Shown in pieces: positions 1 through 64,000 of a DNA stretch of 64,000 nt; the stretch's first letter is position 1, and the number at the start of each line of letters is the position of its first letter. The stretch covers positions 5,087,501-5,151,500 of the forward strand of contig NZ_CP165727.1 in the NCBI RefSeq assembly GCF_041200175.1, written 5' to 3'. The position numbers were made by a program, and so were the translations under genes. The stretch is from Streptomyces sp. R33 (GTDB lineage Bacteria; Actinomycetota; Actinomycetes; Streptomycetales; Streptomycetaceae). Under the pieces are notes generated by a model that made no database searches, was not told where the DNA came from, and saw only the letters and a list, made by a program, of their open reading frames with translations.

Positions 1-21
1 CTCGCTGGCACGCGGTCCGGG

Positions 22-432
22 TCAGCTGTGGACGGCGCCGTTGCCCGACAGGATCGGGATGTTGTCCAGGATGTGCGAGAGGGCCTCGTCGCCCTTGGCC
101 TGGGTGGAGTTCTCGGTGCACTGCTGGTTCTGCGGGTTCGACAGGACGTTGATGTCCTGGAGGCCGATCGGGACGGCGCCGATCAGGCTCTGGACGTTGG
201 CCTTCGCGGGCAGGGCGATGCAGGGCTTGTTGAACGAGCCCTGGATGAGCGCCATCTGGGGGCTCATGGTCCCGTACGTGGCCTGGTTGCCGTAGATCTG
301 CGAAGCGCCGTTGCCGTTCACGGTGTTGATGCCGTTGTCGTTGCCGATGGCCATCGCCTGCGGGGCCAGAGCGGCACCGATGCCCACGACCGAGGCTGCA
401 GCAGCCGCAGTGGCCATCATCTTCTTGATCAT
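22..432 (-). CDS. Rodlin, aerial-hypha surface layer protein
   Basis: Rodlins, with chaplins, form the paired-rodlet layer on the hydrophobic surface of Streptomyces aerial hyphae and spores. The 136-residue product has a Sec signal peptide ending near APQAMA (about residue 28). A Gly/Asn-rich segment (GNDNGINTVNGNGASQIYG) follows, then a hydrophobic body containing NIPILSG, the typical rodlin plan and size. The ATG at 432 is preceded by an AAAGGGA ribosome site. It lies 130 bases downstream of a chaplin gene on the same strand, a pairing known from S. coelicolor (rdlA/rdlB beside chp genes). Whether it corresponds to RdlA or RdlB cannot be told from this window. The family assignment is secure. 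Confidence 0.93.
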   Translation of the reverse strand: MIKKMMATAAAAASVVGIGAALAPQAMAIGNDNGINTVNGNGASQIYGNQATYGTMSPQMALIQGSFNKPCIALPAKANVQSLIGAVPIGLQDINVLSNPQNQQCTENSTQAKGDEALSHILDNIPILSGNGAVHS

Positions 433-477
433 TGTCGTCCCTTTTTTGCTGGATTGCCCGGTGGTGGAGCACCCGGA

Positions 478-506
478 ACAACGCCCCGGCTCCGGTTCGG
501 GTTGCG
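478..506 (-). promoter_or_regulatory. Candidate sigma-BldN type promoter for the rodlin gene
   Basis: On the minus strand CGCAAC (506-501) and CGTTGT (483-478) are 17 bases apart, and the -10-like element lies 46 bases before the rodlin ATG. As I recall it, the sigma-BldN consensus is a GTAAC-like -35 and a CGTT-like -10, and BldN drives rodlin and chaplin genes in model streptomycetes. The match is approximate and is an inference. Confidence 0.35.
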
Positions 507-562
507 TGGCTTCACCCGGATGCCGTCGTTTCGGGCAGCACGGTTGACGGCAGGGGGGACGG

Positions 563-805
563 TCAGGCGTTGACGCAGGTGTTGCCGAACGCCGGGTTCA
601 GCACGCCGACCAGGTTGGCGGACAGGCCGCAGACGTTCACCGGGATGTGGACGGGGACCTGGACCAGGTTGCCGCTCAGTACGCCGGGGGACCCCACCGC
701 GACGCCCTCCGCCGAGCTGTCCGCGGAGGCGAGGCCCGCGCCGCCCATCAGGACCGCAGCGCCCGCGACAGCCATCGTGGCGCCGCGCATCAGCCTCTTC
801 TTCAT
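563..805 (-). CDS. Short chaplin (ChpH-like)
   Basis: Secreted amphipathic protein that self-assembles into amyloid-like fibrils and lowers surface tension so that aerial hyphae can leave the medium. The 80-residue precursor has a signal peptide (positively charged start, cut near GLASA) and a single chaplin domain over about residues 38-80, with the SPGVLSGN and VGVLNPAFGN signatures. Two cysteines (in NVCG and NTCVN) are spaced as in short chaplins such as ChpH, unlike the cysteine-free ChpE. No LPXTG sorting signal is present, so it is not a long, cell-wall-anchored chaplin. The ATG at 805 follows a GGAG ribosome site. The same-strand rodlin downstream fits co-expression during aerial growth. 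Confidence 0.95.
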   Translation of the reverse strand: MKKRLMRGATMAVAGAAVLMGGAGLASADSSAEGVAVGSPGVLSGNLVQVPVHIPVNVCGLSANLVGVLNPAFGNTCVNA

Positions 806-981
806 CTCCGATTTTCCTTTCGGTTCGAACGGTGGTGCAACCGCATAACGACCCGCCGACTGCGAGGGTGCGTGTTATCGCCCAAAAGGCCGTACGAGCG
901 AGTCCGGCGTGATTTCCCGCCCGACTTCTGACAAAGTTCACTCCTGTTTTGTCCCCTTGATCGAAAATGGAGACGGGGTTC

Positions 982-2103
982 ATGGGTTCGTCCCGAAGAT
1001 TCCTCGGCACGCTCGGTCTGCTGTCCTGCCTCGTACTTTCGGCGAACGTCCCTGCTGTGGCCGCGGCCGCAGCACCGCCGGGCCCCGCGGCACCCGCCGT
1101 GCGGGAAATGCCCAAGATCCCGTTCACCCAGCGCTACCAGGCCGTCCAGCGCGGCGGGCTGGTACGGGCCTCCAACTCCTCCATCGCCTGCCGCCGGGAG
1201 GAGGCGCCGGACGCCGAGCCGTGCGCCGACGTCAAGCGGGGCGCGGCCGGGGTCAACGGCGACTTCGACATGTTCTACAGCGAGGTCGACAAGGACCCGG
1301 ACACCTACAACTCCACCCGCGCCGAGCTCAAGGTCCCGCAGGGCGCGAAGGTTTCGTACGCCCGCCTGTACTGGGGCGGGAACCTGCGGGTGGGCGAGCA
1401 GAAGCCGCCGCAGGACAACGGCCGGGTGCTGGTCGCCGAGCCGGGAGGGGCGTACAAGGAAGTCCTCGCCGACACCGTGATCGGCCACCGTACGGATGCG
1501 GGCAGCGATGCCTACCAGGCCTCGGCCGACGTCACCCCGCTGGTCCGCAAGGGCGGCGCCGGGATGTGGACGGTCGCCCAGCTGAACATCGCGATGGGCA
1601 ACTCCGAGGTGGGTGCCTGGGGCGGCTGGACGCTGGTCGTGGCCTACGAGCACCCGCAGGAGCCGGTACGCCGGATCTCGCTGTGGGACGGCTTCGAGTC
1701 GCTCGCCGCCGGTGCGGGCGGGGCGGCCGGTGAGACGGTCGAGATCGCCGGCCTCGACGCGGCCGCCGGATCCGCCGGCAAGGCCGGGGTGGTCGCGTAC
1801 GACGGGGACCGTGGGACCCTCGGCGACTCACTCACGGTGACCGCCGACAGCGGCCGCCGGGTCGACGTCAGCGATGCAGAAAATCCTTTTAATGATGTTA
1901 TGAATTCCACGATCACGGAATTCGGACATCAGTCTTTCGTGCGACAGCCCGAACATATGAATAATCTCGGATATGACGCGGACGTGTTCGACCTGAGTCC
2001 CGCCCTGTCCGGTGGCGCCCGCAGCCTGAGCTTCAGGTTCGCGGGCGAAAGCCAGGGTCAATTCCTCGGCGTGCTCTTCGTTCAGACAGACGCGCGCCGC
2101 TGA
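982..2103 (+). CDS. Secreted DUF3344-type protein, first gene of the polysaccharide operon
   Basis: Exported protein of about 373 residues with a clear signal peptide (MGSSRRFLGT, then a hydrophobic run ending AAAA). The body resembles the DUF3344 family of predicted surface or secreted beta-rich proteins of unknown function: YARLYWGGN, GWTLVVAYE and DGFESL are recognisable. I chose the ATG at 982 because GGAGACGGGG precedes it; an in-frame ATG at 967 lacks a ribosome site. The stop is 19 bases before the glycosyltransferase gene, so co-transcription is likely. Oddly, codons between about 1873 and 1980 are A/T-ending (AAT, CCT, TTT, GAT, GTT), unlike the rest of the gene. The function is unknown; its place suggests an extracellular partner of the glycan. 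Confidence 0.75.
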   Translation: MGSSRRFLGTLGLLSCLVLSANVPAVAAAAAPPGPAAPAVREMPKIPFTQRYQAVQRGGLVRASNSSIACRREEAPDAEPCADVKRGAAGVNGDFDMFYSEVDKDPDTYNSTRAELKVPQGAKVSYARLYWGGNLRVGEQKPPQDNGRVLVAEPGGAYKEVLADTVIGHRTDAGSDAYQASADVTPLVRKGGAGMWTVAQLNIAMGNSEVGAWGGWTLVVAYEHPQEPVRRISLWDGFESLAAGAGGAAGETVEIAGLDAAAGSAGKAGVVAYDGDRGTLGDSLTVTADSGRRVDVSDAENPFNDVMNSTITEFGHQSFVRQPEHMNNLGYDADVFDLSPALSGGARSLSFRFAGESQGQFLGVLFVQTDARR

Positions 2104-2122
2104 ACGTAGGAGACCGCTCCGC

Positions 2123-3340
2123 GTGCCGAAACAGCCTCCCCCTGCGCAGTTCTCCCCTGCGCAGGTCCCGATTCCCCGTCCCCTGTCCGTCCTGCATCTC
2201 GTCCAGCCCGTCGACGGCGGTGTCGCCCGTGTCGTCGTCGACCTCGTCCGCGCGCAGACGGCCGCCGGTCTGCGGACCGCCGTCGGCTGCCCGCGCGGCG
2301 GACAGCTCGCCGACGCCGCCCGTAGCGCCGGAGCCGAGGTGCTCACCTGGCGCGCCGGGCGGGCCCCCGGGCCCGACCTGCCCGCCGAAGTGCTCGGCGC
2401 CCGGCGGGTGATCGGCAGGATCCGGCCCGACGTCCTGCACGCCCACAGCGCCAAGGCGGGCCTCGCCGGGCGGCTCGCCGTCCGCGGGGCCGTGCCCACC
2501 GTCTTCCAGCCGCACGCCTGGTCCTTCGACGCCGTCGGCGGGGCCACCGCCGCGCTCGCCCTGCGCTGGGAGCGGTTCGGGGCCCGTTGGGCCGACCGGG
2601 TGCTCTGCGTCAGCGAGGCCGAACGCCGGGCCGGCGAGGCCGAGGGGATCGCCGCCCACTGGTCGGTGATCCGCAACGGCGTGGACCTCGACCACTTCCG
2701 CCCCGGCGGGCCCGACCGGGCCGCGGACCGGACCCGGGCGCGTACCGAACTGCCCTTGCCCACCGCCTTCCTGGGGGACGGGCCGCTCGCCGTCTGCGTG
2801 GGCCGGCTCTGTCACCAGAAGGGCCAGGACATCCTGCTCCGGGCCTGGCGAGAGGTGCTCGGCAACCTCCCCGAGGCCCGTCTCGCGCTCGTCGGCGACG
2901 GCCCCGACACCGAGCGGCTGCGCCGCACCGCCCCACCCGGGGTGCTCTTCGCGGGGGCCGCCCCCGACATCCGACCGTGGCTTCGGGCCGCCGATCTCGT
3001 TGTACTGCCGTCGCGGTGGGAGGGCATGGCGCTCGCCCCGCTCGAAGCCATGGCCTGCGGCCGACCGGTCCTGGTCTCCGACGTCAGCGGTGCCCGGGAG
3101 AGTCTGCCGCCCGGCCAGGGACGGCTCTGCCTGGTACCGCCGGAGGACCCGACGGCCCTGGCCAAGGCCCTGGGACGGCTCCTCGCCGAACCGCGGCTGC
3201 TCGCCGAACTCGGGGAGCAGGCCCAGCAGCACGCCCGGACCGACTTCGACGTGCGGCGGACCACGGACGCGGTCACCGGTCTGTACCACGAACTGCTGGG
3301 CAGGCCCCGGCCCTTGAACCAGGAGCGCATCAGCCGATGA
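2123..3340 (+). CDS. GT4-family glycosyltransferase
   Basis: Retaining glycosyltransferase of about 405 residues, predicted cytosolic or membrane-peripheral, adding a sugar from a nucleotide donor to a growing lipid-linked oligosaccharide. The N-terminal acceptor domain contains VDGGVARVVVDL and a HAHSAKAGLAG segment. The C-terminal donor domain has VGRLCHQKGQD and the EX7E-type motif WEGMALAPLEAM, followed by CGRPVL, as in GT4 (WbaZ/WecG-like) enzymes. The GTG start at 2123 has AGGAG 11 bases upstream. The stop overlaps the next ATG (ATGA at 3337), indicating translational coupling with the sugar transferase. Donor and acceptor cannot be predicted. Confidence 0.88.
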   Translation: MPKQPPPAQFSPAQVPIPRPLSVLHLVQPVDGGVARVVVDLVRAQTAAGLRTAVGCPRGGQLADAARSAGAEVLTWRAGRAPGPDLPAEVLGARRVIGRIRPDVLHAHSAKAGLAGRLAVRGAVPTVFQPHAWSFDAVGGATAALALRWERFGARWADRVLCVSEAERRAGEAEGIAAHWSVIRNGVDLDHFRPGGPDRAADRTRARTELPLPTAFLGDGPLAVCVGRLCHQKGQDILLRAWREVLGNLPEARLALVGDGPDTERLRRTAPPGVLFAGAAPDIRPWLRAADLVVLPSRWEGMALAPLEAMACGRPVLVSDVSGARESLPPGQGRLCLVPPEDPTALAKALGRLLAEPRLLAELGEQAQQHARTDFDVRRTTDAVTGLYHELLGRPRPLNQERISR

Positions 3341-4854
3341 CGATGGACAGCGCACCCGCCCGGCACACCGGGCAGGGCGGCACGGGGCCCGCCGGAGGCA
3401 CCGCCGGCACCGCAGCCGTCCGACGGTCCGTGACCGCCATCCACCCCCCGCGCCGGCCCAGGGCCGACCCGGCCCGGCCCCTGGCGCGGCCGCAGCGGGT
3501 CCGGCGCCGCGACGGGGTCGTCCCGCTGCTGACCGCCGACGCGCTGGCGGCCGTACTGACCACGACGGTCCTGGCCCGGCCCGGGGCGGCGCTGCCGGCC
3601 GAGGCCGCCGCCCCGATCGCCGTGCTGGCCGCCGCGCTGCACGCGCAGGCCGGTCTGTACCGGCCGCGACTCGCGCCCTCCGCGCTGCTGGACCTGCCCG
3701 CGCTGGCCGGGCGGGCCGCCGTCCTGTGGTGCGGGGTCGCCGCCGTCGTTGCCGCCACGGCAGGGGGCCGGGCCCTGGGCTGGTCCGCCCTGCTGAGCGC
3801 CGTCTGCCTGCAGATCCTGCTGACGTGCACGGGCCGCGGGTTCGCCAACGGGCTCCGCTGCCGCTCCGCCCGGCGCCGCCCCTACTCCGCCCTCGTCGTC
3901 GGCCCCGGAGCCGGGGCGAGCGCGGTCGCCGCCGCCCTGCACGGGCGCCCCGAGTACGGGCTGCGGCCCGTCGGGCTCGCCGACACCGGCGCCGGCGAGG
4001 AGGGCGGCGGCAGCGTGCCGGTGCTCGCCACCCACGAGGACATCCGGCGCGCGGTCATCCAGAACTCGGTCCGGCACGCGGTGTTCACCCGCCCGCCGGA
4101 GGCCGACGAGCGCACCGCCTCCCTCGTCCGCCTCTTCCACGACCACGGCTGCCGGCTCTGGCTCGCCGACCCGGCCGGCACCGCCAAGGTGACCGGCATG
4201 CGGGTGGCCCAACCCGCCGACCAGCTGTGGGGGTACGCCGTACAGCCGCTGCTGCCCCGCCCGTCCCGGCCGGTGGAGCGCTGGGTGAAGCGGGCCGTCG
4301 ACGGGCTGCTGGCCGCGATCGCACTGATCGCGGCCGCGCCCGTGATGGGCGTGTGCGCGCTCGCGGTACGGATCTCCGACGGGCCCGGGGTGATCTTCCG
4401 GCAGGAGCGGGTCGGCCTGTACGGGCGCCCGTTCACGCTGCTGAAGTTCCGCACCCTGCGCGCCGACGAGCACGAGTCCGCCACCCGGTGGACGGTCGCG
4501 GGCGACCACCGCATGAGCCCCATCGGCTCCTTGCTGCGCAAGTCCTCGCTCGACGAGCTGCCGCAGCTGTGGAACGTCGTACGGGGTGACATGAGCCTGG
4601 TCGGACCGCGGCCGGAACGGCCGTTCTTCGTGGCGAAGTTCGCCGCCGTGCACCCCGGCTACGAGGCCCGGCACCGGATGCCCGTCGGCATCACCGGGCT
4701 CGCCCAGATCAACGGCCTGCGCGGGGACACCTCCATCGAGGACCGGGCCCGCTTCGACAACCACTACATCGACACCTGGTCGCTGTGGCAGGACCTGTGG
4801 ATCCTCGCCCGCACCGCGGCCTCCTTCTTCCGCTTCCGGCTGGGGGGCAGCTGA
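3337..4854 (+). CDS. Polyprenyl-phosphate sugar-1-phosphate transferase (initiating glycosyltransferase)
   Basis: Likely starts the polysaccharide by moving a hexose-1-phosphate from a UDP-sugar to undecaprenyl phosphate at the inner face of the membrane. The roughly 505-residue protein has several N-terminal membrane spans, a central nucleotide-binding-like region (VVGPGAGASAVAAAL), and a C-terminal bacterial sugar transferase domain: a hydrophobic hairpin, then LLKFRTLRAD, SLDELPQLWNV and SLVGPRPERP. This is the WbaP/EpsL/CpsE (PHPT) architecture. It starts at the ATG overlapping the previous stop; a second ATG two codons later is possible. The stop overlaps the next start (ATGA at 4854). 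It is the only initiating enzyme visible in the cluster. Confidence 0.92.
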   Translation: MTMDSAPARHTGQGGTGPAGGTAGTAAVRRSVTAIHPPRRPRADPARPLARPQRVRRRDGVVPLLTADALAAVLTTTVLARPGAALPAEAAAPIAVLAAALHAQAGLYRPRLAPSALLDLPALAGRAAVLWCGVAAVVAATAGGRALGWSALLSAVCLQILLTCTGRGFANGLRCRSARRRPYSALVVGPGAGASAVAAALHGRPEYGLRPVGLADTGAGEEGGGSVPVLATHEDIRRAVIQNSVRHAVFTRPPEADERTASLVRLFHDHGCRLWLADPAGTAKVTGMRVAQPADQLWGYAVQPLLPRPSRPVERWVKRAVDGLLAAIALIAAAPVMGVCALAVRISDGPGVIFRQERVGLYGRPFTLLKFRTLRADEHESATRWTVAGDHRMSPIGSLLRKSSLDELPQLWNVVRGDMSLVGPRPERPFFVAKFAAVHPGYEARHRMPVGITGLAQINGLRGDTSIEDRARFDNHYIDTWSLWQDLWILARTAASFFRFRLGGS

Positions 4855-6257
4855 TGAGCGTCGCCGTATCCCTGGGCGGCTCCCGGCCGCCCGACGCCGC
4901 GGGGTTGCTGCGGCGGCACTGGCCGCTGCTGCCGCTCGCCGCGACCGTCCTGCTGCTCCTCGCCCCGATCGCGGCGGGTGACGCGAGCACCTCCGGCAAG
5001 GTCGGACCGGCCGATGCCGCATCCCTGGTGCTGGTGTTCGTGTGCGTGGTGCAGGCGCTGCGCGGGCGGGTGCGGGAGCTGAGCCCGCTGGGCGTGCCTG
5101 TGCTGGGCGTGCCCGCCGTGGGGCTGGCCGTCGCGACCGTGACCGCCGGGGACCCGTACGCGGCGCTGCCCGGTTTCGTGCGCTACCTCCAGGTGTTCGT
5201 GCTGGTCCCGGCGGCGATCGTGCTGCTGGTGCGCGACGCCGGGGAGTTCCGGCTGGCTGCGGGGTGCTTCGTGGTGCTGGCGCTGGTGCAGGGCGCGGTG
5301 GGGGTCGTGCAGTACGCGACCCACACCGGGGCCTCGTACCAGGGCGAGGACGTCCGGGCCGTCGGCACGTTCGGCCCCGGCGACGTGATGGGCATGGCCA
5401 CCGTGGTGGCGTACGGGCTGGTCGTGGCGACCGCCGCGGCGCTGGCTCCGGGACTGCCCCGCCGGGTACGACAGTCGGCGGGCGCCGCTGCGCTGGTACT
5501 GGTGGTGCCGCTGGTGCTGTCGTTCAGCCGGGGCGCCTGGATCGCCACCGCCGGCGCGGCGGTGCTGGTGATGCTGCTGGCCGGGATCCGGCGGGCCCTG
5601 AAGGTGCTCCTCGCGCTGGCCGCGGCCGGTGTGGTGCTGGTGGGCGGGCTCGGGGTCGGCTCCGAGATGGTCGCGGAGCGGCTGACCTCGATCACCCAGG
5701 TCTCCAGCGCCCCCGACCAGTCGGTGACCGACCGCTACACGATGTGGGCCGCCGCCGAGTCGATGTGGCGCGAGCGGCCGGCGGTCGGCGTGGGCCTCAA
5801 GGGCTTCCCGGCCAACCGGGACGGGCACTCCTCGCTGGGGCTGTCCTCCGGCAGCGACACCGCCGGCGCGGGGCAGGCGTACATCCGCCAGCCGCTGCTC
5901 TCCCCGCACAACATGTACCTGCTGGTGCTGAGCGAGCAGGGCCTGATCGGGCTGACCGCGCTGGCGGGAGGCTGGGCGGCGCTGCTGGTCGCGGGACTGC
6001 GGCGGTGCGCCACGGGCGGGTCCGGGCTCCAGGACTGCGGCCTGATCGCGATCGGGCTGTTCGTCTGGCAGCTCACCGACTTCCTGTACGCCGACATCGG
6101 CGGGCCGTCCACCGTCCTGACCGGAGTGATCATCGGCCTGGCGGCCTGGTGGGCCTTGCCCTCCCGGCAGGACGCCACCGGCCTCGCCGCTGCCGCGGAC
6201 GGGCGCACCGGCCTCGCCGCCGGCCTGCGCGCCGTACCGGGTGCGGACGGCCGGTGA
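4854..6257 (+). CDS. O-antigen ligase / Wzy-like polysaccharide polymerase
   Basis: Polytopic membrane protein of about 467 residues made almost wholly of hydrophobic spans, with a large extracytoplasmic loop before the last helices. The segment SFSRGAWIA, followed by MWAAAESMWRERPAVGVGLKGFP and later SPHNMYLLVLSEQGLIG, is typical of the O-antigen ligase/polymerase superfamily (Wzy_C / WaaL), in which the periplasmic loop carries the catalytic His and Arg. It should polymerise or transfer repeat units exported by the flippase encoded next. The ATG at 4854 overlaps the previous stop, and its own TGA overlaps the GTG of the flippase gene at 6254. Polymerase and ligase cannot be separated from sequence; the single-operon context favours polymerase. 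Confidence 0.88.
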   Translation: MSVAVSLGGSRPPDAAGLLRRHWPLLPLAATVLLLLAPIAAGDASTSGKVGPADAASLVLVFVCVVQALRGRVRELSPLGVPVLGVPAVGLAVATVTAGDPYAALPGFVRYLQVFVLVPAAIVLLVRDAGEFRLAAGCFVVLALVQGAVGVVQYATHTGASYQGEDVRAVGTFGPGDVMGMATVVAYGLVVATAAALAPGLPRRVRQSAGAAALVLVVPLVLSFSRGAWIATAGAAVLVMLLAGIRRALKVLLALAAAGVVLVGGLGVGSEMVAERLTSITQVSSAPDQSVTDRYTMWAAAESMWRERPAVGVGLKGFPANRDGHSSLGLSSGSDTAGAGQAYIRQPLLSPHNMYLLVLSEQGLIGLTALAGGWAALLVAGLRRCATGGSGLQDCGLIAIGLFVWQLTDFLYADIGGPSTVLTGVIIGLAAWWALPSRQDATGLAAAADGRTGLAAGLRAVPGADGR

Positions 6258-8050
6258 CGGATACGACGCCCTGGCGGCGGCCCGCGGCCGCGGCGACCGA
6301 AGTCGCCGCGGCTGCGGGCCGTCCGCCGCACCCCGACCCGGCTCCGGTCCCGCCGGTGCCCCCCGTTCCCCCGCTCGGCCCCGGCCATGCGCGGGCGGTC
6401 GGCGGGGCCGGGGGGAGCGGAGCCGGCGGGAGCGGAGGCGGGAGCGCGCCGGCTCCGCTGGGGCGGTTCCTGGCCAAGGCCGCCGCCGTCACGGCGGGAC
6501 TGACCGCCGCCGGGGCGGTGTTCGGGCTGGTCCGGGACCAGACCATCGCGCATCTCTTCGGGGCCGGGCACGACAGCGACGCGTTCCTGATCGCCTGGAC
6601 CGTGCCCGAGATGGCCTCGACGCTGCTGATCGAGGACGCCATGGCGCTGCTGATGGTGCCCGCGTTCAGCCATGCCCTGGCCCGGCGGGCGGCCGGCCGC
6701 GCGGGGCTCACCCGCAAGGAGGCCCGCGCGCAGGACCCCGTACGGCTGCTCGTGGGGGCGACCCTGCCGCGGCTGGCGGTGCTCCTGGCGGCCGTCGCCT
6801 CCGTGCTGGTCGTTGCCGCGCCGCTCGTCGTCGCCGTGCTCGCGCCCGGACTGCCGGATCCGGACCTGGCCGTGGAGTGCACCCGGATGACCGCACTGAC
6901 CGTGCTGTCGTTCGGCATCGCGGGGTACTTCAGCGCCGCCCTCCGGGCGCACCGTTCGTTCGTTCCACCGGCCGCGATCTACGTCTCGTACAACGTCGGG
7001 ATCATCGGGACGATGGTCGCGCTGCACGCGGCGTGGGGGGTGCGGGCCGCGGCCGCCGGGGTCGCCGTCGGCGGGCTGCTGATGGCGCTGGTCCAACTGC
7101 CCGCGTTCATCCGGAACGTGGGCTTCGGCCCGTCCCGCGCGAAGGGCGCGCCGCGCAGCCAGCGCGACCGGGACCGGCCCACCCTGATGGCGTTCGGGCT
7201 GATCGCCCCGGTCATCTTCTTCGCCGTGTTCCGGCAGTCGCAGGTCCTGGTCGAGCGGTTCCTGGCCGCCTCGCTGCCGCCCGGGGCCATCTCGCACCTG
7301 AACTACGCGCAGAAGGTCGCGCAGATGCCGATGGTGCTGTCGCTGATGATCTGCACCGTCACCTTCCCCGTCGTCGCCCAGGCCATGGCCGGCGGCGAGC
7401 GCGAGAAGGCCCGGCGGCGCGTCGAACAGGACCTCGCACTGGCTTCCCTCGCCGTCCTCATGGGCAGCGCCCTCGTCATCGGGTACGCGCCCCAGATCAT
7501 CCAGGTCCTCTTCGAACGCGGCGCCTTCACCCACCGCGACACAATGGCCACCGCCTCCGTCATGCGGGTCTACGGCCTCGGACTCCTCGGCCACTGCCTC
7601 GTCGGGGCGCTGTCCCGGCCCTTCTTCTCGACCGCCCGGCCCACCTGGTTCCCGGCGCTCGCGATGGGCGCCGGACTCCTCGTCAACATCGTGGCCGGAG
7701 CCTTCGCCGTCCGCTGGTGGGGCACGTACGGCATCGCCGCAGCCAACGCCGCCGGCATCTCCACCACCGCCGTCCTGCTGCTCACCGGGCTCGGCTCGCG
7801 GATCGTCGCCATCCAGGTCCGCCGGGTCGCGCTGAGCATCGGCCGGCTCTCCGTCGCCGCCGTCGGCGCCTGCGGCACCGGCTGGATCGCCGGTCCCATG
7901 ATCCCCGACCCGATGCTCAGCGCCGCACTCGGCTGCCTGCTCGTTCCCGCCATGTTCGGCGCCTGCGGCATGGCCATACGGGCGCTCGAGATCACCGCCC
8001 TGCCCGCCCAGATCACCAAGATGACCCAGAGGTTCCGCAATGCCCGCTGA
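6254..8050 (+). CDS. MurJ/Wzx-type lipid-linked oligosaccharide flippase
   Basis: Multi-spanning MOP-superfamily protein of about 598 residues matching the MurJ/MviN family (FGLVRDQTIAHLFGAG near the start of the fold, SHLNYAQKVAQMPM, VLFERGAFTHRDT). MurJ proteins flip lipid II; in a sugar-transferase/polymerase operon the natural inference is that this copy exports the undecaprenyl-linked repeat unit. A Pro/Gly/Ala-rich, presumably cytosolic tail of about 75 residues precedes the first helix. The start is GTG at 6254, which overlaps the preceding stop. The end overlaps the next gene by 11 bases. It is probably not the essential murJ, which in streptomycetes normally lies near the replication origin; that is prior knowledge. 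Confidence 0.88.
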   Translation: MTDTTPWRRPAAAATEVAAAAGRPPHPDPAPVPPVPPVPPLGPGHARAVGGAGGSGAGGSGGGSAPAPLGRFLAKAAAVTAGLTAAGAVFGLVRDQTIAHLFGAGHDSDAFLIAWTVPEMASTLLIEDAMALLMVPAFSHALARRAAGRAGLTRKEARAQDPVRLLVGATLPRLAVLLAAVASVLVVAAPLVVAVLAPGLPDPDLAVECTRMTALTVLSFGIAGYFSAALRAHRSFVPPAAIYVSYNVGIIGTMVALHAAWGVRAAAAGVAVGGLLMALVQLPAFIRNVGFGPSRAKGAPRSQRDRDRPTLMAFGLIAPVIFFAVFRQSQVLVERFLAASLPPGAISHLNYAQKVAQMPMVLSLMICTVTFPVVAQAMAGGEREKARRRVEQDLALASLAVLMGSALVIGYAPQIIQVLFERGAFTHRDTMATASVMRVYGLGLLGHCLVGALSRPFFSTARPTWFPALAMGAGLLVNIVAGAFAVRWWGTYGIAAANAAGISTTAVLLLTGLGSRIVAIQVRRVALSIGRLSVAAVGACGTGWIAGPMIPDPMLSAALGCLLVPAMFGACGMAIRALEITALPAQITKMTQRFRNAR

Positions 8051-8816
8051 CACCCGCACGGCGCCGGCCGCCGCGACGGTCCCCGCCCGCCGGACCGCCT
8101 CGCCGTGGGTCCTGATGTACCACTCGGTCGCCGAGTTCACCGACCCCGCAGAGGACCCGTACGGCATCACCGTCACCCCGGGCACGCTGGAGGGCCAGCT
8201 GCTGTGGCTGCGCTCCCGGGGCCTGCGCGGGGTGTCCGTCGGCGAACTGCTCCGGGCGCACGCGGCCGGGCGCGGCGCCGGGCTCGTCGGGCTGACCTTC
8301 GACGACGGCTACACCGACTACCTGACCCGGGCGCTGCCGCTGCTGCGCCGCCACGACTGCACCTCGACGCTGTTCGTGCTGCCCGGGCGGCTCGGGGTGG
8401 ACAACGCGTGGGACCCGCTCGGTCCGCGCAAGTCCCTGCTGACCGCCGAGGGCATCCGCGAAGTGGCCGCCGCCGGACAGGAGATCGGTTCGCACGGGCT
8501 GCTCCACCAGGACCTCACCGCGGCCGCCGACGACATCCTCCAGCAGGAGCTGCGGGGCAGCCGCGAGCTGATCCGGGAGCTGACCGGGACCCTGCCGGAG
8601 GGGTTCTGCTACCCGTACGGGCACCTCGACGAGCGGGTCGTCGCGGCGACGCGGGCCGCCGGGTACGGGTACGCGTGCGCCATCGACCCCGGGCGGCTGG
8701 CCGGCCCGCACGCCCTGCCGCGCACCCACGTCAGCCAGGCGGACGGGGCCGGGCGGCTGCGGATCAAGCAGCTGCGGCACCGGGTGCGGGAGCTGCGGCG
8801 GGCGGTGCACCGATGA
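8040..8816 (+). CDS. Polysaccharide deacetylase (NodB/CE4)
   Basis: CE4-family enzyme of 258 residues that removes N- or O-acetyl groups from glycans using a metal held by one Asp and two His. The motifs are all visible: LMYHSVAEF, LTFDDGYTDYL (catalytic base Asp and metal Asp), SHGLLHQDL (the H-x4-H-like metal pair) and FCYPYGHLDERV. There is no obvious signal peptide, so it may act inside the cell on the lipid-linked unit or be exported by another route. It starts inside the end of the flippase gene and its stop overlaps the start of the next glycosyltransferase (ATGA at 8813). The deacetylated product would be a cationic amino-sugar polymer if the substrate contains N-acetylhexosamine; this is inference. 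Confidence 0.92.
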   Translation: MPADTRTAPAAATVPARRTASPWVLMYHSVAEFTDPAEDPYGITVTPGTLEGQLLWLRSRGLRGVSVGELLRAHAAGRGAGLVGLTFDDGYTDYLTRALPLLRRHDCTSTLFVLPGRLGVDNAWDPLGPRKSLLTAEGIREVAAAGQEIGSHGLLHQDLTAAADDILQQELRGSRELIRELTGTLPEGFCYPYGHLDERVVAATRAAGYGYACAIDPGRLAGPHALPRTHVSQADGAGRLRIKQLRHRVRELRRAVHR

Positions 8817-10105
8817 AGTCGCCACGGGCGCTGCACATCATCACGGGGCTCGGGGTCGGCGGCGCCGAGCAGCAACTGAGGCTGCTGCTGCGGCACATGC
8901 CGATGCGCTGCGACGTGCTGACCCTGACCAACCCCGGGCCGGTGGCCGAGGGGCTGCGGGCCGACGGGGTCCGGGTGGTGCACCTGGGGATGCGGGGCAA
9001 CCGGGACCTGGGGGCGCTGCCGAGGCTGGTGCGGTTCATCCGGCGCGAGCAGTACGACCTCGTGCACACGCACCTGTACCGGGCCTGCGTGTACGGGCGG
9101 CTCGCGGCCCGGCTCGCGGGGGTCGGGGCGACCGTGGCCACCGAGCACTCCCTCGGCGAGGGCGAGATCGAGGGCCGGCGGCTGACGTCCGGGGTGCGGG
9201 CGCTGTACCTGGCCAGTGAGCGGCTGGGCGCGGCGACCGTGGCGGTGTCGGACACCGTGGCGGCGCGGCTGGAGGGGTGGGGCGTGCCGGCCGCGCGGGT
9301 GCATGTCGTACCGAACGGGATCGAGGCCGTCCGCTTCCGCTTCGACGAAGGCGTGCGCAGGGCCACCCGGGCCCGCAGCGGGCTGCCCGAACGGGCGTTC
9401 GTGGTCGGCGGGGTCGGGCGGCTGGTGCCGGGCAAGCGGTTCGACTCGCTGGTCCGGGCGGTGGCGGCGCTGCCGGGCGCGCATCTGCTGCTCGCCGGGG
9501 ACGGTCCGGAGCGGGCGGCGCTGCGGCGGCTGGCGGCGGAGCTGGGCGCGCAGAGCCGGGTCCATCTGTTGGGGGAGCGGGACCCGCTGGGCGACAGCGC
9601 GGACGGGCGGACGCCGGGGATCCCGGCGCTGCTGGCCGCGATGGACGTCTTCGTGTCGCCGTCGCGGGAGGAGGCGTTCGGGCTGGCGGTCGTGGAGGCG
9701 CTGGCTGCGGGGCTGCCCGTGCTGCACGTCACCTGTCCGGCGATCGACGACCTCCCGGCGGCGCAGGCGCCGGGGGCGCGGCGGATCGGGACCGGGACGG
9801 AGGAGCTGGTCGCCGCCCTGCGCGGGCACATGGAGGCGGGCGCGCGTCGGCTGCCGCCGCCACCAGTGGTCCGCCGCTACGACATCGCCCGCAGCGCGGA
9901 CCAGCTCCTCGAGGTCTACGCCCTGGCCCTGTCCGGAGCCCCGGCCCCTGCGCCCCGGCCGCCGGCCGGGCCGGAACTGCCGGGCTGCGCCGTGGAAGGC
10001 GCTGCGGTGCGGTCGACGGCCGGCCGCAGGCCGGACTCCCGGGGCGCTGACCCGGACCCCGCGCCTCACACGCCGGCGGGGCTGGAAGTGCCGCCGGGCG
10101 GTTGA
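8813..10105 (+). CDS. GT4-family glycosyltransferase
   Basis: Second glycosyltransferase of the cluster, about 430 residues. The N-terminal domain begins with HIITGLGVGGAEQQLRLLL, the typical GT4 acceptor-side glycine loop. The C-terminal domain has VGRLVPGKRFDSL and the EX7E element SREEAFGLAVVEALAAG. A Pro-rich, low-complexity tail of about 50 residues follows the catalytic fold. Its start overlaps the deacetylase stop. The 71-base gap after its stop, the largest within the operon, contains the ribosome site of the Wzz-like gene. It is similar in fold but not closely related to the glycosyltransferase at 2123, so two different linkages are probably made. Confidence 0.88.
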   Translation: MKSPRALHIITGLGVGGAEQQLRLLLRHMPMRCDVLTLTNPGPVAEGLRADGVRVVHLGMRGNRDLGALPRLVRFIRREQYDLVHTHLYRACVYGRLAARLAGVGATVATEHSLGEGEIEGRRLTSGVRALYLASERLGAATVAVSDTVAARLEGWGVPAARVHVVPNGIEAVRFRFDEGVRRATRARSGLPERAFVVGGVGRLVPGKRFDSLVRAVAALPGAHLLLAGDGPERAALRRLAAELGAQSRVHLLGERDPLGDSADGRTPGIPALLAAMDVFVSPSREEAFGLAVVEALAAGLPVLHVTCPAIDDLPAAQAPGARRIGTGTEELVAALRGHMEAGARRLPPPPVVRRYDIARSADQLLEVYALALSGAPAPAPRPPAGPELPGCAVEGAAVRSTAGRRPDSRGADPDPAPHTPAGLEVPPGG

Positions 10106-10176
10106 TTCACGCAGCGCCGAAGGGGCTCCCGACGCGGGGCCCGAAAGAACTCCCATTCCTCCAGGAAGGCACGTAG

Positions 10177-10887
10177 ATGGCTGACACCGCCGATCAGAAG
10201 AAGTCCGATCAGAAGAAGACCGACCGCCGTCGTCGCAGGGTGCGGCTGCTGCCGCCGCCCGCGTGGTGGCCTCTGCCCGTCGCCGCCGCTCTCGGGCTGG
10301 CCGCGGGCGGGGCGTACGGGGTGCTCAAGGCGCCCGAGTACGCCGCCACCAGCTACGTCGTCGCCGTCCCGGACGACACCACCGAGCCCGCGACCGCCCT
10401 CGGCTTCGCCCAGGCGTACGCGCGCATCGCGACCAGCAGTTCCACCCTCGCGTACGCCCAGCCCCGGGCGGGCATCAGCGCCCGCCGGCTCCGTACGCAG
10501 GTGCGCGCCGAGACCTCCCCCGAGTCCCCGATGATCGCCATCACGGGAACGTCGAAGAGCCCGACCGAAGCCGCGGACATCGCCAACGCCGTTGCCGATG
10601 CGCTCTCGCTGAGCAGCAATCAGGCCGCCAAGAACACCGGCGTCCAGCTGCTGCTGTTCAACCAGGCCGTCGCGCCGAGCGAGCCCGCCTCGCCGTCCGC
10701 CACCGTCAGCGGGGCCGTCGGGCTGTGCGCCGGCGGGCTGCTCGGCGGGCTGTGGCTGCTGGCCCGGCCCGGCCGCAGCCGGCGGCCCGAGGGCCGGTCC
10801 GAGGAACAGCCGGTCGTCGAGGAGTACGCCTCCCTGCCCGCCCAGGGCGACCACAACGAGACCAAGGAGAAGGAGTCCGTGCGATGA
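10177..10887 (+). CDS. Wzz/YveK-like chain-length or export co-polymerase membrane protein
   Basis: Membrane protein of 236 residues with a basic N-terminus, a first transmembrane helix (about residues 30-48), an extracytoplasmic domain of about 120 residues, and a second helix (about residues 170-190). This is the N-in/C-in Wzz arrangement. The segments YAATSYVVAVPD and ITGTSKSPTEAADIANAVADAL resemble the Wzz/CapA domain, whose C-terminal part would follow in BY-kinase systems. No tyrosine-kinase domain or Tyr cluster is present here or next door, so chain-length control would be kinase-independent or use a kinase outside the window. AGGAAGG precedes the ATG. The stop overlaps the start of the acyltransferase gene. 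Confidence 0.75.
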   Translation: MADTADQKKSDQKKTDRRRRRVRLLPPPAWWPLPVAAALGLAAGGAYGVLKAPEYAATSYVVAVPDDTTEPATALGFAQAYARIATSSSTLAYAQPRAGISARRLRTQVRAETSPESPMIAITGTSKSPTEAADIANAVADALSLSSNQAAKNTGVQLLLFNQAVAPSEPASPSATVSGAVGLCAGGLLGGLWLLARPGRSRRPEGRSEEQPVVEEYASLPAQGDHNETKEKESVR

Positions 10888-12026
10888 CTACGGGCTCCAC
10901 CGGGGCCCTGTCGGTGACGCTGTGCCGCGACCCCCGGCAGTTCGCCGCGCTGGAAGAGCCGTGGAACCGGCTCTTCCGGGCCTGTCCCACCGCCACTCCC
11001 TTCCAGAGCCACGCCTGGCTGCACTCCTGGTGGCTCTCGTACGGCCGGGACGGGCGGCTGCGCATCGTGCTCGTACGGCGCGGCGGGGAACTCGTCGGCG
11101 CCTGCGCGCTGATGCTCGTCCACCGGCCGCTGCCGCTCCTGGTGCCGCTCGGCGGCGGCATCACCGACTACTTCGACGTGCTCGTGGACGCGCAGTACGC
11201 CGACCAGGTCGTTCCGGCGCTGGCCCGCGGGCTGCACCGGGCCGCCCGCGGCGCGGTCGTCGACCTGCGCGAGGTGCGGCCCGGGGCCGCCGCCGAGGCG
11301 CTGTACGGCCAGTGGCCGGGGATCCGGAGCAAGCTCGCCGACTCCACCTGCATGGAGCTGCCCGCGCTGCCGTTCGACGAGCTGGTCAAGCGGATGCCGG
11401 CCTCGGGTGCCCAGCGGGTCCGGGCCAAGCTGCGCAAGACCGACGCGGCCGGGATCGAGGAGCACGAGGTCACCGAGCAGGAGGTGCCGCGCGCGGTACG
11501 GACGCTGCTGCAGCTCCACGAGAAGCAGTGGCGCGGCCGCGGGGTGACCCCGGAGCACCTCAGGCCCCGTTTCGCCGAGCACCTGACCCGGGCCACCCGG
11601 CGGATGGTGCGGGCCGGCGAGGGCCGGCTGACCGAGTTCCGGCTGGACGGGAAGGTGGTCGCCGCCAACGTCACCCTGCTGTCGGGGGCGTTGAGCGGCG
11701 GCTACCTGTACGGGGCCGACCCGGACCTGCGGACCCGGAAGGTGGACGTGGCGACGCTGTTGCTGCGCTACGAGGCCGGCCGCGCCCTCGCGGAGGGCCG
11801 CCCGGTGGTGAGCTTCCTGCGCGGCAACGAGCCGTACAAGAACCACTGGCGGCCCGAGACGGTCGTCAACCAGCGGTTCCTGCTGGCCAGGACGGCGCTC
11901 GCGCCCCTGCTCCGCCTGCACGAATCGCAGGTGACGGGGCGCGAGCGTGCGGTGGACGCGCTGCGCGAGGCCCTGCCGGCCGCCAGGGACTGGCGGGCGC
12001 GGCTCAACGAACTGCGGGTCCGATGA
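10884..12026 (+). CDS. FemAB/CelD-type GNAT acyltransferase
   Basis: Protein of about 380 residues resembling the BioF2-like/FemAB fold (CelD, cellulose biosynthesis family) found in many exopolysaccharide clusters. Visible family segments are TPFQSHAWLHSWWLSYG near the N-terminus, RRGGELVGACALML, LHEKQWRGRGVTPEHLRP and GGYLYGADPDLR toward the C-terminus, ending in the FLRGNEPYKNHWRPE region. Members are thought to transfer acyl or aminoacyl groups to glycan intermediates. It is the last gene of the operon, starting at an ATGA overlap. Its stop lies only five bases from the stop of the convergent GH26 gene, with no hairpin between, so the two 3' ends may overlap as antisense transcripts. Confidence 0.82.
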   Translation: MTTGSTGALSVTLCRDPRQFAALEEPWNRLFRACPTATPFQSHAWLHSWWLSYGRDGRLRIVLVRRGGELVGACALMLVHRPLPLLVPLGGGITDYFDVLVDAQYADQVVPALARGLHRAARGAVVDLREVRPGAAAEALYGQWPGIRSKLADSTCMELPALPFDELVKRMPASGAQRVRAKLRKTDAAGIEEHEVTEQEVPRAVRTLLQLHEKQWRGRGVTPEHLRPRFAEHLTRATRRMVRAGEGRLTEFRLDGKVVAANVTLLSGALSGGYLYGADPDLRTRKVDVATLLLRYEAGRALAEGRPVVSFLRGNEPYKNHWRPETVVNQRFLLARTALAPLLRLHESQVTGRERAVDALREALPAARDWRARLNELRVR

Positions 12027-12031
12027 CGGTT

Positions 12032-13639
12032 CTACCAGGGCCAGAAGCCGGAGTCCTTGCCCCAGTTGATCTTGATGCAGACCGACTGCTTGCCGACCAG
12101 CTTGGAGAGCCACTCGCCGAAGTTGAGCGGCACGCACCACTCCGTGCTGTTGGCGGGCGGTTCGGGGGGCTCGGGCTTCGGCACGACCGGGCTCGGGACG
12201 GGGCTCGGGACCGGGACCTCCGGCGACGGGACCGGGTTCGGGATCTCCGGCGACGGGACCGGCACCGGGACGGGGTCCGGGCTCGGGTCCACCGGGGTCT
12301 CGGGCGACGGGACCGCCGGCGAGGGCTCGGGCACGGGCTCGGGGACCGGCACGGGCTCGGGCACCGGCACGGGCTCGGGGCTCGGGCTCGTGCTCGGGAT
12401 CTCCGGCGAGGGGACCGGCACCGGCACCGGGACCGGGAGCGGGAGCGGGACCTGCGGACTCGGGATCTGCGGGATCTCCGGGATCTCCGGCGACGGGATC
12501 GCCGGGGAGGGCACGGGGATCTCGGGGGTCGGGATCTGCGGGATCGGCACGACCGGCGTCGGGATCACCGGGGTCGGTACGACCGGGGTCGGTACGACGG
12601 GCGTCGGCACGACCGGCGTCGGGATGACCGGCGTGGGCACCACGGGCGTCGGGACCGGGTCCGGACGCTGGGGCGCGAGCGCGGCCCGGAAGGCCTTCGC
12701 GGACTTCGGGTTCTGCTTGCACTGCCACACGCCGTGCGGGCAGTAGTCCGTGATGGTGTGGTACAGCGGCCTGTGCTGCTCGATCCACTTCAGCATGCGC
12801 CGCACGTACTCCGCGTTGTCCCCGTGCCGGAACAGCCCCCACTCCGGGTACGAGATCTCTTTGCCGTGCGCTTTCGCGAAATCCACGTGCTGCTGGAGCC
12901 CGTACGGCTGCTTGACCATCTCGTCGAACGTCTTGCCGGGAGCCTGGTCGTACGAATCCATGCCGACGATGTCGACCACGTCGTCGCCCGGGTAGCAGTT
13001 GGTCCAGCCGATCGCGTCCGACCCGCGGTTGGGGGCGTAATCGAACTTGAACTCCGCACCGGGGACGGAGCGCATCGCGTTGACGATCCGCCGCCAGTAC
13101 TGCTTCCAGCCCTCCGGGTCCGGCGCGCAGCGGTGGGTGTACGTGGCGCCGTTCATCTCCCAGCCGAGCACGATCACCGTGTCCGGGACGCCCAGCTCCA
13201 CCAGCCGTCGGGCGAGCTTCTCGAAGTGCCGGTCGAACTCGCCCTTCGCACCCGCCCGGATCAGCTGCGCCACCTTGCGGTCGGGGACCCGGTCCTCGTT
13301 GCGCTCCTGCATGGGCACGTTCAGGACGAACAGCCGGTCCGCCTTGGCACGGCGCCACTCGGCCCACGGCTCCAGGAAGTCGGGGCCCTCGATGCGGGCC
13401 CAGCGGTCCCCGGGCAGATAGGTGTGGCCGACCCGGATCTCCTTGCCGCCCAGCCAGCGCGACAGGTTGGGGATCCGGGCGACTCCGGGCGGACCGGAGT
13501 CGAGAAAGGCGCCCACGGCGATGTCGGAGCCCTTGGGCTGCTCCCGCTCGGGGGCCGCGAGCGCGGCCCCGGTGGCGAGCAGTCCGGCCGTGACCGTACC
13601 GATGCAGGTGCTCGCCAGTCGGCGGTGTGGTCTGGGCAT
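12032..13639 (-). CDS. Secreted GH26-like beta-mannanase with Val-Pro-Thr-Pro linker
   Basis: Exported glycoside hydrolase of about 535 residues. A signal peptide (to about residue 28) is followed by a catalytic domain of about 310 residues. [11 protein letters not shown] carries the likely acid/base Glu161 and YPEWGLF the likely nucleophile Glu266, the clan GH-A arrangement of GH26. A Pro-rich tail of roughly 170 residues follows ([12 protein letters not shown]-type units), ending in a short Cys/Trp-containing terminus ([11 protein letters not shown] to FWPW) that may anchor or bind. The ATG at 13639 has GGGAG just upstream. It converges on the polysaccharide operon, which suggests a role in trimming or releasing that polymer; mannan degradation is the family-based alternative. 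Confidence 0.85.
12150..12665 (-). repeat. Tandem 15-base repeats encoding Pro-Thr-Pro-Val-Val units
   Basis: In-frame low-complexity array in the GH26-like gene. The most regular part (about 12545-12660) repeats a 15-base unit encoding [10 protein letters not shown] and similar variants; toward the C-terminus it drifts into mixed units rich in Pro, Ser and Glu. Such arrays vary in copy number between strains and act as extended cell-wall-spanning linkers. Confidence 0.9.
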
Positions 13640-13771
13640 GGCGTCTCCCGAGCTTTCCTGAATCGGTGTGCTTGTCAAAGACGTTAGGCATCACATCTGA
13701 CGAATGGCCTGTCCGGTGACCGCTGCGTAGGCCATTCGCAGCTGCGCATCCTCCCCGCTTGGTCCGACTAG

Positions 13772-15226
13772 GTGAAAGACACCGTTCCCATGCACGCGTT
13801 CGACGGCCATGTGCCTGCTGTAGTGCTCAGACTCGATCGGAATCCGTTCCACCACGGAACCCTCGGCGCCGTCAGATCTCTCGGGCGGAGGGGCGTGGAG
13901 GTCCATGCCGTCGTCGAGGCCGGGGGAGGTCCCATGGGGCGCTCGCGCTACCTGCACGCCGTGCATCCCGGACCGGCCGGCGGGCTGGACCCGGAGGCTC
14001 CGGAGACGCTGCTGGAGTGCCTGGTCGGGGTGTCGGAGCGGATCGGCAGGCCGGCGGTGCTCGTCGCGATGGACGACCTGAGCGCCATCGCCGTCGCGCG
14101 GATCGCACCGATGCTGGACGGGCGGTTCCGGATCCCCCATCAGCCCGACGGGCTGCCGGCGCGGGTGGCGGACAAGGCCGAGCTGGCGCTGCTGTGCGCA
14201 CGCTGGGACATCCCGCACCCGGAGACGGTGATCCCGGCGAGCGGGGCGGAGGCGGCGGAGGCCGCGTGGCGCCTCGGCCTGCCGGCGGTCGCCAAGTGGA
14301 GCCGGCCCTGGCTGCTGCCCCCGGGCGGCGGGCTGCGCAGCACCACGCTCGTGCACACCGCCGCCGAGGCGCGCCGCCTTTACGAGCGCACGGCGGAGGC
14401 CGGGAGCCGGCTGCTGCTCCAGCGGTTCCTGCCGGCCGGGACGGACACCGACTGGTTCTTCCACGGAGCCTTCGCCCGGGGCGGGCACCCGCTGCTGGCG
14501 GGGTCGGGCCGCAAGGAGCTGTCCTGGCCCGTACGGACGGGGCTGACGGCGGTGGGGCGCTGGCTGCCGGATCCGGCGGTGGAGGAGGCGGGGCTGCGGC
14601 TCGCCGAACGGCTGGGCTACCAGGGGATCCTGGACCTGGACTTCCGCCGGGACGAGCAGGGCTGTTTCCGGCTGGTGGACTTCAACCCCCGGCCGGGCGC
14701 ACAGTTCCGGCTGTTCACGGATGCGGGCGGGCTGGACGTGGTCCAGGCGATGTACCTGGATCTGACGGGGCAACGGGTCCCGGAGCCCGCGGGCGGTCCG
14801 GGCCGGGTGTTCGTCGCGGAGAACTACGCCCTGCTGGCGTCGCTCCGCGGCCGCCGGCTCCCGTGGCGGTCCCCGGCCCGCCCGCCGCTCCCGTCCCCCT
14901 CGGCACCCGAAGACGCCGGGCCGGGGCAGGACCGCGCCGCGGGCGGCGGGCCCGGGCGGCTGGTGCGGCCGGTGCGGGTGGCGCCGCGGGCGGAGCGGGG
15001 GCGGGTGGAAGCGGCCTGGTTCGCCGCCGACGACCCGATGCCCTTCCTCGGGATGCTCGCCGCGTTCCTGGGCCGGGGCGCGGCGAAGGGGGTGCGCGCG
15101 CTGCGCGGCGTACCGGCACACGGCCGCCGTACGGCCCGGGCCGTGGTCCGCGCCCCGCGCCAGCGCGCCCGCGACCTGACCCCGCCGACCGCTCCTGCCG
15201 AACCGGACGAACTGGTGACCCGATGA
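13772..15226 (+). CDS. ATP-grasp domain ligase (carbamoyl-phosphate-synthase-like)
   Basis: ATP-grasp enzyme of about 484 residues, predicted to activate a carboxylate as acyl phosphate for attack by an amine or other nucleophile. The N-terminal Rossmann-like part starts AVVLRLDRNPFHHGTLGAVRSL. The ATP-binding core has GLPAVAKWSRPW and LLLQRFLPAGTDTDWFFHGAF, and the metal-binding end is GILDLDFRRDE...LVDFNPRPGAQ, which shows the Asp/Glu and Asn-Pro-Arg typical of the fold. A Pro-rich insert precedes a basic C-terminal tail. The GTG at 13772 or the ATG at 13790 could be the start. It shares a 132-base divergent region with the GH26 gene, and its stop overlaps a short downstream ORF. The substrate is unknown. 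Confidence 0.82.
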   Translation: MKDTVPMHAFDGHVPAVVLRLDRNPFHHGTLGAVRSLGRRGVEVHAVVEAGGGPMGRSRYLHAVHPGPAGGLDPEAPETLLECLVGVSERIGRPAVLVAMDDLSAIAVARIAPMLDGRFRIPHQPDGLPARVADKAELALLCARWDIPHPETVIPASGAEAAEAAWRLGLPAVAKWSRPWLLPPGGGLRSTTLVHTAAEARRLYERTAEAGSRLLLQRFLPAGTDTDWFFHGAFARGGHPLLAGSGRKELSWPVRTGLTAVGRWLPDPAVEEAGLRLAERLGYQGILDLDFRRDEQGCFRLVDFNPRPGAQFRLFTDAGGLDVVQAMYLDLTGQRVPEPAGGPGRVFVAENYALLASLRGRRLPWRSPARPPLPSPSAPEDAGPGQDRAAGGGPGRLVRPVRVAPRAERGRVEAAWFAADDPMPFLGMLAAFLGRGAAKGVRALRGVPAHGRRTARAVVRAPRQRARDLTPPTAPAEPDELVTR

Positions 15227-15339
15227 CGCCCCGCCATCGGCCCCCGTCGCCGTCTCCGGCGCCGCGGGGGCCCGACATGCGCAGGGCCGGAGGCACTGGC
15301 ACGGGCGAGGGGCCCATGAGACTGGAGGGACAGCGGTGA
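15223..15339 (+). CDS. Possible 38-residue bridging ORF
   Basis: The ATG at 15223 overlaps the stop of the ATP-grasp gene (ATGA), and the TGA at 15337 overlaps the GTG of the flavoprotein gene (GTGA). The product would be a Pro/Arg/Gly-rich, 38-residue peptide beginning MTPRHRPPSP. It matches no family I know. It may be a real small protein or only a translated spacer that couples the two enzymes. Confidence 0.35.
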   Translation: MTPRHRPPSPSPAPRGPDMRRAGGTGTGEGPMRLEGQR

Positions 15340-16619
15340 CGCGGGTGGACGATCTCGTCGTGGTCGGCGCCGGGCCGTACGGGCTGTCGATCGCCGCGCA
15401 CGCGGCGGCGGCGGGTCTCGGAGTACGGGTGCTCGGACGGCCCATGGCCTCGTGGCGGGACCACATGCCCGAGGGCATGTACCTGAAGTCGGAGCCCTGG
15501 TCCTCCAACCTGTCCGCGCCCGGCGGCCGGCACACCCTCGCCGCCTACTGCGCCACCCGCGGGCTGGCGGCCGAGCACGGCAGCCCGCTCCCGATCGGCA
15601 CCTTCAGCTCGTACGGCATGTGGTTCGCCCGCCGCGCCGCGCCCGAGGTGGAGGAGGTGACGGTCACCGAGGTCAGCCCGCAGGGCGACGGGTTCCTGGT
15701 CCGCACCGCCGAGGGGCCGCCGCTGCTCGCCCGTACGGTCGCGATCGCCGTCGGGGTGATGCCGTTCGTGCACTTCCCCGAGGCGCTGCGGGATCTGCCC
15801 CCCGGGCACTGCTCGCACAGCAGCGGCCACCGCGACCTGGCCCGGTTCGCCGGCCGCGAGGTCGCGGTGGTCGGGGCCGGGCAGGCGGCCCTAGAGACCG
15901 CCGCCCTGCTGGCCGAGAACGGGGCCCGGCCCTGTCTCGTCGCCCGCCGGTCCCGGCTGAACTGGAACACCGTGCCCCAGCCGCTGGAGCGCCCGGCCCT
16001 GCGCGCCCTGCGCGATCCGCACAGCGGCCTCGGCACCGGCTGGCGCAGCTGGGTGTGGTCGGAGCTGCCCTGGGCGGTGCGCCGGCTGCCCGCTCCGACC
16101 CGGGAGCGGATCGCCGCGACCGCGCTCGGGCCCGCCGGGGCCTGGTGGCTGCGGGACCGCTTCGAGCGGAGCGTCCCGGTGCTGCTGGGGCACCGGCTGC
16201 ACCGGGCGGTGCCGGTGGGCGGGCGGACCCGGCTCGGGCTGACCACCGCGGCCGGGGAGTCCGTCGTACTGGACGTCGCGCACGTCGTCGCGGCCACCGG
16301 GTTCGCCCCGCACCTGGACCGGCTGGAGCTGCTGGACGCCCGGCTGCGTGCCGTCCTCGGCACCGTCGGGGACAGCGGCACGCCGGAGCTCAGTGCCGGT
16401 TTCGAGTCCTCCTGGCCCGGGCTGTTCTTCGCGGGGCTGCTGACGGCTCCCTCATTCGGCCCTTCCATGCGATTCGTGCACGGTGCGGGGTTCACGGCGG
16501 GGAGACTGGTCGGAGGAGTCCGAAAGCGCCTCGGCGCCCGGGGCAGGCCGACGGGCTCCGCCGGGACCGTACGGCCAGACCGGGCCGGTGCCGGGCATCC
16601 GAAGACGTCTCTGCGGTGA
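15336..16619 (+). CDS. FAD/NAD(P)-dependent oxidoreductase (flavin monooxygenase-like)
   Basis: Two-dinucleotide-fold flavoprotein of 427 residues. FAD binding is shown by VVVGAGPYGLSIAAHA at the N-terminus and NAD(P)H binding by VAVVGAGQAALETAALLAENG (about residue 180). ATGFAPHLDRL near the C-terminus is the ATG motif shared with flavin-containing and lysine/ornithine N-monooxygenases. SWRDHMPEGMYLKSEPW resembles the substrate-side loop of this group. The GTG start at 15336 overlaps the preceding ORF, and AGGGACAG serves as the ribosome site. The coupling to an ATP-grasp ligase suggests the pair works on one small molecule or glycan substituent. The substrate is unknown. Confidence 0.85.
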   Translation: MTRVDDLVVVGAGPYGLSIAAHAAAAGLGVRVLGRPMASWRDHMPEGMYLKSEPWSSNLSAPGGRHTLAAYCATRGLAAEHGSPLPIGTFSSYGMWFARRAAPEVEEVTVTEVSPQGDGFLVRTAEGPPLLARTVAIAVGVMPFVHFPEALRDLPPGHCSHSSGHRDLARFAGREVAVVGAGQAALETAALLAENGARPCLVARRSRLNWNTVPQPLERPALRALRDPHSGLGTGWRSWVWSELPWAVRRLPAPTRERIAATALGPAGAWWLRDRFERSVPVLLGHRLHRAVPVGGRTRLGLTTAAGESVVLDVAHVVAATGFAPHLDRLELLDARLRAVLGTVGDSGTPELSAGFESSWPGLFFAGLLTAPSFGPSMRFVHGAGFTAGRLVGGVRKRLGARGRPTGSAGTVRPDRAGAGHPKTSLR

Positions 16620-16637
16620 GGTCGAGAGGGGTCCGCG

Positions 16638-16928
16638 ATGAGTGCGGAGCAGGGAGCACAGGGCCGTGGCTGGGTACGCATTCCCGCCAGCCGGGCGGAG
16701 CAGCCCGCCGCGCCCAGGTCCGCCGCGCCGAGGACCGCCGCCGGGCCCAGGACCACACCGCCCAGGACCGCCTCGCCGTACGCCCCTCCCGCGCATGCGG
16801 CACCGGACCAGTCGACCATCTACCTCTCCCTCGTCAAGCGCTGGCGGGAGGCCGGGCGCACCCTTCCGGGGCATCCTGACGAGGAGTGGGAGCGGCTGAT
16901 CTCCCAGCCGTGCTGGCCCGGCCGTTAG
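16638..16928 (+). CDS. Small conserved-looking protein of unknown function
   Basis: The 96-residue product has an N-terminal half that is disordered and rich in Pro, Ala, Arg and Thr. The compact C-terminal segment (STIYLSLVKRWREAGRTLPG, then DEEWERLIS) looks folded and amphipathic. No signal peptide or membrane span is present. It lies 18 bases after the flavoprotein gene, and its TAG directly abuts the GTG of the phosphatase gene at 16929, so it is probably translated together with that signalling protein. I do not recognise a family. A partner or substrate of the phosphatase is a guess based only on position. Confidence 0.6.
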   Translation: MSAEQGAQGRGWVRIPASRAEQPAAPRSAAPRTAAGPRTTPPRTASPYAPPAHAAPDQSTIYLSLVKRWREAGRTLPGHPDEEWERLISQPCWPGR

Positions 16929-19028
16929 GTGGTGTGTCTCGTGGCAGCGGCGGAGCGCGACAGATCCGAGCAGGGCCGGCGGGACCCTGCGACCGGGCCC
17001 GGGGAGCGGCTCGCGCTCAACGGCATGGGCAGCTTCGAGTGGGACCTGGACACCGGGACGCTGTTGCTGGACGAGGCCGGGCTCGTGGTCTTCGACCTCG
17101 AGCGGGAGGAGTTCGGCGACACCCCGGAGGGGCTGGGGCTGCGGATCCCCGCCGACGACGGTGCACGGCTGGCGGAGTCCACGCAGGCCGCCCTGGACGG
17201 CGGCGCCGAGACGTACGGGGCGTACTTCACGGTGCAGCGGCGCGACGGCGTCGACCAGTGGACGCACACGCAGGGGCGGATCCTGCGGGACGCCGGCGGG
17301 CGGCCCCTGCGGATCGTCGGGATCGTGCGGGACGCGACCGCCGAGCTCGCGCACGCCACCATCCTGCGGAAGCTGGAGTCCGCGCGGGCCCAGCAGGCCA
17401 CGATCGTGCAGCGGACGACGGAGGCCCTGTCGCGGGCGGTGACCGTCGACGACGTCACGGCCACGCTGACCGGGGCCGGAGCCCTGGAGCGGCTCGGCGC
17501 GGACGGGCTGGCCCTGGGGCTGGTCGAGAACGGCGCCATCAAGATCATCGCGCTGAGCGGGGAGTCGCTGGAGATCCTCAGCGAGCGCAAGTTCACTCGG
17601 CTGGACGGCTCGCTGCCGCTGTCGCAGGCGGTGCTCACCCGCAAGGCGCGCTTCGTCACCTCCCTCGCCGAGCTGGCGGGCGAGTTCCCGCTGCTCGCGG
17701 ACTACCTGCGCCGGATCCGCTTCGATGCCGCCGCCTATCTGCCGCTGATCGCACAGGCCAAGGCCATCGGCGGGCTCGTGCTGTTCTACCGGCGGCGCAG
17801 CGATTTCAGCCCGGAGGAGCGCAACCTGTGCCTGGGCCTGGCCGGCATCGTGGCGCAGTCCCTCCAGCGTGCGCTCCTGTTCGACCAGGAGCGGGAGTTC
17901 GCGACCGGCCTGCAGGCCTCCATGCTCCCGCGCCGGATCCCGGAGATCAGCGGCGGCGAGATCGCGGTGCGCTACCACTCCGCGTGGAGCGGGCGGGAGG
18001 TCGGTGGTGACTGGTACGACGTGATCGCGCTGCCCCGCGACCGGGTCGGCATCGTCGTGGGCGACGTACAGGGCCACGACACGCACGCCGCGGCGATCAT
18101 GGGCCAGCTGCGGATCGCGCTGCGCGCGTACGCAGGGGAGGGGCATGCTCCGTCGACCGTGCTGGCCCGGGCCTCGCGCTTCCTGGCCGAGCTCGACACC
18201 GAGCGCTTCGCGACCTGCATGTACGCACAGGTGGACCTGGAGACCGGCGGCGTACGGGCGGTCCGCGCGGGCCATCTCGGGCCGCTGATCCGGCACACCG
18301 ACGGGCGTACGGGCTGGCCCAACGTACGCGGCGGGCTGCCGCTCGGCCTGGCCTCGGTCTTCGAGCAGGAGGACTTCCCCGAGACCCGGCTCGACCTGGT
18401 CCCCGGGGAGACGCTGGTGCTGTGCACCGACGGCCTGGTGGAGGAGCCCGGTACGGCCATCACCCAGGGCATGGAGGCCCTGGCGCACGCCGTGCGCAGC
18501 GGGCCGCAGGAGGCGGGGGCGCTCGCCGACCACCTCTCGGACCGGCTCTGGGAGCGATGGGGCTCCGGCGACGACGTGGCCCTGCTGGTGCTGCGCCGGG
18601 CCCCCGACCCGGGCACCCACCGGGCCCCGCGGATCCACCAGTACATCCACCAGGCGGACCCGGAGGGGCTCTCGGAAGCCCGCTACGCCCTGCGCCAGGC
18701 GCTGCGCGACTGGGGCATGCCGGAGCTCGCCGACGACGTGGAACTGGCGGCCGGGGAGCTGCTGGTCAACGCCCTGCTGCACACGGACGGCGGGGCGGTG
18801 CTGACCATGGAGGTGCTGCCGGAGCCGGTCCGGCGGATCCGGCTGTGGGTGAAGGACCGTTCCAGCGTCTGGCCGCGCCGGCGCACCCCGGGCGAGGCCG
18901 CCACCACCGGGCGCGGACTGCTGCTGGTGGACGCGCTGGCCACGCACTGGGGAGTGGAGTCCCGGGGTGACGGCAAGGCCGTGTGGTGCGAGTTCGACGT
19001 CGCGGGCAGCGTCCGGAGCATGGGGTGA
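16929..19028 (+). CDS. PAS-GAF-SpoIIE PP2C phosphatase with C-terminal anti-sigma-type kinase domain
   Basis: Cytosolic signalling protein of about 699 residues that should dephosphorylate an anti-anti-sigma factor and also carry an RsbW/SpoIIAB-like kinase domain. Order: PAS (about residues 30-135), GAF (about 150-310), SpoIIE/PP2C (about 330-550), HATPase_c (about 570-690). PP2C motifs are GGDWYDVIAL, VGDVQGHDTHAAA, CTDGLVEEPG and GSGDDVALLV. The ATPase has ELAAGELLVNALLHTDGG (N box) and TGRGLLLVDALA. Having phosphatase and kinase in one chain is common in Streptomyces RsbU-like proteins. Starts at 16929, 16932 and 16941 (all GTG) are possible. No sigma factor or STAS-domain gene is adjacent, so partners lie elsewhere. 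Confidence 0.92.
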   Translation: MVCLVAAAERDRSEQGRRDPATGPGERLALNGMGSFEWDLDTGTLLLDEAGLVVFDLEREEFGDTPEGLGLRIPADDGARLAESTQAALDGGAETYGAYFTVQRRDGVDQWTHTQGRILRDAGGRPLRIVGIVRDATAELAHATILRKLESARAQQATIVQRTTEALSRAVTVDDVTATLTGAGALERLGADGLALGLVENGAIKIIALSGESLEILSERKFTRLDGSLPLSQAVLTRKARFVTSLAELAGEFPLLADYLRRIRFDAAAYLPLIAQAKAIGGLVLFYRRRSDFSPEERNLCLGLAGIVAQSLQRALLFDQEREFATGLQASMLPRRIPEISGGEIAVRYHSAWSGREVGGDWYDVIALPRDRVGIVVGDVQGHDTHAAAIMGQLRIALRAYAGEGHAPSTVLARASRFLAELDTERFATCMYAQVDLETGGVRAVRAGHLGPLIRHTDGRTGWPNVRGGLPLGLASVFEQEDFPETRLDLVPGETLVLCTDGLVEEPGTAITQGMEALAHAVRSGPQEAGALADHLSDRLWERWGSGDDVALLVLRRAPDPGTHRAPRIHQYIHQADPEGLSEARYALRQALRDWGMPELADDVELAAGELLVNALLHTDGGAVLTMEVLPEPVRRIRLWVKDRSSVWPRRRTPGEAATTGRGLLLVDALATHWGVESRGDGKAVWCEFDVAGSVRSMG

Positions 19029-19116
19029 TCCGGGGGCGCGGGTGACCGGATGGTCACGCCGAGTTGTGGAGCATCGGGGGTGGAGTGATGATGCGGTCCA
19101 TGGAACGGACGACCGC

Positions 19117-19314
19117 ATGGACACGGATCCTGCCGTGCACCGGCTGAACAAGCGGCCGGGCAAGGGCGCCACGACCGCTCTGCTCGCGCTGCTCCTGCTG
19201 GCCGTCGGGGTTCCGACGGCCGTGCACCGCACGGCGGGGCGCCCCCCTTCCGATACCGGCTGCCGGACCGTCGCGTTCATGTCGATGACCGGCGTGGCGC
19301 CCGCCTGCCGGTAG
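19117..19314 (+). CDS. Hypothetical small membrane or secreted protein
   Basis: The 65-residue product has a basic N-terminus, one strongly hydrophobic segment (about residues 20-36, TTALLALLLLAVGVPTA), and a short outside tail containing two cysteines (TGCRT and APACR). These could form a disulfide in a tiny secreted or membrane-tethered peptide. GGAACGG lies 11 bases before the ATG. It stands alone between the phosphatase gene and a convergent secreted-protein gene. No family is recognised and the coding call itself is uncertain. Confidence 0.4.
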   Translation: MDTDPAVHRLNKRPGKGATTALLALLLLAVGVPTAVHRTAGRPPSDTGCRTVAFMSMTGVAPACR

Positions 19315-19346
19315 CGGCGGCTACCGGCTGCGGCCCGGTGCGTGCG

Positions 19347-19787
19347 TCAGTGGTGCTTCTCCTCCAGCCGGATCTCCCGCTCCGTCTTCGCCAGGTGGGA
19401 CACGCGCAAGGTGAACCCGGAGTGCAGGCTCGCGGACTGGAGCCTGGCCTCCGCGCCGGCCGCACCCGGGTGCAGGTGCACCAGGTCCAGCGGGGCCGAC
19501 GCGGACCAGTCGTGCTCGTACCCGTCGCAGACGGCCTCCTCGCCGCCGAAGCCCAGGCGGGTTCCGTCCTGCACGAGGGTGACCTGGATCTGCACTCCAC
19601 GGGGTGACGAGGGCCGGCACGTGTAGGTCCCGAAAAGGGTGACGCGGCCGCCGTGGGAGAGGTGACCGAATTCCTGTACGGAAATCTCATCGCCGTGGCT
19701 CCGGGCGCCGGCGGGAGTGGTGAATACGGTGGCCGCGGCCAGCGCGGAAAGCGCCGTGACGGCCAGTCGGCGGGTGGAAACTCGCAT
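19347..19787 (-). CDS. Small secreted protein (DUF6299-like)
   Basis: Exported protein of 146 residues. A signal peptide (MRVSTRRLAVTALSALAAAT, cut after PAGA) precedes a compact beta-rich domain with SVQEFGHLSHGGRVTLFGTYTCRP. Two cysteines (in YTCRP and AVCDGYEHDW) probably bridge. The pattern resembles the small DUF6299-type secreted proteins of streptomycetes; I hold that name loosely. The ATG at 19787 is preceded by GGAGG, which settles the start over longer upstream readings. It is transcribed divergently from the lipoprotein gene at 19952. The function is unknown. Confidence 0.7.
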   Translation of the reverse strand: MRVSTRRLAVTALSALAAATVFTTPAGARSHGDEISVQEFGHLSHGGRVTLFGTYTCRPSSPRGVQIQVTLVQDGTRLGFGGEEAVCDGYEHDWSASAPLDLVHLHPGAAGAEARLQSASLHSGFTLRVSHLAKTEREIRLEEKHH

Positions 19788-19951
19788 GAATCCTCCATGG
19801 GGGGTGGGTCGGCACAAAAGCGCCGAAACGCATTGTGCTGGCAGATGGCGGGCAACTCCTTCCGCACGCCCGTGTCGGTGTGTGCAATTGCCCGCTCGGG
19901 CGCGTGAGACTGACCGGAATACGTCCCCGAAGGTCCCCGAAGGGATCACGC

Positions 19952-20560
19952 ATGCGCCAGTCCGCTTCCGTCCTCGCCGCCGCTCTCCTGCCCCTCCTGC
20001 TGTTCGGTGCCACGGCCTGTTCCGGCGCCCCCGAGGGGGCCGCGCTCGCCCCGGCCGCGGCGCCCGCCGTCCCGGTGGACGACGGCGTGCCGGGCGCCGA
20101 GGAGGATCCGGCGGCCGCGGCCCCGGGGGCGGGCCAGGCCGCCGCGAGGGATGCCCATGTGGGTGACTCCGTACGGGTGCACGGCCGCCAGGTGGGCCGG
20201 CACCTGCAGGCCGTGCTCACCGCGTACGTCGACCCCGCGGTCAGCGTGGAGAAGAACTACGCGCCGCCCGCGGGCAAGCGCTGGGTGGCCGCCTCGATGT
20301 CGTTCGTCAACGTCGGCGGGGCCTCGTACGGGGCCCTCGGGCGCATGTGGGCGTACGACAGCGCGGGGGGTCGCCACCCGGTGGTGCCGACCGGTGAACT
20401 GACCACCGGCAAACCGCTCGTCTTCGATTCCCTCGCCGTGGGTGAGCAGGCCGATGGATGGGTGGTGTTCGAAATCCCGGAAAAGGCGCGCATTGTGCGG
20501 CTCCAGTACCAGGACGCGAACATGCAGGCGAATTCCGGAGAGGGATTCTGGGCCGTCTAG
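19952..20560 (+). CDS. DUF4352-type lipoprotein
   Basis: Predicted lipoprotein of 202 residues. A type II signal peptide ends in the lipobox FGATACSG (lipidated Cys about residue 23), followed by an acidic, Ala/Pro-rich spacer. The single folded domain contains GKRWVAASMSFVNVGGASYGAL and GWVVFEIPEKARIVRLQYQ, the layout of the immunoglobulin-like DUF4352 (telomeric-repeat-binding-factor-2-like) domain of actinobacterial lipoproteins. Longer upstream reading is unlikely because it would bury the signal peptide. The 164-base divergent gap to the 19787 gene must hold both promoters. The role is unknown beyond a surface location. Confidence 0.82.
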   Translation: MRQSASVLAAALLPLLLFGATACSGAPEGAALAPAAAPAVPVDDGVPGAEEDPAAAAPGAGQAAARDAHVGDSVRVHGRQVGRHLQAVLTAYVDPAVSVEKNYAPPAGKRWVAASMSFVNVGGASYGALGRMWAYDSAGGRHPVVPTGELTTGKPLVFDSLAVGEQADGWVVFEIPEKARIVRLQYQDANMQANSGEGFWAV

Positions 20561-20616
20561 CCCGCCCGGGTGAAAGGCCTGAAAGGGCCGCGGGAGAGAC
20601 CACTAGGGTGCGGCGC

Positions 20617-21108
20617 ATGACTTCAACTCAAGCCGAAATCGACCGGTCCCAGCTCGGCACCCTTTCCGTGCTCGCCTGGATCGGCGACCCCTCCGAGGGT
20701 CACGACATCCCGTACCTGCTCGCCTATACCCTCGGCGACGGACCGCAGGGGCGGGAGGCCGGCGAGAAGGCCGCCCGCGGGCTGCTGGAGGAGATCGGCC
20801 TGCCCATCGGCGACGTGGTCATGGACGGCACCCGCAACCCGGCCGCCTTCCCGGTGCAGATCATGCTGGTGGACAACCAGGTCGCGCTGACGCTGCCCGG
20901 GCTGAACGCGACCTGCACCGCCCCGGCCGAGTGGGTCGCCGCGGCGAACGAGAGCGGCCAGGCCTACTTCCTGTTCGCCACGCGTGCCTGGCCCGAGGCC
21001 GTCCCGGGGGAGCCGGTCGCGCCGGAGACCCTCCAGGAGTTCGCGGGGGACGAGGCCGTGCTCACGGGCAGCGCCCACTGCGTGCTCGCGGTCCGGCGCC
21101 TGCAGTAG
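20617..21108 (+). CDS. DUF5949 family protein
   Basis: Soluble protein of 163 residues that matches a conserved Streptomyces family which I recall as DUF5949. The opening GTLSVLAWIGDPSEGHDIPY, central GLLEEIGLPIGDVVMDGTRN and closing LTGSAHCVLAVRRL are characteristic. It has no signal peptide, membrane helix or recognisable catalytic motif. The ATG at 20617 is used because the sequence upstream (from 20458) overlaps the lipoprotein gene and lacks the family pattern. It appears monocistronic. The function is unknown in the family. Confidence 0.8.
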   Translation: MTSTQAEIDRSQLGTLSVLAWIGDPSEGHDIPYLLAYTLGDGPQGREAGEKAARGLLEEIGLPIGDVVMDGTRNPAAFPVQIMLVDNQVALTLPGLNATCTAPAEWVAAANESGQAYFLFATRAWPEAVPGEPVAPETLQEFAGDEAVLTGSAHCVLAVRRLQ

Positions 21109-21196
21109 CGGGCCCCGGGGGCCGAGCCCCTGCTCCGGCCGCCGGGCTCCCAGCCTGCCCGGTGGCCGGTACCCCGTTCCGGGGCCCACCTCGGCC

Positions 21197-22471
21197 CTAC
21201 GGGCGTTCGAAGGCGAAGCGGAGCGAGCGGACGCGGTTGTCGAAGTTCGAGCCCGCCAGGTCCGGCAGCCCCACCGCACGCAGCCCCACCGGCCGGGTCA
21301 GCAGTTCGCGGAACAGGGCCTTCATCTCCACCCGGGCCAGGTGCGCGCCCAGGCAGAAGTGCGGGCCGCCGCCGCCGAAGCCCAGGTGCGGATTGGGCGA
21401 GCGGGTGATGTCGAAGGCGTCGGGGTCGGGGAAGACGGCCTCGTCGCGGTTGGCGGACGCGTAGTACAGCACCACCTTGTCGCCGGGCCGGAACAGGTGT
21501 CCGCCCAGGGTGTGTTCGGCGGCCACGGTCCGGCGGAACTGGATGATCGGCGTCGAGTGCCGGATCATCTCGTCCACCGCGCCGTCCGCGTACGCCTCGA
21601 AGTCCCCGAGCAGCAAGTCGCGTTGGTCGGGGTGATCGGTCAGCAGCGTCAGCCCGTGGGTGATCGCGTTGCGCGTGGTCTCCACCCCGGCCACCATCAG
21701 CAGCGAGAAGAACGCCCCCAGCTGGCGGGCGTTCAGCGCCTGCCCGTCCACGTCCGCTGTGACCAGGGCGGAGATCAGGTCGTCGGTGGGGTTCTTGCGC
21801 CGCTCCCGCCCGATGCCCGCGACCATCCGCTGCATCTTGGCCAGGGCCCGCAGTCCGCGGCCGGGCATCCGCAGCCGCGAGGCCAGGCCCCGCTCGACGC
21901 CGATGTTCTCCGAGGCGTGGTTGACGCGGTCGGCGATCTCGGCGCGGTAGCGCTCCGGGATGCCCATCATGTTGCAGATGACCTCGAGCGGCAGCCGGGA
22001 GGACACGGCCGAGACGAACTCGTCGGGCCCGTCCTCCAGTACGTCGTCCACGATCCGGGCCGCCACCGAGTGGATGTCCTGCTCGGCCGCCGCCAGCAGC
22101 CGCGGCGTGAACGCCCGCTGCACGATCTTGCGCAGCTGCGCGTGGTCGGCGCCGTCCAGGTTGACCATCGAGTCCCCGAACAGCGCCCGCACCCACCGGG
22201 CCGGCTCGGGGGTGGTCACCCCGGGCGCGCTGGCGAACACCTTCGGGAGCCGGCTCGCCTCCTGCACGTCCGCGTGGCGCACGAGGGCCCAGTGCCCGCG
22301 GCCCTTCCCCTCGGGCACGTAGACCGGGGACTCCAGCGCCCGCAGCCGGGCGAACGCCGCGAGCCGCGCGGCAGGGGGCTGCTGCCAGAACGCAGGGTCG
22401 GCGAGCTCCCCGTACTCCGCCATCGCCGTGCCCGAGCCCGTGTCCGCGTACCCCTGTACCGGGACCTTCAT
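21197..22471 (-). CDS. Cytochrome P450
   Basis: Class I bacterial P450 of 424 residues needing ferredoxin and reductase partners, none of which is nearby. The heme loop LGFGGGGPHFCLGAHLAR contains the axial Cys. The I-helix has AGVETTRN, and DEMIRHSTPI supplies the ExxR pair. FRRTVAAEHTLGGHLFRPGDKV and ANRDEAVFPDPDAFDITR are typical of the CYP124/CYP125/CYP142 neighbourhood, which acts on sterol side chains or branched lipids, so a lipid or terpenoid substrate is plausible. AGGAAGAAG lies just upstream of the ATG at 22471. It follows LtrA on the same strand with 65 bases between. Confidence 0.93.
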   Translation of the reverse strand: MKVPVQGYADTGSGTAMAEYGELADPAFWQQPPAARLAAFARLRALESPVYVPEGKGRGHWALVRHADVQEASRLPKVFASAPGVTTPEPARWVRALFGDSMVNLDGADHAQLRKIVQRAFTPRLLAAAEQDIHSVAARIVDDVLEDGPDEFVSAVSSRLPLEVICNMMGIPERYRAEIADRVNHASENIGVERGLASRLRMPGRGLRALAKMQRMVAGIGRERRKNPTDDLISALVTADVDGQALNARQLGAFFSLLMVAGVETTRNAITHGLTLLTDHPDQRDLLLGDFEAYADGAVDEMIRHSTPIIQFRRTVAAEHTLGGHLFRPGDKVVLYYASANRDEAVFPDPDAFDITRSPNPHLGFGGGGPHFCLGAHLARVEMKALFRELLTRPVGLRAVGLPDLAGSNFDNRVRSLRFAFERP

Positions 22472-22536
22472 CGTTTCTTCTTCCTGTCGGCCGGCGCGTT
22501 CGCCGGGGCCGCCGCGGCCGTCGCCGCCCGCCGTCC

Positions 22537-23691
22537 TCACGCACCAGAACGCTCGCGGTGCACCAAGGTCACGCCCACCGCGACGGTGGCCGCGGCGACC
22601 AGCCCGGCCCACAGCACCGCCTGCGCGCCGGTCCACGCACACGCGAGGATCATCAGCGCCGAGACGGGCAGCACCAGTTGCTGGGCCGTACCGCGTTTGA
22701 AGTGGCGGGAGTGCAGCAGCCAGACGAAGGCGAAGAACAGGGCCGCCGGGATGCACACCGAGAGGTTGGCGGCGAGCGTCGAGATGTGGGCCTTGCCGAC
22801 CGCGTGCTCGATCGCCACCTCGATGCCGGCCCCGATGGCCGCGGCCGACGCGAAGATGACGAAGTGCCCGTATCCCCAGGGGATGGCCTGGCGGTTGCTC
22901 TGCAGCCGGTCGTGCGCGGGGACGGCGAAGTAGATCCACCAGGCGGCGAAGACCAGCAGCAGCCCGCCCGCCGCGATCGGCAGCAGCTCGCCCAGCGCCT
23001 CGTGCTCGTCGATCGCCGACTGGACCGCGACCGTGCTGGCGGCGATGGTCTCGCCGAGCACGATGATGGTGAACAGGCCGTACCGCTCGGCGATGTGGTG
23101 CGGATGCCACTGGGTCTGGTAGCTGCGCTCGGCCAGGACCGGAACGAGCAGTTCCATCATCACGAGCACCAGGAAGAGCCATCTGCGGGAGTGCTCGGGG
23201 ACCGCGAGCAGCGCCACCCAGCCCGCCTGGAGGATCACCAGCCCGATCGCGTACGTGAGGGCGGTGCGCCGGGCCGGGCCCCGCTCCCCGGCGGCGGCGC
23301 GCAGCCACTGCGCGGTGAGCGCGAGACGCATCACCACGTAGCCGAGGACGGAGACGGTCCAGTCGTTGTCGTTGAAGGCGCGAGGGATCCCGGCCGAGTA
23401 GACGAGCACGCCGGCGATCTGCACCAGGGTCGCGATCCGGTACGGCACGTCGTCGACGTCGTAGGCGGAGGCGAACCAGGTGAAGTTCATCCAGGCCCAC
23501 CACACGCCGAAGAACACGAAGAGATAGCCGGTGATGCCGGCGGCGACGTGGTCCTCGGCGAGTGCGTGGACCAGCTGCCGGCCGGCCTGCGCCACCGCGA
23601 CCACGAAGCAGAGGTCGAAGAACAGCTCCAGCGGGGTAGCGGCCCGGTGGCCCTCGTCCCGGCTGCGGGAGGTCATCGGTACGTACGTCAT
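22537..23691 (-). CDS. Low temperature requirement protein A (LtrA) family membrane protein
   Basis: Polytopic membrane protein of 384 residues with about 10-12 hydrophobic helices. It opens with the LtrA signature TPLELFFDLCFVVAVAQ and contains RYGLFTIIVLGETIAAS and a GYGHFVIFASAAAIG segment, both standard for the family. LtrA was named for cold-sensitive Listeria mutants; its biochemical activity is not established. The start at 23691 is followed by TSRSRDEGHRA before the first helix. It is probably co-transcribed with, or read through into, the P450 gene downstream. Nothing nearby suggests a specific substrate. Confidence 0.9.
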   Translation of the reverse strand: MTYVPMTSRSRDEGHRAATPLELFFDLCFVVAVAQAGRQLVHALAEDHVAAGITGYLFVFFGVWWAWMNFTWFASAYDVDDVPYRIATLVQIAGVLVYSAGIPRAFNDNDWTVSVLGYVVMRLALTAQWLRAAAGERGPARRTALTYAIGLVILQAGWVALLAVPEHSRRWLFLVLVMMELLVPVLAERSYQTQWHPHHIAERYGLFTIIVLGETIAASTVAVQSAIDEHEALGELLPIAAGGLLLVFAAWWIYFAVPAHDRLQSNRQAIPWGYGHFVIFASAAAIGAGIEVAIEHAVGKAHISTLAANLSVCIPAALFFAFVWLLHSRHFKRGTAQQLVLPVSALMILACAWTGAQAVLWAGLVAAATVAVGVTLVHRERSGA

Positions 23692-23885
23692 ACCGCCAGG
23701 ACACCAGCCGTACGCCGGCCGGCAGGCGAGGCGCGCGGCCGGCGGGGCCGGGAACCCCTGACCTACGCACGGCGGGCCGACCTGTGCACTGCGGGCGAGA
23801 GCCGGGGCGCGGCCTGGGGCGGGCCCCGGAGCCCGGCCGGCTCCGGGGGCGCAGCACCGGCCCGGGGCGGCCGTACCCTGGAGAC

Positions 23886-24107
23886 ATGAGCACCGCCCCC
23901 GCCTCCGACCCGCAGTCCTCGCAGCCCGACCCCCGGCCCGAGGCCGCGCCCGCGGTGAAGCCCAGGCCCCGGCTCGTCTTCGACGACCCGCTGGACCAGC
24001 AGTCCGCGGACGACACCGACCGCGGATGGGGCGAGCGGCCGCCCTCCGGCGGGAGCGCCGCCGACCTGGCCCGCTTCCTCGACGAGAAGCCGCCGCACCA
24101 CCTCTGA
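23886..24107 (+). CDS. Small conserved hydrophilic protein
   Basis: Product of 73 residues, Pro/Asp-rich and probably mostly disordered, with two short conserved-looking stretches (PRLVFDDPLDQQSADDTDRG and AADLARFLDEKPPHHL). Small proteins of this type occur next to mscL in streptomycetes. It has no export signal. The start ATG follows a GGAGAC ribosome site. Its stop is four bases from the stop of the convergent mscL gene. No function can be assigned. Confidence 0.65.
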   Translation: MSTAPASDPQSSQPDPRPEAAPAVKPRPRLVFDDPLDQQSADDTDRGWGERPPSGGSAADLARFLDEKPPHHL

Positions 24108-24111
24108 CCTG

Positions 24112-24663
24112 CTAGTACCCCGAGCCCGGGTGGCCGTACTGGCCGTACTGGCCGCTCTGGCCGCCGTACCCGCCCTGACCGTCCTGACCGCGCTGGCCCC
24201 CGTGGCCGTTCAGGCTGCGCTGGGCGATCAGCTCGTCCCGGATCTCCTTGAGGACCACCAGCTCGGTGATCTCCATGGTCTCCTGGACACCCTCCCTGGC
24301 CCGACGGCGCTGCTCGATCTTGGCGAGGTACTTCGACATCGGCAGCACCATCAGGAAGTAGACGACGGCGGCCGTGATCAGGAAGGTCAGCGCGGCGTTC
24401 AGCACCGATCCCCAGAGGATGTTGACGCCGATGGCGTCCCCCTTCGCGTCGATGCCGCAGGGGCCTTTCAGGCAGGACGTGTAGCCGTCCAGGCTCTTCG
24501 TGCCGACGGCGCCCACCAGCGGGCTGATGATCCCCTTCACCACCGAGTTCACGATGTTCGTGAACGCGGCGCCGATGACGACCGCCACCGCCAGGTCGAC
24601 CACGTTGCCGCGCATCAGGAAGGCCTTGAAGCCTGCCAGGACGCTCTCCTTCTTCTCGCTCAC
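24112..24663 (-). CDS. mscL: Large-conductance mechanosensitive channel MscL
   Basis: Homopentameric channel that opens under membrane tension to release solutes during hypo-osmotic shock. The 183-residue product has the amphipathic N-terminal helix and TM1 (FKAFLMRGNVVDLAVAVVIG), the FTNIVNSVVKGIISPLVG stretch, an extended periplasmic loop with two Cys (SCLKGPCG), and TM2. A cytoplasmic helix (TMEITELVVLKEIRDEL) and a Gly/Gln/Tyr-rich tail, longer than in E. coli (136 aa), follow. The GTG at 24663 is chosen because VSEKKESVLAGF is the usual beginning and GAGAGG precedes it. The paired loop cysteines are unusual and might form a disulfide. Confidence 0.95.
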   Translation of the reverse strand: MSEKKESVLAGFKAFLMRGNVVDLAVAVVIGAAFTNIVNSVVKGIISPLVGAVGTKSLDGYTSCLKGPCGIDAKGDAIGVNILWGSVLNAALTFLITAAVVYFLMVLPMSKYLAKIEQRRRAREGVQETMEITELVVLKEIRDELIAQRSLNGHGGQRGQDGQGGYGGQSGQYGQYGHPGSGY

Positions 24664-24786
24664 CACTGAGCCTCTCTTCGAATCCGCCGAACATGGAGCC
24701 AACGGTTCCGAAAGCTACGGCAGTCCGGGCCCGGCGTGTCCAATCGGGGCCCGTCTTGTGGTGACTTGACTGCACTCCCGTCCGGT

Positions 24787-25323
24787 TCAGCACAACGTCA
24801 CCGCCAGCCGTGCCACTGCGCCCGCCCCCACGAGAGCCCGCGCGGTGTCCCGGGGGACCGACAGGACCACCAGTGCCCCGCCGTCCCCAACGCCCTTTTC
24901 CGGCTCGGGTACTTCGACGACCCGGGCCCCCGCCGCGACCACCCGCGGCGGGCCGGCTCGCTCCGCCGCGACCACGTCCACCCGGTCCCCGGACCGCAGC
25001 AGCCGCACCGTCGCCGCGTCCGCGATGCGCACCGGCGCCGATACCCAGCGCACTGCCGCGGGCGGCGGTTTCACCTCCGGCGGCGCGGCGCCCCGTGAAG
25101 CCTGCGCCTCCGTCCCGCCCACCACCGCCAGGGCGGCCGCCAGGACGGCCAGCCCGGCCGAAGCGGCCCGCCGCCGGCGCCGTACGGCGCGGCGCAGCCG
25201 GTCCCCGCCCCGGCCGACGCGAAGCGGGGGGAAGGACGGTACCGGGCGGGCAGGGGGACACGGAGAGGGAGTGGGCAGGGAGGAGGGGGACGAAGGGGCA
25301 GAGACGCACGAGGTCTTGGACAT
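24787..25323 (-). CDS. SAF-domain protein, CpaB/RcpC-like
   Basis: Product of about 178 residues. A Ser/Pro-rich cytosolic start and an Arg-rich patch precede one membrane anchor (ASAGLAVLAAALAVVGG). The external domain begins with VRWVSAPVRIADAATVRLL and LRSGDRVDVVAAE and ends VLSVPRDTARALVGAG, as in the SAF/RcpC domain of CpaB proteins, which help assemble Flp/Tad pili. No other tad genes occur in the window, so this looks like one of the stand-alone SAF proteins frequent in actinomycetes. The start may be the ATG at 25323 or a codon at 25335. The function is uncertain. Confidence 0.72.
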   Translation of the reverse strand: MSKTSCVSAPSSPSSLPTPSPCPPARPVPSFPPLRVGRGGDRLRRAVRRRRRAASAGLAVLAAALAVVGGTEAQASRGAAPPEVKPPPAAVRWVSAPVRIADAATVRLLRSGDRVDVVAAERAGPPRVVAAGARVVEVPEPEKGVGDGGALVVLSVPRDTARALVGAGAVARLAVTLC

Positions 25324-25416
25324 GACGGCCACCACCAGTGGGCTGAGTTCCGGTGCCCGGGCCCATCACCCGGACACCCCTCACGATCCGCCGCCCCGCC
25401 GGATCCCGCTCGCGCC

Positions 25417-25443
25417 TGTGGACGATCCCCAGCCTGTGGACAA
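25417..25443 (-). promoter_or_regulatory. Pair of DnaA-box-like 9-mers
   Basis: On the minus strand TTGTCCACA (25443-25435) is a perfect match to the preferred Streptomyces DnaA box, and TCGTCCACA (25425-25417), 18 bases away in the same orientation, is a one-mismatch copy. They lie in the 210-base gap between the AhpD-like gene and the SAF-domain gene. Whether DnaA binds here is unknown. Confidence 0.4.
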
Positions 25444-25533
25444 CGCCGTCACCCACAGGAGTGAGCGTCTCGGCCGGCGAAGTCGAGGGCGACGATCGTC
25501 CTGCCGTCGTTGATCACCCCGCCTTCGTGCGGT

Positions 25534-26091
25534 TCACGGCCGGGGCGGGATCTCGCAGGCCTCCGAGAAGCCCTGGCTGGTCAGGCCGAAGGCCCGGTTG
25601 ACCCGCGAGCGCCAGTTCTCCAGGGCGACCATCGCGGTGAGTTCGACGAACGCCGCCTCGCCCAGGCGCGCGATCAGCTCCGCGGCCAGCTCGTCCGTGA
25701 CCGTCGGCTCGGTCTCGGTCATCGCCTCGGCGTACTCCATGACCAGCAGCTCCAGCTCCGTGTACGTCCCGCGCTCCTCCCGCCACCGCGGCACCTGCTC
25801 GATCTTGCGCGCCGGCAGTCCCCGCTCCAACCCCTCCCAGTAGCCGAAGTCCATGCACCACGAGCAGTTGATCCGGGCCGCCGCCGCCATCACCGCGAGG
25901 TGCTTGAGCCCGGCGTCGAGGGCGTGCCACTTCGCCGCCTGCTGCTCGAGGCGTACGTACGTGAACAGCACGCGCGAGTTGTGTCCGTACGCCTGGCCGG
26001 GGTCGAGCACCTTGCCGTACTTGCGGCGCGAGTACCACGCGCCGATGCGCATGAGGAGGGTGCGGGGCGGGGTGAGCGAGATGCGCGGCAT
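25534..26091 (-). CDS. Carboxymuconolactone decarboxylase / AhpD-like protein
   Basis: All-helical AhpD-like protein of 185 residues. INCSWCMDFGYWEG carries the CxxC redox pair with downstream acidic residue typical of the CMD/AhpD group, which acts as a peroxidase or hydroperoxidase partner. YTELELLVMEYAEAMTETEPTV and LIARLGEAAFVELTAMVALENWRSRVNRAFG are the usual following helices. CMD proteins often reduce peroxides with thiol partners, but many have unknown substrates. The ATG at 26091 follows AGGAGGC. It is monocistronic, with a 500-base gap upstream of its start. Confidence 0.88.
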   Translation of the reverse strand: MPRISLTPPRTLLMRIGAWYSRRKYGKVLDPGQAYGHNSRVLFTYVRLEQQAAKWHALDAGLKHLAVMAAAARINCSWCMDFGYWEGLERGLPARKIEQVPRWREERGTYTELELLVMEYAEAMTETEPTVTDELAAELIARLGEAAFVELTAMVALENWRSRVNRAFGLTSQGFSEACEIPPRP

Positions 26092-26600
26092 GGTGGTCGC
26101 CTCCTGGATCGGACGATCGGTCCCGTTGGTCCTTCACCAGCCGAGACCGGACGGCCCTCCGGAATGTGACAGCCCGCCTCGGATTTCTCCGGGAATCCTC
26201 GCGGTGGCGAACTGCACCACCGCGGCGCGGAGTTTTCGAGGAAACCGCGCAGGTCGTCCGCGAACGGGTCGAAGCCGCCCTCCCCCGGAGGCCGCCCGCG
26301 AACGGTGCACGCTGCCGTTCGTCCCGTACCGCTCGGTGTCGGTCACGGTCACTACCCCCACCTCTCCCCAGGTCTGATCGCCTGCTTCTTCCTCCAGGGC
26401 TTCGCCTGGCAGATGCCGGCGATCCCACCGGCTACCAGTTCTTCACCGACCTCGGCCTCTGAGGTCCTGCGCCGCCGCCCCCGGCCAGCGGGACGCGCGA
26501 AGGCCCCGCCTGCAACCCAACCGCAGGCGGGGCCTTCGTCATGCCGTGCTCGCGGACCGGGCCCCGGCCGCCGGGGGCTGCGGACCGGCGCGCGGGGCCG
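26092..26600. other. Gene-poor interval with possible decayed coding sequence
   Basis: About 510 bases with no convincing gene. A minus-strand GTG ORF (26352-26134, 72 codons, beginning VTVTDTERYGTN) has a purine-rich leader but loses codon bias near a G-run around 26275; reading on in the next frame restores high third-position GC, suggesting a frameshifted remnant. The right end holds the terminator of the 26601 gene. Confidence 0.4.
26500..26536 (-). terminator. Rho-independent-type hairpin after the 26601 gene
   Basis: A perfect 14-base stem (AAGGCCCCGCCTGC with its complement) around a nine-base loop lies 64 bases past the stop of the secreted-protein gene. It lacks a long U tract, as is usual in Streptomyces. 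Confidence 0.85.
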
Positions 26601-27926
26601 TCAGGGAGCGGCGACGTACACGACCTGGCTCACGGCGTTCTCGAACTGCGGCGCGCCGGTGTAGGTCGCACGCCAGTAACCCGCCCCTGCCTGCGGGGCG
26701 GTGGTGGAGAAGGCGTAGCCCTCACCGTTCCACCTGGCGTCCGGCACGGTGGCAACGGTGGTCCAGCCGCCCTTGCCGGTGGCGGAGTACTGGATGTTCA
26801 CCGGGATCGTGCCCGGCGTCGAGTTGCCTTCGAACGCCATGCTGCCGCCGACCTCCACGGTCGCGGCATCGGAGCGGGTCGCGGTGAGGGACCGGAACGC
26901 GGCGGGCTGCACGACCATGATGTCGACGCTCGCCCGGGCGTCGGCCAGGAACAGGTCGTCGCTGTGCCAGCCGACCGCGATCGAGGAGTTGCTCCAGAGC
27001 GGCTGGGTCGCCGGGAAGAGCGCGTTGCCGCCGGCGTCCGTGGTGCGCTGGACGAAGTCGCCGAAGGAGTTGGAGCCCATCGTCTTGCCGGCCAGCGGCT
27101 GCCAGCCGGTGGGCGAGTTCCAGAGCAGGGTGGCGCTGGTCGAGTTCACCGTGCCCTTGAACGGGACCTTCCGCTCGCTCGGGGTCTCGACGATCTTGGT
27201 GGCGGTCTTCTTCACCGTGATCGGGAAGGTCTTCGAGGAGGACTGGTTGTAGAAGACGTGGTTCGGGTCGTACTGGAAGGCCGCCTCGATGCGGTTCTGG
27301 TATTGGTCGGTGACCGGGAGCGTGGCGGAGAAGCTGCCGTCGGCCGCGGTCGTCACCTCCGCGTACTCCATGTACGAGTTGACCGCCACGGTCAGCCCGC
27401 CCATCGGGGTGATGGCGCCGGAACCCGGCCACTGGCCCATCAGGTGACCGCTGATGGTGACGCTGCGGTGCTGGTAGTCGACCGTGGTGCGGTCGACCTT
27501 CGTGTCCTTCATGTTCGTCTGCACGGCGTAGTAGAAATAGCCCACGCCGGCGGCGGAAAGCGTGTCGCCGCCCTCGTCGGAGGCCGACACGTCGATGCGG
27601 TAGCTGCCCAGGTCCGGCAACTGGATGCGCCCGCGGTTCTTCCACGTACCGTTCTCGGCGGTGCCGGAGGTCAGATCGAAGTTCCCCACCGTGGCCACGG
27701 TCTGCTGGGTTTCCATCGAGTACAGGCTGACGTTGACGTTCTTGACGGCGCTCGGCGCGGTCAAGGACAGGACGATCTTGCCGTTGTTGGTCCAGTCGTT
27801 GTGAGCTTCCTGGACCGTGATGCCGGTGACTCCGCTGTCCGCGTGTGCGGCCGTGGTGCCGCCCAGTACGAGACTCCCGGCGGCCAGCGCTGCGGCACAG
27901 GCCAGCAGGGCACGACGAGTTGCCAT
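26601..27926 (-). CDS. Large secreted protein of unknown function, probably Ig-like domains
   Basis: Exported protein of about 441 residues. A signal peptide (MATRRALLACAAALAAG, cut near AHA) is followed by a series of beta-rich segments, for example TNNGKIVLSLTAPSAVKNV, RSVTISGHLMGQWPG and GSMAFEGNSTPGTIPVNIQY. Repeated GxW and Tyr-rich strands suggest several immunoglobulin-like or calycin-like domains, with no catalytic motif and no wall-sorting signal. The ATG at 27926 is preceded by AAGGGGGG. Similar proteins are common in Streptomyces secretomes. It is monocistronic, ending at a strong hairpin. Adhesion or hydrolase accessory roles are possible but unsupported. Confidence 0.75.
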   Translation of the reverse strand: MATRRALLACAAALAAGSLVLGGTTAAHADSGVTGITVQEAHNDWTNNGKIVLSLTAPSAVKNVNVSLYSMETQQTVATVGNFDLTSGTAENGTWKNRGRIQLPDLGSYRIDVSASDEGGDTLSAAGVGYFYYAVQTNMKDTKVDRTTVDYQHRSVTISGHLMGQWPGSGAITPMGGLTVAVNSYMEYAEVTTAADGSFSATLPVTDQYQNRIEAAFQYDPNHVFYNQSSSKTFPITVKKTATKIVETPSERKVPFKGTVNSTSATLLWNSPTGWQPLAGKTMGSNSFGDFVQRTTDAGGNALFPATQPLWSNSSIAVGWHSDDLFLADARASVDIMVVQPAAFRSLTATRSDAATVEVGGSMAFEGNSTPGTIPVNIQYSATGKGGWTTVATVPDARWNGEGYAFSTTAPQAGAGYWRATYTGAPQFENAVSQVVYVAAP

Positions 27927-28204
27927 TGTTCCCCCCTTGTACACCACTGTGTCGCCGACTGGCGATCAGCAGACGGACGCTACCAGCCCCCCCGCCCCGT
28001 CCTCCAACGGGATATGCGGGACGTGGCGGGCCCGCGGTCACGACCCCGCAGGGCCGGCGCGGCGCCGGTGCCCGGGCGCTGGGAGGGCTTCGGGTGGCTC
28101 AGGCGGGTACGGCTCCGGCCCGCCACCCGCTACGACGTGGGCAGACCGTCCGGCGCCCCGAGGGCATCATCGAACGCGACCGGATCAGACCATGAAGAAC
28201 AAGT

Positions 28205-29038
28205 TCAGGGGAGTTCGATGCCCAGGTCCCAGCCGTCGTGCGCGTGGGTGCACAGGCAGGCGCGGGACTCCGTCGGCGGGAGCGCCGCCACCGCGTCGAA
28301 GAGGACCTCGCGCAGGCGGCCGACGTTCTCGCCGAAGACCTTCAGGACCTCCGTGTGGGACACGCCCTCACCCGTCTCCGCGCCCGCGTCCAGGTCGGTG
28401 ACCAGCGCCATCGACGTGTAGCAGAGCCCCAGCTCGCGCGCGAGGACCGCCTCCGGGTGGCCCGTCATGCCGACGACCGACCAGCCCATCGCCGCATGCC
28501 ACTTCGACTCGGCGCGGGTCGAGAACCGCGGGCCCTCGATCACGACCATCGTGCCGCCGTCCACCGCCTCCCACGCCCGGCCCCGCGCCGCCGCCAGCGC
28601 CACCGAGCGGCCCACCGGGCAGTACGGGTCGGCGAACGTGGTGTGCACGACGTTCGGCACCGTGCCGTCGGGCAGCGGCTCGCCGTCGAAGAAGGTCTGC
28701 GCCCGGGACTTCGTACGGTCGACCAGCTGGTCGGGGACGAGCAGCGTGCCCGGACCGTACTCGGGGCGCAGCCCGCCGACCGCGCACGGGCCGAGCACCT
28801 GGCGCACGCCCGCCGAACGCAGCGCCCACAGGTTGGCCCGGTAGTTGATCTTGTGGGGCGGGACCTTGTGGCTGCGGCCGTGGCGCGGGAGGAAGGCGAT
28901 CTGCCGCCCGGCCAGCTCGCCGAAGAAGAGGGAGTCGCTCGGGGGCCCGTACGGGGTGTCCACCTCGACCTCGGAGACGTCCTCCAGGAAGGAGTAGAAG
29001 CCCGAACCGCCGATGACACCGATCTCTGCGTTAGCCAT
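28205..29038 (-). CDS. mtnP: S-methyl-5'-thioadenosine phosphorylase
   Basis: Purine-nucleoside-phosphorylase-fold enzyme of 277 residues. It splits methylthioadenosine, a by-product of polyamine and other SAM-dependent synthesis, with phosphate into adenine and methylthioribose-1-phosphate. Diagnostic segments are EIGVIGGSGFYSF, FLPRHGRSHKVPPHKINYRA, VVIEGPRFSTRAESKW, GMTGHPEAVLARELGLCY and MALVTDLDAG. Bacterial relatives include methylthioinosine phosphorylases, so strict substrate choice is not certain. A terminator-like hairpin ends only 24 bases before its start codon, leaving little room for a separate promoter. The upstream same-strand gene encodes the zinc-ribbon protein. Confidence 0.93.
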   Translation of the reverse strand: MANAEIGVIGGSGFYSFLEDVSEVEVDTPYGPPSDSLFFGELAGRQIAFLPRHGRSHKVPPHKINYRANLWALRSAGVRQVLGPCAVGGLRPEYGPGTLLVPDQLVDRTKSRAQTFFDGEPLPDGTVPNVVHTTFADPYCPVGRSVALAAARGRAWEAVDGGTMVVIEGPRFSTRAESKWHAAMGWSVVGMTGHPEAVLARELGLCYTSMALVTDLDAGAETGEGVSHTEVLKVFGENVGRLREVLFDAVAALPPTESRACLCTHAHDGWDLGIELP

Positions 29039-29062
29039 GCCGCCACCCTAACCGGGCATGCA

Positions 29063-29099
29063 CAAGGCCCCGCCGCCCGGAAGGGGCGACGGGGCCTTG
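29063..29099 (-). terminator. Hairpin between the zinc-ribbon gene and mtnP
   Basis: The stem CAAGGCCCCG pairs with CGGGGCCTTG, extended inward by an imperfect CCGCCC/GGGGCG pairing. It lies 24 bases after the zinc-ribbon stop and 24 bases before the mtnP ATG. It may terminate the first gene or attenuate the second. Confidence 0.75.
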
Positions 29100-29122
29100 C
29101 GAAGAACGGGCGAGATCAGAGA

Positions 29123-29419
29123 TCAGGCAGCCGACGTGGAGCTGCTGCTCGAGCTCGACGTCGAAGACGTGCTGGACGTCGACGAAGCGGCGGGGGCGGC
29201 AGGCGTCGACGGCTTCGAGGCAGGGGTGCTGCTCGACGAAGCGCCACGGCTGTCGTTCCGGTAGAAACCGGATCCCTTGAAGACGATGCCGACCGCGGAG
29301 AACACCTTCTTCAGGCGTCCGTGGCAGTTCGGGCACTCGGTCAGTGCGTCATCGGTGAACTTCTGCACGGCCTCAAGGCCCTCACCGCACTCGGTGCACT
29401 GGTACTGGTAGGTCGGCAC
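29123..29419 (-). CDS. FmdB-family zinc-ribbon protein with Ser/Thr-rich tail
   Basis: Small protein of 98 residues. The N-terminal half is a single zinc ribbon of the FmdB (CxxC_CxxC_SSSS) family: MPTYQYQCTECGEGLE and LTECPNCHGRLKKVFSAVG give two CxxC knuckles. The C-terminal 40 residues are a low-complexity run of Ser, Thr, Ala and Pro. The family name comes from the formamidase regulatory protein FmdB; its mechanism is not settled, and nucleic-acid or protein binding is likely. It is transcribed toward mtnP and is followed by a hairpin. The adjacent MFS gene upstream is on the same strand, 67 bases away. Confidence 0.9.
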   Translation of the reverse strand: MPTYQYQCTECGEGLEAVQKFTDDALTECPNCHGRLKKVFSAVGIVFKGSGFYRNDSRGASSSSTPASKPSTPAAPAASSTSSTSSTSSSSSSSTSAA

Positions 29420-29486
29420 GAATTTCCTCCTGGCACTCTGACTCGATGAGTGCTAACGACGTTCCATGGTGACGTATTCCGGCCGA

Positions 29487-30824
29487 TCAGTCCACCGTCA
29501 CCGGCACGCGGTGACCGACACCACGCTCGTTCACCCGCGGAGCCGGGGCCTGCTCGGCCGCGACGGAGGCCGCCGGACCCGTGGACGAGTTGATGATCCG
29601 GCTCGGGGCCTTCGGGGCCAGCCTCGACCGCAGCGCGAGCAGGGTCGCCAGCGCCAGCACGGTGCCCGCCATGGGCACCAGGAAGCCGTACGAGGACCCG
29701 TGCGCGTCCGTCAGGCGGCCGGCCAGGGTCACGGCGGTGGCCTGACCGAAGGCGACCGCACCGGTCAGCCAGGTGAAGGCCTCGGTCCGGGCGTTCGCCG
29801 GGATCAGCGACTCGATCATCGTGTAGCCGGTGATCAGGGCCGGGGCGATGCACAGGCCGACGACCAGGCCGAGCGCGCCCAGCAGGATCATCGAGTGGGC
29901 GGTCCACAGGACCGAGGCGGCCACGGTCAGGCCGGCGTAGCCGAGCAGCAGCCGGCGGCGGGGGCCGATCTTCCAGGCGATGGCGCCGCAGGCGATGCCC
30001 GCGGTCATGTTGCCGGCCGCGAAGATGCCGTACAGCAGGCCGTTGGCGCCCGGGTTGCCGATCTCGTTCGAGAAGGCGGCCAGCGACACCTGCATGCCGC
30101 CGAAGACGGCGCCGATGCCGAGGAAGGCCGCGATCAGGACGCGCAGGCCGGGGAAGGACAGCGCGGAGGCGTGCTTCTCGCCGCCGGCCGCGGGGGCGTG
30201 CAGCTTCGGCTGCGTGGCGCGCTGGGCGGCGAAGACCAGACCGCCGGCCAGCGTCAGCGCGGCCTCGGTGATCAGACCGGCGGCCGGGTGGACGCCGGTG
30301 CACAGGGCGGTCGCCAGCACCGGGCCGACGACGAAGGTGAACTCGTCGGTGACGGACTCGAACGCGGCGGCCGTCGGCAGCAGCGGGGAGCCCTCGAGCT
30401 TGGCGGCCCAGCGGGCCCGGACCATCGGCCCGACCTGCGGGACGGAGGCGCCGGCCGGGACGGCGGCCAGCGCCAGCGCCCAGACGGGAGCGCCCAGCAG
30501 CGCCAGCGCCACGAGGGTGCTGACGGCGGCGGAATGCATGAGGACGACGGGGACCAGCACGGCGCTCTGGCCGCGGCGGTCGGTGAGCTTGCCCATCACC
30601 GGGGCGGACAGCGCCATCGAGATGCCGGTGACGGCGGCGACGATGCCGGCGCTGCCGTAGGAACCGGTGGTGTGCTGCACGAGCAGCAGGATGCTGATGG
30701 TCAGCATGCCGAACGGGAGCCGGGCGGCGAATCCCGGGAGAACGAAGCCGATGGCGCCGGGCGTGCGCAGGAGCTGCCCGTAACCGGGGCGTGCGGACTT
30801 GTCGGTCGTGACCGCGGATGTCAC
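29487..30824 (-). CDS. Major facilitator superfamily transporter
   Basis: Inner-membrane permease of about 445 residues with twelve predicted helices and the cytosolic loop motif GKLTDRRGQSA between helices 2 and 3 (MFS motif A). The second half starts after a loop that includes KLHAPAAGGEKHASALSF. It resembles drug-proton antiporter-like MFS proteins without a firm subfamily. GTG at 30824 is taken as the start because VTSAVTTDKSARPGYGQLL is the expected cytosolic beginning and AAAGG lies upstream; a longer reading to 30977 would add an Arg-rich extension. The 400-base region before it should contain its promoter. The substrate is unknown. Confidence 0.87.
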   Translation of the reverse strand: MTSAVTTDKSARPGYGQLLRTPGAIGFVLPGFAARLPFGMLTISILLLVQHTTGSYGSAGIVAAVTGISMALSAPVMGKLTDRRGQSAVLVPVVLMHSAAVSTLVALALLGAPVWALALAAVPAGASVPQVGPMVRARWAAKLEGSPLLPTAAAFESVTDEFTFVVGPVLATALCTGVHPAAGLITEAALTLAGGLVFAAQRATQPKLHAPAAGGEKHASALSFPGLRVLIAAFLGIGAVFGGMQVSLAAFSNEIGNPGANGLLYGIFAAGNMTAGIACGAIAWKIGPRRRLLLGYAGLTVAASVLWTAHSMILLGALGLVVGLCIAPALITGYTMIESLIPANARTEAFTWLTGAVAFGQATAVTLAGRLTDAHGSSYGFLVPMAGTVLALATLLALRSRLAPKAPSRIINSSTGPAASVAAEQAPAPRVNERGVGHRVPVTVD

Positions 30825-31224
30825 GGCCTGGCCTTTCCGCTGCCTGGTAGAGCGTCCCCGTCTGCGGACGGTGTGCCGCTTCGTGAGCGACCGCACCCGT
30901 ACATGTGGGAGCCCCGAGAGCTGTCCTCTTGCGCAGAACCGAGTGATACCTGGGCGCCCACTGCGGGAGGGTGCCACGGCCGCTTTGCGGTCGCGCCAGC
31001 TCTGCGTCAGGCAGAGTTGGTTCGATGTGGTGTGCCTTTATCGTACAGGTAGTACTCGCGTAGCGTCCTGTGATTCCCGTGACAGAATGTGTCTTCACCT
31101 GCGATTAACTGGAAGTTCGCCTTCCGCGGGGCTTCAAAACAGGGTGAAACGACTCGCAAACCCCCGAAAACATAGAATTAGAACGACGCTCTAACTCTCT
31201 GTTCAAGTCCGGGACGGCCCGCGC
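30825..31224. other. Intergenic region with an AT-richer segment
   Basis: About 400 bases between the MFS gene start and the antiporter gene stop, both on the minus strand. No coding sequence is supported. From about 31030 to 31200 the DNA is much less GC-rich than its surroundings, including CATAGAATTAGAACGACGCTC, consistent with a promoter and upstream control region for the MFS gene. I could not define -35/-10 elements with confidence. Confidence 0.5.
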
Positions 31225-32727
31225 TCAAGCCCCGTTCGAGCCCGTCCCGAGCCATCCGGCCAGCTTGCCGCCCCGGGCCACCGCCCGCAGCCGGGCCTCT
31301 GCCGCGTCCCGTACCGGATCCGTGGCCACCACCAGCAGCTCGTCCCCGCGCCGCAGCACGGTCGACGGCAGCGGTACGAAGCTCTTCGCGTCCCGCACCA
31401 CCAGCGTCACCGACGCCCCCGGCGGCAGCCGCAGCTCGCTCACCTCGACGCCGTGCATCCGCGAGGCGTCGGGGATGGAGAAGGACAGCAGGTGCCCGCG
31501 CAGCTTCTCCAGTGGCGCCGACTCGATCCCCAGGTCGGCCGCGCTCTCGTCGCCGGCGCCGAGCTCCAGCTTGCGCGCGAGCCACGGCAGGGTCGGGCCC
31601 TGGACCAGGGTGTAGACGACGACCAGGACGAAGACGATGTTGAAGACGCGGTCGCTGCCCTCGATCCCGGTCACCATCGGGATGGTCGCCAGGATGATGG
31701 GCACGGCGCCGCGCAGCCCCGCCCACGACATCAGGGCCTGCTCCTGCCAGGGCAGCCGGAACGGCAGCAGGCTGACGAAGACCTCCAGCGGCCGCGCCAC
31801 CATCGTCAGGACCAGCCCGATGACCACGGCGGGCCAGAAGTCCTGGGCCAGCTCGTGCGGTGTGACCAGCAGGCCGAGCAGGACGAACATGCCGATCTGG
31901 GCGATCCAGCCGAGTCCGTCCGCGAACCCCCGGGTCGCCGGCCAGTGCGGGAGCTTCGCGTTCCCGAGCACCATGGCCGCGAGGTAGACGGCGAGGAAGC
32001 CGGAGCCGTGCGCCATCGCGCCGGCCGCGTACGCCGTCACGGCGATCGCCATCACGGCGATCGGGTAGAGGCCGGAGGCGGGCAGTGCCACGTGCCGCAG
32101 GCCGTACGCCCCCATGAACCCCACCGACAAGCCGATCGCGACGCCGATGGCCAGCTCGAGGGCGATCTTGCCGAGCAGGACGTACCACTGGTCCACCGGG
32201 CCGACGGTCGCGAAGGCGACGACCAGGATGACGACGGGGGCGTCGTTGAAGCCCGACTCGGCCTCCAGTACACCCGTGATCCGCGCGGGCAGCGGCACCT
32301 TGCGCAGGACGGAGAAGACGGCGGCCGCGTCGGTCGAGGAGACGACCGCGCCGATCAGCAGGGCCTGGCGCCAGTCCAGTCCGACCAGGTAATGGGCGCC
32401 GGCCGCGGTGACACCGACGCTGATCGCGACGCCGACCAGGGACAGGACGATCGCGGCGGGCAGGGCGGGCTTGATCTGTTTCCACTTGGTGCCCAGACCA
32501 CCCTCGGCGAGGATCACGACGAGCGCGGCGTAACCGATGACCTGGGTCAGTTCGGCGTTGTCGAAGACGACGTTGCCGATGCCGTCCTGGCCTATCGTGA
32601 TGCCTATGCCGAGGTAGATGAGCAGGCTGGGGAGGCCGCTGCGTGAAGAGATGCGTACCGCCGCGACGGCGACGAGCAGCACGAGCGAGCAGACCAGCAG
32701 AAGCTCATTGAGCGTGTGGACGGTCAG
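31225..32727 (-). CDS. CPA1 potassium(sodium)/proton antiporter with TrkA-C domain (NhaP2/CvrA type)
   Basis: Membrane antiporter of about 500 residues. The first part (to about residue 400) is a Na/H exchanger domain with GVLEAESGFNDAPVVILVV, the conserved ND pair of CPA1 transporters, and MSWAGLRGAVPIILATIP. The C-terminal part (SRMHGVEVSELRLPPGASVT to RRGDELLVVATDP) is a TrkA-C regulatory domain. The first usual start codon in frame, GTG at 32682, would remove half of the first helix. The only plausible full-length start is CTG at 32727 (LTVHTLNELLLVCS), eight bases after a GAGGGAAAGG ribosome site, and TAA at 32808 closes the frame upstream. Confidence 0.88.
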   Translation of the reverse strand: MTVHTLNELLLVCSLVLLVAVAAVRISSRSGLPSLLIYLGIGITIGQDGIGNVVFDNAELTQVIGYAALVVILAEGGLGTKWKQIKPALPAAIVLSLVGVAISVGVTAAGAHYLVGLDWRQALLIGAVVSSTDAAAVFSVLRKVPLPARITGVLEAESGFNDAPVVILVVAFATVGPVDQWYVLLGKIALELAIGVAIGLSVGFMGAYGLRHVALPASGLYPIAVMAIAVTAYAAGAMAHGSGFLAVYLAAMVLGNAKLPHWPATRGFADGLGWIAQIGMFVLLGLLVTPHELAQDFWPAVVIGLVLTMVARPLEVFVSLLPFRLPWQEQALMSWAGLRGAVPIILATIPMVTGIEGSDRVFNIVFVLVVVYTLVQGPTLPWLARKLELGAGDESAADLGIESAPLEKLRGHLLSFSIPDASRMHGVEVSELRLPPGASVTLVVRDAKSFVPLPSTVLRRGDELLVVATDPVRDAAEARLRAVARGGKLAGWLGTGSNGA

Positions 32728-32972
32728 CGGGCGGCCCTTTCCCTCAAGGCACCAGGTGGAACGTTCCTCCAGGCGACAAGTCCGGCAAGATCGGCAGGTA
32801 CTTCGTTACCTTACCTAATATTTGACGCGCCCTTTACGCGATAACCACATTGTGAAACGCCTCTCGGGCCCTGTCCTCGTCACCTCGACCCCTGGCGGAT
32901 CAACGCACCCGGTCCTGCGCCTATGGTTGCTCCCAGCACTCCCAGGACCACCCTGCCCCTCTAAGGACAGCG

Positions 32973-35810
32973 ATGCCCGCCAACGAAACCGCCCCTTCCG
33001 TCAAGAAGAAGGGACGACGCGCCCGTCTGATCGTGCTCGTGCTGGTCCTGGCGCTCCTCGCGGGCTTCGGATACGGGACGTACTGGAGCATGGACAACGT
33101 CCGCGCCTCGTTCCCCCAGGCCACCGGCACCCTCAAGGTGCCCGGCCTGACCGGGACCGTGGAGGTCAAACGCGACTCGCACGGAATTCCCCAGCTCTAC
33201 GCCGACAACGACGACGACCTCTTCCGCGCGCAGGGCTTCGTCCACGCCCAGGACCGCTTCTGGGAGATGGACGTCCGCCGCCACATGACCTCCGGCCGGC
33301 TCTCCGAGATGTTCGGGTCCGGCCAGGTCGAGACCGACGCCTTCCTGCGCACGCTCGGCTGGCGCCAGGTCGCGCAGGCGGAGTACGACACGAAGCTCTC
33401 GGCCGAGACGAAGAAGTACCTGCAGGCCTACGCCGACGGGGTCAACGCGTACCTGAAGGGGAAGTCCGGCAAGGACCTCTCCGTCGAGCACTCCGCCCTC
33501 AAGCTCAGCGACGACTACGAGCCCGAGCAGTGGACCCCGGTGGACTCGGTGGCCTGGCTCAAGGCGATGGCGTGGGACCTGCGCGGCAACATGCAGGACG
33601 AGATCGACCGCGCGCTGATGTCCAACAAGCTCACGCAGGCGCAGATCGACGAGCTCTACCCGCCGTACCCCTTCGACCGGAACAAGGCGATCGTCGACGG
33701 CGGCAAGATCGACGGCGGGAAGTACGCCCCCCAGGGCGGCGCGGCCGCCGGCTCCACGGGGACGGGCTCCGGCTCGGGCGCGGGTACCGGCTCCGGCTCC
33801 CAGGCCTCGACGGCCTCCGCCCCCGGCGCCTCCGGCACGAGCGGCCTCGCCGACAACGCGAGCGCCCAGGGTGCGACCGCGGGCCTGCGCACCTCCCTCA
33901 CCTCGCTCGCGGCCACCCTGGACAAGATCCCCGCGATCCTCGGCCCCAACGGCAGCGGCATCGGCTCGAACTCCTGGGTCGTCTCCGGCAAGTACACGAC
34001 CACCGGAAAGCCGCTGCTCGCGAACGACCCGCACCTGTCCCCGCAGCTGCCCTCGGTCTGGTACCAGATGGGCCTGCACTGCCGTGCGGTCTCGAACCAG
34101 TGCAAGTACGACGTCGCCGGCTACACCTTCTCCGGCATGCCCGGCGTGGTCATCGGCCACAACGCCGACATCGCCTGGGGCATGACCAATCTCGGCGCCG
34201 ACGTCACCGACCTCTACCTCGAGCAGGTCAAGCCCGAGGGCTACGTCTACGACAACAGGGTGGTCCCCTTCACGACCCGTGAAGAGGTCATCAAGATCGC
34301 GGGCGGCGCCAGCAAGAAGATCACCGTCCGCACCACCAACAACGGCCCGCTGATCTCCGACCGCAGCGACGAGCTCGGCACGGTCGGCAGCCGCGCCCCC
34401 GTCTCCAGCTCGGCCCCCGACCGCGGCAACGGCTACGCCGTCGCCCTGCGCTGGACCGCCCTGGACGCGGGCAAGTCGATGGACGCGGTCTTCGGCATCG
34501 ACCGGGCCAAGGACTTCGCGGGCTTCCGCGCCGCCGCCCGCGACTTCGAGGTGCCGTCCCAGAACCTGATCTACGCCGACACGAAGGGCAACATCGGCTA
34601 CCAGGCCCCGGGCCGCATCCCGATGCGCGGTGCCGGCGACGGCCGCATGCCGGCCCCCGGCTGGGACTCCAAGTACGCCTGGAAGGGTGGCAAGGACGGC
34701 AACGCGGGCTACATCCCGCAGGACGAGATGCCGTACGACTACAACCCGGCGCGCGGCTACATCGTCACCGCGAACCAGGCCGTCGTGGAGAGCGGGACCG
34801 GCGCGGGCAAGTACCCGTACGTCCTGACCACCGACTGGGGCTACGGCGCGCGCAGCCAGCGGATCAACGACCTCATCGAGGCGAAGATCAAGGACAACGG
34901 CAAGATCTCCACCGACGACATGCGCACCATGCAGATGGACAACAGCAGCGAGATCGCCGCGCTGCTCACCCCGATGCTGGCCAAGATCGACGTCTCGGAC
35001 CCCGACGTGCGCTCGGCGCAGAAGCTGCTGGAGGGCTGGAACTACACGCAGGAGCCCGACTCGGCGGCCGCCGCGTACTTCAACGCGGTCTGGCGCAACA
35101 TCCTCAAGCTGTCCTTCGGCGACAAGATGCCGAAGGAGCTGCGGATCGAGGGCAGCTGCATGAACGTCCAGGAGGAGAGCAGCGGTCCGGTCGACGACCT
35201 GGCCAAGACGGTCCGCGAGTGCGGTACGCGCGACTCCGACTCGGCGCAGCCGGACGGCGGCGACCGCTGGTTCGAGGTGGTCCGGCGCCTGGTCAAGGAC
35301 GAGAAGTCGGCCTGGTGGCAGACGCCCGCCGCCCGCAACCAGCCGGCGACCGCCACCCGCGACCAGCTGTTCGCACGGGCCATGAAGGACGCCCGCTGGG
35401 AGCTGACCGCCAAGCTCGGCAAGGACCAGTCCACCTGGAGCTGGGGCCGCCTGCACCAGCTGACGCTGAAGAACCAGACCATCGGCACCGAGGGCCCCGG
35501 CTTCATGCAGTGGCTCCTCAACCGCGGCCCGTGGAACCTGGGCGGCGGCGAGGCCACCGTGAACGCGACCGGCTGGAACGCCTCCAGCGGGTACGGGGTC
35601 ACCTGGGTCCCGTCGATGCGCATGATCGTGAACCTCAGCGACCTGGACAAGTCCCGCTGGATCAACCTGACCGGCGCCTCGGGCCACGCGTACCACGACA
35701 ACTACTACGACCAGACGGACATGTGGGCCAAGGGCGAGCTGCTGGACTGGTCCTTCGGCAAGGAGGCCGTGGACAAGGCGACCGCGGAGACGCTGACGCT
35801 CAAGCCGTGA
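32973..35810 (+). CDS. Penicillin acylase family N-terminal nucleophile hydrolase
   Basis: Precursor of 945 residues of the Ntn-hydrolase penicillin amidase family, which cleave amide bonds of beta-lactams, acyl-homoserine lactones or related molecules. A cytosolic Lys/Arg start and one membrane anchor (about residues 20-38) keep it outside the membrane. The alpha part has VKRDSHGIPQLYADNDDDLF and HAQDRFWEMDVRRH. A Gly/Ser/Thr-rich linker (about residues 252-290) replaces the usual spacer. The beta chain should begin at Ser334 in GSNSWVVSG, the catalytic nucleophile, followed by ANDPHL. AAGGAC precedes the ATG. Its stop overlaps the convergent folate gene by 11 bases. The natural substrate is unknown; quorum-signal quenching is one possibility. 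Confidence 0.93.
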   Translation: MPANETAPSVKKKGRRARLIVLVLVLALLAGFGYGTYWSMDNVRASFPQATGTLKVPGLTGTVEVKRDSHGIPQLYADNDDDLFRAQGFVHAQDRFWEMDVRRHMTSGRLSEMFGSGQVETDAFLRTLGWRQVAQAEYDTKLSAETKKYLQAYADGVNAYLKGKSGKDLSVEHSALKLSDDYEPEQWTPVDSVAWLKAMAWDLRGNMQDEIDRALMSNKLTQAQIDELYPPYPFDRNKAIVDGGKIDGGKYAPQGGAAAGSTGTGSGSGAGTGSGSQASTASAPGASGTSGLADNASAQGATAGLRTSLTSLAATLDKIPAILGPNGSGIGSNSWVVSGKYTTTGKPLLANDPHLSPQLPSVWYQMGLHCRAVSNQCKYDVAGYTFSGMPGVVIGHNADIAWGMTNLGADVTDLYLEQVKPEGYVYDNRVVPFTTREEVIKIAGGASKKITVRTTNNGPLISDRSDELGTVGSRAPVSSSAPDRGNGYAVALRWTALDAGKSMDAVFGIDRAKDFAGFRAAARDFEVPSQNLIYADTKGNIGYQAPGRIPMRGAGDGRMPAPGWDSKYAWKGGKDGNAGYIPQDEMPYDYNPARGYIVTANQAVVESGTGAGKYPYVLTTDWGYGARSQRINDLIEAKIKDNGKISTDDMRTMQMDNSSEIAALLTPMLAKIDVSDPDVRSAQKLLEGWNYTQEPDSAAAAYFNAVWRNILKLSFGDKMPKELRIEGSCMNVQEESSGPVDDLAKTVRECGTRDSDSAQPDGGDRWFEVVRRLVKDEKSAWWQTPAARNQPATATRDQLFARAMKDARWELTAKLGKDQSTWSWGRLHQLTLKNQTIGTEGPGFMQWLLNRGPWNLGGGEATVNATGWNASSGYGVTWVPSMRMIVNLSDLDKSRWINLTGASGHAYHDNYYDQTDMWAKGELLDWSFGKEAVDKATAETLTLKP

Positions 35811-36414
35811 ATCTGATCACCCCCGACGGGGTGGCCACCGCCTGAACGGGGTGGTCGTGCGGTTCCTCCGGGACCCGCGCGACCACCTCTTCGTCGTAGA
35901 GGAGCACGACCAGCGCGGGGTGCGCCCCAGCGTGCGCCAGGCGCGCCAGCACCCGGTCGTACGAGCCCCCGCCGCGCCCGAGGCGCATCCCGCGGCCGTC
36001 CACGGCCAGTCCGGGCAGCAGGACGGCGTCGGCGCCGCTGACCGCGTCCGGCCCGAGCCGGGGCCCGGCCGGCTCCAGCAGCCGCATCTTGCCGGGGTGG
36101 GCGGCCTCGGCGAGGCCGCCCGGGCCCTCGTACACCGCCCAGTCGAGGTCGTTGTCGGGCAGCAGGACGGGCAGCAGCACCCGCTTGCCGGCCGCGCGCA
36201 GGGCGTCGAGCAGATCGCGGGTGCCGGGTTCGGCGCCGACGGAGACGTACGCGGCCACGGTGTGCGCATCGGCCAGTTCGGGCAGTTCAAGAGCGGAGCG
36301 GGAGAGTGCGAGGGCCGACGTACGCAGGAATGCGGGGGACAAGGCACGGCGGGCGGCGAGGAGTTCTCGGCGCAGCCCGGCCTTTTCGGACGGGTTCGGC
36401 GGGTTCCATACCAC
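35800..36414 (-). CDS. 5-formyltetrahydrofolate cyclo-ligase
   Basis: Cytosolic enzyme of 204 residues that uses ATP to convert 5-formyl-THF to 5,10-methenyl-THF, returning stored folate to one-carbon metabolism. Family marks are the N-terminal LRRELLAARRALSPAFLR, the central PVLLPDNDLDWAVYEG, and the ATP-binding loop GMRLGRGGGSYDRVLARL near the C-terminus. Length is normal. Its 3' end overlaps that of the penicillin acylase gene by 11 bases on the opposite strand. Upstream it is divergent from galU across 96 bases, a neighbourhood kept in many streptomycetes. Confidence 0.93.
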   Translation of the reverse strand: MVWNPPNPSEKAGLRRELLAARRALSPAFLRTSALALSRSALELPELADAHTVAAYVSVGAEPGTRDLLDALRAAGKRVLLPVLLPDNDLDWAVYEGPGGLAEAAHPGKMRLLEPAGPRLGPDAVSGADAVLLPGLAVDGRGMRLGRGGGSYDRVLARLAHAGAHPALVVLLYDEEVVARVPEEPHDHPVQAVATPSGVIRFTA

Positions 36415-36510
36415 AGCTGACTCTGATTTCCTTTCAAATCGGGGCGAAGTTGGAATTATTTACCGGAATCAAGCCCGGAGCGGTCTGTTCGACCCACTAT
36501 CGTTCTGCCC

Positions 36511-37413
36511 ATGAATCAGTTGCACCCTGTGATCAAGAAGGCCGTGATCCCGGCCGCAGGTCTCGGCACCCGCTTCCTTCCGGCGACGAAGGCGACGCCC
36601 AAGGAAATGCTCCCCGTCGTGGACAAGCCGGCCATCCAGTACGTCGTCGAGGAGGCCGTCTCGGCCGGCCTGGACGATGTCCTCATGATCACGGGGCGTA
36701 ACAAGCGCGCCCTCGAGGACCATTTCGACCGCAACTACGAGCTGGAATCGGCCCTCATCGCCAAGGGCGACGACGACCGGCTCAAGAAGGTCCAGGAGTC
36801 CAGCGACCTGGCCACCATGCACTACGTCCGCCAGGGCGACCCGCGCGGCCTCGGCCACGCCGTCCTGTGCGCCGAGCCGCACGTCGGCGACGAGCCCTTC
36901 GCCGTCCTCCTCGGCGACGACCTGATCGACCCGCGCGACCCGCTGCTGCGCCAGATGACCGACGTCCACGCCCGTACCGGGGGCACCGTCATCGCCCTCA
37001 TGGAGGTCGACCCGGCCAACGTCCACCTCTACGGCTGCGCCGCCGTCGAGGCCACGGACGAGGAGGACGTCGTCCGGATCACCGGTCTCGTCGAGAAGCC
37101 GGACCCGGCCGACGCGCCCAGCAATTACGCGGTCATCGGACGCTATGTCCTCAACCCCGCGATCTTCGACATACTGCGGGAGACCGAGCCGGGCCGCGGC
37201 GGGGAGATCCAGCTCACCGACGGCCTGCAGAAGCTTGCCGCCGACGAGACCGTGGGCGGCCCGGTGCACGGCGTGGTCTTCCGGGGCCGCCGCTACGACA
37301 CCGGAGACCGCGGGGACTACCTGCGGGCCATCGTCCGCCTCGCGTGCGAGCGTGAGGACCTGGGCCCGGAGTTCCGCACCTGGCTTCACCGTTACGTCAC
37401 GGAGGAGATGTAG
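36511..37413 (+). CDS. galU: UTP-glucose-1-phosphate uridylyltransferase
   Basis: Makes UDP-glucose from UTP and glucose-1-phosphate, feeding trehalose, glycogen-like, cell-wall and exopolysaccharide synthesis. The 300-residue protein has the nucleotidyltransferase signature AVIPAAGLGTRFLPATKATP, immediately followed by KEMLPVVDKPAIQYVVEEA. FAVLLGDDLI (metal Asp region) and LVEKPDPADAPSNYAVIGRY are also typical of GalU. It is the first gene of a plus-strand run continuing into glp, moaC, mog, an acetyltransferase gene and sepX. Its stop is four bases before the TTG of glp, so translation is probably coupled. Confidence 0.96.
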   Translation: MNQLHPVIKKAVIPAAGLGTRFLPATKATPKEMLPVVDKPAIQYVVEEAVSAGLDDVLMITGRNKRALEDHFDRNYELESALIAKGDDDRLKKVQESSDLATMHYVRQGDPRGLGHAVLCAEPHVGDEPFAVLLGDDLIDPRDPLLRQMTDVHARTGGTVIALMEVDPANVHLYGCAAVEATDEEDVVRITGLVEKPDPADAPSNYAVIGRYVLNPAIFDILRETEPGRGGEIQLTDGLQKLAADETVGGPVHGVVFRGRRYDTGDRGDYLRAIVRLACEREDLGPEFRTWLHRYVTEEM

Positions 37414-37417
37414 CACC

Positions 37418-38758
37418 TTGAGCAGCCGCGCACCGCAGGACACCGGCCACGGCGCCCAGCGCCTGTGGTCGGTCGACGAGCACCTCGCGGACGTCCTCGC
37501 CGCGATCCGGCCGCTGGAGCCCATCGAGCTCCAGCTGCTCGACGCCCAGGGCTGTGTCCTGGTCGAGGACGTCACCGTGCCCGTCGCGCTCCCGCCCTTC
37601 GACAACAGCTCCATGGACGGGTACGCCGTCCGCACGGCCGATGTCCAGGGCGCGAGCGAGGAGTTCCCCGCGGTGCTGACGGTGATCGGGGACGTGGCGG
37701 CGGGCAGCGGCGACCTGCCCACCGTCGGCCCCGGCCAGGCCGCCCGCATCATGACGGGCGCCCCGCTGCCGCCGGGTGCCGAGGCCGTCGTACCGGTCGA
37801 GTGGACCGACGGCGGCAGCGGCGGCGGCGCGGCCGCCGGCATGATCCCGGCCAGCGAGGCCCCCGAGGGCGCGGGTGGCGAGGTGCGCGTGCACCGGGCC
37901 GCCGAGTCGCGGGCGCACGTACGCTCGCGCGGCAGCGACGTCCAGGCCGGGGACCTCGCCCTGGCCGCCGGCACGGTGCTCGGGCCGCCGCAGATCGCGC
38001 TGCTCGCGGCCATCGGGCGGGGCACCGTACGGGTGCGGCCGCGCCCGCGCGTGGTCGTGCTGTCCACCGGCAGCGAGCTGGTCCAGCCGGGCGAGTCCCT
38101 CGCCGCGGGGACGATCTACGACTCGAACAGCTTCGCGCTGGCCGCCGCCGCGCGCGACGCCGGGGCGATCTCCTACCGCGTCGGGGCCGTGGCCGACGAC
38201 GCCGAGACGTTGCGCTCCGCCATCGAGGACCAGCTGATCCGCGCGGACCTGCTGGTGACCACGGGCGGCGTCAGCGTCGGTGCGTACGACGTGGTCAAGG
38301 AGGCGCTGTCCTCGGTGGCCACGGCCGGGGACGAGCCCGACGGCGGGCGGATGGACTTCCGCAAGCTCGCGATGCAGCCCGGCAAGCCGCAGGGCTTCGG
38401 CACCATCGGCCCGGACCACACCCCCCTGCTGGCCCTGCCCGGCAACCCGGTGTCCTCATACGTCTCCTTCGAGCTGTTCGTGCGCCCCGCGATCCGCGCG
38501 CTCATGGGCCTGGCGGACGTCAGTCGGCCCAGCGTGCGGGCGGTCCTGAAGGCCGACGAGGCGCTGCGCTCCCCGGCGGGCCGCCGCCAGTTCCTGCGCG
38601 GCAAGTACGACGCGGAGAGCGGCACGGTCAGCCCGGTCGGCGGATCGGGCTCCCACCTGATCGCGGCCCTGGCCCACGCCGACTCGCTGATGGTCGTACC
38701 GGAGGACGTCACCTCGGTGGAGCCGGGGGCGGAGCTGGAAGTGGTCCTGCTCGGCTGA
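37418..38758 (+). CDS. glp: Molybdotransferase-like divisome protein Glp (MoeA family)
   Basis: MoeA/gephyrin-fold protein of about 446 residues. MoeA enzymes insert molybdate into adenylylated molybdopterin. In Actinobacteria the copy next to sepX/glpR, called Glp, was reported in Corynebacterium to bind FtsZ and the membrane protein GlpR. Visible family motifs are LPPFDNSSMDGYAVRTAD, AARIMTGAPLPPGAEAVVPVEW, VVVLSTGSELVQPGESL, LVTTGGVSVGAYD and LLALPGNPVSSYVSFELFV. A Gly/Ala-rich insert (GGSGGGAAAG) lies after VEWTD. The start is TTG at 37418 with GGAGGAG upstream; no ATG or GTG gives a full-length reading. The position in galU-glp-moaC-mog-rimJ-sepX supports the divisome assignment; residual enzyme activity is not excluded. 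Confidence 0.88.
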   Translation: MSSRAPQDTGHGAQRLWSVDEHLADVLAAIRPLEPIELQLLDAQGCVLVEDVTVPVALPPFDNSSMDGYAVRTADVQGASEEFPAVLTVIGDVAAGSGDLPTVGPGQAARIMTGAPLPPGAEAVVPVEWTDGGSGGGAAAGMIPASEAPEGAGGEVRVHRAAESRAHVRSRGSDVQAGDLALAAGTVLGPPQIALLAAIGRGTVRVRPRPRVVVLSTGSELVQPGESLAAGTIYDSNSFALAAAARDAGAISYRVGAVADDAETLRSAIEDQLIRADLLVTTGGVSVGAYDVVKEALSSVATAGDEPDGGRMDFRKLAMQPGKPQGFGTIGPDHTPLLALPGNPVSSYVSFELFVRPAIRALMGLADVSRPSVRAVLKADEALRSPAGRRQFLRGKYDAESGTVSPVGGSGSHLIAALAHADSLMVVPEDVTSVEPGAELEVVLLG

Positions 38759-38832
38759 AGTCCGGCCGGTGCGGGTAGCGTGTTGCACCACACAGGCCCT
38801 TGCGGGGCCCGGAGCGGGAGCGGCACGAACCT

Positions 38833-39345
38833 ATGGCAGCGTTTTCCCAGGGGGCGACCCCCGGACCCCCTGAGCACAGCAGGCTGACGCACATCGACGA
38901 GGCCGGCGCGGCCCGGATGGTGGACGTCTCGGAGAAGGACGTCACGACGCGGACGGCACGGGCCAGCGGGCGCGTGCTCGTCTCCGCCCGGGTGATCGAG
39001 CTGCTGCGCGGCGAGGGCGTGCCCAAGGGCGACGCCCTCGCCACCGCGCGGATCGCCGGGATCATGGGCGCGAAGAAGACCCCCGACCTGATCCCGCTGT
39101 GCCACCCGCTGGCCGTGTCGGGCGTGAAGGTGGACCTCTCGGTCGCCGACGACGCCGTCGAGATCCTGGCCACCGTCAAGACCACCGACCGCACGGGCGT
39201 CGAGATGGAGGCGCTGACCGCCGTCGCGGTCGCCGGGCTCACCGTCATCGACATGGTGAAGGCCGTCGACAAGGGCGCCGTCATCACGGACGTCCGGGTG
39301 GAGGAGAAGACCGGCGGCAAGTCCGGCGACTGGACGCGCGCGTGA
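38833..39345 (+). CDS. moaC: Cyclic pyranopterin monophosphate synthase MoaC
   Basis: Second enzyme of molybdenum cofactor synthesis, forming cyclic pyranopterin monophosphate from the MoaA product. The 170-residue protein carries LTHIDEAGAARMVDVSEKDVTTR, GAKKTPDLIPLCHPLAVSGV, TDRTGVEMEALTAVAVAGL and DMVKAVDKGAVI, all conserved active-site segments. A nonconserved start (MAAFSQGATPGPPEHSR) precedes the fold. ATG at 38833 is used. Its stop overlaps the GTG of the next gene (GTGA at 39342). Together with Glp and Mog it gives three molybdopterin-type steps in the cluster, but moaA, moaD/E and mobA are not in the window. Confidence 0.95.
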   Translation: MAAFSQGATPGPPEHSRLTHIDEAGAARMVDVSEKDVTTRTARASGRVLVSARVIELLRGEGVPKGDALATARIAGIMGAKKTPDLIPLCHPLAVSGVKVDLSVADDAVEILATVKTTDRTGVEMEALTAVAVAGLTVIDMVKAVDKGAVITDVRVEEKTGGKSGDWTRA

Positions 39346-39974
39346 ACGCCCCGCGCGGCGGCGACGCCTTCAGCCACGTCCACGCACCCGTACCGCCGGC
39401 GGCGGGCGGGACCCGGGCGGCCGGGCCCGAGGCCGAGGGCGCTCCGGGCGCGGCCCGGGAGCCCGGGCGCACCCTGCGGGGGCTCGTGGTCACCGCCTCG
39501 AACCGCGCCTCGGCGGGCGTGTACGCCGACCGGGGCGGACCGCTGCTGGCCGAGGGGCTCGAGGAGCTCGGCTTCACCGTGGACGGCCCGCGGGTCGTCC
39601 CCGACGGGGATCCCGTCGAGCAGGCGCTGCGCGAGGGCGTGGCCGCCGGGTACGACGTCGTCCTCACCACCGGCGGCACCGGCATCTCGCCGACCGACCG
39701 CACCCCGGACGCCACGGCGCGGGTACTGGACTACGAGATCCCGGGCATCCCGCAGGCCATCCGGGCCGAGAGCCTGGCGACCGTGCCGACCGCGGCGCTG
39801 TCCCGGGGCCTGGCGGGCGTGGCGGGCCACACCCTGATCGTGAACCTGCCCGGTTCGACGGGCGGGGTGCGCGACGGCCTCGCCGTCCTGGCCCGGATCC
39901 TGCCGCACGCGGTGGACCAGATCCGGGGCGGCGACCACCCCAGACCGGCGGAGCCTCACGGGAGCCAGCGCTGA
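39342..39974 (+). CDS. mog: MogA/MoaB-family molybdopterin adenylyltransferase
   Basis: MogA/MoaB-fold protein of about 210 residues. The core has LRGLVVTASNRASAGVYADRGG, VVLTTGGTGISPTDRTPDAT and TLIVNLPGSTGGVRDGL, the molybdopterin-binding motifs of the family that adenylates molybdopterin before metal insertion. The first 45 residues are Ala/Gly/Pro-rich and probably disordered. GTG at 39342 overlaps the moaC stop. Its own TGA overlaps a CTG that looks like the start of the acetyltransferase gene. The family is clear; the MogA versus MoaB label is less so. Confidence 0.92.
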   Translation: MNAPRGGDAFSHVHAPVPPAAGGTRAAGPEAEGAPGAAREPGRTLRGLVVTASNRASAGVYADRGGPLLAEGLEELGFTVDGPRVVPDGDPVEQALREGVAAGYDVVLTTGGTGISPTDRTPDATARVLDYEIPGIPQAIRAESLATVPTAALSRGLAGVAGHTLIVNLPGSTGGVRDGLAVLARILPHAVDQIRGGDHPRPAEPHGSQR

Positions 39975-40600
39975 ACGGACCCTCCTGGCCGGTGGTGCTG
40001 ACCGACGGCGACGTCACGCTCCGGCCGATAAAGCTGCGGGACCAGACCGCCTGGCGGGAGGTCAACCGGCGCAACCGCGACTGGCTCCGGCCGTGGGAGG
40101 CGACGATTCCGCCGCCCGCGCCGTGGGGGCCGGTGATCCACCGGCCGACGTACCGGCAGATGGTCCGCCATCTGCGGGCCGAGGCGAACGCGGGGCGGAT
40201 GCTGCCGTTCGTCATCGAGTACCAGGGCCGCCTCGTCGGCCAGCTGACGGTCGCCGGGATCACCTGGGGCTCGATGTGCGCGGGCCACGTCGGCTACTGG
40301 GTGGACCGCGAGGTGGCGGGCCGGGGCGTCATGCCGACGGCGGTCGCCCTCGCCGTGGACCACTGCTTCTCGAAGGTGGGGCTGCACCGGATCGAGGTGT
40401 GCATCCGCCCGGAGAACGGGCCGAGCCGGCGGGTCGTGGAGAAACTGGGCTTCCGTGAGGAGGGGCTGCGGCCGCGCTACCTCCACATCGACGGCGCGTG
40501 GCGCGACCACCTCGTGTACGCCCTGACGGCGGAGGAGGTCCCGGAGGGGCTGCTGCGCCGCTGGCACCGCGGACGCAGGCAGGGCACCTCGTCGGCGTAG
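39971..40600 (+). CDS. RimJ/RimL-type GNAT N-acetyltransferase
   Basis: Acetyl-CoA-dependent acetyltransferase of about 209 residues, the type that modifies ribosomal or other protein N-termini. It has LTDGDVTLRPIKLRDQTAWR at the start. The acetyl-CoA loop region is GHVGYWVDREVAGRGVMPTA (the Q/R-x-x-G-x-G/A pattern in a variant form), followed by HRIEVCIRPENGPSRRVVEKLGF and RPRYLHIDGAWRDHLVY. The probable start is CTG at 39971 (LNGPSWPVVL), in a CTGA overlap with the previous stop and with GGGAG six bases before it. The conventional alternative is GTG at 39992. It sits in the conserved block before sepX; its substrate is unknown. Confidence 0.9.
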   Translation: MNGPSWPVVLTDGDVTLRPIKLRDQTAWREVNRRNRDWLRPWEATIPPPAPWGPVIHRPTYRQMVRHLRAEANAGRMLPFVIEYQGRLVGQLTVAGITWGSMCAGHVGYWVDREVAGRGVMPTAVALAVDHCFSKVGLHRIEVCIRPENGPSRRVVEKLGFREEGLRPRYLHIDGAWRDHLVYALTAEEVPEGLLRRWHRGRRQGTSSA

Positions 40601-40623
40601 CAGGGGGCCAGGCGACCCGGTAA

Positions 40624-40639
40624 ACGAATATCTGTTCGA
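40624..40639. promoter_or_regulatory. LexA/SOS-box-like palindrome upstream of sepX
   Basis: ACGAATATCTGTTCGA matches the actinobacterial SOS box TCGAAC-N4-GTTCGA at 10 of 12 specified bases, with a perfect right half. It lies in an AT-rich gap, 138 bases before the sepX start. Whether LexA binds here is not known. Confidence 0.35.
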
Positions 40640-40777
40640 ATTATCGGGTCGGGGAACCGATTCGCCCATAACCTGATCCGAAGAATCACAAAAAAAGTCC
40701 GTGATATCAGCCAGTTCGTGCGACACACCGGCCCAATTGGCGGATCCGCCCGGCCGCGCCCCTCTACGGTGTGAGGT

Positions 40778-41803
40778 GTGAGCAGCAGCGGCCTCATCTA
40801 CGCAGTCATTGTCGGGGCCTGGGCCGCCTACTTGGTGCCCATGTGGCTCCGGAGGCAGGACGAGCTGAACGAAGCCCGTCCGACGGAACGCTTCTCCACC
40901 GCCATTCGGCTGCTTTCCGGCCGGGCGGGAATGGAGCGCCGTTACGCCAAGGGGCTGCGGGAACGCGGCGACCAGGAGGCAGAGCCCGCGCACCGCGCGG
41001 ACCCGGACGCCGCGACGGAAACGGTGAATTCCGTGGACGCCGACGCCCGGCCCGTCGTCGTGCCCCCGACCAGGGCGGAGCCGAGGTCTGCCGTGGCGGA
41101 GCGGCACCGGCGCGAGCAGCGCCTGCAGGTACTCGCGCGCCGCCGGCGCACCACCGCGCTGCTCTTCCTGATCTTCACGCTCGGTGCGATCGTCGCGGCG
41201 GTCGGCGGCCTGGGCTACCTCTGGGCGCCCGCCGTGCCGGCCCTGCTGCTGAGCGCGTACATCGTGCACCTGCGGGTCCAGGAACGGCGCCGCTACGAGT
41301 TCACCATGGACCGGCGGCGCGCCGAGGCCGCCGCCCGGCAGCTGCGCGAGAACCGCCCGCGCCGCCGTGAGCCGGAGGCCGCGGCCGGATCCGAACCGGA
41401 CCCTGCGCCACCCGTCTCCCCGCAGGAGGCCGGACGGCGCGCGCTGGTCGAGCAGACCGACCACGCCGAGTGGGTGGACCAGCAGCGCGAGCGCGAACGC
41501 GGCCCCGCCCGTGGTGACAGCTGGGAGCCGGTCCCGGTCCCGCTGCCGACGTACGTGACGGCCCCGGTCGCCCCGCGCGCCACCGGCCCGGCGACCCCGG
41601 ACGCCTGGAGCGCGACCCGCTCCAGCACGGCCGAGCCGACGGACCCCCGCCTGCGCGCCCAGCCGTCGCCGGCCCCGAAGGCCGAGCCGAAGCCGGACCA
41701 GAAGCCCCAGCCGAACGCCCGCCCGCGCGGCCAGGGCCGCGGCCGCACACCGCTGTTCGACCAGTACGAGAGCGACGACCGCCCCCGCGCCGCGAACGAA
41801 TGA
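40778..41803 (+). CDS. sepX: Divisome membrane protein SepX/GlpR
   Basis: Actinobacterial membrane protein of 341 residues; in Streptomyces SepX supports cross-wall and sporulation-septum formation, and in Corynebacterium the homologue GlpR binds Glp. One N-terminal helix (SGLIYAVIVGAWAAYLVPMW) is followed by a charged stretch starting LRRQDELNEARPTERFSTA. Two further helices (TTALLFLIFTLGAIVAAVGG and PAVPALLLSAYIVHL) precede a long cytosolic Pro/Glu/Arg-rich tail ending QGRGRTPLFDQYESDDRPRA. GTG at 40778 gives the expected MSSSGLIYA beginning. The 177-base AT-rich upstream gap suggests its own promoter in addition to the galU run. Confidence 0.93.
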   Translation: MSSSGLIYAVIVGAWAAYLVPMWLRRQDELNEARPTERFSTAIRLLSGRAGMERRYAKGLRERGDQEAEPAHRADPDAATETVNSVDADARPVVVPPTRAEPRSAVAERHRREQRLQVLARRRRTTALLFLIFTLGAIVAAVGGLGYLWAPAVPALLLSAYIVHLRVQERRRYEFTMDRRRAEAAARQLRENRPRRREPEAAAGSEPDPAPPVSPQEAGRRALVEQTDHAEWVDQQRERERGPARGDSWEPVPVPLPTYVTAPVAPRATGPATPDAWSATRSSTAEPTDPRLRAQPSPAPKAEPKPDQKPQPNARPRGQGRGRTPLFDQYESDDRPRAANE

Positions 41804-41836
41804 CCGGACCTGCGCGGACGCTCCCCGGTATCGGTT

Positions 41837-41865
41837 TTGGAGCACCCGCGCGGGGATGCTAATGT
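41837..41865 (+). promoter_or_regulatory. Promoter of tRNA-Ala
   Basis: TTGGAG (41837-41842) and TAATGT (41860-41865) are 17 bases apart, with a TG one base before the -10 (extended -10 form). The -10 lies 14 bases before the tRNA 5' end, so transcription would start just ahead of the mature end. Confidence 0.75.
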
Positions 41866-41879
41866 TTCACACGTCGCAA

Positions 41880-41953
41880 GGGCCTGTGGCGCAGTCTGGT
41901 AGCGCACCTCGTTCGCATCGAGGGGGTCTGGGGTTCAAATCCCCACAGGTCCA
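41880..41953 (+). tRNA. tRNA-Ala (anticodon CGC)
   Basis: All four arms fold. The acceptor GGGCCTG/CAGGTCC has the G3-U70 wobble pair that identifies alanine tRNAs. The D stem is GCGC/GCGC. The anticodon stem CCTCG/CGAGG has loop TTCGCAT, so the anticodon is CGC (reads GCG). The T stem is TGGGG/CCCCA with loop TTCAAAT. The discriminator base is A, and CCA is not encoded. A promoter lies just upstream and a hairpin terminator 38 bases downstream. Confidence 0.97.
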
Positions 41954-41990
41954 CAAACGACAGTTCACGGGTAGCTCCCGAGAACGTCAT

Positions 41991-42026
41991 GAGATCCCGT
42001 CCGGTCGAAAGACCGGGCGGGATCTC
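41991..42026 (+). terminator. Terminator of tRNA-Ala
   Basis: Perfect 16-base stem (GAGATCCCGTCCGGTC and its complement) with a GAAA tetraloop, followed by a short TTTG. The surrounding 55-60 bases resemble the terminator at 45766. Confidence 0.9.
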
Positions 42027-42297
42027 GGCGTTTGTGGGGTGTTCGGGGGTGTTGTCCGCATGCGGCGGGCGTGAGCATGTCTGCTCGAAACGGACGCGAC
42101 GCCGATGGGGAGCTCTTGCTCCGGGAGTTCAGCGCGACCGCCCTCACCGAGCACCGTGTGGACGGGTGATCGCCGTTGTTATGCTCCGACACGATCGGGG
42201 GGGACCGAGCACGAAGAGCCAGGCCGACCGGCCCGCGAGAGCGGCTGCGCGGGGCCGGTTCCGCGGCGTCCCTCCCCCTGTACTCACCCATGAGAGG

Positions 42298-45200
42298 GTG
42301 GCTTTGGAGCCGACCGTACGACGATCGTTGCGACTGCGCCGAGGGCTGGGGGCCGCCGCGCTGGCCCTGGTCACGGGCGCCGCGTTGTCGACCGTGGCCG
42401 TGTCCGCGGCAGTCGCCGCCCCGGTTGCAGGTGCTCCTGCCGAGCTGGTGCTGCCCGCGGCTCCGCGGGGCCTCCCGGCCAGGGACCAGCTGTTCGTGGC
42501 CGGCGACACCGGCCTGCTGCACGCCCGCGAGGGCAGCGACCGGTTGCTGTGGACCCGGTACGACACCGGTGCCACCACCGACACCGGGCTGCGGCTGCCC
42601 GCTCCGGTCGACGGGAACCTGGACCGAGGTGAGCCCGCCGGCGGCTACCTGGGAGCTCCCGACCACCGCTACGGAACCTCCTCCGACACCGCGGCGATCC
42701 ACACGGCGGCCACGGCGCAGACTCCCGCCAAGGTCGACCTGTACGACCTGGCGACCGGCCGGCCGGTCGCGCTGGGCACCGTCACGATCCCCGCCGGGCA
42801 GAGCTACTCCGGGACGTACGGGCGCACCGTGCTGACCTTCAAGGGCAGCGCCTCCGCCGTCACGGGCTGGTTCCTGAACCGGCTGGACGGTGCCTCCACG
42901 GTCCGCACCGAGGTGGCGCTGCCGGCCGGCGCGGTTCTCGCGCCCCGGGTGCACGACGGCGACCAGAACTCGCTGATCCTGCGCCACCGCCTGGACGACC
43001 TCAGCCACTCCGTCCTCGTGGACGTCGTGACGGGGCAGACCACCGCGCTGCCCGACGAGGGACAGTACGACCACACGAACGCTTTCCGGCTGGCCAAGGA
43101 CAAGGTGCTCCACATCGGCTACCAGCGCCCGGTGGATGTGCTGGACCGGATGCACCCGCAGACCGTGCTGAGTTCCCGTTCTTCTTCCTTCGACCTGGGG
43201 GAGGGGGAGCTCCGGCTGCTGGGTGACTGGCTGATCGGCACTCAATCCGCTACGGGGACCACCGGCGACAACCGGGGCCGTCCGCTGCACTTCGCCGGTA
43301 CCGGCTCGAACGAAGAAATCTACGAGTACCTGCTGGAGTTCGCCGACACCCAGTTGCTGCCCGCTCCGGACGGCTCGCTCATCGCGGTCGGCAGCCCGAA
43401 GGTCCCCGCGTACGGCACCCAGCCGCAGACCGCCGTGCACCGGATCACCGCGGACGGCAGCGCCAAGCCGCAGGCCGGCAAGCTGGTCGATGTCCCTCAT
43501 GTGCCCGCGACCGTTTTCGGCCTGTCGATCGGCGGTGGCGTACTCACCGCCGCCTCGGACACGATCCACTTCCAGCCGGGCGACATCACCGGCGCTTTCC
43601 GCAGCTACCGGATCTCGAACGACGCGACCCCGGTCAAGACCGCCGAGTACCTCGACGGCACGCACTCCATCAACAGCTGCGATGACCACGGCGCCGGCTG
43701 CGCCGACCTCCGGTCCACCGGGGACGGCAGGTACCTGGAGTACGAACCGGTGGAGAGGGACCGGTTCGTCGTCTTCCGCCAGGCAGGCAATCGGGAGTGG
43801 GCGGGCACCGTACCCATGAACGGCGAGACCGCCATGCAGACCGCGGACGCCTCGGGCCGCTACGTGCTGCTGCAAAAGAACGCGTATGGCAACTTCACGT
43901 CCAACCGCCTGGTGATCGTCGGCGATCTCGACACCGGTACCCAGGTGCTCCAGACGCATGGGACCGGCGCCGCCGTGCAGGGCGACACACTGTGGACCTC
44001 GATGGAGGGCAGCACCACCGTCCGCGCCACGGACATCCGGGGCGCGCTGGACCGTGGCACCTTCACCACGCCGTGCCCGGCCACTTTGCTGGAGGCCGTC
44101 GGGCGCTTCGTCAGCTGGGCCTGCCAGGACAACCACGGCACGGTGCGCACCAGCGGGGTGTACGACACGGTGACCCGCCAGACCCTCTCAGTGCCGGTGC
44201 AGAGCGCCGGATGGCTGCAAACGACCTGGGGGCGGGAGTCGCTGCTCGGCGACGGCTACCTGGTGCGCCAGGACCTGGCCACCGGCCGGCTGCTGCTGCT
44301 CGACTTCCACGACGGCATCAGGACCTCCGGCGGTGAGAACACCGTGCAGGTCCGCACGCTCGCCCAGGGCGAGGAGTGGAAGCGCCAGCGCTACCCGAAC
44401 CGGTCCTGGGCCGTCGACCGCACCGGTACGAACATCGTCTGGACCGACACCGACGGGCAGCGCATCCACGTCACCGACAACGGCATCCCGGCCCCTCAGG
44501 CCGGTGATCGCTTCACCACGCTCTCCCCGGCGCGGCTGCTGGACACCCGAGAGGCCCTCGGACGTCCCGGGACCACCCCGCTGCCAGCAGGCGGCGAGGT
44601 CTCGCTGCAGGTCGCGGGCCGGGCGGGAGTGCCGCAGTCCGGCGTCAAGGCCGTCGTGCTGAACGTGACGGTGACCGACCCGAAGTCCGACGGCCACCTG
44701 ACCGCCTGGCCGTCGGGCACCACCCGCCCCGACTCCTCCAACCTCAACTGGACCACCGGGCGGACCGTACCGAACCAGGTCGTGGTCCCGGTCGGCGCGG
44801 ACGGCAAGGTCAACCTGCGCAACGCGGGCTGGGGCACCGCCCACCTGATCGCCGACGTGTTCGGTTACTACTCCGCGGACGTCGGCGGCAGCACCTACTC
44901 GGCGGCGGGCCCGGCGCGGCTGCTGGACTCGCGGGCGGCGGTGGGCCGGCCGGGCACCACCCCGGTTCCGGCTCGCGGCGAGGTGTCACTCCAGGTCGCG
45001 GGGCGTGGTGGTGTCCCGCAGAGCGGCGTCAAAGCCGTGGTGCTGAACATGACGGTGACGGACGCGAAGGACGGCGGGCATCTGACGGTGTGGCCGTCGG
45101 GCACCCCCCGGCCGAACTCGTCCAGTCTCAACTGGACGGCGGGCCAGACCGTGGCCAACCACGTGGTGGTTCCGGTCGGCGCGGACGGGACGGTGAAGCT

Positions 45201-45621
45201 GTTCAACGCGGGCTGGGGCACCGTGCACCTGATCGCCGACGTGTTCGGCTACTACTCCGACGACCAGGCTGGTGCCACCTTCCACACCGCCGGTCCCCAG
45301 CGCATGCTCGACACCCGTACCACCGGCGTGGTGCCCGCGCGCGGGAGCACCGTGCTCGATCTCTCCGGCAGCCGTGAACTCGGCCGTGCCAAGGCGGTCG
45401 TGCTGAACGTGACGGTGACCGACCCGAAGTCCGACGGCCACCTGACCGCCTGGCCGTCGGGCACCACCCGCCCCGACTCGTCCAACCTCAACTGGACGGC
45501 CGGCAGGACCGTGGCGAACCTGGTGACGGTGCCGGTGGGCGCCGACGGCAAGGTGGAGATCGCCAACCTCGGTTGGGGCTCCGCCCATGTGATCGTCGAC
45601 CTCTTCGGCCACCTCGGCTGA
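42298..45621 (+). CDS. Large secreted protein with three C-terminal repeat domains
   Basis: Exported protein of about 1,107 residues. After a basic start and signal peptide (GAAALALVTGAALSTVAVSA), about 700 residues form repeated strand-turn units (for example GRYLEYEPVERDRFVVFRQ and ASGRYVLLQKNAYGNF), consistent with a beta-propeller. Three copies of a domain of about 120 residues follow, each with ARLLDTR-like opening, AVVLNVTVTDPKSDGHLTAW and HLIADVFGYYS. This module is widespread at the ends of Streptomyces secreted proteins; its ligand is unknown. Repeats 1 and 3 are nearly identical at DNA level. Starts at GTG 42298 or TTG 42304 (better ribosome spacing to GAGAGGG) are both possible. 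It has its own terminators on both sides and no partner genes. Confidence 0.82.
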   Translation: MALEPTVRRSLRLRRGLGAAALALVTGAALSTVAVSAAVAAPVAGAPAELVLPAAPRGLPARDQLFVAGDTGLLHAREGSDRLLWTRYDTGATTDTGLRLPAPVDGNLDRGEPAGGYLGAPDHRYGTSSDTAAIHTAATAQTPAKVDLYDLATGRPVALGTVTIPAGQSYSGTYGRTVLTFKGSASAVTGWFLNRLDGASTVRTEVALPAGAVLAPRVHDGDQNSLILRHRLDDLSHSVLVDVVTGQTTALPDEGQYDHTNAFRLAKDKVLHIGYQRPVDVLDRMHPQTVLSSRSSSFDLGEGELRLLGDWLIGTQSATGTTGDNRGRPLHFAGTGSNEEIYEYLLEFADTQLLPAPDGSLIAVGSPKVPAYGTQPQTAVHRITADGSAKPQAGKLVDVPHVPATVFGLSIGGGVLTAASDTIHFQPGDITGAFRSYRISNDATPVKTAEYLDGTHSINSCDDHGAGCADLRSTGDGRYLEYEPVERDRFVVFRQAGNREWAGTVPMNGETAMQTADASGRYVLLQKNAYGNFTSNRLVIVGDLDTGTQVLQTHGTGAAVQGDTLWTSMEGSTTVRATDIRGALDRGTFTTPCPATLLEAVGRFVSWACQDNHGTVRTSGVYDTVTRQTLSVPVQSAGWLQTTWGRESLLGDGYLVRQDLATGRLLLLDFHDGIRTSGGENTVQVRTLAQGEEWKRQRYPNRSWAVDRTGTNIVWTDTDGQRIHVTDNGIPAPQAGDRFTTLSPARLLDTREALGRPGTTPLPAGGEVSLQVAGRAGVPQSGVKAVVLNVTVTDPKSDGHLTAWPSGTTRPDSSNLNWTTGRTVPNQVVVPVGADGKVNLRNAGWGTAHLIADVFGYYSADVGGSTYSAAGPARLLDSRAAVGRPGTTPVPARGEVSLQVAGRGGVPQSGVKAVVLNMTVTDAKDGGHLTVWPSGTPRPNSSSLNWTAGQTVANHVVVPVGADGTVKLFNAGWGTVHLIADVFGYYSDDQAGATFHTAGPQRMLDTRTTGVVPARGSTVLDLSGSRELGRAKAVVLNVTVTDPKSDGHLTAWPSGTTRPDSSNLNWTAGRTVANLVTVPVGADGKVEIANLGWGSAHVIVDLFGHLG
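44653..44753 (+). repeat. 101-base near-identical intragenic repeat, copy 1
   Basis: This segment and 45397-45497 differ at one base (position 44736 versus 45480), with the first 83 bases identical. They lie in repeat domains 1 and 3 of the same gene. Domain 2 in the same place is clearly more diverged, so recent conversion or duplication between 1 and 3 is likely. Confidence 0.9.
45397..45497 (+). repeat. 101-base near-identical intragenic repeat, copy 2
   Basis: Partner of 44653-44753, in the third C-terminal repeat domain of the secreted protein. Same reading frame, one substitution. Confidence 0.9.
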
Positions 45622-45765
45622 CCGAGGGAGCCGCGGCACGGACCCAGTCCGCCCATGGCCCGGACTTCCGGAAGCCGGGAAACGATCACCGTCGACTCGG
45701 GAAGCGATCTTTCAGGATCCCCGGTGTGGCAGGTCAGACCTACTCGTGAACAGCCCACGGACGAT

Positions 45766-45804
45766 GAAGATCCCGCCCGATCGCAACGATCGGGCGGGAT
45801 CTTC
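45766..45804 (+). terminator. Terminator after the large secreted-protein gene
   Basis: Perfect 18-base stem (GAAGATCCCGCCCGATCG and its complement) with a three-base loop, followed by TGCTTTT. Together with flanking bases it is an imperfect copy of the tRNA-Ala terminator region at about 41983-42045. Confidence 0.9.
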
Positions 45805-45835
45805 TGCTTTTGCGGGTTCTTCGGAGAATGGGCCC

Positions 45836-47188
45836 ATGACGATCTTCGACGGTGGGACGCGGCAGGCCTGGGGCGCACTCGGCGGGGCGGACGAGCTGGT
45901 GGGGCGGGTGGCCTACCGGGGCGGCAGCGGGCTGGGGGAAGGGCCGCTGCCGGTACGGGAGCTGGCGCGGGCCACCGTGGGCGTGTGCGCGCTGGCCGCG
46001 GCGGAGCTGGCCGCGGTACGGGCGGGGCGCGCGGCGGACGAGGTGGAGCCGATGGTCGTGGACGAGGGAGCCGTGGCCACCGCGTTCGTCAGCGAGCGGC
46101 ACCTGCGGGTGGCGGGGCGCGAGCCGGTGAACTTCGCGCCGCTGTCGGGGTTCTGGCGGGCGGCCGACGGGTGGGTGCGGACGCACGCCAACTATCCGCA
46201 TCACCGGGCCGCTCTGGTACGGGCGTTGGGACTGCCGTCCGCGACGCCCGAGGCGCTGCGGGACGCGGTGGCGGGGCGCGGGGCCGTCGAGGTGCAGGAG
46301 CTGGCGTACGGGGCGGGCGGGCTGGCGGTCGCCGTGGCGGGCGAGTACGGGGATCCGCAGCCGCTGGTGGAGGTACGGGAGTCCGGGAGCGTCGGGCGGG
46401 AGCTCGGGCCGGCGGCGCAGCCCTGGCGGCCCGCGGCCGGGGTACGGGTGCTGGACCTGACCCGTGTCATCGCGGGGCCGGTCGCGACGCGGACGCTCGG
46501 GCTGCTGGGGGCGGACGTGCTGCGGATCGACTCGCCGCGGCTGGCGGAGTCGGACGATGCGCACGCGGACACCGGGTTCGGGAAGCGGTCGGCGCTGCTG
46601 GACCTGGCGGACGCGGGGGACCGGGCCGTCTTCGAGGGGCTGCTGGCCGAGGCCGACGTGGTGGTGACCGGGTACCGGCCGGGGGCGCTGGAGCGGTACG
46701 GGCTGGGGGCGGAGGAGCTGATGGCCCGCGGCCGGGCGGGGCTGGTGGTGGCGGAGCTGTGCGCCTGGGGGTGGCGGGGGCCGTGGGCGGGGCGGCGGGG
46801 GTTCGACTCGCTGGTGCAGGCGGGGTACGGGGTGGCCGCGGCGTACGGGGACGGGGCGGGCGGGGCGCCGGGGGCGCTGCCGGCGCAGGCGCTGGATCAC
46901 GGGACCGGGTATCTGGTGGCGGCGGGCGTGCTGAGGGCGCTGGCCGCGGGGGGTGGGCGGTCGTTGCGGTTCTCGCTGGCGGGGACGGCGTCGTGGCTCG
47001 TGCGGGAGGTCCCGGCCGGTGGCTCCGCCGGGCTCTCGGGGGAGGCGTATGCGGCGGAGCCGTGGCTGCGGGAGGTGGAGTCCGGGTACGGGGTGCTGCG
47101 GTATGCGGGGTCGCCGCTGCCGTTCGGGGGGTGGGGGCGGGGGCCGTCCCGGTGGGGGACGGACCGGGCGGAGTGGCTCCCGCGGTAG
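45836..47188 (+). CDS. CaiB/BaiF family CoA-transferase
   Basis: Class III CoA-transferase of about 450 residues, moving CoA between carboxylic acids. The second half has the recognisable VRVLDLTRVIAGPVATRTLGLLG, GADVLRIDSPR, GFGKRSALLDLAD and ADVVVTGYRPGALERYGLG. The first half is a divergent version of the same domain (FAPLSGFWRAADGWVRTHANYPHHR), giving the two-part layout of longer family members. The ATG at 45836 follows CGGAGAA and lies 32 bases after a terminator, so the promoter must overlap that hairpin region. DNA in the last third is unusually G-rich on the coding strand (GGGGG runs). The substrate is unknown. Confidence 0.85.
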   Translation: MTIFDGGTRQAWGALGGADELVGRVAYRGGSGLGEGPLPVRELARATVGVCALAAAELAAVRAGRAADEVEPMVVDEGAVATAFVSERHLRVAGREPVNFAPLSGFWRAADGWVRTHANYPHHRAALVRALGLPSATPEALRDAVAGRGAVEVQELAYGAGGLAVAVAGEYGDPQPLVEVRESGSVGRELGPAAQPWRPAAGVRVLDLTRVIAGPVATRTLGLLGADVLRIDSPRLAESDDAHADTGFGKRSALLDLADAGDRAVFEGLLAEADVVVTGYRPGALERYGLGAEELMARGRAGLVVAELCAWGWRGPWAGRRGFDSLVQAGYGVAAAYGDGAGGAPGALPAQALDHGTGYLVAAGVLRALAAGGGRSLRFSLAGTASWLVREVPAGGSAGLSGEAYAAEPWLREVESGYGVLRYAGSPLPFGGWGRGPSRWGTDRAEWLPR

Positions 47189-47330
47189 CCTGCCGGGCCG
47201 CTGCGCGGGGCTCTTCTCCCCGCCCCGCCCCGCCCTTTCTCCGTATCCCGGGGCTCCATCCCGGACCCCGGTCCTCAAGCGCCGGACGGGCTGGAAAGCC
47301 CGAAGCCCGCGGAGCGGTGCGAAGGGGGCG

Positions 47331-47825
47331 TCAGGAGACGAGCGGCTTCGTCATGCAGCGGCTCGAGTCGTAGTGGCGGTAGTGGCCGAACTTCGCCGAG
47401 AAGGTGTAGCCCGACGAGAGGTAGAGGGCTATCGCCTCCGGCTGCCGGTCTCCCGTCTCCAGGACCATGCGGGTGCGGCCCGCCGCACGGGCGTCGGCCT
47501 CCAGTTCGGCCAGGATGTGGCGGGCCAGGCCCAGGCCGCGGGCCCCGGGGACGACGTACATGCGCTTGACCTCGGCGTCGCCGTCCGAGTAGCCCTCGTC
47601 GTTCTCGTCCTGGCTGCGCCAGCCACCGCTGGCCACCGGCGTGCCCGAGGCGTCGTACGCCAGCAGGTACAGGCCGTTCGGCGGGGCGAACATCGCCGGG
47701 TCGAGGGGTGTGACATCCCCCTCACCGCCGTAGAGCACCTGGTACTCGAGCTGGACCTGGTCATTGAGTTTGACCGCGTCCGGGTGGTCGTACGGCACTG
47801 CCTGGAGCTGGATCCCGTGAGACAT
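47331..47825 (-). CDS. GNAT family N-acetyltransferase
   Basis: Acetyltransferase of 164 residues with the acetyl-CoA-binding motif V(K)RMYVVPGARGLGLARHIL (R-x-x-G-x-G/A type) and the preceding beta-strand GTPVASGGWRSQDEND. TRMVLETGDRQPEAIALYLSSGYT is the usual motif B. The N-terminus carries ALKLNDQVQ-like residues and a stretch YGGEGDVTPLDPAMF that faces the substrate in related proteins. It starts at 47825 and is divergent from exonuclease III across 38 bases. The substrate is unknown. Confidence 0.88.
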   Translation of the reverse strand: MSHGIQLQAVPYDHPDAVKLNDQVQLEYQVLYGGEGDVTPLDPAMFAPPNGLYLLAYDASGTPVASGGWRSQDENDEGYSDGDAEVKRMYVVPGARGLGLARHILAELEADARAAGRTRMVLETGDRQPEAIALYLSSGYTFSAKFGHYRHYDSSRCMTKPLVS

Positions 47826-47863
47826 CCGAACATCGTACGGAACGCTCCCGTTAGGGTGCGGGG

Positions 47864-48667
47864 ATGCTCACCGTGACCTCCGTGAATGTGAATGGGATCC
47901 GCGCCGCCGCCAAGAAGGGGTTCTCCCCGTGGCTGGCCGGGTCGGACGCCGACGTGGTCTGCCTGCAGGAGGTGCGGGCCGAGGAGGGCCAGATCCCGGA
48001 CGAGGTCCGTACGCCCGAGGGCTGGCACACCGTGTTCGCGCCGGCCGCCGCCAAGGGCCGGGCGGGGGTCGCGCTCTACACGCGGCGCGAGCCCGACGCC
48101 GTGCGGGTGGGATTCGGAAGCGACGAGTTCGACGCGAGCGGCCGCTACGTCGAGGCGGACCTTCCGGGCGTCACCGTCGCCAGCCTCTACCTGCCCTCGG
48201 GTGAGGCCGGGACCGAGAAGCAGGACGAGAAGTACCGGTTCATGGGGGAGTTCCTCCCCTACCTCGCCGAGCTGAAGGTGCGGGCCGCCGCCGGGGGGCG
48301 CGAGGTCGTCGTCTGCGGTGACTGGAACATCTGCCACAAGGAAGCCGACCTCAAGAACTGGAAGACCAACCGCAAGAACGCCGGCTTCCTGCCCGAGGAG
48401 CGGGAGTGGCTCGGGGAGGTGTACGACACCGCCGGGTACGTGGACGTCGTACGGAGCCTGCACCCCGACACCGAGGGGCCGTACTCCTGGTGGTCCTACC
48501 GCGGGCGGGCCTTCGACAACGACGCCGGGTGGCGCATCGACCTCCAGGTCGCGACCCCGGGGCTGGCCGCCCGGGCCGTGAAGGCGTTCGTCGAGCGGGC
48601 CGAGACGCATCCGGAGCGCTGGTCGGACCACGCGCCCGTGACCGTGGTCTACGAGCTGGGGTCCTGA
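47864..48667 (+). CDS. xth: Exodeoxyribonuclease III (AP endonuclease)
   Basis: Mg-dependent DNA repair nuclease of 267 residues from the endonuclease/exonuclease/phosphatase family, cutting at abasic sites and removing 3' blocks. Catalytic motifs are complete: TSVNVNGIRAA, VCLQEVRAEEGQIP (metal Glu), GDWNICHKEADLKN (Asp/Asn pair), WRIDLQVATPGL and SDHAPVTVVYEL (Asp-His). ATG at 47864. Its 3' end overlaps the convergent MerR gene by 19 bases. It is divergent from the acetyltransferase gene across 38 bases, which must contain both promoters. Confidence 0.95.
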   Translation: MLTVTSVNVNGIRAAAKKGFSPWLAGSDADVVCLQEVRAEEGQIPDEVRTPEGWHTVFAPAAAKGRAGVALYTRREPDAVRVGFGSDEFDASGRYVEADLPGVTVASLYLPSGEAGTEKQDEKYRFMGEFLPYLAELKVRAAAGGREVVVCGDWNICHKEADLKNWKTNRKNAGFLPEEREWLGEVYDTAGYVDVVRSLHPDTEGPYSWWSYRGRAFDNDAGWRIDLQVATPGLAARAVKAFVERAETHPERWSDHAPVTVVYELGS

Positions 48668-49332
48668 GCCCCTGAGGCCAGCAGGCGGTCCATCGCCATG
48701 GTGAGCTCCGCCTCGACCACGCTCTTGGCGAGGGGTCGCATGCGCGGCAGGGCCTCCTCCGTGAGGTGCGTGGAGATCAGCTCGGTGAACAGGGCCGCCA
48801 TGGCGTCCGCGTGCTCGCGGACCCGGCGGCCCGTCTCCAGGACCGCCGAGAGCGGCACCCCCTCGCGGACCAGCGCCGAGGAGACGTCCAGCAGGCGGCG
48901 GCTGACGTGGACGATCTCGTCGCCGTCGGTGGCGAGGTAGCCGAGGTCCAGGGAGGCCGCCAGGTTCTCCGGGGTGACCTCGCCCTCGAAGTAGTCGGCG
49001 AGGGCCTCCGGGGTCAGGCGTACGGGGGTCTCCTCGGACCAGCCGATGCCGAGCAGTTCGCCCAGCTGGCCGACATCGCGGCCGTTCTCGAAGGCGGCGG
49101 TCAGCTCGGCGATGCCGCCGAGGGTGTGGCCGCGCTCCAGCAGGGCGGCGATGGTGCGCAGCCGGGCCAGGTGGTGGTCGTCGTACCAGGCGATCCTGCC
49201 CTCGCGGCGCGGCGGCGGGAGGAGCTTGCGCTCGCGGTAGAAGCGCAGGGTGCGGACGGGGATGCCGGCCGCCTCGGCCAGTTCCTCCGTACGGTATTCA
49301 CGCACTGTCGTCCCTGCTTCCGTCTGTTCCAC
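48649..49332 (-). CDS. MerR family transcriptional regulator
   Basis: DNA-binding regulator of 227 residues with an N-terminal winged helix-turn-helix (REYRTEELAEAAGIPVRTLRF then YRERKLLPPPRREGR) and an IAWYDDHHLARLRTIAALLERG coupling helix. The longer effector region has no Cys or metal pattern of mercury- or copper-type MerR proteins, so an organic ligand is more likely. It is divergent from the monooxygenase/hydrolase/SDR operon across 180 bases containing a palindrome, and probably controls that operon and itself. Its stop is inside the end of the exonuclease III gene. Confidence 0.92.
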   Translation of the reverse strand: MEQTEAGTTVREYRTEELAEAAGIPVRTLRFYRERKLLPPPRREGRIAWYDDHHLARLRTIAALLERGHTLGGIAELTAAFENGRDVGQLGELLGIGWSEETPVRLTPEALADYFEGEVTPENLAASLDLGYLATDGDEIVHVSRRLLDVSSALVREGVPLSAVLETGRRVREHADAMAALFTELISTHLTEEALPRMRPLAKSVVEAELTMAMDRLLASGAQDPSS

Positions 49333-49416
49333 AGGCGAAGCCTATGGCGTACCGGCAGTAACTTTCCGGGCGCGACCTCTACCCATGAGTACGGAGCTGC
49401 TCTACTCTCCCGATTG

Positions 49417-49434
49417 TGCCAGTGATTGCTGGCA
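49417..49434. promoter_or_regulatory. Candidate MerR operator
   Basis: TGCCAGTGATTGCTGGCA is a perfect 6-6-6 inverted repeat in the divergent gap between the MerR gene and the monooxygenase operon; AGTGTTGCAGTG next to it repeats part of the half site. Its size and position suit MerR binding between -35 and -10, but no promoter is firmly placed. Confidence 0.55.
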
Positions 49435-49512
49435 GTGTTGCAGTGTGGTTGTGACCGGGCTGGGCTGGGACTGCGGAAGCGGAAGGCGGCGGGCATGGGC
49501 GGCAGGGGTGGC

Positions 49513-51048
49513 ATGGGCGAGCGCGAACACGTACGAGTGGCAGTGATCGGGTCCGGGTTCGGCGGGCTGGGTGCGGCCGTACGGCTGCGGCGCGAGGGCA
49601 TCACGGACTTCGTCGTACTGGAACGGGCCGACTCCGTCGGCGGGACCTGGCGCGACAACAGCTATCCCGGGTGCGCCTGCGACGTCCCCTCCCACCTGTA
49701 CTCGTTCTCCTTCGCCCCCAACCCCGACTGGCCGCGGACCTTCTCCGGGCAGCCGGCCATCCGGGCGTACCTCGAACACGTCGCCGACACCTTCGGGCTG
49801 CGCCCCCACATCCGGCTGAACTCCGAGGTCCGGATGATGCGCTGGGACGCCGACGGGCTGAGGTGGGAGATCGAGACCGCGGCCGGGGAGCTCACCGCCG
49901 ATGTGGTCGTCTCCGCCACCGGGCCGCTGTCCGACCCGAAGATGCCCGAGGTCCCCGGGCTCGCCGAGTTCCCCGGCAAGGTCTTCCACTCCGCCCGCTG
50001 GGACCACGACTACGACCTGCGCGGCAAGCGCGTCGCCATGATCGGCACCGGCGCCTCGGCCATCCAGATCGTGCCGGCCATCGCGCCCGACGTGGAGCGG
50101 CTCACGCTGTTCCAGCGGACCCCGCCGTGGGTGATGCCGCGCACCGACCGGGCCATCAGCAGCGTGGAGCGCTGGCTGCACCGCCAGCTGCCGTTCACCC
50201 GGGCGGCCCGCCGCGGGCTGCTGTGGGGGATCCGGGAGCTCCAGGTCAGCGCGTTCACCAAGCGGCCGAACCAGCTCGGGCTCATCGAGTCGCTGGCCAA
50301 GGCCAACATGGCGCGCTCGATCAAGGACCCGGCGCTGCTGGCCAAGCTGACGCCCTCGTACCGGATCGGCTGCAAGCGGATCCTGCTCTCCAGCGAGTAC
50401 TACCCGGCGCTCGCCCGGCCGAACGTGGACCTGGTCGCCTCCGGGCTGAAGGAGATCCGCGGCAACACCCTGATCGCGGCCGACGGGACCGAGACCGAGG
50501 CCGACGCGATCGTCTTCGGCACCGGCTTCCACGTCACGGACATGCCGATCGCCGACCGGGTGGTGGGCGCGGACGGGCGGACCCTCGCGGACCACTGGAA
50601 GGACGGGATGCAGTCCCTGCGCGGGGCGACGGCGGCCGGCTTCCCGAACTGGATGACGATCATCGGGCCGAACACCGGGCTCGGGAACAGCTCGATGATC
50701 CTGATGATCGAGTCGCAGCTGAACTACATGGCGGACTACCTGCGCCAGCTCCACGTCCTGGGCGGGCAGGTCGCGCTCGCGGCCCGGCCCTCCGCCGTGA
50801 ACCAGTGGAACCGGCAGGTCCAGGCCCGCATGCAGCGCACGGTCTGGAACACCGGCGGCTGCACCAGCTGGTACCTGGACGCACAGGGGCGCAACACGAC
50901 GGTCTGGCCGGGCACCACCGGCGAGTTCCGCAAGGAGACGCGGAGCGTGGACCTCTCCGAGTACGAGGTCGTCCGCCTCCGCGAGGCCGAGCGCGAGCGG
51001 GTCCCGGCCCGGGCGGCGCAGGCCACCGCCGGGGAGGGCGCCGCATGA
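49513..51048 (+). CDS. Flavin-dependent (Baeyer-Villiger-type) monooxygenase
   Basis: FAD/NADPH enzyme of about 511 residues that inserts oxygen next to a ketone or oxidises a heteroatom. It has two dinucleotide motifs (VAVIGSGFGGLGAAVRL and VAMIGTGASAIQIVPAI) flanking FPGKVFHSARWDHDYD, which fits the FxGxxxHxxxW(P/D) Baeyer-Villiger fingerprint. SVGGTWRDNSYPGCACDVPS is also characteristic. ATG at 49513 (MGEREHVRVAV) or 49495 may be used. It is the first gene of a three-gene operon with ATGA coupling to a hydrolase. Ketone to ester, then ester hydrolysis, then alcohol oxidation is a coherent pathway, but the substrate is unknown. Confidence 0.92.
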   Translation: MGEREHVRVAVIGSGFGGLGAAVRLRREGITDFVVLERADSVGGTWRDNSYPGCACDVPSHLYSFSFAPNPDWPRTFSGQPAIRAYLEHVADTFGLRPHIRLNSEVRMMRWDADGLRWEIETAAGELTADVVVSATGPLSDPKMPEVPGLAEFPGKVFHSARWDHDYDLRGKRVAMIGTGASAIQIVPAIAPDVERLTLFQRTPPWVMPRTDRAISSVERWLHRQLPFTRAARRGLLWGIRELQVSAFTKRPNQLGLIESLAKANMARSIKDPALLAKLTPSYRIGCKRILLSSEYYPALARPNVDLVASGLKEIRGNTLIAADGTETEADAIVFGTGFHVTDMPIADRVVGADGRTLADHWKDGMQSLRGATAAGFPNWMTIIGPNTGLGNSSMILMIESQLNYMADYLRQLHVLGGQVALAARPSAVNQWNRQVQARMQRTVWNTGGCTSWYLDAQGRNTTVWPGTTGEFRKETRSVDLSEYEVVRLREAERERVPARAAQATAGEGAA

Positions 51049-51959
51049 GCCGCCCGCCGTACGTCACCTCCGGGCCGTACGCACCCCCCGCGGCCCGGCG
51101 GGAACGGATCGCGGTCTCCGCCGACGGGTCCCGGCTGCACGTGGAGGAGCACGGGGACGAGGGCGCGCCGGCCGTGGTGCTGGCGCACGGCTGGACCTGC
51201 TCGACCGCCTTCTGGGCCGCGCAGATCCGGGAGCTCTCCCGGGACCACCGGGTCATCGCCTACGACCAGCGCGGGCACGGGCGCAGCCCCGCCGCCACCC
51301 GCTACGACACCACCGCCCTCGCCGACGACCTGGTCGCCGTCATGGGGGCCACCCTGGTCCCGGGCGAGCGGGCGGTCGTCGCCGGACACTCCATGGGCGG
51401 CATGACGATCATGGCCGCCGCCGGCCGGCCGGAGTTCGCCGAGCACACCGCGGCCGCGCTGCTGTGCAGCACCGGCAGCGCCCGGCTGGTCGCGGAGGCG
51501 CTGGTCGTACCCCTGCGTCCCGGGCGCGTGCGGACCCGTATCACCGGTGCGGTACTCGGCGCGCGGGCCCCGCTCGGGCCCGTCACGCCGGTCGCCAAGC
51601 GGGTGCTGAAGTACGCCACCATGGGCCCCGGATCCGCGCCCGACAGGGTCGAGGCCTGCGCCCGTATCGTGCACGGCTGCCCGACCGGGGTCCGGTACGC
51701 CTGGTCGGAGGTGCTGGCCGGGCTGGACCTCGGGGCGAACCTGGCGGCGCTCACCGTGCCCACCGCCGTCATCGGCGGCAAGGACGACCGGCTCACCCCG
51801 ATCGTGCACGCCCGGGGGCTCGCCGCCGCGCTGCCGCACTGCGTGGGGCTGACCGAGCTGACCGGCATGGGACACATGACCCCGATCGAGGCCCCCGAGG
51901 CCGTCACGAACGCCGTGCGCGAGCTGAGCGCGCACTTCTTGAAGGAGGTCACGCAGTGA
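51045..51959 (+). CDS. Alpha/beta hydrolase
   Basis: Hydrolase of about 304 residues with a full catalytic triad: the nucleophile elbow VVAGHSMGGMTIM (Ser), IGGKDDRLTPI (Asp) and TGMGHMTPIEAP (His). The oxyanion strand is VVLAHGWTCS, and AYDQRGHGRSPA precedes the cap region. No signal peptide is seen. It starts at an ATGA overlap with the monooxygenase gene, and its stop overlaps the GTG of the SDR gene. Hydrolysis of the ester or lactone produced by the monooxygenase is the natural inference. Confidence 0.93.
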   Translation: MSRPPYVTSGPYAPPAARRERIAVSADGSRLHVEEHGDEGAPAVVLAHGWTCSTAFWAAQIRELSRDHRVIAYDQRGHGRSPAATRYDTTALADDLVAVMGATLVPGERAVVAGHSMGGMTIMAAAGRPEFAEHTAAALLCSTGSARLVAEALVVPLRPGRVRTRITGAVLGARAPLGPVTPVAKRVLKYATMGPGSAPDRVEACARIVHGCPTGVRYAWSEVLAGLDLGANLAALTVPTAVIGGKDDRLTPIVHARGLAAALPHCVGLTELTGMGHMTPIEAPEAVTNAVRELSAHFLKEVTQ

Positions 51960-52849
51960 GTGCGCACAGGAGTCTGGAAGGCCAGGTCGCCGTCGTCACC
52001 GGCGCCGCCCGCGGGGTCGGCGAGCTGCTCGCCCGCAAGCTGTCCGCACGCGGCGCGAAGGTGGCGCTGGTGGGCCTGGAGCCGGAGGCCCTCAAGGAGG
52101 TCTCCGAACGGCTGCACACCGACAGCGACCACTGGCACGCCGACGTCACCGACCACGAGGCCATGGCCCGGGTCGCGCAGGAGGTCAAGGAACGCTTCGG
52201 CAAGGTCGACCTCGTCGTCGCCAACGCGGGCGTGGCCTCCGGCGGGCCGTTCGCCGACTCCGACCCCGACGCCTGGCGCCGGGTGATCGAGGTCAACCTG
52301 ATCGGCGGGGCCGTCACCGCCCGCGCCTTCCTCCCCGTACTCACCGAGAGCCGCGGCTACTTCCTGCAGATCGCCTCGCTCGCCGCGATCACGCCGGCGC
52401 CGATGATGACGGCGTACTGCGCCTCCAAGTCCGGCGTCGAGGCCTTCGCGCACTGCCTGCGCGCCGAAGTCGGCCACAAGGGCGTCAAGGTGGGCGTCGG
52501 CTACCTCTCCTGGACCGACACCGACATGGTGCGCGGCGCCGACCAGGACGAGGTCATGCGGGAACTGCGCCAGCGGCTGCCCTGGCCGTCGAACCGCACC
52601 TACCCGCTGGGCCCGGCCGTGGACCGGATCGTGGCCGGCATCGAACGGCGCTCACCGCACGTGTACGCGCAGTGGTGGCTGCGCGGGATGCAGGGCGTGC
52701 GCGGCTACCTGCCCGGGATCATCGCGACCGTCGGGCAGCGGGAGATGAAGCGCTTCGAGCCCAGGCTGACGAGTGTCTCCAGGGGACTTGTGGGGGCCGG
52801 AGGGGCCGCCGACGAGAAGGAGCGCGCGCAGGGCACCGGGCGGCATTGA
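51956..52849 (+). CDS. Short-chain dehydrogenase/reductase
   Basis: NAD(P)-dependent oxidoreductase of about 297 residues. The cofactor loop is VAVVTGAARGVGELLARKL, LVVANAGVASGGPF is the NAG motif, and the catalytic Ser-Tyr-Lys appear as QIASLAAI and TAYCASKSG. The C-terminal part is longer than in a minimal SDR and contains aromatic residues (YAQWWLRGMQGVRGYLPG) that may shape a hydrophobic pocket or touch the membrane. The GTG at 51956 has AAGGAGGT seven bases upstream. It is the last gene of the MerR-linked operon. Confidence 0.92.
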   Translation: MSAHRSLEGQVAVVTGAARGVGELLARKLSARGAKVALVGLEPEALKEVSERLHTDSDHWHADVTDHEAMARVAQEVKERFGKVDLVVANAGVASGGPFADSDPDAWRRVIEVNLIGGAVTARAFLPVLTESRGYFLQIASLAAITPAPMMTAYCASKSGVEAFAHCLRAEVGHKGVKVGVGYLSWTDTDMVRGADQDEVMRELRQRLPWPSNRTYPLGPAVDRIVAGIERRSPHVYAQWWLRGMQGVRGYLPGIIATVGQREMKRFEPRLTSVSRGLVGAGGAADEKERAQGTGRH

Positions 52850-52925
52850 TCGAAATGCGAGCTTTGTCCGCTCGTGCAAATCTGGTCGAGGCCCAGTCCC
52901 CTACACCCCACCAGGAGTGAACAGC

Positions 52926-53099
52926 ATGGGCATCAAGGACCAGTTCCAGGACAAGGCGAAAGAGCTCCAGGACAAGGCCAGGACGGCCGGGAGGGGCGCG
53001 AAGGACGAGGCGTCCGAGCGCGGTGCGCACACCCCCGAGCCGGCCAAGAAGAAGAAGGAAAAGGTCCACGACGAGCTCGACGACAACTGGGACTTCTGA
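52926..53099 (+). CDS. Small hydrophilic protein, CsbD-like in composition
   Basis: Very polar product of 57 residues, rich in Lys, Asp, Glu and Ala (MGIKDQFQDKAKELQDKART, then GAKDEASERGA and a KKKKEK stretch). It is probably helical or disordered, and composition and opening resemble CsbD/stress-type or late-embryogenesis-like small proteins; that comparison is loose. AGGAG precedes the ATG by eight bases. A strong hairpin follows its stop. The 76-base gap after the SDR gene may hold its own promoter. Confidence 0.72.
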   Translation: MGIKDQFQDKAKELQDKARTAGRGAKDEASERGAHTPEPAKKKKEKVHDELDDNWDF

Positions 53100-53120
53100 C
53101 GCCCGGAGTTCGTGGCAGAA

Positions 53121-53155
53121 GGGGCGCGGTCCGTGCACTGCACGGACCGCGCCCC
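53121..53155. terminator. Bidirectional terminator hairpin
   Basis: Perfect 15-base stem (GGGGCGCGGTCCGTG and its complement) with a five-base loop, between the convergent small-protein gene and the tricorn gene. It can serve both transcripts. Confidence 0.92.
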
Positions 53156-53165
53156 TTCCCCGTGC

Positions 53166-56100
53166 CTACGGCCTGGGCGGGAGCTTCGGACGCCGCAGGT
53201 CCGGTACGTCCGCGTAGCCGGGCGGCACCGCCGCCGGCTCCTGCTCCAGCAGCTCCAGCGCCACGTACACGGCGTCGTCCAGCTGCGCGTGCCGCCCCTC
53301 CGCCCAGTCGAGCGGGGTGCGCAGGATCGCGAGGTCCGGCTCCACGCCGTGGTTCTCCACCGACCACCCGTACTCCGGGAACCAGGCGGCGTTCATCGGC
53401 ACCGTGATGACCGTGCCGTCGCCCAGGGTGTGCCGGCCGGTCATGCCGACCACCCCGCCCCAGGTGCGCTGGCCGACCACCGGGCCGAGCCCGAGCAGTT
53501 TGAACGCGGCCGTGATCATGTCGCCGTCCGAGGAGGTCGCCTCGTCGGCCAGCGCCACGATCGGACCGCGGGGCGCGTTGGAGGCGTACGACACCGGCTG
53601 GGCGCCCCGCGTCAGGTCCCAGCCGAGGATCGAGCGGGTCAGCTTCTCCACCACCAGCTCGCTGATGTGCCCGCCCGCGTTGCCGCGTACGTCCACGATC
53701 AGCGCGGGCCGGGACATCTCCATCCGCAGGTCGCGGTTGAACTGCGCCCAGCCCGAGCCGCCCATGTCGGGGATGTGCAGGTAGCCGCACTTGCCGCCGC
53801 TGACCTCGCGGACCACCGCGCGTCGCTTGGAGACCCAGTCCTGGTAGCGCAGCGGCCGCTCGTCGATCAGCGGCACGATCGCCACCCGCCGGGCCCGGCC
53901 CTCGCCTTCGGCGGGCTTGAAGGTCAGCTCGACCGTGGTGCCCCCGGCCGCCGAGAGCAGCGGATAGGGCCCGGTCACCGGGTCCACCGGCCGGCCGTCG
54001 ACATGGGTGAGCACGGCACCCTCCCGGATGCCGGTGCCGGCGAGCGGGGAGCGGGCCTTGGAGTCGGAGGACTCGCCCGGCAGGACCCGCGCGAGCACCC
54101 AGCCCTCCTCGCGGGGCACGAGGTTGGCGCCGAGCAGCCCGATGGGCCGCTGGTAGTGCGGCGGGCCTTCGTTGCGGCGCGCCGGGGAGACGTACGCGTG
54201 CGAGGTGCCGAGCTCGCCGAGCACCTCGCGCAGCAGGTCCGCGAACTCGTCGGGCGAGGCGACCCGTTCGACCAGGGGGCGGTACTGGCGCAGCACCCCG
54301 TCCCAGTCGATGTTGCACATGCCCGGCTCCCAGAAGTACGCGCGGATCAGCCGCCCGGCCTCCTCGAAGGCCTGGCGCCACTCGGCCGCCGGGTCCACCT
54401 CGTGCAGGATGCGCCGCAGGTCCAGGTAGACGGTGGAGTCGCTGTCGCCGGACTCGGTCGCCGGGACCGCGCGCAGGTCCCCGTCCTCGTTGACGACGAG
54501 CCGGGTACCGTCGCCGCTGACCGCGAACCAGTCCAGCCCGGAGGCCAGTTCGGACTTCCGCGCCTTCGTGATGTCGAAGTACTCCAGCGTCGGCTTGCCG
54601 CTGACGTCGGCCGGGTTGGCGAACGTCTCGCCGAGCGCGCCGGAGATCGGCCAGCGCAGCCACACCAGTCCGCCGCCGTGCACCGGGTACAGGGCCGAGT
54701 ACTTCGACGCCGTCACCGGGAACGGGGTGACGCGGCTCTCCAGCCCCTCCACCTCCACCATGACCGCGCCGTCGCCCTCGGCGGCCTCGGCGGCCTCGCC
54801 CTCGCCGGGGTCGAGTCCGCCCGCCGCGGGGCGCCCGTCGGGGGTGAACGCGAACGGCGACGGGGTCGCCGAGGACAGCGGCACCAGGTACGGACGGCAG
54901 CCCAGCGGGAACGACAGGTCGCCGGTGTGCACGTCGTACACCGGGTCGAAACCGCGCCAGGACAGGAAGGCCAGGTAGCGGCCGTCGCGGGTGAACACCG
55001 GATGGTCGTCCTCGAAGCGCCCGTTGGTGACGTCCACGATCGCGCGCGGGCCCGGGCCGGAGATCCGGGCCATCTTGATCTGGCGCAGCGAGCGCCCGAT
55101 GCCCGGGTGCGACCAGGTCAGCCAGGCGCCGTCGGGCGAGAACGCCAGGTCGGTGACGGGCCCGTTGATGGACCGGATCAGCTCGGTCACCTCACCGTTG
55201 GACTCCTCGCTCGCGTCGATGAGCAGCAGCCGCCCGTCGTTGGAGGAGATGGCGAGCCGCTCCCCGTCCGGATCGGAGAGCAGTTCCAGTACGCGGCCCA
55301 GCTCGCCGGAGGCCAGCCGGCGCGGCTCACGGTCCCCGGAGGCCCGCGGGAGGTAGGCGATCTCGATCGCGTCCTCGCCCTCCGCGTCCGTCACGTACGC
55401 GACCTGCCCGCTGCTGCCGAGCATCTCCGGCAGCCGCACCCGCACGCCCGGGGTGTCGGCGATGGTCCGGGCGGGTCCGTCGCGGTGGGTGAGCCAGTAC
55501 AGGCTGCCGCGGATGACGACCGCACTGGCCCGGCCGGTGGCGTCGACGGAAAGCGAGTCGACGTGGCTGGCGGCCGGGACCTGGTACGTACGGCGGCCCG
55601 CGCGGGGCCCCCCGAGGCGGACGTCGAGCCTGCGCGGGGCGGCGCCGGGGGACAGCGAGTCGACGAGCCAGAGGTCCCCGGCGCACTGGTAGACGACCCG
55701 GGAGCCGTCGCTGGAGGCGTGCCGGGCGTAGAACTCCTCGTGGTCGGTGTGCCGGCGCAGGTCGGTGCCGTCGGGCAGGCAGGAGTACAGGTTGCCGATG
55801 CCCTCGTGGTCGGAGAGGAAGGCGATCCGGCCGTCCACGAACATCGGGGCGTCGAGGTGGCCCTCGATGTCCTCCAGGAGCTGTTTGCCGTGCAGCCACA
55901 GCCGGCCGGTGGCGCCGCCGCGGTAGCGCTTCCAGGCGGCGGGTTCGTGCGGGGGCTTGCCGGTCAGCAGCAGGGTGCGCCGCTCTCCTCCCGGCTCGTC
56001 GTGGACGGCGATGTCGGAGACGGGACCCCAGGGGAGCCTGCCGCCGGGCGAGCCGTCGGTCGGCAGGCTGTAGGCCCAGGCGTAGTAGGAGAAGGGCTGG

Positions 56101-56456
56101 CCGTGCGAGGACACGGCGAGGATGTCGCTGTGGCCGTCCTTGTCGGGCGGGGTCCAGCCGCAGACACGCGTGTCGGTGGCGCCCCAGTAGCTGAGCCGGC
56201 GGGCCGGGCCGCCGTCCACCGGGGCGAGGTGGACCTCGGGGTCGAGGCTGCGCCACGTGGTGAAGGCGATGTGGCGTCCGTCGGGGGAGAAGCGGGGGTG
56301 GCCGACCCTGGTCCGGTCGACGGTGATCCGCCAGGCCCGGCCCGGGGTTACGCCTTCGGGGACCAGCGGGGCGACCCAGAGGTCGTCCTCGGTGGCGAAG
56401 CACAGCAGATCGTCGTGGAGGTGCGGGAAGCGGAGGTACGCGCCGTCGTGACTCAC
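53166..56456 (-). CDS. Tricorn protease homologue (S41 family)
   Basis: Giant cytosolic serine protease of 1,096 residues that in Thermoplasma forms hexamers and cuts peptides released by the proteasome. Streptomyces has both proteasome and tricorn homologues. About residues 1-660 show propeller-like repeats (RFSPDGRHIAFTTW, FTRDGRYLAFLSWRGF, FTPDGRPAAGG). A PDZ-like part (LVPREEGWVLARVLPGESS) precedes the C-terminal S41 domain. Catalytic elements fit: TSHAY supplies His, VDVRGNAGGH the oxyanion region and TSSDGDMITA the nucleophile Ser976. The start ATG at 56456 gives MSHDGAYLRFPHLHDD, standard for the family. It ends at a shared terminator. Confidence 0.93.
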   Translation of the reverse strand: MSHDGAYLRFPHLHDDLLCFATEDDLWVAPLVPEGVTPGRAWRITVDRTRVGHPRFSPDGRHIAFTTWRSLDPEVHLAPVDGGPARRLSYWGATDTRVCGWTPPDKDGHSDILAVSSHGQPFSYYAWAYSLPTDGSPGGRLPWGPVSDIAVHDEPGGERRTLLLTGKPPHEPAAWKRYRGGATGRLWLHGKQLLEDIEGHLDAPMFVDGRIAFLSDHEGIGNLYSCLPDGTDLRRHTDHEEFYARHASSDGSRVVYQCAGDLWLVDSLSPGAAPRRLDVRLGGPRAGRRTYQVPAASHVDSLSVDATGRASAVVIRGSLYWLTHRDGPARTIADTPGVRVRLPEMLGSSGQVAYVTDAEGEDAIEIAYLPRASGDREPRRLASGELGRVLELLSDPDGERLAISSNDGRLLLIDASEESNGEVTELIRSINGPVTDLAFSPDGAWLTWSHPGIGRSLRQIKMARISGPGPRAIVDVTNGRFEDDHPVFTRDGRYLAFLSWRGFDPVYDVHTGDLSFPLGCRPYLVPLSSATPSPFAFTPDGRPAAGGLDPGEGEAAEAAEGDGAVMVEVEGLESRVTPFPVTASKYSALYPVHGGGLVWLRWPISGALGETFANPADVSGKPTLEYFDITKARKSELASGLDWFAVSGDGTRLVVNEDGDLRAVPATESGDSDSTVYLDLRRILHEVDPAAEWRQAFEEAGRLIRAYFWEPGMCNIDWDGVLRQYRPLVERVASPDEFADLLREVLGELGTSHAYVSPARRNEGPPHYQRPIGLLGANLVPREEGWVLARVLPGESSDSKARSPLAGTGIREGAVLTHVDGRPVDPVTGPYPLLSAAGGTTVELTFKPAEGEGRARRVAIVPLIDERPLRYQDWVSKRRAVVREVSGGKCGYLHIPDMGGSGWAQFNRDLRMEMSRPALIVDVRGNAGGHISELVVEKLTRSILGWDLTRGAQPVSYASNAPRGPIVALADEATSSDGDMITAAFKLLGLGPVVGQRTWGGVVGMTGRHTLGDGTVITVPMNAAWFPEYGWSVENHGVEPDLAILRTPLDWAEGRHAQLDDAVYVALELLEQEPAAVPPGYADVPDLRRPKLPPRP

Positions 56457-56523
56457 CCCACAATGCTTTCCGCGCCGAGGGGGCCTGGCAACTCGTACAG
56501 GTGATCCATGCCACTCACCTCAT

Positions 56524-56589
56524 CGAAACGGAACGGTTTCGTTTCGTTCGCGGCCGGGGTATCGTCATCGGTGTACGAAACAGTTTCGT
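56524..56589 (+). promoter_or_regulatory. Two TetR-type operators in the regulator promoter
   Basis: CGAAAC-N6-GTTTCG (56524-56541) and ACGAAA-N3-TTTCGT (56575-56589) share the CGAAA/TTTCG half site. TATCGT at 56560-56565 is a likely -10 between them. Binding of the TetR protein here would give autoregulation. Confidence 0.65.
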
Positions 56590-56609
56590 TCGGAAGGGAG
56601 GTGCCGGAG

Positions 56610-57200
56610 ATGTCCGAAGAAGTCTCGTCGCGGCGCAGCCGGATCACCCCCGAGCGGGAAGCCGAACTCCACGAGGCGGTCCTCGACCTCCTCCGCGAGG
56701 TCGGCTACGAGGCGCTGACCATGGATGCGGTCGCCGCCCGTACGAAGTCCAGCAAGGCCACCCTCTACCGCCAGTGGGGGAGCAAGCCCGAGCTGGTCGC
56801 CAAGGCGCTGCGCTGCACCCAGCCGGCCTCCCTCCGGGAGATCGACACGGGCTCGCTGCGCGGCGACCTCCACCGCATGGTCGAGCTCTCCGACAACGCG
56901 CAGATGGCGAAGGACACCGCGCTCCTGCGGGGGCTCGCCCACGCCGTCCACACGAGTCCAGAACTCCACCAGGCGTTGCGCAGGCTGCTCATGGAGCCGG
57001 AGATCTCCGGCCTCGACGAGATCCTGCAGCGGGCCGTGGACCGGGGCGAGGTCGCCCCGGACTGCCCCGCGATCCGTTTCGTGCCGCACATGCTGATCGG
57101 CGCCTTCATCGCGTTGCCGCTGATGGAGGACCGATCGGTGGACCAGGCGTTCCTCGCCGACTTCATCGACTCCGTGGTCTTCCCCGCCCTCGGAGTCTGA
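56610..57200 (+). CDS. TetR family transcriptional repressor
   Basis: Regulator of about 196 residues with an N-terminal helix-turn-helix: REAELHEAVLDLLREVGYEA, then LTMDAVAARTKSSKATLYRQW, the standard TetR recognition pattern. The ligand domain (from about residue 75) has the TetR_C shape seen in regulators of exporters. ATG at 56610 follows GGGAGG. A longer reading from 56508 is unlikely because it would cover the operator sites. Two palindromes just upstream suggest autoregulation, and the MMPL exporter gene 115 bases downstream is its probable target. Confidence 0.92.
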   Translation: MSEEVSSRRSRITPEREAELHEAVLDLLREVGYEALTMDAVAARTKSSKATLYRQWGSKPELVAKALRCTQPASLREIDTGSLRGDLHRMVELSDNAQMAKDTALLRGLAHAVHTSPELHQALRRLLMEPEISGLDEILQRAVDRGEVAPDCPAIRFVPHMLIGAFIALPLMEDRSVDQAFLADFIDSVVFPALGV

Positions 57201-57315
57201 GTCCGCCCGCACACCTCCTGCTGCTCCTGACACGCCGCTCTCGTCGTCGGGCCGGCTTTCCACGCCCTGATCCATCCCGGATCCATCCCACGACCTGAAC
57301 GGGAGAACCGCCTCC

Positions 57316-59523
57316 GTGGCTACCTTCCTCTACCGACTCGGCAGGGGCGCCTTCCGGCGCCGCGGCCTCGTCGCCCTCGTCTGGGTGGCACTGCTGTTCG
57401 CCGCCGGCTTCGGCGCGGCGACGGCGTCCGCACCCACCTCCGGATCGTTCTCCATACCCGGCACGGAGGCCCAGAAGGCCTTCGACGTGCTGGACGAGAA
57501 GTTCCCGGGCATGGCCGCCGACGGCGCCACCGCCCGTATCGTCGTCAAGGCGCCCGCGGGCGCCTCGGTCAACGACCCGCAGTACAAGACCGAGGTCGAG
57601 AAGATCGTCTCCGGTCTGAAGGAGGGCCCGGGCAAGGCCGAGGTCGCCTCGGTCACCGATCCGTACCAGGCCCAGGCGGTGAGCCAGGACGGCTCCACCG
57701 CGTACGTGAGCGTCAAGTACACCGTCAGCGGCATGGAGCTGAAGGACGAGACGCGCGACGCGCTCAAGGACTCCGGCACAGCGGCCCAGGCCGCCGGGCT
57801 CACCGTCGAGATCGGCGGCGACGCCCTGATGACGGCTCCCGAGACGGGCTCCGGCGAGATCGTCGGCATCATGATCGCGGCGATCGTGCTGGTCATCACC
57901 TTCGGCTCGCTGATCGCGGCCGGGCTGCCGCTGCTGACCGCGCTGATCGGCGTGGGCATCGGCGTCTCCTCCATCACCGCGCTCGCCAACGTGCTGGACC
58001 TCGGCTCCACCACCTCCACCCTCGCGATGATGATCGGCCTCGCGGTCGGCATCGACTACGCCCTCTTCATCGTCTCCCGCTACCGCGTGGAGCTCGCCGA
58101 GGGCCGTGAGCGGGACGAGGCCGCGGGCCGCGCAGCCGGAACTGCAGGCTCCGCCGTCGTCTTCGCCGGTCTCACCGTGGTCATCGCCCTCGTGGGCCTG
58201 GCCGTGGTCAACATCCCGATGCTGACCAAGATGGGCTTCGCGGCCGCGGGCACCGTGGTCATCGCCGTCCTCGTCGCCCTGACGCTGGTCCCGGCCATCC
58301 TGGGCTTCGCGGGCAAGAAGGTCCTGCCGGCGGGCAAGAAGAGCAGGCTGTTCGGCAAGGGCAAGCCCGCCGCAGCCGAGCCGAAGGCCAACGGCGGCAC
58401 CCGCTGGGCCAGGTTCGTGCTGCGCCGCCCGGTGATGGTGCTGCTCGTCGCCGTGATCGGCCTCGGCGCCATCGCGATCCCGGCGAGCAAGCTGGAGATG
58501 GGCCTGCCGGACGACGGCGCCCAGCCGGTCTCCACCACCCAGCGCAAGGCGTACGACCTGCTGTCGGAGGGCTTCGGCCCGGGCTTCAACGGCCCGCTGA
58601 TGGTGGTCGTCGACGGCGACAAGAAGCTCGCCGACGACACGGAGGCCCGGATCAAGGGCCTGGAGGGCGTGGCCGCGGTCACCCCGCCGGCCCCGAACGA
58701 GGCGGGCGACGCCTCGGTCATCACCGTGATCCCGAAGGACCGGCCGTCCTCCGTGGAGACCGAGAACCTGGTCCACACGATCCGCGACGGCAGCGGGGAC
58801 GACGTCCTCGTCACCGGCGCCACCGCGATGAACATCGACTTCTCGCAGAAGATGAACGACGCGCTGCTGCCCTACCTGGCGCTCGTGGTCGGCCTCGCCT
58901 TCCTGCTGCTGATGCTGGTCTTCCGCTCCGTCCTGGTTCCGCTCAAGGCGGCCCTCGGCTTCCTGCTCTCGGTGGTCGCCGCCCTCGGCGCGGTCGTCGC
59001 GGTCTTCCAGTGGGGCTGGCTCGGTTCGGTCTTCGGGGTGGAGCAGACCGGCCCGATCATGTCGATGATGCCGATCTTCATGGTGGGTGTCGTCTTCGGC
59101 CTGGCCATGGACTACGAGGTCTTCCTCGTCACCCGCATGCGTGAGGCGTACGTCCACGGCGAGCGCCCGGGCCAGGCCGTGGTGACCGGCTTCCAGTACA
59201 GCGCCCGGGTGGTCGTGGCGGCCGCCGTCATCATGATCGCGGTGTTCGCGGGCTTCATCGGCGCCAGCGAGCAGATGATCAAGATGATCGGCTTCGGTCT
59301 GGCGATCGCCGTCCTCTTCGACGCCTTCATCGTCCGTATGACGATCGTCCCGGCGGTGCTCGCACTGCTCGGCCACAAGGCCTGGTGGCTGCCGCGCTGG
59401 CTGGACCGGCTGCTGCCCAACGTCGACGTGGAGGGCGAGAGCCTGCGCAAGCACCTCGAGGGTGCGGAGGGGTCCCCGAAGGCGGACGGTCCGGACAAGG
59501 ACCGCGAGCTGGTCAACGCCTGA
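57316..59523 (+). CDS. MMPL/RND family transporter
   Basis: Export protein of 735 residues of the MMPL subgroup of RND permeases, which move lipids or toxic compounds. It has two halves, each one helix, an extracytoplasmic domain and five helices. Helix 4-like segments carry the proton-relay Asp-Tyr pair (GLAVGIDYALFIVSRYR and VVFGLAMDYEVFLVTRMR). The halves are joined by a Lys/Gly-rich cytosolic linker (GKKVLPAGKKSRLFGKGK). GTG at 57316 gives MATFLYRLGRGAFRRR. It is probably repressed by the upstream TetR protein. Its tail is charged and soluble. Drug or lipid substrates cannot be told apart. Confidence 0.93.
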   Translation: MATFLYRLGRGAFRRRGLVALVWVALLFAAGFGAATASAPTSGSFSIPGTEAQKAFDVLDEKFPGMAADGATARIVVKAPAGASVNDPQYKTEVEKIVSGLKEGPGKAEVASVTDPYQAQAVSQDGSTAYVSVKYTVSGMELKDETRDALKDSGTAAQAAGLTVEIGGDALMTAPETGSGEIVGIMIAAIVLVITFGSLIAAGLPLLTALIGVGIGVSSITALANVLDLGSTTSTLAMMIGLAVGIDYALFIVSRYRVELAEGRERDEAAGRAAGTAGSAVVFAGLTVVIALVGLAVVNIPMLTKMGFAAAGTVVIAVLVALTLVPAILGFAGKKVLPAGKKSRLFGKGKPAAAEPKANGGTRWARFVLRRPVMVLLVAVIGLGAIAIPASKLEMGLPDDGAQPVSTTQRKAYDLLSEGFGPGFNGPLMVVVDGDKKLADDTEARIKGLEGVAAVTPPAPNEAGDASVITVIPKDRPSSVETENLVHTIRDGSGDDVLVTGATAMNIDFSQKMNDALLPYLALVVGLAFLLLMLVFRSVLVPLKAALGFLLSVVAALGAVVAVFQWGWLGSVFGVEQTGPIMSMMPIFMVGVVFGLAMDYEVFLVTRMREAYVHGERPGQAVVTGFQYSARVVVAAAVIMIAVFAGFIGASEQMIKMIGFGLAIAVLFDAFIVRMTIVPAVLALLGHKAWWLPRWLDRLLPNVDVEGESLRKHLEGAEGSPKADGPDKDRELVNA

Positions 59524-59543
59524 CCCGCCCCGCCGTACGTGTC

Positions 59544-59584
59544 GGCCCGGCCCCGCACCTGATCACCAGGTGCGGGGCCGGGCC
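59544..59584 (+). terminator. Terminator after the MMPL gene
   Basis: Perfect 17-base GC-rich stem (GGCCCGGCCCCGCACCT and its complement) with a seven-base loop, followed by CGTTTCG. It also lies past the 3' end of the convergent SsgA-like gene. Confidence 0.92.
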
Positions 59585-59631
59585 CGTTTCGTCTCGTCCC
59601 GCCCGCAGCAATTCGCGTGGTCCCGTTACGC

Positions 59632-60042
59632 CTACCGGGTGACGGGGGCGTTCGTACGGCGCAGGAAACGGCGCAGCGCGGCGATGTCGAACTGGATCAC
59701 CGCGACGCCCTCGGGGGAGTGGAACTCGACGACCGCCTGGACGCGGCCGCAGGGCCAGACGCGTACGTCGCCGGTGCCGGTCGGGGCCTGGAGGCCCGCC
59801 TCGAGGAGGGCCCGGGGGAAGACCCACTCGTTTTCGGTGCCCTCGGGGGAGAGCCCGGAGGGGAAGACGATCCGTACGGCGAGCGGCTCGGCGGGGGCGA
59901 AGCGCAGGGCGACGGGGATCTTCCGGAAGAGCGGGTCGTCGGTGATCACGCGGGCGGTGACGCGCTCCTCGACGGCGGCGGCTACGGCGGTGGCGACGGC
60001 GGTGGCGGCTGAGGCCGGGGGATTCTCGGCGGTGGCTGACAC
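59632..60042 (-). CDS. SsgA-like protein (SALP family), sporulation/cell division
   Basis: SALP of 136 residues. These proteins are restricted to morphologically complex actinomycetes and control septum placement and spore wall steps. The core has the family pattern: VALRFAPAEPLAVRIVFP, NEWVFPRALLEAGLQAPTGTG (the EWVFARDLL / PTGTGDVRVWP signature) and SPEGVAVIQFDIAALRRFLRRT. An Ala-rich stretch of about 25 residues precedes it. It is not SsgB, whose C-terminal tail is longer; which SALP it is cannot be decided. GTG at 60042 has AGAGGAG nine bases upstream. It is divergent from the metal transporter operon. Confidence 0.92.
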   Translation of the reverse strand: MSATAENPPASAATAVATAVAAAVEERVTARVITDDPLFRKIPVALRFAPAEPLAVRIVFPSGLSPEGTENEWVFPRALLEAGLQAPTGTGDVRVWPCGRVQAVVEFHSPEGVAVIQFDIAALRRFLRRTNAPVTR

Positions 60043-60139
60043 GACAAGACTCCTCTAATCGGAACATATGAGTCCGTATTGCCCCCAGCCTCGCACATTC
60101 CCACGAATCTGCGCGGCAGTATTTGTGCGGGGGACGCTC

Positions 60140-60156
60140 TTGCCAAGGGTTTGCAA
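60140..60156 (+). promoter_or_regulatory. Candidate Nur (nickel-uptake regulator) box overlapping the cbiM promoter
   Basis: TTGCCA-N5-TTGCAA matches 11 of 12 specified bases of the Streptomyces Nur consensus TTGCAA-N5-TTGCAA as I recall it. TATTCT at 60165-60170 can be a -10, placing the box over the -35. Nur with nickel would repress the transporter. Confidence 0.6.
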
Positions 60157-60223
60157 TTAGGCACTATTCTTGAGCGGTTAAAGACTTTGTCAGCTCAAAG
60201 ACCGCAGGAAGCGGAGCAGCCCC

Positions 60224-61282
60224 ATGCATGTGCCCGACGGCTTCATCGACGCCCCCGTGTCCATCGCCGCAGGTGTCGCCGCCGCAGGCGCCGTGGCCGT
60301 CAGCCTCCGCGGCGCCCGCCGGGAGCTCGACGAGCGGGCGGCGCCGCTCGCCGGACTCGTCGCCGCGTTCATCTTCGCCGTCCAGATGCTGAACTTCCCG
60401 GTCGCCGCCGGCACCAGCGGGCACCTGCTGGGAGGGGCGCTCGCCGCGATCCTCGTCGGCCCCTGGACGGGTGTGCTGTGCGTGTCCGTGGTGCTGCTCA
60501 TGCAGGGCGTCCTGTTCGCCGACGGCGGGCTGACCGCCCTCGGCGTCAACGTCGTGACCATGGGCGTCGTGACCGTGGTCGTCGCCTACGCCGTCTTCCG
60601 CGGGCTGCTGAAGCTCCTGCCGGACACCCGCCGCTCGGTCACCGTCGCCGCCTTCGCCGGAGCACTGCTCTCGGTGCCCGGCGCGGCCGTCATGTTCACC
60701 CTCCTGTACGCCCTCGGCGGGACCACCGACGTCCCGCTCGGCAAGGTGTTCACCGCCATGGTCGGCGTGCACGTGCTGATCGGCATCGGCGAGGCCGTCA
60801 TCACCGCCGTGACCGTGGGCGCCGTACTGGCCGTACGGCCGGACCTGGTGCACGGCGCGCGCGGACTGGCCGCGCCGCTGAAGCTCCGCGTCGGCGGCGA
60901 GCTGGTCGACGCCCCGGCTGCCGCTCCGGCCGCGGTGCCCCCGGCCGTGGCCGCCCGGTCGGCGAAGCCCGTGTGGATCACCGGCCTGGTCACCGCCCTC
61001 GTACTGGCCGGCTTCGTCTCCTTCTACGCCTCCGCCAGCCCGGACGGCCTCGAGAAGGTCGCCGCCGACAAGGGCATCGACCAGAACGTGAAGGAGCACG
61101 CCGCCGCCGGCTCCCCGCTCGCCGACTACGGCGTCAAGGACGTCGACGACGCCCGCCTCTCCGGCGGCCTCGCCGGTGTCATCGGCGTCGGAGCGACCGT
61201 CGCCGTCGGCACCGGGATCTTCTGGACCGTGCGCCGCCGACGCGCGCAGGACCTGACGGCCGCCTCGACCACGGCGGTCTGA
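60224..61282 (+). CDS. cbiM: Energy-coupling factor metal transporter S component, CbiM fused to a CbiN/PDGLE domain (NikMN type)
   Basis: Substrate-binding membrane subunit of a group I ECF transporter for cobalt or nickel, 352 residues. The mature N-terminus MHVPDGFIDAPVS supplies the family's metal ligands (N-terminal amine, His2 and the loop). NFPVAAGTSGHLLGGALAA and GVLFADGGLTALGVNVVTMG are core CbiM motifs. About 50 residues of linker then lead to a PDGLE-type second part (ASPDGLEKVAADKGIDQN) with one more helix, the role of CbiN or NikN in a separate gene. The Nur-like box upstream favours nickel over cobalt. It is the first gene of cbiM-cbiQ-cbiO, with stop two bases before cbiQ. Confidence 0.93.
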   Translation: MHVPDGFIDAPVSIAAGVAAAGAVAVSLRGARRELDERAAPLAGLVAAFIFAVQMLNFPVAAGTSGHLLGGALAAILVGPWTGVLCVSVVLLMQGVLFADGGLTALGVNVVTMGVVTVVVAYAVFRGLLKLLPDTRRSVTVAAFAGALLSVPGAAVMFTLLYALGGTTDVPLGKVFTAMVGVHVLIGIGEAVITAVTVGAVLAVRPDLVHGARGLAAPLKLRVGGELVDAPAAAPAAVPPAVAARSAKPVWITGLVTALVLAGFVSFYASASPDGLEKVAADKGIDQNVKEHAAAGSPLADYGVKDVDDARLSGGLAGVIGVGATVAVGTGIFWTVRRRRAQDLTAASTTAV

Positions 61283-61283
61283 G

Positions 61284-62045
61284 ATGGGCGCGGGTCACGC
61301 CCACAAGCTCTACCGGCACGGGCACTCGCCGGTCCACGCGCTGCCGCCGCACTGCAAGCTGGCCGCGGCCTTCGCCTTCGTCGTGGTCGTCGTGTCCACC
61401 CCGCGCGAGGCGGTGTGGGCCTTCGGGCTGTACGCCGTCCTCCTGGCGGCGGTCGCGGCCGCGGCCCGTATCCCGGCAGGGTTCCTGCTGCGGCGGCTGC
61501 TGATCGAGGTCCCGTTCGTGGCCTTCGCCGTGCTCATGCCGTTCGTGGCGCAGGGCGAGCGGGTGGAGGTGCTCGGGATGTCGCTCAGCGTCTCCGGACT
61601 GTGGGGCGCCTGGAACGTGCTGGCCAAGGGCACGCTCGGGGTGGCCGCGTCCGTCCTGCTCGCCTCGACCACCGAACTGCGGGCGCTGCTGCTCGGGCTC
61701 CAGCAGCTGAAGCTGCCGCCGCTGCTGGTGCAGATCGCCTCCTTCATGATCCGGTACGGCGACGTGATCACCGACGAGCTGCGGCGGATGTCGATCGCCC
61801 GGCGCTCGCGCGGGTTCGAGGCCCGCGGCATCCGGCACTGGGGGGTGCTGGCCAAGACCGCCGGAGCCCTTTTCATCCGCTCCTACGAACGCGGTGAGCG
61901 GGTCCACCTCGCGATGGTCAGCCGCGGCTACGCCGGCTCGATGCCGGTGATCGACGAAGTCGTGGCCACCCGCGCCCAGTGGGCGTACGCGGCCGTACTC
62001 CCGGCGGCGGCGCTCGCCGTCTGTCTGATGGGATGGACCCTGTGA
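61284..62045 (+). CDS. cbiQ: ECF transporter transmembrane T component CbiQ
   Basis: Integral-membrane coupling subunit of 253 residues. After an N-terminal His-rich stretch (HAHKLYRHGHSPVHALPPH) come membrane spans, and the cytosolic coupling helices contain the two Ala-Arg-Gly-type motifs: RRMSIARRSRGFEARG (about residue 175) and HLAMVSRGYAGSMP. These contact the ATPases. The N-terminal histidines might assist metal handling, but this is a guess. It lies two bases after cbiM, and its stop overlaps the cbiO start. Only one ATPase gene follows, so the ATPase probably acts as a homodimer. Confidence 0.93.
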   Translation: MGAGHAHKLYRHGHSPVHALPPHCKLAAAFAFVVVVVSTPREAVWAFGLYAVLLAAVAAAARIPAGFLLRRLLIEVPFVAFAVLMPFVAQGERVEVLGMSLSVSGLWGAWNVLAKGTLGVAASVLLASTTELRALLLGLQQLKLPPLLVQIASFMIRYGDVITDELRRMSIARRSRGFEARGIRHWGVLAKTAGALFIRSYERGERVHLAMVSRGYAGSMPVIDEVVATRAQWAYAAVLPAAALAVCLMGWTL

Positions 62046-62815
62046 CTGCTGTGACTCCCGCGCCTTCCCTCGAGGTCTCCGGCCTCGCGTACGCCTACCC
62101 GGACGGGCACCAGGCCCTCTTCGGGGTGGACCTGACCGTCGGACAGGGCGAGCGGGTGGCGCTGCTCGGCCCGAACGGAGCCGGCAAGACCACGCTGGTG
62201 CTGCACCTCAACGGCATCCTCGGCGGCGGGGTCGGCACGGTGATGGTGGCCGGGCTGCCGGTCGAGAAGCGGAACTTCGCCGAGATCCGGCGCCGGGTCG
62301 GCATCGTCTTCCAGGACCCGGACGACCAGCTGTTCATGCCGACCGTGCGCGAGGACGTGGCCTTCGGTCCGGCGGCCGCCGGGATGCGGGGCGCGGAGCT
62401 GGAGACGCGGGTCCGCGAGGCGCTGGAGCAGGTCGGCATGGAGGCCTTCGCGGACCGGCCGCCGCACCACCTGTCGTTCGGGCAGCGCCGCCGGGTCGCG
62501 GTGGCGACCGTACTGGCCATGCGGCCGGAGATCCTGGTCCTGGACGAGCCCTCGTCCAACCTGGACCCGGCGTCGCGGCGCGAGCTCGCGGACATCCTGC
62601 GCTCGCTGGACGTGACGGTGCTGATGGTGACCCACGACCTGCCGTACGCGCTGGAGCTGTGCCCGCGCGCGGTGATCCTCAGCGAGGGCGTCATCGCGGG
62701 TGACGGGCGCACGCAGGACCTGCTGTGCGACGAGGAGCTGATGCGGGCCCACCGGCTGGAGCTCCCGTTCGGCTTCGACCCGCGCACGCCCTCCCTGACG
62801 CAGCCTTCGCACTGA
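62042..62815 (+). CDS. cbiO: ECF transporter ATPase CbiO
   Basis: ABC ATPase of about 257 residues powering metal uptake. Walker A is LLGPNGAGKTTL, the Q loop FQDPDDQLFMPTV (DPDDQ is typical of ECF ATPases), the signature LSFGQRRRVAVATVL (SFGQ variant of LSGGQ), Walker B ILVLDEPSSNLDP and the switch His VMVTHDLPYA region. GTG at 62042 gives a GTGA overlap with cbiQ and has GGGATGG upstream; ATG at 62033 is an alternative. It completes the operon; about 170 bases without clear features separate it from the serine hydrolase. Confidence 0.94.
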   Translation: MTAVTPAPSLEVSGLAYAYPDGHQALFGVDLTVGQGERVALLGPNGAGKTTLVLHLNGILGGGVGTVMVAGLPVEKRNFAEIRRRVGIVFQDPDDQLFMPTVREDVAFGPAAAGMRGAELETRVREALEQVGMEAFADRPPHHLSFGQRRRVAVATVLAMRPEILVLDEPSSNLDPASRRELADILRSLDVTVLMVTHDLPYALELCPRAVILSEGVIAGDGRTQDLLCDEELMRAHRLELPFGFDPRTPSLTQPSH

Positions 62816-62986
62816 TCGGCGCCGGGGCGCTTCCCGGGCTTCGGCCTGCGGCGCCGACTCCGTCCGCCGGTCAGCCGGTCGCGGTTCCCTGTCGACCGAC
62901 CCCGGGGAAGGACTCGGATCCGGTCCGTGTTGGACTCTTTCAGGCGGACCGACCAGCGGCACCCGCGGTGAACGAGGAGCAGGGAC

Positions 62987-64000
62987 GTGGACGTCAACGG
63001 GACCGTGACGGAGGGCTTCGAGGCCGTCCGGGACGCTTTCGTACGCAACTTCGAGGTGCTCGGGGACCGGGGCGCGGCGGTGGCCGTGTACCGGGACGGC
63101 CGGAAGGTCGTGGACCTGTGGGCGGGCCCGAAGGACGTCGAGGCCGGTGACGCGGACGGCGGCGACGGCGGCGAGCCGTGGGCGGCCGGGACCGCGCAGG
63201 TGGTGCGCTCGGCCACCAAGGGCGTGGCCGCCGTCGTACCGCTGCTGCTGCACCAGCGCGGGCTGCTGGACCTGGATGCACCCGTGGCGGCGTACTGGCC
63301 GGAGTTCAAGGCGGGCGGCAAGGAGCGGACGCTGGTCCGGGACCTGCTCGCGCACCGGGCCGGGGTGCCGGCGCTGGACACTGCGCTGACCCTCGCCGAG
63401 GCGGTGGACGGGCTCTCCGGGGCGCGTGCGGTCGCCGAGCAGCAGGCCTTCTGGGAGCCGGGCTCCGCGCACGGCTACCACGCGCAGACGTACAGCTGGC
63501 TGCTGTCGGAGCTGGTGCTGCGGGTGACCGGGGCATCGCTCGGGCAGTGGTTGGCGCAGGAGGTCACGGGACCCCGGGGGCTGGAGTTCTGGATCGGCCT
63601 GCCGCAGGCGGAGACCGCGCGCGTCGGCCGGGTCGGCCCGGTGGACCCGCCGCAGACGGCGGGGGGTCTTCGGACGCGCCCCCGGAGAAACGTTTCGGAG
63701 GCCTGGGCGGACCCGTCCTCGCTGACCCGGCGGGCGTTCGCGGCGATCACCCCGCTGCCGGACGAGAACGACCCGGCGTTCCGGGCGGCCGAACTCCCGG
63801 CGTCGGCGGGCACCGGCACGGCACGTGGCCTGGCCGGCCTGTACGCGGCCCTGCTGGGCGACACGCAGGACGGCACGCGGCTGTTCACCCCGGAGACGGC
63901 CCGGCTGGCGGGGACGGAGCTCTCGTCCGGGCCGGACCGGGTGCTGGTGGTCAACACGCGCTTCGGCCCCGGCTACATGCTGCACAGCCCGGCCTCGCCG
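62987..64000 (+). CDS. Serine hydrolase, beta-lactamase/EstB family (3' end beyond window)
   Basis: At least 338 residues of a class C beta-lactamase-fold protein, cut off at the right edge. The SxxK nucleophile motif is VVRSATKGVAAVV, the second motif Y-x-N-like region is HGYHAQTYSWLLSELVLRVTG, and LLAHRAGVPALD and VAVYRDGRKVVDLWAG are typical of the EstB esterase branch. No signal peptide is present, so it is likely a cytosolic esterase or transesterase, not a true lactamase. The GTG start has GAGGAG seven bases upstream. Natural substrates are unknown. Confidence 0.9.
   Translation, partial: MDVNGTVTEGFEAVRDAFVRNFEVLGDRGAAVAVYRDGRKVVDLWAGPKDVEAGDADGGDGGEPWAAGTAQVVRSATKGVAAVVPLLLHQRGLLDLDAPVAAYWPEFKAGGKERTLVRDLLAHRAGVPALDTALTLAEAVDGLSGARAVAEQQAFWEPGSAHGYHAQTYSWLLSELVLRVTGASLGQWLAQEVTGPRGLEFWIGLPQAETARVGRVGPVDPPQTAGGLRTRPRRNVSEAWADPSSLTRRAFAAITPLPDENDPAFRAAELPASAGTGTARGLAGLYAALLGDTQDGTRLFTPETARLAGTELSSGPDRVLVVNTRFGPGYMLHSPASP

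Follow-up and report, generated by a model that had tools for sequence, protein, structure and literature searches.

An operon of nine tightly packed Wzx/Wzy-type polysaccharide genes lies next to chaplin and rodlin genes in Streptomyces sp. R33, and it could direct the synthesis of a heteropolysaccharide that belongs to the chaplin/rodlin sheath covering aerial hyphae and spores, or is deposited along with it. We give this reading a probability of about 0.5. The chaplin/rodlin setting, which was not remarked in an initial reading of the sequence alone (the sequence-only reading), is the best clue to operon function. Judging from the predicted proteins, the best reading of the product is a developmental sheath or matrix polysaccharide that would be N-deacetylated and re-acylated before export and trimmed by its own hydrolase.

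Gene content and operon layout

The window (the whole stretch of 64,000 nucleotides that was analyzed) comes from a soil-dwelling bacterium that is a near relative of Streptomyces katrae. The gene content and family assignments observed directly in it are as follows, in window positions:

22-432, minus strand: rodlin (outer sheath protein); NCBIfam rodlin_AB NF041022, 229 bits against a cut-off of 75
566-808, minus strand: short chaplin, divergent from the operon; PF03777, 2.3e-27
809-966, no strand: intergenic region common to the divergent chaplin and the operon; 7-relative alignment
967-2103, plus strand: secreted DUF3344-like protein with an N-terminal hydrophobic segment; PF11824, 2.5e-6, just above cut-off
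2123-3340, plus strand: GT4 glycosyltransferase GTa; Glyco_trans_1_4, 1.1e-36, and Glyco_transf_4, 1.1e-26
3337-4854, plus strand: polyprenyl glycosylphosphotransferase (initiating enzyme); Bac_transf, 1.4e-60, and TIGR03025, 335 bits against a cut-off of 296
4854-6257, plus strand: putative Wzy-type polymerase; Wzy_C, 7.8e-19; 10 hydrophobic segments (Kyte-Doolittle)
6254-8050, plus strand: dedicated MurJ-family flippase; MurJ, 7.6e-60, about 203-204 bits
8040-8816, plus strand: NodB-fold polysaccharide deacetylase; Polysacc_deac_1, 3.6e-25
8813-10105, plus strand: GT4 glycosyltransferase GTb; Glyco_transf_4, 4.3e-26
10177-10887, plus strand: candidate Wzz/CpsC-like co-polymerase without a kinase domain; TIGR01006, 5.9e-7, under cut-off; alignment of 21
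10884-12026, plus strand: Acetyltransf_6 (FemAB/CelD/BioF2-like) acyltransferase; PF13480, 5.4e-26; alignment of 21
12032-13639, minus strand: secreted GH26 hydrolase; PF02156, 5.8e-9, 36.2 bits against a cut-off of 20.2
12674-13534, minus strand: GH26 catalytic domain, followed by a Pro-rich linker and a C-terminal tail
12035-12148, minus strand: conserved two-cysteine tail of GH26; alignment of 28, genome scan, tree and tally
13772-15226, plus strand: ATP-grasp-type ligase-like protein; conserved in 18 aligned loci
15336-16619, plus strand: FAD/NAD(P) monooxygenase-like flavoprotein; Pyr_redox_3, 1.6e-16, and Lys_Orn_oxgnase, 1.6e-11

According to the ORF calls, the operon occupies positions 967-12026 of the plus strand; six of its eight junctions are overlaps of 1 to 11 bases and the other two are gaps of 19 and 71 bases, in agreement with the nine co-directional genes with overlapping starts and stops of the sequence-only reading. 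The convergent GH26 gene is indeed separated from the operon by five bases between the stops (12027-12031). The extent first given to the block, 982-13639, holds for the core genes but not for its end, since the conserved block usually continues to about 16619 and takes in the ATP-grasp and flavoprotein genes (13772-16619), which had been missed. Both are usual members of the block: the ATP-grasp gene adjoins GH26 in 53 of 67 loci, and the flavoprotein gene is found at most 4 kb from GH26 in 51 of the 67. The ATP-grasp-type protein gave a weak match to cyanophycin synthase (5e-5). The comparison of gene order proposed in the sequence-only reading was run, and the order was kept throughout the Streptomyces loci, as well as in Nonomuraea and Actinomadura, except that in these the GTa-like gene lies beside GH26 instead; this conservation across three genera indicates that the arrangement is more than chance.

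The initiating sugar-phosphate transferase and the two GT4 enzymes were borne out by the Bac_transf, TIGR03025 and GT4-type domains. Profile searches likewise confirmed the families behind the proposal of a near-complete Wzx/Wzy pathway, with one correction: the MOP-superfamily flippase present in the operon matches the MurJ family and is not a classical PST-type Wzx (Polysacc_synt gave only 25.8 bits, under its cut-off of 28.2). Two further MurJ proteins in the genome score higher (382 and 306 versus 204 bits). The Wzz/CpsC-like protein reached 29 bits with TIGR01006, far under the cut-off of 296, and had no Pfam match. Among the operon proteins, the scan with Pfam/NCBIfam-type profiles returned neither nucleotide-sugar synthesis genes nor a BY-kinase (CpsD/Wzc C-terminal), a partner that is not present in every Wzx/Wzy system, and no sulfotransferases were returned among the ten proteins scanned.

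The Wzy_C domain is also present in O-antigen and O-oligosaccharide ligases, and sequence does not separate polymerase from ligase; TIGR03097 (8.7e-11) and TfpM (0.002) both matched under their cut-offs. The protein might then be a ligase whose acceptor, either in the wall or a surface protein such as the DUF3344-like protein or a chaplin, receives an oligosaccharide or short polymer, the product being a glycoprotein or wall glycopolymer and not a free polysaccharide. A gene for a secreted protein does head the operon (with two possible ATG starts, 967 or 982), and Gram-positive surface polymers are often wall-linked. However, while this gene finds a match of >600 bases in 23 other loci, it is absent from many operon loci, the Wzz/CpsC-like protein suggests a length-controlled polymer and the paired hydrolase, putatively endo-acting on a beta-linked glycan, fits a polymer, all of which makes the ligase improbable. 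The structural model of the DUF3344-like protein is all-beta, with low confidence (pLDDT 63.9).

In the deacetylase, residues D88, D89, H152 and H156 (the NodB-type catalytic Asp and Asp-His-His metal site) are invariant in 75 of 75 aligned rows. Neither a signal peptide (by eye) nor a hydrophobic segment (Kyte-Doolittle) was found in this protein, so deacetylation would be intracellular, on the lipid-linked unit. The acyltransferase, for which a PDB sequence search gave no match, may re-cover the freed amine. Deacetylation inside the cell, if followed by such re-acylation, would weaken the idea of a cationic polymer.

The GH26 hydrolase and its link to the operon

The sequence-only reading had linked the hydrolase to the operon, a link that would be lost if the two did not occur together in other genomes. 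Both Wzy and GH26 were found in 82 of 121 Streptomyces genomes and only one of them in 9 (6 with GH26 only, 3 with Wzy only), with neither in 30, these being raw counts in which kinship is ignored. Where both are on one contig, the distance between them is 4.5-10.2 kb in 70 of 71 genomes. The three genomes with Wzy and no GH26 match (G045, G067 and G081, the contig of the latter being cut) indicate that the hydrolase is not indispensable.

The model of the GH26 protein (pLDDT 92.5) has the family 26 lichenase 2v3g as its best structural match (Z 26.1, rmsd 2.6, 253 aligned), with identity to solved GH26 enzymes of just 16-18%. The two catalytic glutamates, whose roles are assigned by family, are E126 (GWEMNG) and E231 (YPEWG) in aligned-segment numbering, and neither varies in any of the 47 relatives compared. 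The C-terminal two-cysteine tail, which had also passed unremarked, is present in 54 of the 59 Streptomyces copies located beside the operon and in none of the 14 copies farther away; one tail-less copy is on a plasmid devoid of the operon. A nutritional mannanase or lichenase placed beside the operon by chance would be consistent with the closest fold and with the tail-less copies elsewhere, including that on the operon-free plasmid, but seems very unlikely in view of the low identity to solved enzymes, the tight co-occurrence and position with Wzy and the distribution of the tail. The comparison of genomes supports that GH26 really belongs with the operon, whose polymer it probably cuts. Foldseek also matched the fold to the Pseudomonas PslG structure 5bx9 (E 2.8e-6). 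PslG belongs to GH39, a family other than GH26, and, like other hydrolases, is encoded inside an exopolysaccharide locus, paired with polymer genes.

The chaplin and rodlin neighborhood

In Streptomyces, the textbook view is that aerial hyphae and spores are coated with chaplins and rodlins. The sequence separating the operon from the divergent chaplin has a mean column identity of 91% in the alignment of 7 close relatives; a search for a sigma-70-type promoter within it (809-966) found none. Three more chaplin domains are located 1.2-3.5 kb upstream, beyond the window edge, and 4 of the 13 chaplin domains of the host genome are within 3.5 kb of the operon. In the model organism, we take the locus to be SCO2706-SCO2715, flanked by chpF (SCO2705) and chpA (SCO2716).

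Of the 44 Streptomyces loci fetched, which were hand-picked and are not a random sample, 36 have chaplins near the operon, as do 3 of 5 Actinomadura loci, where repeat chaplins were seen. None was near it in the remaining 8 Streptomyces loci (two of them truncated), the 6 of Nonomuraea or the 2 of Streptacidiphilus. The layouts differ, with chaplins divergent upstream, together with rodlins beyond the flavoprotein gene, or between the acyltransferase and GH26. Linear plasmids, as identified with the inclusion of tblastn, bear chaplins, operon and GH26 together, and four of them have annotated rodlins. Chaplins also occur in three genomes (G002, G003 and G008) where neither GH26 nor Wzy was matched, indicating that the operon is not required for a sheath.

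Streptomyces cores generally keep synteny, and the chaplin-free loci could also be expected if the product were a common exopolysaccharide or capsule of vegetative growth and the location of the operon were old synteny with no shared function. We consider this the less likely explanation, given that the linkage persists over divergent layouts, recurs in Actinomadura and is accompanied by carriage of the whole set on linear plasmids. In the available text of PMC4255298, chaplin and rodlin genes are given as sigma-BldN targets at aerial growth, and that of PMC5618241 describes spore chains surrounded by a transparent, sheath-like structure, which is explained as two protein layers.

Proposed pathway and related systems

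In the pathway that we infer from these families, the phosphoglycosyl transferase would begin the repeat unit on undecaprenyl phosphate and the two GT4 enzymes would lengthen it. The cytoplasmic deacetylase would release an amine on an N-acetylhexosamine, and the FemAB/BioF2-type acyltransferase would add another acyl or aminoacyl group to it, along the lines of the HfsH/HfsK proposal for the Caulobacter holdfast. The finished unit would be flipped by the dedicated MurJ-family protein and polymerized by the Wzy protein, with length controlled by the Wzz-like protein, while the secreted GH26, whose long Pro-rich linker and disulfide-type tail would keep it on the surface, would trim or free the polymer. 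A further set of ideas, doubtful when taken jointly, is that the Streptomyces aerial sheath might consist of more than protein, with this dedicated, widely conserved polysaccharide built into the amyloid coat as a layer or anchor and its locus, within the chaplin/rodlin cluster, moving with the cluster on linear plasmids; that free or re-acylated amines might hold the chaplin/rodlin fibrils; that GH26, tethered through a coat-specific tail, might remodel the polymer for spore release; and that the ATP-grasp and flavoprotein might supply an unusual amino acid-derived substituent.

No study of this locus was found in a full-text literature search, and the literature searched gave no characterized polymer attachable to the operon, in line with the earlier view of a glycan not chemically described. 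The presence of GH26 inside an actinomycete Wzx/Wzy cluster is already published for Actinoplanes missouriensis (wps-1, with WpsE as the GH26; PMC13390465, compared by description). According to the available text, wps-1 acts in sporangium formation, and the wpsE mutant has normal and abnormal sporangia and releases slightly fewer spores. Unlike this operon, wps-1 has GT2, GT26, two sulfotransferases, a methyltransferase and a kinase-like protein, and neither a deacetylase nor a FemAB-type acyltransferase nor a link to chaplins is described in that text. In the same source, wps-3 resembles this operon in clustering a deacetylase, GT4, Wzx, Wzy and a BioF2-like acyltransferase, together with a Wzz whose counterpart here is tentative, but has an extra aminotransferase, monooxygenase and dioxygenase and no GH26 in the available description; its deletion caused no phenotype. 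In Caulobacter, as given in the accessible parts of PMC5362036 and PMC8449245, HfsH (deacetylase) and HfsK (FemX-like GNAT) modify a Wzx/Wzy-type adhesive polysaccharide and the loss of either weakens holdfast cohesion, although hfsK lies outside the hfs locus, export is of the Gram-negative type and HfsK is without effect in Hirschia baltica. The Ebosin ste cluster of Streptomyces sp. 139 also comprises Streptomyces exopolysaccharide genes, but, as far as the available text of PMC11078827 describes it, is far larger and includes nucleotide-sugar genes (ste6, 17, 19, 23 and 24), a class that this operon lacks.

The operon may represent a Gram-positive counterpart to holdfast-type deacetylation plus acylation, and its GH26 is a candidate subfamily for new substrate work. 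The locus suggests an overlooked sugar component of the water-repellent protein coat, for which the operon and its own hydrolase, placed in the chaplin/rodlin neighborhood, constitute a specific and easily deleted candidate.

Gene content of the operon

ORF and family searches over the window upheld the gene order of the sequence-only reading, i.e. nine co-directional genes met by a convergent GH26 gene with five bases between the stops. The overlapping starts and stops that it described were found at six of the eight operon junctions, and the gene content of the operon is solid.

Features of the window
22-432, rodlin (NF041022), at the window start
566-808, chaplin (PF03777), at the window start
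967-12026, plus strand, operon of nine co-directional genes: DUF3344-like, GTa, phosphoglycosyl transferase, Wzy, MurJ-family flippase, deacetylase, GTb, Wzz-like, acyltransferase
12032-13639, minus strand, GH26 gene, convergent with the operon
13772-15226, ATP-grasp gene
15336-16619, flavoprotein gene

The genome (Streptomyces, 9.1 Mb) carries three phosphoglycosyl transferase genes. The operon flippase is a divergent MurJ-family protein (204 bits) and, since two other MurJ proteins of the genome score higher (382 and 306), it is probably dedicated to the operon. Neither a nucleotide-sugar gene nor a kinase was found among the operon proteins scanned. The DUF3344-like protein had no PDB sequence match, and its model (pLDDT 63.9) gave a top PDB alignment (Z 8.1, rmsd 3.1, 124 aligned) at the background level of the tool.

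The catalytic and metal residues of the deacetylase are present in all 75 rows of its alignment. Because the protein has neither a signal peptide nor a hydrophobic segment, it would be expected to work in the cytoplasm, on a lipid-linked unit. The acyltransferase (21 alignment rows retained from 25 initially submitted) gave two chance-level matches in one PDB sequence search and none in another. By family it falls within the broad GNAT/FemX-like group that includes HfsK of the Caulobacter holdfast, for which acylation of the amines freed by the deacetylase HfsH has been proposed (PMC5362036). In Hirschia baltica, HfsK had no detectable role (PMC8449245), so that the HfsH/HfsK analogy is not universal.

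Association of the hydrolase with the operon

The presence of GH26 and Wzy was evaluated in 121 Streptomyces genomes, drawn evenly, with matches at E <= 1e-20 and raw counts that ignore kinship. GH26 was found in 88 genomes and Wzy in 85, with both in 82, one alone in nine and neither in 30, in agreement with the earlier proposal that the hydrolase goes with the operon; we consider this pairing solid. The nine comprise six genomes with GH26 only (G001, G010, G030, G046, G090, G113) and three with Wzy only (G045, G067, G081). Among the former, the G030 match is distant (32% identity), and other operon genes are present beside the GH26 of G046, G010 and G090. The two genes lie on separate contigs in 11 of the 82 genomes, while 70 of the 71 same-contig pairs are spaced 4.5-10.2 kb, on opposite strands in 57 cases and on the same strand in 13. 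The exception is G012 (loci L006 and L043), where the GH26 gene is split: its catalytic domain lies some 0.69 Mb away from the operon, with its C-terminal end still beside the acyltransferase, so the gene has been broken in or near the repetitive linker by rearrangement (or misassembly). In a class-wide scan of 197 genomes, GH26 (E <= 1e-40) was found in 16 genomes, from three of 90 genera.

The earlier reading limited the unit to the operon and GH26; that association stands, but the conserved block is bigger. Of 67 loci for which 3 kb or more was available past GH26, a set that overstates independence because it includes near-identical strains, both genes (ATP-grasp and flavoprotein) occur in 50, the ATP-grasp alone in three, the flavoprotein alone in one and neither in 13. 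Five of these 13 (L015, L016, L056, L061, L062) represent a variant in which GH26 is co-directional and a chaplin separates it from the acyltransferase. Nonomuraea and Actinomadura have the same block, but with a GTa-like gene adjoining GH26. Speculatively, the ATP-grasp (aligned with 18 of 21 rows) and flavoprotein could provide an amino-acid-derived substituent. The flavoprotein is followed, at 16929-19028, by a SpoIIE-type phosphatase that also contains PAS, GAF and kinase-like ATPase domains; close relatives have it in this place, more distant Streptomyces do not.

Eight plasmid records matched GH26, and the contents of six were examined. Annotated rodlins, chaplins, operon and GH26 are all present in four linear plasmids (H2, H3, H4, H7); operon, chaplin and GH26 were identified by tblastn in the unannotated H8, and H1 has GH26 alone. 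In the linear Streptomyces plasmid loci L114, L116, L117 and L118, an MMPL transporter and a two-component system lie between chaplins, rodlins, operon and GH26, and in two of these loci the GTa end carries a transposase. The idea that the operon is conjugation or phage cargo was set aside, given that the plasmids are typed as non-mobilizable and the operon is chromosomal in the window's genome.

The GH26 protein and its C-terminal tail

The GH26 protein shares 98% identity with its S. katrae NRRL B-16271 counterpart. Besides a signal peptide (judged by eye), it includes a long Pro-rich linker and a tail (12035-12148) of around 30 residues that contains two cysteines. The model of its catalytic segment (pLDDT 92.5, from an alignment of 47) best matched the family 26 lichenase 2v3g (Z 26.1, rmsd 2.6, 253 aligned, 16% identity), followed by family 26 mannanases and xylanases, and the two predicted catalytic glutamates show no variation. 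A lichenase as nearest structure leaves the substrate unfixed.

Of the 59 Streptomyces GH26 copies that lie next to the operon at its acyltransferase end (linked copies), 54 have the tail. The tail profile incorporated 28 of the sequences later scored with it; 27 of the 54 positives lay outside that set. The 18 linked copies without the tail are five from Streptomyces and all 13 from other genera (Actinomadura, Nonomuraea, Streptacidiphilus). It was likewise absent from the 14 copies found elsewhere, which form three clades of the GH26 tree (built omitting duplicate loci L001, L064, L069 and L074 and fragment L008). These 14 remain from 16 called, after dropping L006 (broken gene) and L078 (contig end), and six of them are found roughly 5-8 kb away at the other side of the same operon, so that unlinked here means not beside the acyltransferase end. 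When 14 genomes with tail profile matches were inspected, 12 matches were the end of the GH26 gene beside the operon, that of G012 was the tail severed from its gene, and that of G123 (E 0.001) was due to chance, in an unrelated low-complexity frame. One simple interpretation is that this tail originated in Streptomyces and is tied to the operon position.

A separate GH26 clade (L013, L049, L051, L052, L053; 73-75% identical) has no operon gene within the 20 kb fetched. A role of GH26 as a nutritional enzyme was also considered and set aside; co-occurrence with the operon and the tail argue against it.

The chaplin/rodlin setting

A Wzx/Wzy locus with its own hydrolase is an already known kind of system. 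Tezuka and Ohnishi describe GH26 in the wps-1 cluster of Actinoplanes missouriensis, stating that, to their knowledge, such a combination was previously uncharacterised (PMC13390465). Assignment to the sulfated wps-1 type or to the Ebosin type was discarded, their defining genes being missing from the operon. The main new point is the chaplin/rodlin setting.

Of the 13 chaplin domains of the window's genome, four lie upstream of the operon at a distance of no more than 3.5 kb; in three other genomes the numbers at the locus are three of nine (G004 and G006) and one of eight (G005). Among the 44 Streptomyces operon loci fetched, one per genome, 36 have a chaplin inside the fetched stretch, as scored with a profile seeded from matches in the same loci (Pfam upheld the window and two Actinomadura proteins). 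The other eight are L038-L042, L044 and two loci truncated at contig ends (L004, L008). In Actinomadura, repeat chaplins are found 2.0-2.9 kb past the flavoprotein in three of five loci (of the remaining two, one is truncated); no chaplin was found near the operon in six Nonomuraea and two Streptacidiphilus loci. Chaplins are present in G002, G003 and G008, which have neither GH26 nor Wzy. Six Streptomyces loci (L021/L022, L023/L024, L025, L027, L029/L030, L098) carry an additional GH26, without the tail, on the operon 5' side near chaplins, so that each flank of the operon has a GH26 gene.

The intergenic region between the divergent chaplin and operon (809-966) is 91% conserved over seven close relatives, which hints that they may share regulation. 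A scan of this region found neither a sigma-70-type promoter nor a terminator, and no sigma-BldN site is claimed from a look by eye.

In S. coelicolor, chpF is SCO2705, chpA SCO2716, chpD SCO2717 and rdlA/rdlB SCO2718-2719 (PMC5826349); since the layout matches, we infer that SCO2706-2715 is the version of the block in this species. The S. coelicolor protein Q9KYG0 (239 residues), listed in the Saier transporter survey (PMC3924187) as encoded beside a glycosyltransferase and a polysaccharide deacetylase, fits the Wzz-like gene for that reason. Of the ten locus tags SCO2706-2715, SCO2713 alone turned up in the open-licence literature searched, in a single instance where it served as a control RNA. 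This literature yielded no study of the locus, and a subscription paper may have been missed. The chaplin/rodlin setting makes this anonymous polysaccharide cluster a testable candidate component of the coat.
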